This document shows, in pieces, positions 1 through 23,220 of a stretch of DNA of 23,220 bases (its first letter is position 1; each line of letters begins with the position of its first letter). This DNA is from a virus, in the IMG/VR virus record IMGVR_UViG_3300037963_002004, positions 809 to 24,028 of that record; one strand, 5' to 3'. Below the pieces are notes generated by a model that did not search any database, was not told where the DNA came from, and saw only the letters and a program-made list of their open reading frames with translations. The position numbers and the translations under genes were made by a program.

Positions 1-690
1 GTTTACGGGGAGCTGCGTAAACGACTCGGGCAGTGTCGTTTTGAGTTTGATGTGGCGACCCCTGCACAAGCTGTTAAGGCTTTGTGCGTCAACTTCCCAG
101 GACTAGACAAGTGGCTTATTGATAGCGAGCAAGACGGTGTGGGTTATAGGGTCAAGATCGGCAAAGAGGATGTGACACCTGCGTGCTCTGATTTGCTGGC
201 AATGCCCTGGAGTGAACGAGAGGTATTCAGCATCACGCCTGTTGTGGCTGGTGCTGGTAGTGGTGTTGGCAGAATCTTTGCAGGTGTTGCGTTAATTGCT
301 GTTGCGATTGCTGTTCCAGGAGCTGGCCTAGCTGGAACCAGTCTTTTGGCATCTGTTGGTGGTGCCGCTACCTTTGGCGCTGGTCTTGCGGCTGCAGCTG
401 GCACGATTGGCATCGGCTTGGTTCTCACTGGTGCTGCTGAGCTGATTTCACCAATAAATGAGCCTGGTTTAGAGGCAAGCAAAGAGGCCGCAAAACTCCA
501 AAACATGAGCTTTAGTGGCGTTGTGAATACCTCTCGCCAAGGACTTCCTGTTCCCATAGCCTATGGACGTGTCTTTGTTGGATCGGCAGTGATCAGCAGC
601 GGCTTTGACGTAGATCACACGCCAAGTGAGCCGGTTGCAGAGGAAAATCAAAATCCATTCATCACATTCCTCAAAGCCAAAGGAAGTTAA
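1..690 (+). CDS. Tail assembly protein I-like (lambda gpI family), 5' end outside window
   Basis: Reading frame 1 is open from the first base. The first in-window residues (VYGELRKRLG, then FEFDVATPAQAVKAL) correspond to the N-terminal region of lambda gpI (CLYGDLQRFG...AEAIRAL). The GTG at 52 is therefore internal and the true start lies to the left of the window. A ubiquitin-like N-terminal part is followed by a long Ala/Gly-rich hydrophobic stretch (about residues 83-150 of the visible part), then GLPVPIAYGRVFVGS, typical of the family. In lambda-like phages this protein helps assemble the tail tip that J then completes. Its stop codon shares one base with the start of the J gene (TAATG), indicating translational coupling. 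Family call is by recognition. Confidence 0.88.
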   Translation, partial: VYGELRKRLGQCRFEFDVATPAQAVKALCVNFPGLDKWLIDSEQDGVGYRVKIGKEDVTPACSDLLAMPWSEREVFSITPVVAGAGSGVGRIFAGVALIAVAIAVPGAGLAGTSLLASVGGAATFGAGLAAAAGTIGIGLVLTGAAELISPINEPGLEASKEAAKLQNMSFSGVVNTSRQGLPVPIAYGRVFVGSAVISSGFDVDHTPSEPVAEENQNPFITFLKAKGS

Positions 691-3600
691 TGGAAAACAA
701 AACTTTTATTCGTGGCGCTGGTGGCGGTGGTTGTTTCACTGGGGACACTCTTGTGTCTATTCCAGGAGGGACAAAGGAAATCCAAGAAATTGGTGTCGGT
801 GATGTTGTTTGCAGTTTTGACGACAAAGGCCAAATCAACCAAGCAAAAGTCCTCAAGGTTCACGCTCATGAAAATGAGCGCGTTATCAAATACAACCTTT
901 GGGGAGGTCAATCGTTACATGCCACGCCAAATCACTGGGTCCTGAATCAATTCAATGCTTTTGTTGAAATTGATATGCTTGGCTCTGATGATTGTTTGGT
1001 TGACGAGTCTAATCAACTGTTGCCAATCGTTAGCCGTGAAGAGCTTGGGCTGCGTACGGTTTACAACTTAACCGTTGAGGGTCACCACACCTTCATTGCA
1101 AACGGCATTCGTGTTCATAACGCTGGCTTAGGCTTAAAAGTTGCTGGTTCAGGCGGCGGTGGCGGCAAAGGCGGTGGCCGCTCATCTCGTACACCGATCG
1201 AGGCAGATGACAGCCTTCAATCAGAACAGTTTGCAAATGTTCTCGACTTGCTTTGTGAGGGCGAGATTGAGGGACTTGATGATGGCGGCAGGAGCATATT
1301 TCTGGACGACACTCCTGTTCAAAATGCTGACGGTAGTTTTAATTTCCAGAATTTTGCGATTGTCGTTAGAAATGGCACCCAAGGCCAGTCATATATTCCT
1401 GCGCCGGTGGGCGCTGGCAACATTGAGTCAGAGCAAAATGTCGGGGTAAAGGTTGAAAACGGAACACCAATAACACGTCAAATTACTGACACTGATGTCG
1501 ATCGTGCAAGGGTAACTATTAACGTCCCTTCGCTGCAGAGAATTACTGATGAGGGAGATATATTAGGCCACTCTGTATCTCTGCGTATTGACATTCAGTA
1601 CAACGGGGGTGGATATAACACTTATTTGTCTGACACGATTAGCGGCAAATGCAGTAGCTTGTACCAAAGGGATTACATCATTAAATTCGATGGCGCATTC
1701 CCTGTAGATATTCGCGTCATCAGGACAAGCGCAAACGAGACCAGCAGCAAGAAATCTAGCGACATTTTTTGGAGTGCATACACAGAGATACAAGACGAGA
1801 AGCTGCGCTATCCGAACAGCGCATTGATGGGAATGCGCTTCAGCGCAAAACAATTCAGCAGTGTGCCCACACGCAAATATCTGATTCGCGGGATGAAGGT
1901 AAAAATCCCAAGCAATGCGACTGTAGATACAACAACACATCTCGGTAGGATCACCTATTCAGGAACTTGGGATGGCACCTTTCAGGCTGCGACTTGGACT
2001 AATGACCCTGCGTGGTGTTTGTACGATTTGCTAATTGATCAGCGTCGTTATGGGGTTGGTGTAGACGAGAGCACGCTCGACAAGTTTGACTTTTTCTCTG
2101 TTTCTCAATATTGCAACGCCTTGGTTGACGACGGCAAAGGTGGGCAAGAGCCAAGATTCAGCCTCAACATCCTGATCAACAGCAGAGACGAAGTTTTTAA
2201 CGTCATTCAACAGTTGACAAGTGTCTTCCGTGGCATTGCCTACTACGGAGCAGGATCGCTTGTTCTCAGGCAAGACAAGCCAACTGATGCCCAGTATCTT
2301 CTTGGCCCTGCAAACGTAATTGATGGTGTGTTTGCTTATTCAGGTACGGCAGAAAAGACAAGGCACACCTGCGCGACTGTTGGCTGGCAAAGTTATGAGA
2401 ACTTTGGCGAAGTTGAATACGAATATATTGAAGACGCTGATGCAGTAGCCAAGTACGGCATCATTAACAAAGACATCCGTGCTCTGGGTTGTTACTCACA
2501 AGGTCAAGCGCACAGGCTCGGCAAGTGGACGTTGTTGAGCGAGAAAAATCTTACCGAAACTTGTTCTTTTGCTGTTGCGATTGATAGTGGGATTGTGCTC
2601 ACTCCCGGCACGGTAGTGGACATTGCTGATCCCTTGCGTGCTGGTACAAGGCGCAGTGGTCGTGTTAGTTCTGCAACCACAACTGTAATCACGGTTGATA
2701 GTGACACCGATCTGTCAGTAAATTTATCTAATTCACCGACTATCTCGGTGATGATGCCGACTGGTTTGGTTGAGACAAAGACGATTAGCAGCATTTCAGG
2801 GGCTGCAATCACTGTCTCGGAAGCGTTTAGTGAGGCACCGAACGCTGCTGCCGTCTGGTTGATTCAGACCAGTGATATTCAGTCACAGCAGTTTCGTGTT
2901 GTTTCTGTTGCTGAGAACAATGACGGCACTATCGGTGTCACTGCCCTTGCTTACAACGAGTCGATCTATAACGCCGTTGAACAAGATGTTGAGCTTACTG
3001 CCCGAGACATCACAAACCTGTCAGGCGTCCCCGAAGCGCCAGAGGGTCTAAGCGGCACTGAGTTCCTTTATCAAGAGGGCCAAACAGTACACACTGGCTT
3101 TGACCTGAGCTGGAGCCATAAACGTCTCAACGTCAACGAATTTGAAGTCAAGTACAGAATTGATGATGACAACTTTGAACAAGTAACAACCGGCGCGCCA
3201 TCAATTACTTTGCGTGCTTTGCGGGCAGGCGAGCTAGAAGTTCAAATCCTTGCCAAGAACTATCTTGGCAAGCAAAGCTCAACTGCAACAGCAACTTTTA
3301 CGCTTGTCGGAAAGACAGCAGTGCCTGGTGATGTTCAGAATCTGTCGGTTGAACCCATCAGCGCCAACAGTGCTCGCCTGCGGTGGGATCAAACTGTTGA
3401 CCTTGACGTGAAAGTGAACGGCCTTGTTCACATAAAGCACAGCAACCTGACGAACGGCTCTGCAACTTGGCCTAACTCTGTTGATCTGATTGCTGCTGTT
3501 GCAGGCAACTCAACTGAAGCAATTATCCCGCTGGTTGAAGGTGAGGTCCTGGTCAAGTTTGAGGACGACTTAGGCAACAAGAGTACGAACGCTACCAGCG

Positions 3601-4442
3601 TCATCATGCAGTTCCCAGACACTCTGGGGCGGCTTGCGGTCCAAACCCGCAGAGAGGATCTCGACAGCCCGCCTTTCCAAGGCACTAAGACCGACTGTTT
3701 CTACGACGAGGGCTTAGACGCGTTGATTATTGACGGTGACGAAGAGTTAGATAACCAAACGGATTTTGACAACATTAGTTCTTTTGACACGCTTGGCGAC
3801 ATCTTGACTTCTGCGGAATACCAGTTTGTAAATGCTCTTGATCTTGGCGCACGATTCTCGCTGGATATTCAGCGCCGATTCGTTACTAGAGCCTTCTTCC
3901 CGAATGACCTTATTGATTCCCGCACAGCAAACGTTGACACTTGGAACGATTTTGATGGCACCGATGCTGACGCAGTCAACGCCAAGCTCTATTTCAGAAG
4001 CACCAACGACGATCCGTCAGGCTCACCGACCTACGGCGCATGGCAGGAGTTCATTTCTGGAACATTTGAAGCCAGGGCTTTTCAATTCAAGGCAGAGCTG
4101 AACAGCTCCGATGTTGCGCAGAACATCTTGATTGACGAGCTGGGCTACCAAGCAACGTTCCAGCGGCGTCAAGAAAACAGCAATGGCGACATTGCTTCAG
4201 GAACAAGTACAAAAGCTGTGACGTTCGACAAAGCGTTTTTTACAGGTACTGCATCGCTGGGCGGGACAAACGCTTATCTGCCAAGCGTTGCTGTCACCGT
4301 GATGAACCTAGGAGCTGGCGAGCGGGTCAACGTCAGCAGCGTCTCGTCCACGGGTTTTAGCATTGACGTGCTGGATTCAGGCGGCAGCAACGTCAATCGC
4401 AACTTCACCTACCAAGCTGTGGGCTATGGCAAGGCGGTTTAA
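690..4442 (+). CDS. Tip attachment protein J (host specificity protein) with embedded Hint domain
   Basis: A 1250-residue protein. After a 14-residue Gly-rich leader and a Hint domain (residues 15-144), the rest follows lambda gpJ: Gly-rich start, then ...LCEGEIEGL, the WSAYTEI and YPNSALMG segments, the LIRGMKVKIPSN motif, GTWDGTF, WCLYDLL, RRYGVG, and YGIINKDIRALGCYSQGQAHRLGKW. Two fibronectin-III-like segments follow at about residues 778-880 and 880-970, then a beta-rich C-terminal region likely involved in receptor recognition. The protein forms the distal tail tip and in lambda binds the host outer-membrane receptor. The start overlaps the stop of the tail assembly protein gene. The unusual point is the Hint domain in the Gly-rich N-terminus, which lambda J lacks; the mature protein may be cleaved or spliced there. 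Confidence 0.93.
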   Translation: MENKTFIRGAGGGGCFTGDTLVSIPGGTKEIQEIGVGDVVCSFDDKGQINQAKVLKVHAHENERVIKYNLWGGQSLHATPNHWVLNQFNAFVEIDMLGSDDCLVDESNQLLPIVSREELGLRTVYNLTVEGHHTFIANGIRVHNAGLGLKVAGSGGGGGKGGGRSSRTPIEADDSLQSEQFANVLDLLCEGEIEGLDDGGRSIFLDDTPVQNADGSFNFQNFAIVVRNGTQGQSYIPAPVGAGNIESEQNVGVKVENGTPITRQITDTDVDRARVTINVPSLQRITDEGDILGHSVSLRIDIQYNGGGYNTYLSDTISGKCSSLYQRDYIIKFDGAFPVDIRVIRTSANETSSKKSSDIFWSAYTEIQDEKLRYPNSALMGMRFSAKQFSSVPTRKYLIRGMKVKIPSNATVDTTTHLGRITYSGTWDGTFQAATWTNDPAWCLYDLLIDQRRYGVGVDESTLDKFDFFSVSQYCNALVDDGKGGQEPRFSLNILINSRDEVFNVIQQLTSVFRGIAYYGAGSLVLRQDKPTDAQYLLGPANVIDGVFAYSGTAEKTRHTCATVGWQSYENFGEVEYEYIEDADAVAKYGIINKDIRALGCYSQGQAHRLGKWTLLSEKNLTETCSFAVAIDSGIVLTPGTVVDIADPLRAGTRRSGRVSSATTTVITVDSDTDLSVNLSNSPTISVMMPTGLVETKTISSISGAAITVSEAFSEAPNAAAVWLIQTSDIQSQQFRVVSVAENNDGTIGVTALAYNESIYNAVEQDVELTARDITNLSGVPEAPEGLSGTEFLYQEGQTVHTGFDLSWSHKRLNVNEFEVKYRIDDDNFEQVTTGAPSITLRALRAGELEVQILAKNYLGKQSSTATATFTLVGKTAVPGDVQNLSVEPISANSARLRWDQTVDLDVKVNGLVHIKHSNLTNGSATWPNSVDLIAAVAGNSTEAIIPLVEGEVLVKFEDDLGNKSTNATSVIMQFPDTLGRLAVQTRREDLDSPPFQGTKTDCFYDEGLDALIIDGDEELDNQTDFDNISSFDTLGDILTSAEYQFVNALDLGARFSLDIQRRFVTRAFFPNDLIDSRTANVDTWNDFDGTDADAVNAKLYFRSTNDDPSGSPTYGAWQEFISGTFEARAFQFKAELNSSDVAQNILIDELGYQATFQRRQENSNGDIASGTSTKAVTFDKAFFTGTASLGGTNAYLPSVAVTVMNLGAGERVNVSSVSSTGFSIDVLDSGGSNVNRNFTYQAVGYGKAV
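732..1121 (+). other. Hint / bacterial intein-like domain inside the J gene
   Basis: Encodes residues 15-144 of the J protein (130 residues). It begins with Cys15 in the block A signature CFTGDTLVSIPGGTKEIQEI. Block B is visible as HATPNHWV (conserved T..H), and the domain ends with a block F/G-like YNLTVEGHHTF...GIRVHN. The last two residues are His-Asn, as in inteins, but the next residue is Ala rather than Cys, Ser or Thr. That pattern matches A-type bacterial intein-like domains. There is no room for a homing endonuclease. Both flanks are poly-Gly (GAGGGG before, AGSGGGGGKGGG after). Confidence 0.88.
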
Positions 4443-4476
4443 CATACAAGCAATGTTGTCCAAAACAGGCTGAGGC

Positions 4477-6141
4477 ATGGCTACTCACGATTATGTGATT
4501 GCTAATGGAACGGGAGCTGCGGTCCGTTCTGACTTGAATAACGCCCTTGCGGCAATCGTCAGCAACAACAGCGGCAGTTCTGAGCCTGGGACGACCTACG
4601 CATATCAATGGTGGGCAGACACTAATGCCAACGTCCTGAAGATTAGGAACAGCGCCAACAACGCATGGATCACGCTGCGTGAGCTTGACGGCACGATGCT
4701 GATTGAGGACGGATCAGCCTCAGGGCCTGGCCTGAGTTTTTTATCAGACACCAACACTGGTTTCTTCAGCGGCGGTGCTGACAAGCTTGGTTTTACTGCT
4801 GGCGGTGTTGAGCGCCTTGAGATTGGCAGCTCTGAGGTTGTATTTAATGACCCCAGTAATGATGTTGACTTCCGCGTGGAGTCAAACGGCCAAACTCACA
4901 TGCTGTTTGTTGACGGTGGGAATGATTCGATTGGCGTAGGAATTTCAAATCCTGGTGATTATCACGCTAGCGCCAATGCAATAGTGTCCTCGGGTGGTAT
5001 TACCCTGGCCAATACAACAATGGGTTCTATCTTCTTTGCTGATAGTGCCACAGGAACTGGTGAATATGTTGGGCAGTTGAATTATGAGCATAGCACTAAT
5101 TCTATGCAGTTTATTACTAACAACTCGGAGAGGATACGAATCGACAGTTCGGGGCGTGTGGGTATTGCAAATAATACGCCGGGCAGTTTTGACGGTGGTG
5201 CTGATGATTTAGTTGTTGGATCTGGGTCAGGAGATAGCGGAATTACTGTCTATTCCGGCACTTCTAATTTGAGCAATCTTTACTTTGCTGATGGCACTTC
5301 TGGAACCGCACAATATATGGGCGGAATGAATTACAACCATTCAAATAATGCTCTGGCCTTTTTCACCAATGGTGGAAATACGCGGATGAGCATCGACAGC
5401 TCGGGCAACGTTGGTATCGGTACCACGTCGATGGGCGCTCCGTTGTCTTTTGCAGATAGCTCAGCTCTTAAGATTCAATTTAATGGAGACGTGGCTAATT
5501 TTTACGGCATTTCCAAACTTGCCGGTGGCGGTAGCTTAGGCGATGGTGAGTTTAAATTCACTTCAGGAAACACAGGCGCTGGCGGTTTCACGTTTAGCTC
5601 TGGAGGTACTGAGCGGCTGCGAATAGGAAACAATGGCCACCAATACGCTGATTGCCGCGATACATCTCTGGCTAGTTTGACTCTTAGGAAAGGCGTTAGC
5701 GGAGCCGACAGTATTGATTACATGCAATGCCGTAGCAGCTCTAACTCTGCATTGATGGTCGTCAAAGGTGATGGTGATCTTGAGAACGCTAATAACAGCT
5801 ACGGATCAATCTCTGACGTAAAGCTAAAAGAAAACATCGTTGACGCCTCGTCTCAATGGGATGACATCAAAGCGATTCGAGTTCGCAACTACAACTACAA
5901 AGAGGAGACTGGGCTCAATACTCATAGACAGCTAGGGGTTATTGCTCAGGAGATTGAGACTGTATCTTCTGGTCTTGTTAGCGAATCGCCTGATCGTGAT
6001 GACGACGGCAGCAATCTCGGTACTGTCACTAAAAGCGTTAAATACTCAGTGCTTTACATGAAAGCCGTCAAGGCTCTGCAAGAGGCCATGGATCGTATTG
6101 AAACGCTAGAGGCCAAAGTTGCAGCCCTTGAGGCTGGCTAA
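4477..6141 (+). CDS. Tail fibre with C-terminal S74 intramolecular chaperone
   Basis: A 554-residue fibre protein. The N-terminus (MATHDYVIANGTGAAVRSDLN) resembles marine phage fibre adaptors. The middle is beta-rich with at least two diverged copies of a roughly 66-residue unit (about residues 173-238 and 254-320), each with an FFAD/YFAD segment, an N(Y)xHS segment and an IDSSGxVGI end. The C-terminus holds a peptidase S74 (endosialidase-type chaperone) domain from Ser446: SDVKLKENI, then YNYKEE, LGVIAQEIE, and a coiled-coil tail (LQEAMDRIETLEAKVAALE). Known S74 domains drive trimerisation and cut themselves off at the Ser-Asp junction; here that would leave residues 1-445 in the virion. It sits just after J, as side-fibre genes do in lambda-like phages. 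Its receptor is unknown. Confidence 0.9.
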   Translation: MATHDYVIANGTGAAVRSDLNNALAAIVSNNSGSSEPGTTYAYQWWADTNANVLKIRNSANNAWITLRELDGTMLIEDGSASGPGLSFLSDTNTGFFSGGADKLGFTAGGVERLEIGSSEVVFNDPSNDVDFRVESNGQTHMLFVDGGNDSIGVGISNPGDYHASANAIVSSGGITLANTTMGSIFFADSATGTGEYVGQLNYEHSTNSMQFITNNSERIRIDSSGRVGIANNTPGSFDGGADDLVVGSGSGDSGITVYSGTSNLSNLYFADGTSGTAQYMGGMNYNHSNNALAFFTNGGNTRMSIDSSGNVGIGTTSMGAPLSFADSSALKIQFNGDVANFYGISKLAGGGSLGDGEFKFTSGNTGAGGFTFSSGGTERLRIGNNGHQYADCRDTSLASLTLRKGVSGADSIDYMQCRSSSNSALMVVKGDGDLENANNSYGSISDVKLKENIVDASSQWDDIKAIRVRNYNYKEETGLNTHRQLGVIAQEIETVSSGLVSESPDRDDDGSNLGTVTKSVKYSVLYMKAVKALQEAMDRIETLEAKVAALEAG

Positions 6142-6168
6142 GTAAACTCTCTCTGACTTCACCTCAGC

Positions 6169-6501
6169 ATGGCTAACACCTACGTTTGGAAGATCAACAA
6201 CCTTCAGCGTGATCTCTCTGATGGCTTCGCACATACGGCTCATTGGAGCGTGACTGCAATTAGCGATCAGGTTGATTCGGAGGACAATCCCTACAACTCA
6301 GGCGCATACGGCAGTGTCGGTCTCGATCGTCCTGACACCTTGGTCAGTTTTGACGATTTAACTGAGGCTGACATCGTGGCTGCTGTGCAGGCCAAGCTTG
6401 GTGGCGCTGAAAAGGTGACCGCTATTCAAGAGCAACTGGCTGCACGCATCACTGAGCAGATCAATCCGACCCAGGCATCTGGCACACCTTCTGGCTGGTG
6501 A
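6169..6501 (+). CDS. Small conserved phage protein following the tail fibre (unknown function)
   Basis: Encodes 110 residues, beginning MANTYVWKINNLQRDLSDGF followed by AHWSVTAIS. From memory this resembles short proteins common downstream of tail-fibre genes in marine cyanophages and pelagiphages, with a T-Y-x-W-x-I-N start and a H-W-x-V/Y segment. The C-terminal half has a helical segment (DIVAAVQAKLGGAEKVTAIQEQLAARITEQ). There is no signal peptide or membrane helix. Position suggests a structural or fibre-associated role, but no function is assigned. It lies 27 bp after the fibre stop and 4 bp before the next gene, in one rightward unit. No clear Shine-Dalgarno sequence is seen. Confidence 0.82.
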   Translation: MANTYVWKINNLQRDLSDGFAHTAHWSVTAISDQVDSEDNPYNSGAYGSVGLDRPDTLVSFDDLTEADIVAAVQAKLGGAEKVTAIQEQLAARITEQINPTQASGTPSGW

Positions 6502-6505
6502 TTTA

Positions 6506-6697
6506 ATGCAACGACCTGACCCGATGATCGCCTCCAAGCCTGGTGCGGAAGACGTGCAGGCAATGGCGGCTAGAACGCTGTGGCTAGAAGAGCTGTTCTT
6601 CCTTGATGGCCGCGACATGATTTCGCACCCCATGCACGGTCTTTTCACTGGCTTAGCCCTTAAATACCAGAACTTGCAGTCAACTGACGGCTACTGA
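6506..6697 (+). CDS. Small hypothetical protein, 63 residues
   Basis: Encodes MQRPDPMIASKPGAEDVQAM..., a mostly helical 63-residue protein with a hydrophobic-aromatic middle (LWLEELFFLDGRDM) and the ending YQNLQSTDGY. It starts 4 bp after the preceding gene. Its stop overlaps the start of the next small gene (TGATG), which supports it as part of a translated chain. No signal peptide or membrane helix is seen and I do not recognise the family. A minus-strand frame over the same DNA (6358-6648) is Ser/Cys-rich and less convincing. Confidence 0.72.
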   Translation: MQRPDPMIASKPGAEDVQAMAARTLWLEELFFLDGRDMISHPMHGLFTGLALKYQNLQSTDGY

Positions 6698-6822
6698 TGG
6701 CCAAGTCACTTAGCGGGCAAAATTTTGTCCCTAGCAAGCCAAAAAAGACACGTCAAGGGGATGGATCACATTCAAAACCGTCCCATGGACGAAAGAAGTA
6801 TCGTGGCCAGGGAAAACGCTAA
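6697..6822 (+). CDS. 41-residue basic protein of the cyanophage MAKSLSG...KKYRGQGK type
   Basis: A very short gene. The product begins MAKSLSGQNFVPSKPKKTRQ and ends HGRKKYRGQGKR, extremely rich in Lys and Arg and without hydrophobic stretches. From memory, near-identical patterns (FxPSKPKKTxQG ... KKYRGQG) recur as tiny genes in marine cyanophages. The start overlaps the upstream stop (TGATG) and the next gene begins 11 bp later, so it fits the operon. The composition suggests nucleic-acid binding or a packaged basic peptide, but this is inference only. Confidence 0.78.
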   Translation: MAKSLSGQNFVPSKPKKTRQGDGSHSKPSHGRKKYRGQGKR

Positions 6823-6833
6823 TTCTCTTCCAA

Positions 6834-7175
6834 ATGATCAAGCGTCTTGTTTTTGGTGCCATCGCTGGTGCTCTTGCCTTGGCCCCCCTGTCTGCACGCG
6901 CAGATTGGTACGTCAACCCTGAGCTGAATGTTGGTGTTGGTTTGGATTCTGGCGTTGGCTCCGGCATCCTTGAAGGCCATGTCGGTTACGACTTCGACAA
7001 TGGCGCTTACATTCAGGCTGGCCCTGCCGTGGTCTTCCCTGATGCTGGCGAAAAGGAAATCGAGTTCACTGGCAAGGCTGGTGTGAGCGGCGGCCCTCTT
7101 TACGGCGAGGTGTCCTTCAGCACTGGTGATGATTTTGGACTTGGCTTCAAAACTGGCGCCAAGTTCTCTTTCTGA
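6834..7175 (+). CDS. Porin-like small outer-membrane beta-barrel protein with signal peptide
   Basis: Encodes 113 residues. The N-terminus MIKRLVFGAIAGALALAPLS followed by ARA is a classic Gram-negative signal peptide with cleavage expected before DW. The mature part alternates short beta strands (LNVGVGLDSG, GHVGYDF, AYIQAGPAVVF, FTGKAGVSGG, GEVSFSTG, GLGFKTGAKFSF) and ends in Phe, the usual C-terminal signal for outer-membrane barrels. Marine cyanophages carry short predicted porins of this kind. At about 90 mature residues it would make only about 6-8 strands, or need to oligomerise. It may alter host envelope permeability or block superinfection; this is inference. An intrinsic terminator follows 33 bp downstream, so this is the end of the tail transcription unit. 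Confidence 0.78.
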   Translation: MIKRLVFGAIAGALALAPLSARADWYVNPELNVGVGLDSGVGSGILEGHVGYDFDNGAYIQAGPAVVFPDAGEKEIEFTGKAGVSGGPLYGEVSFSTGDDFGLGFKTGAKFSF

Positions 7176-7208
7176 GTTACCTTCTGGTTGGAACCTCACA
7201 CGTTTCGT

Positions 7209-7231
7209 GGCCCCTTTGTAGGGGCCTTTTT
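7209..7231 (+). terminator. Intrinsic terminator after the tail/porin unit
   Basis: A perfect 7-bp stem (GGCCCCT, loop TTGT, AGGGGCC) is followed directly by five T residues. It is the only textbook rho-independent terminator I see in the window. It closes the rightward unit that includes the tail genes and the porin-like gene and lies immediately before the next start codon at 7235. Confidence 0.9.
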
Positions 7232-7234
7232 CAT

Positions 7235-7465
7235 ATGCAAAAGGTTTACAACTTGCTGGGTGTCCTTGGCTTCACCATTTCAACATCCCTGGCTGTGATG
7301 GGTGTGATGGCCTACACGCGTGTTCCTTCAATGATGAAGCTTTATCTGAGTGAGATGAAGCTTGAACTGACGGAATCAATCCTCAAGCAGGTGCCTGTTC
7401 CTGAAATGCCTGAAATGCCAAAGCTGCCAACGGAGACAGGCCCTGCAATCACGTCACCATTTTAG
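7235..7465 (+). CDS. Small single-pass membrane protein, Pro-rich C-terminus
   Basis: Encodes 76 residues: a short N-terminus MQKVYN, one hydrophobic helix at about residues 7-27 (LLGVLGFTISTSLAVMGVMAY), an amphipathic helix (MMKLYLSEMKLELTESILKQV), and a Pro-rich tail (VPVPEMPEMPKLP). This layout matches, from memory, a short cyanophage protein family (KVYNxLGVLGF...). It starts only 3 bp after the terminator T-run with no Shine-Dalgarno site, so how it is transcribed and initiated is unclear. It ends convergently, overlapping the end of the leftward gene at 7449-7763 by 17 bp. Function unknown; inner-membrane location is inferred. Confidence 0.7.
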   Translation: MQKVYNLLGVLGFTISTSLAVMGVMAYTRVPSMMKLYLSEMKLELTESILKQVPVPEMPEMPKLPTETGPAITSPF

Positions 7466-7763
7466 TGTTGGCGGTTGGATCGTCGTCATGAGCTTCAGGC
7501 CCGAAGCCTTCAGCCTTGATTTTTGCCATATCAAGTTCTGGCGCGGGTGCCTCTTGTTTCTGCTCAAACGACGCAAGCCATTCCCGCAGTGAATCACCAG
7601 TTGGTGTTCCCTTTGGCCATTTGACCCATTTCAGGATTGCTTTCGGCTCAGTGAATGGCCTAGCAGTTTTGCCTGACATGACGGTGTAAACGACAGGCGG
7701 ACCTTCACGCCTGCGGTTACGTTCAATCCACAGCTGGCCAGCAGTAAACCGCTCTGCCTTCAT
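7449..7763 (-). CDS. Conserved hypothetical protein, 104 residues
   Basis: The longer open frame on this strand extends to 7997, but its N-terminal half is a Gly-rich shadow of the opposite gene. The ATG at 7763 gives MKAERFTAGQLWIERNRRRE, then GPPVVYTVMSGKTARPF and KWVKWPKGTPTGDSLREWLA, a normal soluble protein that I recognise loosely as a cyanophage family of unknown function. The C-terminus is acidic (GPEAHDDDPTANTKMVT). Its start codon shares CATG with the start codon of the opposite gene at 7762, so both read outward from the same 4 bp. The tail overlaps the rightward gene ending at 7465. No motif points to a function. Confidence 0.7.
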   Translation of the reverse strand: MKAERFTAGQLWIERNRRREGPPVVYTVMSGKTARPFTEPKAILKWVKWPKGTPTGDSLREWLASFEQKQEAPAPELDMAKIKAEGFGPEAHDDDPTANTKMVT

Positions 7764-8289
7764 GGAAATCCGTGAAATCGTTGTGCCTGAGATTAACTCG
7801 GCTGTTGACTTGCCACAGGTTGCAATACCGCAAGCGCCACCAATAACTCTGGACATTGGTGTGCCGGTGATTGAGTTGCCGCACTTCAACCCCATGGACA
7901 TGGAGCCTGAGGTTGAGCCGCAGCCTGTGAAACCTGCAAGGCCAAAGCCTGCAGATCCCCCACCAGCTGCAAAACCGCCGCCGGTCAAGCTCCCCAAAAA
8001 AGAACCACCAGCAGCAACAGCACCAGCGCCAACAGAACAACCACCTGTCGAATCAAAGCCACTGACTCAACGCATTGTTGAGGCGATTCCAACCATTCCG
8101 CAAGCGGTCAACACTGCAGGGACATCAGCTATTGCTGTGTCAGCAGCCTTGGCAACCCCAATCCTGCTCAAAGCAATCAGGCCGGCGATAAAGAAGTTGG
8201 CGAAGAAACTTCAGCAGGCAATCGGCAAAAAACCGAAACCAGAAAGCGTCAGGGAGCGGCGGAAGTTCCAGAGGTCGTTACGGAAATAG
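7762..8289 (+). CDS. Pro-rich cyanophage virion-associated-type protein with C-terminal membrane helix
   Basis: Encodes 175 residues. The N-terminus is MEIREIVVPEINSAVDLPQV, with a further GVPVIELPHFNP segment. A long Pro/Ala/Lys linker follows (about residues 60-100). The C-terminal part has a hydrophobic helix at about residues 119-136 (SAIAVSAALATPILLKAI) and then a very basic tail (KKLAKKLQQAIGKKPK) ending ERRKFQRSLRK. From memory, cyanophage proteins annotated as structural share the MEIREI(T/V)VP start and the ALATPxLLK-basic end. This suggests a membrane-contacting virion or lysis-associated protein; the function is not known. The 3' end overlaps the leftward gene ending at 8249 by 41 bp. 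Confidence 0.76.
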   Translation: MEIREIVVPEINSAVDLPQVAIPQAPPITLDIGVPVIELPHFNPMDMEPEVEPQPVKPARPKPADPPPAAKPPPVKLPKKEPPAATAPAPTEQPPVESKPLTQRIVEAIPTIPQAVNTAGTSAIAVSAALATPILLKAIRPAIKKLAKKLQQAIGKKPKPESVRERRKFQRSLRK

Positions 8290-9046
8290 GATGGGTGTGG
8301 GGAAGGGGTTGGTGTGCCCGCACATCACGGCACACCTTTTCATAAGGGCTGCCCTTTGCAAAGCGGATGCCCTTCATCATCAGCTCCCCACAGTGCTTGA
8401 GTCTCGAGATCTCAAAGTCCAGCCGTTTATTGGCTAGCAACTGTTGCTGAAGTGCCAGCTGCGTATCCACTGCTTCTTTGCACCTGCGCTGCAGGCCCTG
8501 ATCTAGCGGGATGGTTGCCTGAATGGATAAACCCAGGTTCCAGTTGTGGTTGTCTTTCTGTCCAGTTCTTGTGTCCTTGAAAAACAGGACATCACCTGGG
8601 TTGTCCAGCCTGCCGTCATCATCTAAATCACTCAGGTCATAAACCGGGTCTGGGTAGCTGTATTCGTAAGGCAGGCCCCATGACTTGGTTCTGTTCAGGT
8701 ATGGCGTCACTGTCAGGGTCGGGCCTTGGCATTGGATGTTCCCGCCGTAGGTGTTGGTGATGGCGGAGCCTTGCAGGATCTGCACTGCCTGATTGGAGAC
8801 AGAGCCGCTGCTGGTTGCGGTTGGGCTTGCGGTTGCAGATATGCCGCCAACGTCTTGGGCGTTGACTGGTGTTGTGCTGATTATTCCGAGAAGGATGAAA
8901 CCGTATCCGTAACGCTTGTGATTTCTGTCACGCGTTGGATGGTTGTCACATTGGAAAGCCCTGGCCCTTTGAGGCTTTCGACGAACTGAAAGGCTTCTCC
9001 AGGCTTGACGATTGACCAGTTGGGCCGTTCTCCTAAAGAGGTCCAT
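8249..9046 (-). CDS. Exported cyanophage-type protein of unknown function (uncertain start)
   Basis: The frame opens with ATG at 9046 (265 residues). The convincing protein begins near residue 44, KRYGYGFILLGIISTTPVNA, a signal peptide with cleavage after NA. The 43 residues before it overlap the upstream gene out of frame by about 165 nt and contain no alternative ATG, GTG or TTG. The mature part is Ser/Thr-rich at first (GGISATASPTATSSGSVSNQ), then CQGPTLTVTPYL, a DLDDDG calcium-loop-like motif at residues 140-145, an amphipathic helix, and a Cys-containing end. From memory it matches a secreted-protein family of marine cyanomyoviruses. It is the last gene of a leftward unit. Either the long N-region is real or initiation is non-canonical. 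Confidence 0.75.
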   Translation of the reverse strand: MDLFRRTAQLVNRQAWRSLSVRRKPQRARAFQCDNHPTRDRNHKRYGYGFILLGIISTTPVNAQDVGGISATASPTATSSGSVSNQAVQILQGSAITNTYGGNIQCQGPTLTVTPYLNRTKSWGLPYEYSYPDPVYDLSDLDDDGRLDNPGDVLFFKDTRTGQKDNHNWNLGLSIQATIPLDQGLQRRCKEAVDTQLALQQQLLANKRLDFEISRLKHCGELMMKGIRFAKGSPYEKVCRDVRAHQPLPHTHPISVTTSGTSAAP

Positions 9047-9273
9047 CCGTTGACCGTTGTGTTGGAGACGGGGTTGATTGCACCGTCTGGAGCAATGTTC
9101 ACTCCGCTGGCACTGTATTCAAACCCCGTTGAATAGTTTTCACTGACGATTGTCTCAGTGACCTTGCTGGTTGTTTCTGTATGGCTGGACATTGTGCCCT
9201 GAGTGAACTGAGGCACCACAGGCACGGCGCAAGCTGCTGGCGCAGAAAGCAACAGCAGCAAAAGCCAACGCAT
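8881..9273 (-). CDS. Exported cyanophage-type protein of unknown function
   Basis: Encodes 130 residues from the ATG at 9273, preferred over the TTG one codon earlier because it overlaps the upstream stop as TGATG. The N-terminus MRWLLLLLLSAPAACA is a signal peptide with likely cleavage after ACA; the Cys is not in a good lipobox. The mature protein is Thr/Ser-rich and beta-like: PQFTQGTMSSHTETTSKVTE, a GFEYSASG segment, WTSLGERPNWSI, FQFVESLKGPGLSN, and a repetitive end (QRVTEITSVTDTVSSF). From memory, cyanomyoviruses carry a clear homologue with QFTQGSM, SHTETT and GPGLSN segments. It is the third gene of a four-gene leftward unit. No enzymatic motif is visible; an extracytoplasmic or virion role is likely. 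Confidence 0.8.
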   Translation of the reverse strand: MRWLLLLLLSAPAACAVPVVPQFTQGTMSSHTETTSKVTETIVSENYSTGFEYSASGVNIAPDGAINPVSNTTVNGWTSLGERPNWSIVKPGEAFQFVESLKGPGLSNVTTIQRVTEITSVTDTVSSFSE

Positions 9274-9764
9274 CAATCCACTTCAATGCTGAGGACGACT
9301 TGGCCAGTGGCAGTGGTTCCAGCGCCACCGGCTGTGATGGTCATTGCCCCATCTGATGCGATCGTTCCAGCCAAGCTCCCAGCCACACCGCCTGAAGTGG
9401 TCGTGGTGTTGCCAAGCATCGGCAGGCTGGTGACTACACCGCTGCTCACTGAGGTTGCCGTTGGGGTGGCATCACCTTCAATGTAGGACTCGCTGTAGCT
9501 GAAGGCGTCCCCTGCTGTTGTGATGCTGTAGGCACCTGGCGTATAACCCACAGCAGAACCAGCAGTGAGAGTCCCGAGGACAGGAGCAGTGTCCAGAGTG
9601 ACGTTGCTACCGCTGACAGAAAGAGTGCTGCCAATCCTTGAAGCTTGGGATGCAGCGCCATCAACTTGCAGTTGCACGGAGGACTGAATCTTGTGGGTGA
9701 TGTCTGCCTGGGCAGGCAATGCAGCCGCCAATGTGATTCCCAATACCAAAAGTGTGCGGGTCAT
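9273..9764 (-). CDS. Exported cyanophage-type protein of unknown function
   Basis: Encodes 163 residues. The signal peptide is MTRTLLVLGITLAAALPAQA with cleavage before DITHK. The mature protein is Gly/Ser/Thr-rich and beta-like, with ITHKIQSSVQLQVDGAASQA, a SRIGSTLSVSGSNV segment, FSYSES, SLPMLGNTTTTSGG and SLAGTI followed by an AGG-rich end (TITAGGAGTTATGQV). From memory this closely matches a conserved cyanomyovirus protein. It begins inside the stop of the holin-like gene (ATGA, 4-bp overlap) and ends with a one-base overlap to the next gene, so the set is translationally coupled. No catalytic motif is seen. Periplasmic, surface or virion location is inferred. Confidence 0.82.
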   Translation of the reverse strand: MTRTLLVLGITLAAALPAQADITHKIQSSVQLQVDGAASQASRIGSTLSVSGSNVTLDTAPVLGTLTAGSAVGYTPGAYSITTAGDAFSYSESYIEGDATPTATSVSSGVVTSLPMLGNTTTTSGGVAGSLAGTIASDGAMTITAGGAGTTATGQVVLSIEVD

Positions 9765-9982
9765 TTGATGCCAGCTTTGGTGTCTTTGTTGTCAACGATA
9801 GTCGGCTTCTTGTTGCCTCCTCCGTTGTTCTTGCGCTCAATGCCGAATGATGCCATTGCACCTGTGAGCAGTGATGCGACGAAGGTGTTGTCCATTTTCA
9901 TTTGAGGGAAGATCCCCAAATAAGAAGCAGTCAGCAGGGCAGCACTCCAAGCAAGGACCAAAGCCTTGACGACATCTGCCAT
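9761..9982 (-). CDS. Holin-like small membrane protein
   Basis: The frame extends to an ATG at 10027, but the ATG at 9982 has a strong Shine-Dalgarno sequence (AAGGAAGG, 7 nt upstream), giving 73 residues. The product starts MADVVKALVLAWSAALLTAS with a hydrophobic helix, then YLGIFPQMKMDNTFVASLLTGAMASFGIE, a second weaker hydrophobic segment, and a charged Gly/Lys-rich tail. Size, one or two membrane helices and a hydrophilic C-terminus fit a class II-like holin. A small cyanophage membrane protein family (TSYLGxxPQ...TFVAS) also matches from memory. It is the first gene of the leftward exported-protein unit and lies close to the anchored C39 peptidase gene on the other strand, which supports a lysis role. 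No direct proof. Confidence 0.6.
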   Translation of the reverse strand: MADVVKALVLAWSAALLTASYLGIFPQMKMDNTFVASLLTGAMASFGIERKNNGGGNKKPTIVDNKDTKAGIK

Positions 9983-9988
9983 ACAGAT

Positions 9989-9996
9989 GCCTTCCT
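9989..9996 (-). promoter_or_regulatory. Strong ribosome binding site that sets the holin-like start
   Basis: On the minus strand AAGGAAGG lies 7 nt before the ATG at 9982. Most genes in this window lack a visible Shine-Dalgarno site, so this one favours 9982 over 10027 as the start. Confidence 0.6.
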
Positions 9997-10069
9997 TTTC
10001 GTGGTTGTCTTCTGGTGTTTCTGCCATGGCGCAACAGAGCTACTCTTTAAGGGTAACTAGGCCAAGCCA

Positions 10070-10243
10070 ATGCTTCTAATCCTCAAGCCTTTGGTCATGA
10101 CTATGTGGCGCTCAAGGGCGTTTAAAGAGTTGATTGTGGCGATGTTGGAAAAGATTGTCACCCGCACTGACAACGATTTGGATGACCTTGCTGTGAAGCA
10201 CCTGAAGGATTTGCTGTTGCCTGACACACGAGTTGAAAAGTGA
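10070..10243 (+). CDS. Small conserved cyanophage protein, 57 residues
   Basis: Encodes MLLILKPLVMTMWRSRAFKE, then LIVAMLEKIVTRTDNDLDDLAVKHLKDLLL and a short polar end. From memory this matches a tiny cyanophage family (LLLxKPxxxTxxRSxAFKxLVxxLL...TDNxxDD) of unknown function. It is entirely helical with an amphipathic N-terminus. It ends directly against the GTG start of the C39 peptidase gene (TGA followed by GTG, no gap), so it is probably co-translated with it. Location next to the peptidase and the holin-like gene suggests the lysis region; this is inference. Confidence 0.75.
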   Translation: MLLILKPLVMTMWRSRAFKELIVAMLEKIVTRTDNDLDDLAVKHLKDLLLPDTRVEK

Positions 10244-10993
10244 GTGGCGTCCGGCATCATCCAAGTGACCTTGCTGGTGATGGCCATGGGCCTGGCCCTA
10301 CTGCCGTTCTTTCAGTTTTTCCGTGGTACGCCCCACCAGCTGGCTGCAATTAAACAACTTGAGGAGTCAATGCCGCCGGAACTACTGGAGGAGCACGAGG
10401 CTGACTGGTTTCAGGCTTGGAAAGAAAGCGGATATGACCAGCAGATCTACATGCCTTACTTCAGGCAGCTCGACAACAAGACCGGCACTGGCTACAGGGA
10501 GTGCTTTTCAAGTGCGGCTGCCATGGTGGCGGCGTTTTACAAGAAGGTTCGTACAGATGATGAGTACAACCAGATCCGTGCCAAGTACGGAGACACCACA
10601 TCAGTAGAGGCACAGCTGGCGGCGTTGCGAAGCCTTGGCCTGCAGGCTGAGTTCCGGAAGGATGGTGATGCTGACATGGTTGAGCTTGAGCTTGAGGCTG
10701 GGAGGCCAGTCTTGGTCGGTTGGTTGCATGCGGGGAACATGCTCCTCGGGGAGCCACCGATGTGTAATGGGATGGGCTGTGGCCATTGGAGCGTGATCAG
10801 TGGCTATGCAGGCAAGAACAGCAGTGATCCAGAGTGGATCATGCAAGACCCCCTCGGTTACCCAGAGATGGAAAAGGGTGGCCACTCCAATCCACACCTA
10901 GGGCGCAATGTGCGGGTCAGGCAGGCTGCGTTTTACCAGCGGTGGCAGGCAGAAGGGCCGAAGACTGGTTGGGTGATTTTGGTGAATCAGTGA
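10244..10993 (+). CDS. Membrane-anchored C39-type cysteine peptidase, candidate lysis enzyme
   Basis: Encodes 249 residues from a GTG that abuts the preceding stop. An N-terminal hydrophobic helix (about residues 5-26, IIQVTLLVMAMGLALLPFFQFF) could act as a signal anchor. The catalytic region resembles the papain-like C39/C39_2 family: Cys87 in GYRECFSSAAAMV, His181 in CGHWSVISGY, and Asp202 in IMQDPLGYPE, in the right order for a Cys-His-Asp triad. The middle (TSVEAQLAALRSLGLQAEF, GRPVLVGWLHAG) is also family-typical. C39-like proteins in phages are often annotated as cell-wall hydrolases, but the substrate here is not proven. The anchor would suit an export-dependent endolysin activated at lysis. 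Upstream is a 57-residue gene; downstream is a dCTP deaminase-family gene. Confidence 0.82.
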   Translation: MASGIIQVTLLVMAMGLALLPFFQFFRGTPHQLAAIKQLEESMPPELLEEHEADWFQAWKESGYDQQIYMPYFRQLDNKTGTGYRECFSSAAAMVAAFYKKVRTDDEYNQIRAKYGDTTSVEAQLAALRSLGLQAEFRKDGDADMVELELEAGRPVLVGWLHAGNMLLGEPPMCNGMGCGHWSVISGYAGKNSSDPEWIMQDPLGYPEMEKGGHSNPHLGRNVRVRQAAFYQRWQAEGPKTGWVILVNQ

Positions 10994-11026
10994 AGTCTCA
11001 GTAGGATTATTTTTTGCGTCCAACGG

Positions 11027-11545
11027 ATGGCGGTTTTGTGTGATTGGGAGATCAAGGCCAGGTGCCGGCAAAGCCAGATGGTCGTCCCATTCAATGAAGA
11101 CTTGCTGAACCCAGCCAGCTTGGATCTGCGCTTGGGCGATCACTTGATGATTGAAAGCATCTACAGCTCTGAACTGGTGCGTATCAACATTGCAGACAGG
11201 ACAGAAGATGACCCGTTCATGCTTCAGTCCGGCGAGTTTTGCCTGGCTGAAACACTTGAGCTGTTTAACCTGCCCGACGACATCAGCAGTCAATTTGTAC
11301 TCAAATCAAGCCGTGCAAGATCTGGTCTTAATCACTTGCTTGCTGGCTGGTGCGACCCAGGTTGGCACGGATCACGGTTGACGCTGGAGCTGAAGAATGA
11401 AAGGCTGCACCATGCAATCCCCTTATTCCCTGGACTGAAGATTGGACAGATGGTGTTCCATGCAATGTCCAACACGCCAATGAAAAGCTATCGGGAAACA
11501 GGCCACTACAACAATCATCTGACCGTGATGCCCAACGTGGCGTAG
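11027..11545 (+). CDS. dcd: dCTP deaminase / dUTPase family enzyme
   Basis: Encodes 172 residues with the trimeric dUTPase/dCTP deaminase fold: NPASLDLRLGD (residues 28-38), LKSSRARSGL (92-101), AGWCDPGWHGSRLTLELKN (106-124, with Glu121 at the usual catalytic position), LKIGQMVFHAM (137-147), and a C-terminal SYRETGHYNN. Length fits the deaminase branch rather than classical dUTPases. It would convert dCTP to dUTP, feeding dTMP synthesis and shifting the pool away from cytosine. Many marine cyanophages and their hosts carry it for nucleotide supply. The enzyme is cytoplasmic. It might be bifunctional (deaminase plus dUTPase), which sequence alone cannot settle. Confidence 0.88.
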   Translation: MAVLCDWEIKARCRQSQMVVPFNEDLLNPASLDLRLGDHLMIESIYSSELVRINIADRTEDDPFMLQSGEFCLAETLELFNLPDDISSQFVLKSSRARSGLNHLLAGWCDPGWHGSRLTLELKNERLHHAIPLFPGLKIGQMVFHAMSNTPMKSYRETGHYNNHLTVMPNVA

Positions 11546-11597
11546 CTGCGATTTGCTGGCTATAGGTGGGCAAATCCTGCAGCTGCTGGAGGTTCTG

Positions 11598-11813
11598 ATG
11601 GGCTGGGCCGATTGGATGGTTGTTGAACAAACGCTTGAAGAGGAGTTGCAGCTTGAGAAGACAGTGCGTGAAATCAAAAGCTGTGACGACAAGCAAGCCC
11701 TGATGAACCTGTGTGTGGCCATGGCTCAGCAGAACTGGCATCACGCCAAGATGTTGCGACAGGCTGTGAATCACATCGCGTCAATGGACTCCGCCTTGAT
11801 GCCTGGTGACTAG
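11598..11813 (+). CDS. Small helical hypothetical protein, 71 residues
   Basis: The ATG at 11598 is preferred over an upstream TTG (11553) because GGAGG lies 5 nt before it, one of the few good Shine-Dalgarno sites here. The product MGWADWMVVEQTLEEELQLE is followed by TVREIKSCDDKQALMNLCVAMAQQNWHHAKMLRQAVNHIASMD, an acidic, fully helical protein with a conserved-looking QNWHHAKMLRQAV core. It resembles short helical proteins of cyanobacteria and their phages that I cannot name. It ends convergently towards the leftward gene at 11911; its stop codon lies inside an 8-bp inverted repeat. Confidence 0.74.
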   Translation: MGWADWMVVEQTLEEELQLEKTVREIKSCDDKQALMNLCVAMAQQNWHHAKMLRQAVNHIASMDSALMPGD

Positions 11814-11905
11814 GATCTGTGTCTCATCCTTTTTTAAGGGCGAGGACAAGTGACCTGCAGCGGATCAGGTGTGAGGGGCGTAAGGCGCGCGAGCCTGTCC
11901 TAGTC
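11808..11905. repeat. Inverted repeat bracketing the convergent intergenic region; possible structured RNA or terminator
   Basis: GACTAGGA (11808-11815) is exactly complementary to TCCTAGTC (11898-11905). Inside are a hairpin ACCTG/CAGGT (11853-11857 with 11866-11870) and a short AGGC/GCCT hairpin (11883-11886 with 11893-11896). A competing pairing also exists: AGGACA (11843-11848) with TGTCCT (11896-11901) uses the same 3' strand as the outer stem, so two folds exclude each other. The region lies between convergent genes, so a bidirectional terminator is the simplest reading; a small RNA is the alternative. Confidence 0.4.
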
Positions 11906-11910
11906 CGCAA

Positions 11911-12066
11911 TCATTTCTTGATGGTTGCACGGTGCAACCTGAGGCAGGACTCAAAGTGCCATTGGGCTTGCCAATCGTTTTTGAAGTAGCGAGTCATGCC
12001 TGCGTGGGTTACTTCCCACTGCTGGATACCGTCTTTCCAGACTTGCTTGATGGTTGGTTTAGTCAT
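11911..12066 (-). CDS. Small basic hypothetical protein, 51 residues
   Basis: From the ATG at 12066: MTKPTIKQVWKDGIQQWEVT, then HAGMTRYFKNDWQAQWHFESCLRLHRATIKK. The frame stays open to a GTG at 12108, but the shorter form reads as the natural protein. It is basic and Trp-rich with a predicted beta-hairpin plus helix. It is the last leftward gene of the early block, 86 bp beyond the end of the SSB gene. I do not recognise the family; size and charge would suit nucleic-acid binding. The last codons contain the inverted repeat GGTTGCA/TGCAACC (11923-11939). Confidence 0.6.
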   Translation of the reverse strand: MTKPTIKQVWKDGIQQWEVTHAGMTRYFKNDWQAQWHFESCLRLHRATIKK

Positions 12067-12152
12067 GGTTGGTTGGGGACTTACACGAAGCACACAGCGC
12101 GGCACCACCCGCAGCAGTTGTTTCCAACCTGCTTAGCTTGATGCCCCGATTA

Positions 12153-12473
12153 TCAGAACTCTTCGTCGTCAGCCTTCTTGGGTGTGGCTGGCAGCGTGAA
12201 GTCAGACACATTTAGCTGCAGGCTGTAACCCTTGCCGCCATCTTTGCGGTCATACTCTTGCAGCTTGCCCTGGCCACAGACGGTGATCTTGTCGCCTTTG
12301 TGCATGTACTGCATGACGGTGTCAGCCCGCTTGCCCCAGACTTGGCAGTTGATCCAAGTGGTTTCATCCTTGCCGGTGCGTGTGGCGAGGCTGAAGTTGG
12401 CGACCTGTGAACTGGTGGTTTCCTTGAGTTCTGGGTCTCTGCCGATGTTGCCGTGTGCGGTGATGTTGAGCAT
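12153..12473 (-). CDS. ssb: Single-stranded DNA-binding protein (SSB)
   Basis: Encodes 106 residues: an OB fold starting MLNITAHGNIGRDPELKETT, then VANFSLATRTGKDETTWINCQVWGKRADTV, KGDKITVCGQGKLQEYDRKDG, and a short acidic tail ending ADDEEF that mimics the protein-interaction tip of bacterial SSBs (DDDIPF). It is shorter than host SSB (about 120-180 residues) because the linker is nearly absent. It coats ssDNA during replication and works with the ERF annealing protein encoded just upstream. Its start overlaps the stop of the 55-residue ribbon-helix-helix-like gene (TAATG). Identification is confident. Confidence 0.93.
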   Translation of the reverse strand: MLNITAHGNIGRDPELKETTSSQVANFSLATRTGKDETTWINCQVWGKRADTVMQYMHKGDKITVCGQGKLQEYDRKDGGKGYSLQLNVSDFTLPATPKKADDEEF

Positions 12474-12640
12474 TACTTTCCGTTGAAAAACTTGCTGAGA
12501 ATGATTTTGAGAGCTTGGTTTTGGTTGTAGTTGCGTGAATCCATGAAGTGGCGCAACTTGTCGGCTAGCTGATCGTCAAGCCGCACCTGAAAGAAGTTTT
12601 TGCGCCGCTTGAGGTCAGCTTCAGCTTGTGACTGTGGCAT
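12473..12640 (-). CDS. Small ribbon-helix-helix-like protein, 55 residues
   Basis: Encodes MPQSQAEADLKRRKNFFQVR, then LDDQLADKLRHFMDSRNYNQNQALKIILSKFFNGK. The pattern, a short beta strand (NFFQVRLDD) followed by a helix (DQLADKLRHFMDSR) and a second helix (QNQALKIILSKFF), is that of Arc/CopG ribbon-helix-helix DNA-binding proteins, with the polar strand residues that contact bases. It could be a repressor of early genes. It lies between the ERF gene (3 bp upstream) and ssb (one-base overlap), so it is co-expressed with recombination genes. The fold call is from pattern only. Confidence 0.78.
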   Translation of the reverse strand: MPQSQAEADLKRRKNFFQVRLDDQLADKLRHFMDSRNYNQNQALKIILSKFFNGK

Positions 12641-12643
12641 TGA

Positions 12644-13309
12644 TTAGGCAGTGATTTCGTTCATGGCATTTTGAAGGAAAGTGCGATGTGCGTAGGTTTG
12701 GATCTTGTCTTTGACAAGCCCCTCGGGATAGTTGAACTCTTTGCGGAACCGTTTGATTAGCTCTTGCTTGTGGTCTGCTTTGAGTTCCTTGATGACACCA
12801 TGGAGCAGCTCCTTTTCGCCATCCTTCATTGGGTCATTAGGCTTGGGCTCTGCTGCTGGCGCTGCATCTGCAGGTTTTGCTGATTCAGCTTTGCGGGCAG
12901 GACGGCTGACCTTTTTCTCTTGCTGCAGCTCAAGATCAAGGTTGCCATCCGTGTCCATATCGGCGCAGAGGCCAAGGATGCTGAGGATGGCGTAGCGCCG
13001 TTGGTAGGTGCAGCTTCCGCCCCAGTCATGGAGTGGATTGCGGCCTTGCCCAATGATCATGGGCACACGGCTGATGCACTCTTCACCGCTGGTATGGACC
13101 AGCTTAGTGATGAGGAGTGGGTTGGCCCCTTCGCCTTCAGCAGGCTCAAAGGTTTGCATGATGACGAGCCCAGCCTTGCTTAGCGGTGGTGTCACGGTGG
13201 ACAACACACCGCCAAGGTCTGCGTACTTGCCGTATTGAGCTTTGGAGTCTTTGGAGATTGATGGGACTTCCTTGTGGAAGGCCACCAATGCTTTAACGAG
13301 TTCAGACAT
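12644..13309 (-). CDS. erf: ERF-family single-strand annealing recombinase
   Basis: The ATG at 13309 gives 221 residues; an upstream frame extension to 13411 lies over the rusA gene and reads as a shadow. The N-terminal ERF domain is typical: LVKALVAFHKEVPSISKDSK, then YGKYADLGGVLSTVTPPLSKAGLVIMQTFE, and DWGGSCTYQRRYAILSILGLCADMDTDGN. A Lys/Ala/Pro linker (about residues 125-160) and a C-terminal helical part follow. ERF proteins anneal complementary single strands, as in P22. Here it is encoded with SSB, RusA and a PD-(D/E)XK nuclease in one leftward block, a complete recombination set. The start lies 8 bp inside the end of rusA. A copy of the palindromic regulatory element lies about 260 bp upstream. 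Confidence 0.92.
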   Translation of the reverse strand: MSELVKALVAFHKEVPSISKDSKAQYGKYADLGGVLSTVTPPLSKAGLVIMQTFEPAEGEGANPLLITKLVHTSGEECISRVPMIIGQGRNPLHDWGGSCTYQRRYAILSILGLCADMDTDGNLDLELQQEKKVSRPARKAESAKPADAAPAAEPKPNDPMKDGEKELLHGVIKELKADHKQELIKRFRKEFNYPEGLVKDKIQTYAHRTFLQNAMNEITA

Positions 13310-13748
13310 CAATGGTGGTGATGGTGATGAGGGCGCCTGGTGACTCACTGGCAGTGGCATAACGGCGTTCAGCATTGATGCTGAAAACCTGTGAATCGTC
13401 GTCGTATGCAATGCCTGTCAGTGCATCGCAAACAGCTCTACAGAGCTTGTCCAGATCCCCGATGCGTGTGACGCAATGCTGTGGAGCACTGCCCTTGAGT
13501 TCACCATTGGCACGGAAGTGAGCTTTCGGCCTGGCAAAAACAAAGGTCAACGTCAACGACACGGGTAGTTTGGCATGCCATTGCTCAGGTTGCAACCTGC
13601 GGGCACAGCTGGCAACAACCTTCCTCCACGGATCTACGGCGGCTGAGCTTTCCCCGAGGATTGCCCTTCCTTTGATGTAGCGGTGGACTTTCTTGCTGCC
13701 CTGGGGCGCTGGTTTGCCTGTGGCGTAGAAGGTGTAGCTATTGGACAC
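13302..13748 (-). CDS. rusA: RusA-family Holliday junction resolvase
   Basis: Encodes 148 residues. The N-terminus SYTFYATGKPAPQGSKKVHR and the conserved acidic core RIGDLDKLCRAVCDALTGIAYDDDSQV match the RusA family (D-x-D-(N/K)-L-x-K ... D-x-L-x-G-x-x-Y-x-D-D-x-Q-V), with the acidic residues that bind metal for symmetric junction cleavage. RusA enzymes resolve recombination intermediates and branched DNA before packaging. The gene overlaps the upstream small gene by about 115 nt in another frame and overlaps the ERF gene start by 8 nt. A copy of the palindromic regulatory element lies within it at 13570-13595. Confidence 0.93.
   Translation of the reverse strand: MSNSYTFYATGKPAPQGSKKVHRYIKGRAILGESSAAVDPWRKVVASCARRLQPEQWHAKLPVSLTLTFVFARPKAHFRANGELKGSAPQHCVTRIGDLDKLCRAVCDALTGIAYDDDSQVFSINAERRYATASESPGALITITTIDV
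13567..13595 (-). promoter_or_regulatory. Palindromic operator/promoter-like element inside rusA (copy 1 of 4)
   Basis: On the minus strand TTGCAA, 8 bp, ATGGCATGCCAA (13570-13581). The -35-like hexamer lies in a 12-bp palindrome AGGTTGCAACCT (13587-13598). The -10 position reads CAAACT, a weak match. It points towards the ERF, ribbon-helix-helix and ssb genes, whose first start is about 260 bp downstream. It could be an internal promoter or an operator at a distance. Confidence 0.45.
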
Positions 13749-13891
13749 TGCTGCCTTCGTTGAGCGTTGTAGAACGCTTTTTCTAATGCAGTCAGCTTGG
13801 GAGAGCTTTCACTGAGCGCAGCTTTTGCGCTTGCTTTTGCACCAGCAACGTACAGATGCGGTGTTGTGCTCCAGTAAATGCCCTTGCCCAT
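13634..13891 (-). CDS. Small basic hypothetical protein overlapping rusA
   Basis: The ATG at 13891 overlaps the upstream stop (TAATG) and opens an 85-residue frame: MGKGIYWSTTPHLYVAGAKA, then SAKAALSESSPKLTALEKAFYNAQRRQQC, then a Pro/Ser/Lys/Arg-rich tail. The last 38 residues lie over the start of rusA in a different frame. The first half (13891-13749) would otherwise be an empty gap in a packed operon and reads as a normal protein, so translation is likely. The tail composition looks dictated by the rusA frame. No family is recognised. Confidence 0.55.
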   Translation of the reverse strand: MGKGIYWSTTPHLYVAGAKASAKAALSESSPKLTALEKAFYNAQRRQQCPIATPSTPQANQRPRAARKSTATSKEGQSSGKAQPP

Positions 13892-14100
13892 TACTTCAGC
13901 TTTTCGCAGGCAGGTTGCCAGCCTTGGGCGCAGTGTTGTGCCTGCTGCTGGTCCAGCGTGCTGGTGATTGAGTACCAAGCTGCTGCACCAAACAGCGCAA
14001 AGGCAACGACAGTGACGATGGCGTTGATCTTGGTGCTGACTTGCTCAGGGCTGTACATCTTGGTGCGGCGCTGGCGTGGTCGGTAGGCTTTGTAGTTCAT
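13891..14100 (-). CDS. Small single-pass membrane protein, 69 residues
   Basis: Encodes a basic N-terminus (MNYKAYRPRQRRTKMYSPEQ), one hydrophobic helix at about residues 26-46 (NAIVTVVAFALFGAAAWYSI), and a short polar C-terminus (STLDQQQAQHCAQGWQPACEKLK) with two Cys. The positive-inside rule suggests the N-terminus stays in the cytoplasm and the Cys-containing tail faces the periplasm. It starts 3 bp after the upstream stop and its own stop overlaps the next start (TAATG). Function unknown. Membrane proteins of this size in early phage operons are sometimes superinfection-exclusion factors, which is only a guess here. Confidence 0.72.
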   Translation of the reverse strand: MNYKAYRPRQRRTKMYSPEQVSTKINAIVTVVAFALFGAAAWYSITSTLDQQQAQHCAQGWQPACEKLK

Positions 14101-14103
14101 GGG

Positions 14104-14589
14104 TCAGTTGCGGTTTTTAGGTGGACGGCCCCGGCGGGGTTTTGATGCTTGAGCTTGCTGAGCTTTGTACTTTTCTTTGGCCTTGTCCCTTGCGTCTGAC
14201 AAGACCTTGCAGGCTTGATGGTTGCCTTCAAGCTCCTTGTACTTGGCCTGGGCCTCAACCACCAACGCACATCGAGCAACGATTGTTTCCTGAATCAGCT
14301 CTTGGGCTTGGTGGTGTCGCCAAAACCAAGTTTCAGAGTCTTGGTTGGTGTATTCCTTGAGCAGTTTTTCATGCTCATCCGTGACATCCTCTTGCCTGAA
14401 CTGAGCGTCAATGGTTGCGTCAAAGGCAGCCATCAGTGAAGTCACCTTGCGGGCTTCCATGATGACGTTGCGGTCTGCTTCACGGATTGCTTCAAACCGT
14501 TGGCGATGTGCAGCCAGTGCCTTGATGACTTCAGGCTGCGCTTCAACGAAACGGTTTTGTGCTGCGTAATCAATTGGTGGCGTTGTCAT
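14104..14589 (-). CDS. Helical protein with C-terminal AT-hook-like motif
   Basis: The ATG at 14589 gives 161 residues, MTTPPIDYAAQNRFVEAQPE onward; the longer frame to 14715 runs over the upstream gene. The body is almost entirely helical and charged, likely coiled coil (VIKALAAHRQRFEAIREADR, YKELEGNHQACKVLSDARDKAKEKYKAQQAQ). The C-terminus KPRRGRPPKNRN contains the Arg-Gly-Arg-Pro core of an AT-hook, which binds the minor groove of AT-rich DNA. A DNA-associated early function is likely but unproven. The start overlaps the preceding gene by 20 nt, so it belongs to the leftward early operon. Confidence 0.72.
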   Translation of the reverse strand: MTTPPIDYAAQNRFVEAQPEVIKALAAHRQRFEAIREADRNVIMEARKVTSLMAAFDATIDAQFRQEDVTDEHEKLLKEYTNQDSETWFWRHHQAQELIQETIVARCALVVEAQAKYKELEGNHQACKVLSDARDKAKEKYKAQQAQASKPRRGRPPKNRN

Positions 14590-14812
14590 AAAACTTGGAA
14601 AGGTGTTCTTTAAAGGCGTCTGGCCTTGAGCCGTATGCCTGCAAGGCTTTGCCCAGCAGGTCAGCTTCCAAGTAGCCCAACGATTGACGGAAAGGTTGAG
14701 GCCCGTTGCCTTCACCGATGAGGGTGAGGAACTTGCCCCAAGTGCTTTCGTCTTCGTTGTTTTGCCAATCAGCCAAGCGATCCATGTGGTACAAGGCCTC
14801 TTGGTAGTTCAT
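14570..14812 (-). CDS. Hypothetical early protein, 80 residues
   Basis: Encodes MNYQEALYHMDRLADWQNNE, then DESTWGKFLTLIGEGNGPQPFRQSLGYLEADLLGKALQAYGSRPDAFKEHLSKFY, an acidic helical protein. It starts inside the previous stop (ATGA overlap) and ends 20 nt inside the next gene. No membrane helix, signal peptide or known motif. It is one of a run of small genes between two copies of the palindromic regulatory element; such early runs often hold host-takeover proteins, but nothing here proves that. Confidence 0.68.
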   Translation of the reverse strand: MNYQEALYHMDRLADWQNNEDESTWGKFLTLIGEGNGPQPFRQSLGYLEADLLGKALQAYGSRPDAFKEHLSKFYDNATN

Positions 14813-14991
14813 CGGCGGCGCTGGTGATAAAGGTCAGTGAGCTTGAGGTCCATGAGGGCGACTTGGTTGGCCCAACTGCCCGGCTCTGGAATGTCGTCCG
14901 AGTCAGGAAGGTTGTTGCGTGCATCTCTAGCCAACTCGTAGAGGAGGTCTAGTTCTGCACCTGTGAAGGTGACTGAGTAATCAATTGTCAT
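14809..14991 (-). CDS. Hypothetical early protein, 60 residues
   Basis: The ATG at 14991 overlaps the upstream stop (TGATG) and is preferred over the GTG one codon earlier. The product MTIDYSVTFTGAELDLLYEL is followed by ARDARNNLPDSDDIPEPGSWANQVALMDLKLTDLYHQRRR: a short beta start, an acidic helix and a basic end. Helix and loop arrangement (F-T-x-x-E-L-x-L-L) is like other small phage regulators, but no family is recognised. It is coupled to genes on both sides (one-base and four-base overlaps). Confidence 0.68.
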   Translation of the reverse strand: MTIDYSVTFTGAELDLLYELARDARNNLPDSDDIPEPGSWANQVALMDLKLTDLYHQRRR

Positions 14992-15164
14992 CACATCCCC
15001 AGTTTTTGCTTGACCAGCTTGCCGATCATGTTGCGGTACTTGCTGACAGCCTTGCGGTGGGTGGTCATGGCAGTCATGTCATTGGCTGCGATGGCGTGGC
15101 TGTAAGAAGTTTGTGCGTCATCAAGAAGAACCTTGATGCTGTCGATTTGCTGTTGGATGGTCAT
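14991..15164 (-). CDS. Hypothetical early protein, 57 residues, first gene after a predicted promoter
   Basis: Encodes MTIQQQIDSIKVLLDDAQTS, then YSHAIAANDMTAMTTHRKAVSKYRNMIGKLVKQKLGM, a helical, basic protein. It lies about 35 nt downstream of the predicted transcription start of the palindrome-containing promoter at 15206-15234, and the next gene starts inside its stop codon. It is therefore the promoter-proximal gene of the small-gene run. No family recognised. A rightward open frame of 282 codons covers the same DNA but is judged a shadow. Confidence 0.68.
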   Translation of the reverse strand: MTIQQQIDSIKVLLDDAQTSYSHAIAANDMTAMTTHRKAVSKYRNMIGKLVKQKLGM

Positions 15165-15205
15165 TGGTTTGTGTGTGTGAGGGACATCCCTGCCCCGTTG
15201 AACAT

Positions 15206-15234
15206 ATTATGGCATGCCATTGCCTGGTTGACAA
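15206..15234 (-). promoter_or_regulatory. Leftward promoter with embedded palindromic operator (copy 2 of 4)
   Basis: On the minus strand: TTGTCA, 17-bp spacer, CATAAT. The spacer and -10 contain the perfect palindrome ATGGCATGCCAT (15209-15220). It reads towards the 57-residue gene starting at 15164. The -35 side also sits in an inverted repeat GGTTG-T-CAACC (15226-15236). The 15-base stretch ATGGCATGCCATAAT is identical in the rightward copy at 18912. The promoter overlaps the last codons of the upstream gene. Confidence 0.68.
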
Positions 15235-15878
15235 CCCCACAGCTTCCCGGATTTGACTGCATCCCACATGACTTCATTGATCAGGTCAGCAACCTGCACG
15301 CCCTTGAGTTCTGCGGCAACCCGCAAAATAACCATCAGGCCTTGATCAGTTTTGCCCTGAAGCCGTGCTGTGCTCTTTGTCAGCAGCAAACCCGGATTGT
15401 CACCCTGTTGGAAAAAAGCAGTGATTTGATCTGGCTGATTCGAGGAAGTGATCTTGCCGTCGCTGACAACATCCAGCGGCGAACGCGGTTCTGTTGCTGC
15501 AACTTCCAAAGCATGTTGGTTGATCAGGTTGTTGGCGATTGTCCGATCGTTTGGCGTTTGCTCTTCAAAACGGATTGCAGCCCCAGACCATTGAACAGAT
15601 TCTTCATTGCGTGCCCCCAAAATTGCAACTTTCAAAACAAGCCCAGAGGCAGCCAAGCTTTCGTCGCTGAGTTGAATCAGTTGCTTAATCGTTGGATCTG
15701 CAGTGCCATGAGGGCCGGGGAAAACACGCACCTTTTCTGTGCGGCCTTGGTTGATGACCATCCCGTACAAATGTGGCTTGTCACTGTTGGGCTGGGCCTC
15801 TGTGATGTGAACCTGAACTTCTTGTTTTGTTAAATCCAATGCCGTGTGTGTGATGGCCTGCGAATGGTGGCATGCCAT
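15207..15878 (-). CDS. Hypothetical early protein, 223 residues
   Basis: The frame opens with an ATG at 15878 that directly follows the upstream stop (TGA then ATG) and lies inside a copy of the palindromic element. A TTG at 15839 would give 210 residues, starting (M)DLTKQEVQVHITEAQPNSDK. The body has beta-rich parts (PHLYGMVINQGRTEKVRVFP, GLVLKVAILGARNEESVQWSGAAIRF) and a helical C-terminus (GLMVILRVAAELKGVQVADLINEVMWDAVKSG). No catalytic motif, signal peptide or membrane helix is seen and I do not recognise the family. The last codons and stop lie in the next copy of the palindrome. Between the nuclease block and the small-gene run, a DNA-related early role is possible. Confidence 0.75.
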   Translation of the reverse strand: MACHHSQAITHTALDLTKQEVQVHITEAQPNSDKPHLYGMVINQGRTEKVRVFPGPHGTADPTIKQLIQLSDESLAASGLVLKVAILGARNEESVQWSGAAIRFEEQTPNDRTIANNLINQHALEVAATEPRSPLDVVSDGKITSSNQPDQITAFFQQGDNPGLLLTKSTARLQGKTDQGLMVILRVAAELKGVQVADLINEVMWDAVKSGKLWGCQPGNGMP

Positions 15879-15892
15879 TCACTTGCGTGCAA
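15864..15892 (-). promoter_or_regulatory. Palindromic operator/promoter-like element (copy 3 of 4)
   Basis: On the minus strand TTGCAC is followed after exactly 8 bp by ATGGCATGCCAC (15867-15878), the same geometry as the other copies. The -10-like hexamer 17 bp downstream of the -35 is CACCAT, a poor match, so this copy may be an operator more than a strong promoter. It overlaps the stop of the upstream gene and the ATG of the 223-residue gene, so binding here could also affect that gene's expression. Confidence 0.5.
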
Positions 15893-16067
15893 CCCTCGGG
15901 ATAATTTTTTCCTTTCGCTTGACGCTGCCCTTTGCACGTTTTTTGCCGTGCTTGATATATCGCTGACGTGTTGTTTCTGCAGCAGCTTCAACAGCTTCTG
16001 CCCTACCAGGAGGTTCACCTGGCCCACCATTTGCAGGGTCCAGCAGTTCAGACCAGTTCAAGCTCAT
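15879..16067 (-). CDS. Small conserved-type basic protein, 62 residues
   Basis: The ATG at 16067 overlaps the nuclease stop (TGATG). Product: MSLNWSELLDPANGGPGEPP, then GRAEAVEAAAETTRQRYIKHGKKRAKGSVKRKEKIIPRVARK. The N-terminal half (NWxELLDPxNGGPGxPPGRxEAVE) is acidic with a compact motif; the C-terminal half is strongly basic (14 Lys/Arg). I recall similar small proteins beside phage RecB-type nucleases but cannot name a family. Coupling to the nuclease gene suggests it acts with it, perhaps as a DNA-binding accessory. Confidence 0.72.
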   Translation of the reverse strand: MSLNWSELLDPANGGPGEPPGRAEAVEAAAETTRQRYIKHGKKRAKGSVKRKEKIIPRVARK

Positions 16068-16750
16068 CACCACAAATCCCCTAGTTCTTCCTGCTCAAAC
16101 TGGTAACGGTCCCAACTGTCTAGCCATGCCTCAACACAGTCATCAGGGTTTTGCCGAATGACACGGCACTCTTTCGGGCCTGAAACAACTGTCACGCATT
16201 TGTCGACATGCAATGCAGGGTGATGGTCGATCAGCATGGCCAAATATGCTCCAAGCTGATCAGTAGCAGCTTCGCGGGTGCGTGCCCTGCTTTTGCTGCC
16301 GACTGTTTTCAAGTCACCGAGGATGATTTCGCCGGTTGATGACTGCAACAGAAAGTCAAATGAACCGCCCATAGATTTTCTGGGGTCACAAAGCCTGTAC
16401 TCAGTGGCGATCACTTTTGCGCCCTGAAACAGCTCACACTCCAGCATTGGGTCAACCCAGTCTGTCCAGCGTTCTGCAAACTCAATAGCCTCGCCTTTCA
16501 GGTGGCTTTCAAGGGCACTGTGGATTTGTTCACCCCTTGCCGCCCAACCGTTGGGGCCATCCTTGTATCGCATGATGTTGGCCAGTGCATCGGGGGAAAG
16601 CTTTGCCCCGAGCACCCCAGTGACTGACCTTGCAAGCCACTCGGCCTTGTACTTGTACCGGTGCCATTCCGGGAAAAATGAAAGCCCTTTGATTTCTTTG
16701 ATTTTTTGGGGTTGCCAGGCCGGGTCATTCTGGGCACACTTCGCCGGCAA
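16067..16750 (-). CDS. PD-(D/E)XK nuclease of the RecB/Cas4-like exonuclease type
   Basis: Encodes 227 residues from a TTG at 16750. Motifs appear in family order: RGEQIH (His77), TEYR (Glu117), GGSFDFLL (Asp132), GEIILGDLKT (Asp146 and Lys148, the D-x-K of the metal site), and DQLGAYLAML (Gln165, Tyr169). No helicase part and no iron-sulphur Cys cluster are evident. Such phage nucleases resect ends to give single strands for an annealing protein; the ERF protein and SSB encoded downstream would use the product. The start is uncertain because no ATG precedes the catalytic core except internal Met60; the TTG lies 14 bp from the opposite divergent start. Confidence 0.87.
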   Translation of the reverse strand: MPAKCAQNDPAWQPQKIKEIKGLSFFPEWHRYKYKAEWLARSVTGVLGAKLSPDALANIMRYKDGPNGWAARGEQIHSALESHLKGEAIEFAERWTDWVDPMLECELFQGAKVIATEYRLCDPRKSMGGSFDFLLQSSTGEIILGDLKTVGSKSRARTREAATDQLGAYLAMLIDHHPALHVDKCVTVVSGPKECRVIRQNPDDCVEAWLDSWDRYQFEQEELGDLW

Positions 16751-16764
16751 AGCAAGCCCAAAAC

Positions 16765-16929
16765 GTGCCTGAACTGGAACAGATCACCAACACAAGAGTC
16801 CTCATCGACCCAAGGGTGATCGCTGAAGTGGATCGCAAAAAACCAATCGGCGTCAGCCGCACTGGCTGGGTCAACCTGCTTTTGCAAAAGGCCATCGCAT
16901 CTGAGCCTGAGCCGCTGGCTCGTGATTGA
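16765..16929 (+). CDS. Small ribbon-helix-helix-like protein, 54 residues
   Basis: The GTG at 16765 opens (M)PELEQITNTRVLIDPRVIAE, then VDRKKPIGVSRTGWVNLLLQKAIASEPEPLARD. A beta strand (TRVLIDP), a helix (RVIAEVDRKKP) and a turn plus second helix (VSRTGWVNLLLQKAI) match the ribbon-helix-helix pattern of small phage and plasmid repressors. It is the first gene of the rightward replication unit, divergent from the nuclease gene with only 14 bp between the start codons. That is where a switch regulator is often found. The next gene starts 8 bp before its stop. No Shine-Dalgarno site; start and fold are inferred. Confidence 0.66.
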   Translation: MPELEQITNTRVLIDPRVIAEVDRKKPIGVSRTGWVNLLLQKAIASEPEPLARD

Positions 16930-17302
16930 CTACGACAAGGAGCACCAGGCATGGGAGCTTCTGCAGTGGCAGATCTGGTCATTGCCTGGTGAGTTTGATG
17001 AAGACCTGGCAGCCAAGGGCTATTACACAGACCTGCAGCGCAAAAGGTCGGACCAAGCTTTAGACGCTTGGGATGCTGAACATCCCCAGCAAACCAGCCC
17101 CGAACTTGAAGCCTTCAAAGAGCTTGAGCGGCTGGGTGTTTACGGACAACGCACATGGTTCTCGCCTTCCAAGGCCAAAGATGGGTTCTACACACAACGC
17201 CTCAAACAACGACAGCAACGCGGATCCAAGCCTTCAGGATTGCTTGGACCAAGTCGCATCACTCAAAAGCGCAGCCGTAAAAGTCGTTGGCGCAACGACT
17301 GA
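16922..17302 (+). CDS. Hypothetical protein, 126 residues, overlapping the ATPase gene
   Basis: The GTG at 16922 lies 8 bp inside the preceding gene. The product begins (M)IDYDKEHQAWELLQWQIWSL, with an acidic, Trp-rich helical N-terminal half (GEFDEDLAAKGYYTDLQRKRSDQALDAWDAE), then ELEAFKELERLGVYGQRTWFSP and a very basic end (KRSRKSRWRND). The last 122 nt overlap the start of the ATPase gene in a different frame. The N-terminal part is clearly protein-like; the C-terminal tail may be shaped by the other frame. No family recognised. Placement before the replicative ATPase suggests a replication accessory or loader role, by position only. Confidence 0.65.
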   Translation: MIDYDKEHQAWELLQWQIWSLPGEFDEDLAAKGYYTDLQRKRSDQALDAWDAEHPQQTSPELEAFKELERLGVYGQRTWFSPSKAKDGFYTQRLKQRQQRGSKPSGLLGPSRITQKRSRKSRWRND

Positions 17303-18893
17303 CTCTGTTGACCGCCTGTTCATGCTGCGGAACCAAGCTGAAGAGCTTGGCTGCGCCCTCAGCAAATCAGAAGCGGCGCATTACTTGGCGCAGGCCACTG
17401 GCCGCAACGTTGGCATCCCAGAGCCAAAGCAAGGCGGGCAGAAGCTTGATGTTTCCCCTGTCCCTTGGCTGTGGGAGGGCGTCATCATGCGTGGCCGCCA
17501 GAACTTGGTGGTGGCACCACCCAAGGTCGGCAAGTCTGCCCTGATGACGGCGATGGCTGCTGCTGCGCTGCGTGGTGATGCTGACTTCCTCGGCATCCCG
17601 GTCCACGGGCAGATCAACAAGCTGATCATCGTTGGCACTGACCAGAACGTATCTGACTGGTGGGTGCTGTTTGACCGTGAAGGCTTGGGCACCCAAGGCG
17701 TTGACCAGGACGGTGAACGTTTCCACAAGTTGGCGGAAGGGGTCATCCTTTGGAGCCTTGAGGATGCGGTGCAGCTCAACGACAACGGCCTTGAAGCCAT
17801 TGCTGCCATGGCGTCCAAATATCCCGGCTCGCTTGTGCTGATAGACACGTATCACGCCTGCGTTGGCCAGCTTGGGATTGAGGAAGCCAGCAGCGATTTT
17901 GACATTCCAGCTCGCAAGCTTGAAGTCGTGCTGTCTGGCACTGGCAGTACCACTGTCCTGATCCACCACACCAATAAGTCGGTGTCTGGCGGCAATGCCA
18001 TCACAGCCAGCCGGGGGAGCAACAGCCTTGCAGGCGCTGTCAGCTGGTCTGTGTTGCTGAACTGGCTAAAGGTGCCTGTTGAAGGCCAGATGCAAACCGA
18101 CCATCGGATTGCTGTGAAACCGATGGGCAGGAGCAAGGCCACCAACTTGGTGGTTGAGCTGACTGACGACGGCTGGGTCAGCCATGGCGATGGTGACGAT
18201 GCCATTGCAGCGGAAGCCCGTGCCCAGGTTGAGGAAACGCTGCAGGGCCGTCAGGAGTCTGCTTATGACCATTGCTGCCAGCTGTGGGAAAACAAGGTCC
18301 ACACAACTGCTGCTGAGATTGCCAGCCACTGCAACATCAGCAGGCAGAAAGCACTCCGGACGTTGAAGGCTTTGGTCACCAAGGGGTTGATCGTGCAGGA
18401 CGGTGAGTTGCCTGCTGACACCGCTGGGCGTCCTGCTGCTTTGTATCGCCCTGTATTTGACACCCCCAATGACCTATCCAAAAAAACAGGGGGTCAAAAG
18501 GGTCAAACGTGTCAAATTCATGAATCAGCCGTTGATGAGCAAGAGCCTGGGGGTCAAAGGGGTCAAATACCTGCAGCACTGGGATCTGATGCCTCGCGCG
18601 CACATATAAAAAGGGATTTGACACATAAAACACACTTGACCCCCTCTGACGGCGAAGGGGTGCCTGAGGGTGTCTTATTGCCGGTGCCTGTTGGCACGCA
18701 TGTGGAGCGGTTGATTGGCGACTCTTGGAAGAACGGCTGGCTTGTGCGTGATGGGTCCAATCCCAACCGGATGGTGATTGCCAAGCTGGGCAACGAGATG
18801 CTGACCATGAGCAATCAGCGTTGGGGTGTGGACATCCGTGAAAACAAGGGCAGCGTCTTCGCTGCACCAGCAGCAGAAGACGATGAATGGTGA
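17181..18893 (+). CDS. RepA-like hexameric helicase / AAA_25-type ATPase
   Basis: The ATG at 17181 gives 570 residues (an upstream extension to 17073 and an internal ATG at 17322 are possible). The RecA-like ATPase core has Walker A APPKVGKS (residues 112-119), the KLIIVGTDQ strand, Walker B SLVLIDTYH (Asp222) and VLIHHTNKS followed by ASRGSNSLAGA, as in RepA/AAA_25 replicative ATPases. A winged-helix-like segment follows at about residues 373-405 (TAAEIASHCNISRQKALRTLKAL). A low-complexity linker encoded by iteron-like repeats is next, then a C-terminal beta domain (HVERLIGDSWKNGWLVRD, RWGVDIRE) ending acidic (EDDEW). It is the likely replication initiator/helicase. No primase or polymerase is seen in the window. 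Confidence 0.82.
   Translation: MGSTHNASNNDSNADPSLQDCLDQVASLKSAAVKVVGATTDSVDRLFMLRNQAEELGCALSKSEAAHYLAQATGRNVGIPEPKQGGQKLDVSPVPWLWEGVIMRGRQNLVVAPPKVGKSALMTAMAAAALRGDADFLGIPVHGQINKLIIVGTDQNVSDWWVLFDREGLGTQGVDQDGERFHKLAEGVILWSLEDAVQLNDNGLEAIAAMASKYPGSLVLIDTYHACVGQLGIEEASSDFDIPARKLEVVLSGTGSTTVLIHHTNKSVSGGNAITASRGSNSLAGAVSWSVLLNWLKVPVEGQMQTDHRIAVKPMGRSKATNLVVELTDDGWVSHGDGDDAIAAEARAQVEETLQGRQESAYDHCCQLWENKVHTTAAEIASHCNISRQKALRTLKALVTKGLIVQDGELPADTAGRPAALYRPVFDTPNDLSKKTGGQKGQTCQIHESAVDEQEPGGQRGQIPAALGSDASRAHIKRDLTHKTHLTPSDGEGVPEGVLLPVPVGTHVERLIGDSWKNGWLVRDGSNPNRMVIAKLGNEMLTMSNQRWGVDIRENKGSVFAAPAAEDDEW
18456..18640. repeat. Iteron-like GTCAAA repeats; candidate replication origin
   Basis: GTCAAA occurs in direct orientation at 18493, 18502 and 18511 (exact 9-bp period) and again at 18553 and 18562 (9-bp period), usually preceded by G-runs (GGGGGTCAAA). 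Inverted copies TTTGAC occur at 18456 and 18617, and CTTGACCCCC at 18635. All lie in the linker-coding part of the ATPase gene. Iterons inside an initiator gene are known from lambda O. The 9-bp period equals three codons, so a peptide-repeat explanation is possible for the direct copies but not for the inverted ones. Confidence 0.6.
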
Positions 18894-18926
18894 TGGCTTG
18901 CCATTTGCTTGATGGCATGCCATAAT
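18893..18926 (+). promoter_or_regulatory. Rightward promoter with tandem palindromic operators (copy 4 of 4)
   Basis: TTGCCA (18898-18903), 17-bp spacer, CATAAT (18921-18926). The perfect palindrome ATGGCATGCCAT (18912-18923) covers the spacer and -10. A near-palindrome ATGGCTTGCCAT (18893-18904, one mismatch) covers the -35, 19 bp upstream. A repressor binding either site would block RNA polymerase. The expected start of transcription is near 18933, about 30 nt before the ATG at 18962. Confidence 0.72.
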
Positions 18927-18961
18927 CAATGCAAGGGCGGGAGCCCACCACACACAGCACC

Positions 18962-19204
18962 ATGGACAACCACAACATGCGACTCCTTTGGTTTGAGTCG
19001 TTTCAAAAACACCAAGATGAGCTTGAAGCAGCCAACCTTCTGAAGCTTCAAGCCATGGAACCTCAAACCCGCTACTACGTTGAAGCCAAGCTTGACGGCA
19101 AGCTTGAATGGACTGAATGGGCCTACACGGCCCATGAGCGTGACCAGCTGGTGCAAGACGCCAAGGACTGCGGCTTCTCTTACACCGTTGAGGAGCACGA
19201 GTAG
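18962..19204 (+). CDS. Hypothetical protein, 80 residues
   Basis: The ATG at 18962 is chosen because the predicted promoter -10 ends at 18926, which would make an ATG at 18929 almost leaderless. Product: MDNHNMRLLWFESFQKHQDE, then LEAANLLKLQAMEPQTRYYVEAKLDGKLEWTEWAYTAHERDQLVQDAKDCGFSYTVEEHE. A helical N-terminus is followed by a beta-hairpin with paired Trp and an alpha/beta end. The stop overlaps the next GTG (TAGTG). No family recognised. It is the first gene under the best palindrome-containing promoter, so expression is probably controlled by whatever binds that site. Confidence 0.7.
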   Translation: MDNHNMRLLWFESFQKHQDELEAANLLKLQAMEPQTRYYVEAKLDGKLEWTEWAYTAHERDQLVQDAKDCGFSYTVEEHE

Positions 19205-19662
19205 TGCCAAGCCCACAAGACCGTAGGCATGCTGCCGCTAATGGTTTATGTACAAGCTGTTGCAAAAGGCCCCAAGCCTTGCATCGGGTCACCTGCCATT
19301 ACTGCATCACAAGGGTCTCAATCCAGAATTACTTCAAACACAAGCGCGGCCCCGCCTCTGTCCATGGCTCTTGCTTTGTTGACGGCTATACGCCTCAGTG
19401 GTTGCAAATCGTTTTTGACAAGTTCGATGGGCGTTGCTTTTACACAGGGGCTGTGATTGAAATTGGTGGTGAGGAAACAGCTGCAGTCACCCTGGACATC
19501 CCAAGAAAACTGGTTACGGTCTACGGAGAAGCCAAGGTTGTTCATCACAGCAATCTTGTCTGGTGTCACCGTGCAGTGAAGCGATTCAAAGGGCAGTTGA
19601 CTGGTGATGATTTCAAGCGCCTTTGGAAAGACCTGACATTCCGCAAGGGCGACAGCTCTTGA
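19204..19662 (+). CDS. HNH-like (His-Me finger) endonuclease-type protein, possibly degenerate
   Basis: Encodes 152 residues from a GTG overlapping the upstream stop. Cys pairs at residues 16/19 and 31/34 (GLCTSCC, CHYCITR) form a zinc-ribbon-like N-terminus. The second half, GRCFYTGAVIEI (Cys78) ... VTLDIP ... HHSNLVWCHRAVKRFKGQLTGDDFKRLW, follows the layout of phage HNH nucleases, where the strand before the helix normally reads D-H-I. Here it reads LDIP, so the key His appears to be missing. The NLVWxxRxxNxxKxxx helix is kept in spirit (NLVWCHRAVKRFKG). It may be an inactive DNA-binding relative or use His114/His115. Free-standing HNH genes are common phage mobile genes. Confidence 0.58.
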   Translation: MPSPQDRRHAAANGLCTSCCKRPQALHRVTCHYCITRVSIQNYFKHKRGPASVHGSCFVDGYTPQWLQIVFDKFDGRCFYTGAVIEIGGEETAAVTLDIPRKLVTVYGEAKVVHHSNLVWCHRAVKRFKGQLTGDDFKRLWKDLTFRKGDSS

Positions 19663-19665
19663 TTT

Positions 19666-19775
19666 AGTCGGGGAGCCTGATGCCTGCTCTTCCCCCAGCA
19701 GGCTGAAAGCTATACAACACCCTGGCGAGGCAGGGAAAAGCAGGGCGCCTGTGTGTGGCGATCTATCCCCCGACT
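19666..19775 (+). ncRNA. Candidate structured RNA (closed multi-hairpin element)
   Basis: AGTCGGGG (19666-19673) and CCCCGACT (19768-19775) form a perfect 8-bp closing stem. Inside are three hairpins in a row: GCCTGCT/AGCAGGC (19682-19688 with 19697-19703, 8-nt loop), CCCTG/CAGGG (19720-19724 with 19731-19735) and CGCC/GGCG (19746-19749 with 19757-19760). The pyrimidine loop of the first hairpin (TCCCC) can also pair with GGGGA of the closing stem, so two states are possible. No T-run follows, so it is not a simple terminator. It does not match a riboswitch or tRNA that I know. Confidence 0.42.
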
Positions 19776-19781
19776 TCAAAC

Positions 19782-19958
19782 ATGGACCAACACCTCCGGA
19801 CACAGCAACATCTGAACAACCTTCAAGCCTTCTTGGACTATGAACAGCGCCTCAAAGATGCCTATTCCAAATGCCAAGATCCGCAACCTCGACGATGGTT
19901 GTGTTCAGATCACGGTCGGCAACATCAGCGGAACCGTAAGTTCACATCACCTAGTTGA
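19782..19958 (+). CDS. Possible small protein, 58 residues, overlapping the next gene
   Basis: The ATG at 19782, 6 bp after the structured element, opens MDQHLRTQQHLNNLQAFLDY, then EQRLKDAYSKCQDPQ, which looks like a genuine helical protein. The remainder (PRRWLCSDHGRQHQRNRKFTSPS) reads like a shadow of the overlapping frame. Either it is a short gene ending inside the next one, or its first half belongs to the following frame through a frameshift. No Shine-Dalgarno sequence. Confidence 0.35.
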   Translation: MDQHLRTQQHLNNLQAFLDYEQRLKDAYSKCQDPQPRRWLCSDHGRQHQRNRKFTSPS

Positions 19959-20013
19959 ACCGAAGCTTCGGCAACTACGGCTACTCTGGATAGCGCATCC
20001 AGATAACTGCTAG
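19840..20013 (+). CDS. Small hypothetical protein, 57 residues, coupled to the ParB-like gene
   Basis: Encodes MNSASKMPIPNAKIRNLDDG, then CVQITVGNISGTVSSHHLVEPKLRQLRLLWIAHPDNC, a compact beta-rich protein; an internal Met7 is an alternative start. The stop overlaps the GTG of the ParB-like gene (TAGTG), so the two are probably translated together and it may be part of the DNA-modification operon. I do not recognise a family. A second frame starting at 19782 overlaps its first 119 nt; this frame has the more protein-like composition across that stretch. Confidence 0.6.
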   Translation: MNSASKMPIPNAKIRNLDDGCVQITVGNISGTVSSHHLVEPKLRQLRLLWIAHPDNC

Positions 20014-20606
20014 TGACAATCGCATCAGACAAAATCGTCCAGCGTGAAACTGAAGTTCTCAAGCCATACGAAAACAATCCACGGCAACATTCAGAAGCAC
20101 AGCTTGATCGTCTTGTCCGATCAATCAAAGAGTTCGGTTTTACAAACCCAATCCTCATTGACGATGACTGCAATGTGATTGCAGGTCATGGCCGCCTGCT
20201 GGCTGCAGAACTCATGGGCTTGGCCCAAGTGCCGACCATCACGCTTGGCCACCTCACAGCTGATCAGCGCCGTGCCTACGTCATTGCTGATAACCAGCTG
20301 GCACTCAACAGCACTTGGGATGACGACGTGCTGCAGGCTGAACTGCAAGCCTTGGGTGAAGCTGGCTACGACCTGACCCTGCTCGGCTGGGGTGATGACC
20401 TGCCCACCTTTGGTGAGGACATTGACCTGTCGGCCCTTGATGACTTGGAAGACGATCCAACAGCAGAGCTAGCTGATGGTGTCATGAAGGCCATCCAGAT
20501 TGAATTCCGCCCTGAAGACTATGAAGAAGCCAAGGCCCTGGTGGAAGCCGCTCGCAAGCGTGGTGAATACGTGGGCATGAAGCTGATTGAGGCTTTGGCT
20601 GCATGA
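20013..20606 (+). CDS. ParB/sulfiredoxin-fold (ParB N-terminal-like) protein
   Basis: Encodes 197 residues from a GTG. The ParB-like domain covers about residues 10-100: LKPYENNPRQHSEAQLDRLV, then SIKEFGFTNPILIDDDCNVIAGHGRLLAA (GHGR at 58-61, the nucleotide-binding motif of the fold), and ITLGHLTADQRRAYVIADNQLA. The rest is acidic and helical, with no methyltransferase motifs, although phage ParB-like domains are often fused to DNA methylases. CTP- and ATP-dependent activities are known in this superfamily. It overlaps the glycosyltransferase gene by 4 bp (ATGA) and heads the ParB-glycosyltransferase-dioxygenase operon, so it probably serves DNA modification, for example in DNA targeting or nucleotide chemistry; this is inference. 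Confidence 0.87.
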   Translation: MTIASDKIVQRETEVLKPYENNPRQHSEAQLDRLVRSIKEFGFTNPILIDDDCNVIAGHGRLLAAELMGLAQVPTITLGHLTADQRRAYVIADNQLALNSTWDDDVLQAELQALGEAGYDLTLLGWGDDLPTFGEDIDLSALDDLEDDPTAELADGVMKAIQIEFRPEDYEEAKALVEAARKRGEYVGMKLIEALAA

Positions 20607-21400
20607 TCGACTATCAGATCGCAATCCCCAGCTACAAGCGGCCAACGCGTCTGATCACAGAAACGCTCACAACGCTGAAACGCACCAATGCTGATTTCAG
20701 CCGGGTCACCGTCTTTGTAGCGGACAGCAATGAAAAGCACCTCTATGACACTGCCCTCCAAGCCATTGGCCTGGGCATCAAGGTTGTGATCAGCCAGCCA
20801 GGCCTGATCAACTCACGCATCTGGTACAACCTGCATTACTACAAGCCCGGCACACGCATCCTGAACTTGGATGACGACATCGCTGGGCTGTACGTCAAAG
20901 ATGGCAACGCCTTGCAGGCGTACACCGGCGACCTTGACCGCCTTGTGTCAAAGGGCTTCCAGGTCTGTCAAAACACCGGGGCAAAACTCTGGGGAATCAA
21001 CCCTGTGGCCAATGGCATGTTCCTGAAGCCGACCATCACCGTTGGCCTGCGATACATCTGTGGAATCTTCCACGGTACGTTTGCAGGTGATCCGGCCATG
21101 TGCGGTGATGATCGCCCGCGCCAATCATCTGGTGAAGACTTTGAGCTGACCCTCAGGTCGTTCAAGCGTTACAAGGGTGTGGTCCGGATTGATGGCTACG
21201 CACCCAAGACCAAGTACTTCGCAGAAGGCGGTATCCAGGCTGAACTTGGTGGCAAGGACAAACGTGCGAAAGACCACGAAGCTCAGCTGCAGCAGATCGT
21301 TAACCGTTTCCCTGGCATCAGCAAGCTATATGTCAAGTCCGGCGATGTGCCCAACATCAAGCTCAAAACAGTCACTCACGGAAAGCTCCAGTGGATATGA
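20603..21400 (+). CDS. TET-associated glycosyltransferase-like (TAGT, GT-A fold) DNA glycosyltransferase
   Basis: Encodes 265 residues. The N-terminus YQIAIPSYKRPTRLITETLT, then VTVFVADSNEKHLY and the acidic ILNLDDDIAGLY (Asp90-92, the DxD-type sugar-nucleotide/metal site) are typical of GT-A enzymes. Their spacing resembles the TET-associated family, of which the trypanosome base J glucosyltransferase is a relative. A downstream SSGEDFELTLRSF fits the acidic catalytic region. It would transfer a sugar to a hydroxymethylated base in DNA. It overlaps the ParB-like gene (ATGA) and the TET/JBP-like gene, which makes the substrate. The sugar donor cannot be read from sequence. Pairing with the dioxygenase is the main support for a DNA rather than protein or lipid acceptor. 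Confidence 0.82.
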   Translation: MIDYQIAIPSYKRPTRLITETLTTLKRTNADFSRVTVFVADSNEKHLYDTALQAIGLGIKVVISQPGLINSRIWYNLHYYKPGTRILNLDDDIAGLYVKDGNALQAYTGDLDRLVSKGFQVCQNTGAKLWGINPVANGMFLKPTITVGLRYICGIFHGTFAGDPAMCGDDRPRQSSGEDFELTLRSFKRYKGVVRIDGYAPKTKYFAEGGIQAELGGKDKRAKDHEAQLQQIVNRFPGISKLYVKSGDVPNIKLKTVTHGKLQWI

Positions 21401-22197
21401 AGCTGCCAGTCTTAACCCTGCAGCCCAAGGCGCCCAAGCTCAAGATCGGGGACACCTGCCCAACTCTGCAGCCCAACGTCACAGAGTCCTGCATCCTTGC
21501 TGACCCTGATGGCACTCAAGTCGGCCTGTTCATCAAGCAACTGCCTGATGACCTGCGGAACCTGATCAACATTGCTGACCACGAGGTCAACTCACCAAGG
21601 GTGCCCAAAACGATGATGGACCGGAAACGTCCATTGCCACCTGGCCCCAACGGCAAGAAGCGCTACCTGGTCATCTCCCAGTACTCAGCCATCCTTGGCA
21701 GCGTGCCGCCCAAGCCACATATGCGACGGGCGTACGGCACACGGTCCTCTGTCCACAGCAGCAAGACCGCTGGCACCTTTGTCAAAGCCATGCACAAGGC
21801 GGGCATCACCGCTTATCAGCTTGTTCAGGAGCTGGCGCCTGATGTCACCCAGCTGCACAGCAGCAAGGTCCAAGCTCGTGTGCCCGAGAAGTGGCGTTTC
21901 GCAAAGCACTTCAGCAGCACCATCAGCAACTGCAACATCGCAGCGCCAATCCATCAAGATCACGCCAACGTCAAAGGCGCCATCAATATCATCATCACCA
22001 AGCGGCGGAACAGCACTGGCGGGAACTTGCATGTGCCCGACTACGACGCCACCTTTGACCAAACGGATGGCTCGATGCTTGTCTATCCGGCATGGAGGAA
22101 CTGCCACGGTGTGACGCCAATAGTTCCCACGCATCAAGGCGGCTATCGCAACTCACACGTTTGGTACGCCCTGGATTCGTTTGCATCATTAGGCTGA
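21397..22197 (+). CDS. TET/JBP-type 2-oxoglutarate/Fe(II) DNA base dioxygenase
   Basis: The ATG at 21397 overlaps the preceding stop (ATGA) and gives 266 residues. The double-stranded beta-helix core carries the expected ligands: HQDH (His186 and Asp188, the HxD iron motif), GGNLHVPDY (209-216), DGSMLVYPAW, CHGVTP (His237, distal iron ligand, with the V-T-P that is characteristic of TET/JBP enzymes) and GGYRNSHVWY (Arg251, the 2-oxoglutarate-binding Arg). This set is specific enough to separate it from AlkB or prolyl hydroxylases. It should hydroxylate the methyl group of 5-methylcytosine or thymine in DNA. The N-terminal 150 residues are less conserved and may read DNA. It sits between the glycosyltransferase and terminase genes, so modification would precede packaging. 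Confidence 0.87.
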   Translation: MKLPVLTLQPKAPKLKIGDTCPTLQPNVTESCILADPDGTQVGLFIKQLPDDLRNLINIADHEVNSPRVPKTMMDRKRPLPPGPNGKKRYLVISQYSAILGSVPPKPHMRRAYGTRSSVHSSKTAGTFVKAMHKAGITAYQLVQELAPDVTQLHSSKVQARVPEKWRFAKHFSSTISNCNIAAPIHQDHANVKGAINIIITKRRNSTGGNLHVPDYDATFDQTDGSMLVYPAWRNCHGVTPIVPTHQGGYRNSHVWYALDSFASLG

Positions 22198-22201
22198 AAC
22201 C

Positions 22202-22528
22202 ATGGACAAGAATCCACGTTGTACGAAAGCAGAAAAGGAGTTCCGGACAGCAAGGTTTGCCCGGATGATGGCTAATGGGGCAACACGTTCAGATCTTTTG
22301 CAATACGCCGCAAGCGAATGGGGGCTCAAGCAAAGGCAAAGCGATGAATACATTGCCCTCGCTACAAAGCGCCTTGAGGAAGATTTCAACTTGGATCGCC
22401 AAGCTTTTGCCGCAATACTTTTGTCACAGCTGAACGTCGTTCATAAAAAAGGCATGGAGCAGTCCAACCTTCAAGCCGTGTTGGGCTGCATCAACACAGC
22501 AGCCAAGATCGCCAAGCTTTACGACTGA
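22202..22528 (+). CDS. Terminase small subunit
   Basis: Encodes 108 residues directly upstream of the large subunit, with a one-base overlap (TGATG). The N-terminal half has a helix-turn-helix-like arrangement (RFARMMANGATRSDLLQYAASEWGLKQRQSDEYI), then LATKRLEEDFNLDRQAFAAILLSQL and a helical oligomerisation tail (LQAVLGCINTAAKIAKLYD), as in small terminase subunits that bind the packaging site. The short length is normal. The identification rests on fold pattern and on its position. A pac or cos site may be in or near this gene but I cannot point to it. Confidence 0.84.
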   Translation: MDKNPRCTKAEKEFRTARFARMMANGATRSDLLQYAASEWGLKQRQSDEYIALATKRLEEDFNLDRQAFAAILLSQLNVVHKKGMEQSNLQAVLGCINTAAKIAKLYD

Positions 22529-23220
22529 TGGGTGTTCTGTCTGCAATCCCGCCAGGCAATGTCCTCCAAAAGCTTGGTGAGGGCAACGACCAAGTTGATG
22601 TTCAGCTGCTGGAGAAACGGATCAAGAGCGACTTGCATCCGGGCCAGCTTGCCTTTGTTGAGGATCAAACCACGCAGATCATTGGCTTGTCTGCTGGCTA
22701 CGGGGCAGGCAAGACAAGGGCATTAGCTGCCAAAAGCGTGATCCTCGCTTTGGCTAATCAGGGCTTCATTGGTTGTGTCATGGAGCCAACGGGTCCACTG
22801 GTTCGGGACATTTGGCAAAACGACTTTGAGAGCTTTCTGGAGAGCTATGAGATCCCATACACCTTCAGGGCATCCCCACTGCCTGAGTACGTTTTGCACC
22901 TACCTGGGGGTGATACAAAGATCCTTTGCCGCAGTTTTGAGAACTGGTCAAGGATCATTGGCCTGAACCTTGCTTGGGTCTTGGCTGATGAGATTGATAC
23001 GGTCACGCCTTCAATTGCATCCAAGGCATTCCCAAAAATCCTTGGTCGCTTGAGGTCTGGCAACGTCCGGCAGTTTGGCGCTGCGTCAACGCCTGAAGGG
23101 TTTCGTTGGATGTGGTCAACCTTTGGCTCTGAAGAAGCCCAGAAGCGTGAAGACAGAAAGCTGATTAGGATGCGCTCGGCAGACAATCCATATCTGCCCC
23201 AAGACTTTATTGAACGGCTG
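22528..23220 (+). CDS. Terminase large subunit, ATPase part (runs off the right edge)
   Basis: The frame from the ATG at 22528 is open to the window end (231 codons seen). The packaging ATPase motifs are clear: HPGQLAFVED, Walker A SAGYGAGKT (residues 55-63), WVLADEID as Walker B with catalytic Glu (150-157), and coupling motif AASTPEGFRWM (185-195), then RMRSADNPYLPQDFIERL. The C-terminal nuclease domain lies beyond the window. It powers DNA translocation into the prohead and cuts concatemers. Translation is coupled to the small subunit gene (TGATG). Family identification is secure. Confidence 0.95.
   Translation, partial: MGVLSAIPPGNVLQKLGEGNDQVDVQLLEKRIKSDLHPGQLAFVEDQTTQIIGLSAGYGAGKTRALAAKSVILALANQGFIGCVMEPTGPLVRDIWQNDFESFLESYEIPYTFRASPLPEYVLHLPGGDTKILCRSFENWSRIIGLNLAWVLADEIDTVTPSIASKAFPKILGRLRSGNVRQFGAASTPEGFRWMWSTFGSEEAQKREDRKLIRMRSADNPYLPQDFIERL

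Follow-up and report, generated by a model that had tools for sequence, protein, structure and literature searches.

A predicted early regulon with operator-bearing promoters in phages that probably infect Synechococcus

This phage DNA raises the question of why one palindrome recurs at a constant distance behind a TTG among the early and replication genes, and which protein might bind it. The window is the whole stretch of DNA that was analysed (23,220 nt). A motif search of it returned four exact copies of TTG-N11-ATGGCATGCCA, at 13571-13595 (minus strand), 15210-15234 (minus), 15868-15892 (minus) and 18898-18922 (plus). By contrast, 1.8e-4 copies of TTGN11ATGGCATGCCA are expected per window; the expectation for the palindrome TGGCATGCCA alone is 0.024. 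The initial annotation had claimed four copies with an identical TTG-palindrome distance, confined to the early/replication block. All four are exact and the structural half of the window has none; the sites had been located correctly, although with positions one base off. The remainder of the 24,028-bp record has no fifth copy. The sites and the genes around them are as follows.

13567-13595, minus strand: site 1, promoter-operator inside rusA, with TTGCAA at 13595-13590, operator TGGCATGCCA at 13571-13580 and the -10-like CAAACT at 13572-13567
15206-15234, minus strand: site 2, promoter-operator TTGTCA-17-CATAAT, operator at 15210-15219
15864-15892, minus strand: site 3, at the start of ORF 15207-15878, with TTGCAC, operator at 15868-15877 and the weak -10-like CACCAT
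18898-18926, plus strand: site 4, promoter-operator TTGCCA-17-CATAAT, operator at 18913-18922, downstream of the RepA-like gene
12153-12473, minus strand: ssb, last gene of the recombination operon described below
12473-12640, minus strand: RHH2, a 55-aa ribbon-helix-helix (RHH) protein and candidate regulator, between erf and ssb
12644-13411, minus strand: erf, Erf-like ssDNA annealing protein, downstream of site 1
13302-13748, minus strand: rusA, Holliday junction resolvase (PHROG 140, E 8e-26), host to site 1
14992-15164, minus strand: 57-aa ORF, function not assigned, first gene past site 2
16765-16929, plus strand: RHH1, a second small conserved phage protein, possibly RHH-like and a less likely binder
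17073-18893, plus strand: RepA-like hexameric helicase/primase, upstream of site 4
18962-19204, plus strand: 80-aa ORF, function not assigned, first gene past site 4

In all four copies a hexamer lies 17 bp past the TTGNNN, as had been noted (CAAACT, CATAAT, CACCAT and CATAAT at sites 1 to 4), so the architecture is that of -35 and -10 hexamers with 17-bp spacing, overlapped by the operator. Judged by their letters, sites 2 and 4 look like strong promoters, and site 3 is a weaker relative. Sites 1 and 3, whose -10 hexamers are poor and which lack the GNRA leader described below, may therefore be operators or weak promoters. Site 2 would drive a recombination operon predicted to run from the ORF at 14992-15164 through rusA, erf and RHH2 to ssb. 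Site 3 overlaps the called ATG of ORF 15207-15878; in relatives the ATG that overlaps the palindrome is replaced by TTG or CTG, and TGGCATGCCA is invariant there. At site 4, a second, imperfect palindrome or operator, TGGCTTGCCA (18894-18903), overlaps the -35. A G-rich inverted repeat around the TTG (GGTTG..CAACC), originally described as present in most copies, is confined in the window to sites 1 and 2 and recurs in just 2 of the 83 related promoters; we dropped it as a promoter part.

The same module is found in related viruses. In 80 viral loci (731 kb) fetched with the RHH2 protein alone rather than by motif, TGGCATGCCA is the commonest perfect 10-bp palindrome, with 106 occurrences versus 15 for the next, and accounts for 33 of the 35 that are followed by TAAT. 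Its geometry is also fixed: TTG stands at the exact offset in 58 of 125 oriented operators, taken from loci chosen by protein similarity, versus 0-14 at any other offset. A motif search of the record and of relatives, set by the initial annotation as a refutation test, found no random scatter: relatives have the operator in their early/replication block alone, with none in structural genes. The carriers are a group of siphoviruses that probably infect Synechococcus.

We give a probability of roughly 0.7 to the following reading, for which we infer binding, repression, the start site and the function of the hairpin. The module would be an early promoter whose TTGNNN and CAtaAT hexamers, spaced by 17 bp, are used by the host sigma-70-type RNA polymerase. 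The 10-bp operator TGGYATRCCA fills the spacer and extends over the first two -10 bases, so binding of a protein there and binding of RNA polymerase should be mutually exclusive. This operator would be bound by RHH2 as a dimer whose presumed recognition strand contains one invariant Gln and one invariant Arg. The RHH2 gene stands toward the end of the recombination operon, which sites 1 and 2 are predicted to control; its product would build up in early infection and shut off the operator promoters. The intragenic promoter at site 1 would drive erf, RHH2 and ssb and would be shut off by RHH2 as well, giving delayed negative autoregulation. At most of these promoters the transcript would begin with a GNRA-capped 5′ hairpin, or just ahead of one, and this hairpin probably shields the 5′ end of the mRNA or serves as a binding site for a factor.

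RHH2 is the best candidate regulator and most likely the binder, as judged from its sequence and distribution. It has the architecture of the ribbon-helix-helix (MetJ/Arc/CopG) class, with an N-terminal strand and two helices in about 45-55 residues. Its AlphaFold model, a monomer with pLDDT 78, shows an extended segment followed by helices at 23-36 and 40-52. The strand F-Q-V-R-L alternates polar and hydrophobic residues and has conserved, putatively DNA-contacting polar positions: Q18 and R20 are invariant in 12 diverse members, and one separate lineage has N18. Curated profiles match weakly (Pfam RHH_1, E 0.0022, two members; Pfam Arc, E 0.025, one member; PHROG Arc-like repressor, E 0.04), and the best PDB sequence match is SvtR (2kel; profile E 0.008). 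The top Foldseek matches are CopG, NikR, Arc and AmrZ, all with E above 1 and none below E 0.001. The distance from the rusA operator downstream to the gene is about 0.9 kb, and wherever a motif-bearing group covers the region, the gene is found together with ssb. This co-distribution extends to S-CBS3, a cultured phage of Synechococcus CB0202 that has RHH2 and carries the element at 26119 and 28919, although its rusA lacks the operator. A lineage in which the RHH2 strand has changed from Q to N (FNVR, loci L297-L300) has a complete rusA that lacks the operator, and it has no TTG-TGGYATGCCA promoter; no recurrent promoter-embedded palindrome was found there as an alternative operator. Since this lineage is probably a single evolutionary event, it counts once. 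Co-distribution alone cannot single out RHH2, because the gene is linked to ssb, erf and rusA.

It is conceivable, but unlikely, that the operator is real and is bound by RHH1 or another phage factor. The RHH1 gene adjoins replication genes and is present in nearly every motif-bearing phage group. However, S-CBS1 encodes RHH1 with neither an operator copy nor RHH2, and the presumed strand of RHH1 varies (TRVLI, YRVTI, NYVLL, IKVVI) while the operator is constant. Moreover, RHH1 has no PDB sequence match, and its structure matches are poor.

We regard activation, rather than repression, by the bound protein as improbable. The operator sits between the -35 and the -10, which it overlaps, in a spacer of the optimal 17 bp. 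A protein bound there would normally keep RNA polymerase out; MerR-type spacer activators act on longer spacers. An activating role would have a precedent within the family, as the accessible text on the RHH protein AmrZ describes it as both activator and repressor (PMC3325190).

There is very little chance that the palindrome is the target of a host transcription factor and that the phages imitate a host regulon, even though the promoter hexamers are of the host sigma-70 type. The full pattern TTGN12TGGCATGCCATRAT occurs in 86 viral stretches and, among cellular genomes, a far larger set covering 84,980 species, in 32 scattered records from unrelated phyla, none titled cyanobacterium, which is chance level. 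The module is restricted to this phage group. The exact operator is absent from the related Synechococcus and Prochlorococcus siphoviruses S-H1, KBS-S-2A, P-HS2 and MED4-117.

Our initial view of site 1 was that it is a mere coding coincidence of RusA Trp-His-Ala, and not an operator (as perhaps at site 3). The decamer is in frame with the conserved W-H-A, and the -10 is poor. The codon test overturned this view. Across about 143 columns of 24 deduplicated rusA genes, the only codons with invariant third bases, other than those for Met and Trp, are a TTG, a CAT/TAT and a GCC/ACC codon, and these supply the TTG of the -35 and the core of the palindrome. The codon after the core is the only one that encodes many residues and yet has an invariant first base, an A that is the last base of the palindrome. 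The protein variants W-H-A, W-Y-A and W-H-T all spell TGGYATRCCA, so the H/Y and A/T switches stay exactly within the operator. Coincidence is thus highly improbable: as only the codons of the promoter-operator keep fixed third bases, site 1 shows selection at the DNA level to preserve it inside coding DNA. Among loci with FQVR-type RHH2 whose rusA spans the site, 54 of 54 have the operator, and phages with TGGTATGCCA promoters often have that sequence, or the complementary one, in rusA. In rusA, codon usage thus makes plain that a regulatory site is kept within a gene. The fixed TTG offset, the restriction to the early block and this codon-level selection together support the regulon of promoters with a built-in repressor site that had been proposed, in which the repressor role itself is putative.

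At sites 2 and 4, a GNRA-tetraloop hairpin stands at the predicted transcript start, followed by ACACACA and then ATG.

15181-15196, minus strand: site 2 leader hairpin GGGGCA-GGGA-UGUCCC, starting 9 nt past the -10, followed by CACACACACA and the ATG at 15164
18935-18946, plus strand: site 4 leader hairpin GGGC-GGGA-GCCC, followed by ACCACACACA and the ATG at 18962

Support for these hairpins is comparative, because as single sequences they fold no better than shuffles; this includes the site 2 hairpin (MFE -9.7 kcal/mol), and the folding z-scores of both window leaders are not significant alone. We counted hairpins in register with shuffle controls, as RNAalifold on a MAFFT alignment shifted their register. 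A GNRA hairpin with a stem of at least 4 bp is enriched, occurring in 49 of the 83 related promoters versus 0.9 in shuffles. All four stem positions vary as GC, CG, AT or GU pairs, and most hairpins begin 6-10 nt past the -10. The GNRA loop is missing in about two fifths of these promoters, several of which have other hairpins. In the window and six related loci, the leader matched no Rfam family at the gathering threshold. Stem-loops at the 5′ terminus that stabilise the ompA and papA mRNAs of E. coli were reportedly described by Emory, Bouvet and Belasco (1992, listed in PMC3997798). The leader hairpins resemble these in lying at or very near the transcript 5′ end, with the start being predicted here, but they are short, GNRA-looped and tied to operator-bearing promoters, and their role in stability is putative.

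The sequence reads as an Arc/SvtR-like phage early regulon that has no earlier description in the searchable literature. Arc of phage P22 is a small RHH repressor whose operator lies between the -10 and -35 of the ant promoter. The likeness lies in a small phage-encoded RHH protein, an operator within an early promoter and negative early-gene control, which is predicted here. By contrast, Arc acts at one promoter region, whereas here the operator recurs at several early promoters, one of them intragenic, with a hairpin leader, and the sequence similarity of RHH2 to Arc is weak (the single-member Pfam match above). SvtR, a viral RHH repressor of about 56 aa from the Sulfolobus virus SIRV1, is the PDB protein closest to RHH2 in sequence. 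Its targets are its own promoter and a small number of further sites in the virus (PMC5569661). However, its host and promoters are archaeal, its operator is imperfect and unlike this one, and its top-affinity site is far upstream of the core promoter (PMC5569661). In rudiviruses, the accessible text on the Aca8 regulon describes a conserved promoter-operator that recurs upstream of small early genes of low conservation, which a virus-encoded repressor is proposed to shut off (PMC11065993). That regulon belongs to an archaeal virus and has a winged-HTH regulator, and the same text reports neither an intragenic copy nor a 5′ hairpin. In a literature search for TGGCATGCCA, titles and abstract openings indicated no phage regulon among the matches listed.

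Early gene control in cyanobacterial siphoviruses has been little studied; the present case offers a regulon defined by its sequence and a candidate regulator that can be named. The genes directly behind the motif in relatives belong to 38 families, mostly short and unannotated. A more tentative extension is that operator, core promoter and GNRA 5′ hairpin might be inherited as one unit, copied before fast-changing small early genes with possible host-takeover or counter-defence roles and kept in rusA at an amino-acid cost, with RHH2 as the master early switch of a widespread cyanosiphovirus group. The motif can be used as bait, since the genes behind it are candidate early takeover or counter-defence genes; the accessible text on archaeal viruses describes a promoter motif likewise used to find early genes (PMC11065993). 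An upstream tandem operator, TGGNTTGCCA, was set aside as a general feature, as it occurs in 14 of the 83 related promoters, mainly in the window's own group.

The initial annotation described four copies of a promoter with a built-in palindromic operator. All four copies of TTG-N11-ATGGCATGCCA proved exact and lie at the places claimed, although the coordinates were off by one base. By chance, the window should contain ~0.0002 copies of this pattern and 0.024 copies of the bare decamer. The -10-like hexamers 17 bp past TTGNNN are also as annotated. The sites and two small genes of interest are:

13567-13595 (-): site 1, hexamer CAAACT
15206-15234 (-): site 2, hexamer CATAAT
15864-15892 (-): site 3, hexamer CACCAT
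18898-18926 (+): site 4, hexamer CATAAT
12473-12640 (-): RHH2, a 55-aa predicted ribbon-helix-helix protein and candidate regulator
16765-16929 (+): RHH1, a second small conserved protein

By sequence, sites 2 and 4 look like good promoters. Site 2 would serve a leftward recombination operon (a 57-aa ORF, four further small ORFs, rusA, erf, RHH2 and ssb), and site 4 would serve rightward genes beyond the RepA-like gene. An imperfect second operator, TGGCTTGCCA (18894-18903), overlaps the -35 of site 4; 14 of 83 related promoters have it too. A called ORF has its ATG overlapping site 3; relatives have TTG or CTG at this codon, with the palindrome kept.

Site 1 lies within rusA, 5′ of erf, RHH2 and ssb. 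Coincidence is argued against by rusA itself: in the 24 genes left after deduplication at 95% identity (synonymous identity 0.53 on average), the third base is invariant, besides Met and Trp, only in the Leu TTG that forms the -35 and in the palindrome codons CAT/TAT and GCC/ACC. The codon after GCC/ACC always begins with A, yet encodes Lys, Ile, Arg, Met, Thr or Asn. Where RusA has Y for H or T for A, the DNA still keeps exactly to TGGYATRCCA. The comparison indicates selection on DNA as well as protein.

This 24-kb virus contig has genes for a tail-tip/host-specificity protein, Erf, RusA, SSB, an exonuclease and a RepA-like protein, and its terminase most resembles Synechococcus and Prochlorococcus siphovirus terminases. 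Scanning IMG/VR with TTGN12TGGCATGCCATRAT yielded 86 stretches (114 distinct sequences). Among 84,980 cellular species, one genome each, there were 32 matches across unrelated phyla, none in a cyanobacterium by title, and these look like chance. Isolate S-CBS3 has two copies of a variant, TGGTATGCCA, with identical geometry; no exact operator copy was found in S-H1, KBS-S-2A, P-HS2 or MED4-117. The proposed restriction to the early/replication block largely extends to the larger relatives, which were searched whole: nearly all their operators fall in this block, as called by synteny with the window or, in S-CBS3, by annotation.

Against selection bias, geometry was assessed in loci fetched by RusA or RHH2 protein similarity only. 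TTG occurs at the exact offset in 58 of 125 deduplicated oriented operators (every other offset, 0-14), and in 31 of the 32 followed by TAMT. In 80 RHH2-fetched loci (731 kb), TGGCATGCCA occurs 106 times, versus 15 for the next perfect 10-bp palindrome, and accounts for 33 of 35 palindromes followed by TAAT.

RHH1 and RHH2 are the two short proteins common to almost all motif-bearing groups. RHH2 has a predicted strand-helix-helix layout, as in Arc and CopG, and its Gln18 and Arg20 are invariant, at positions where Arc-type proteins contact DNA. Its profile matches SvtR, the SIRV1 repressor. In S-CBS1, which is structurally related to S-CBS3, RHH1 is present, and both RHH2 and the operator are absent. 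With an FQVR-type RHH2 strand, the rusA operator is present in 54/54 loci whose rusA spans the site (52 labeled FQVR and two labeled AKRR by mistake owing to KRR-rich N termini, reassigned from alignment; eight operator-less FQVR loci with truncated rusA fragments of at most 91 aa are left out). With FNVR (Asn for Gln18), full rusA lacks the operator in 4/4. This lineage (L297-L300; contigs 3300022074_001541, 3300037847_004560, 3300037961_001051 and 3300035135_000662), probably a single event, also lacks operator promoters, one 24-kb contig has no operator anywhere, and a search for an alternative operator of its own found none.

We favor repression by accumulating RHH2, because the operator spans the spacer and extends into the -10, and its occupancy should block RNA polymerase. 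RHH2 as the binder is inferred, and its accumulation would then repress the operator promoters. In RHH2-bearing loci, the distance from the rusA operator to the RHH2 gene downstream is 0.76-1.02 kb, with both in one orientation, a placement that would suit negative autoregulation. Such a module would work like P22 Arc at the ant promoter, SvtR autoregulation (PDB 2kel; PMC5569661) and the Aca8 regulon of rudiviruses (PMC11065993). Of 16 open-access papers containing the decamer, the 15 judged by title and abstract opening include none on a phage regulon, and passages of a paper on S-CBS1/S-CBS3 relatives contain generic promoter prediction only.

At sites 2 and 4, a GGGA-loop hairpin starts 8-9 nt past the -10, followed by ACACACA and ATG. 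GNRA hairpins (stem of at least 4 bp, at most 45 nt from the -10) occur in 49 of 83 deduplicated promoters, versus 0.9 expected in shuffled leaders, and use GC, CG, AT and GU pairs. They most commonly start 6-10 nt past the -10, on the predicted +1 or slightly downstream of it, and may have a role in the leader. Among the larger phage genomes that were scanned, GNRA hairpins with a preceding -10-like hexamer and a following ACAC-type sequence lie at operator promoters, and other matches mostly lack this context. The window and six related loci have no match to an Rfam family at the gathering threshold.

First genes behind operator promoters in the fetched loci form 38 blast families, mostly short ORFs, and some loci have wholly different genes behind near-identical promoters. 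Two of eight examples tested matched PHROGs, both of unknown function.

Elsewhere in the window, the tail-tip J-like protein (690-4442) carries a Hint/intein-like module in its N-terminal part (690-1130, +; Pfam Hint E 8e-7 and Intein_splicing E 4e-6, in each case under the curated cut-off), before its J FNIII domain. A possible cytosine hypermodification cassette lies at 20013-22197 (+), where adjacent genes encode a ParB-like protein, a glycosyltransferase of the TET-associated kind (TAGT in Pfam, E 7e-8) and an oxygenase that is Tet/JBP-like (E 1e-7, under cut-off) and is labeled queuine tRNA-ribosyltransferase in PHROG.
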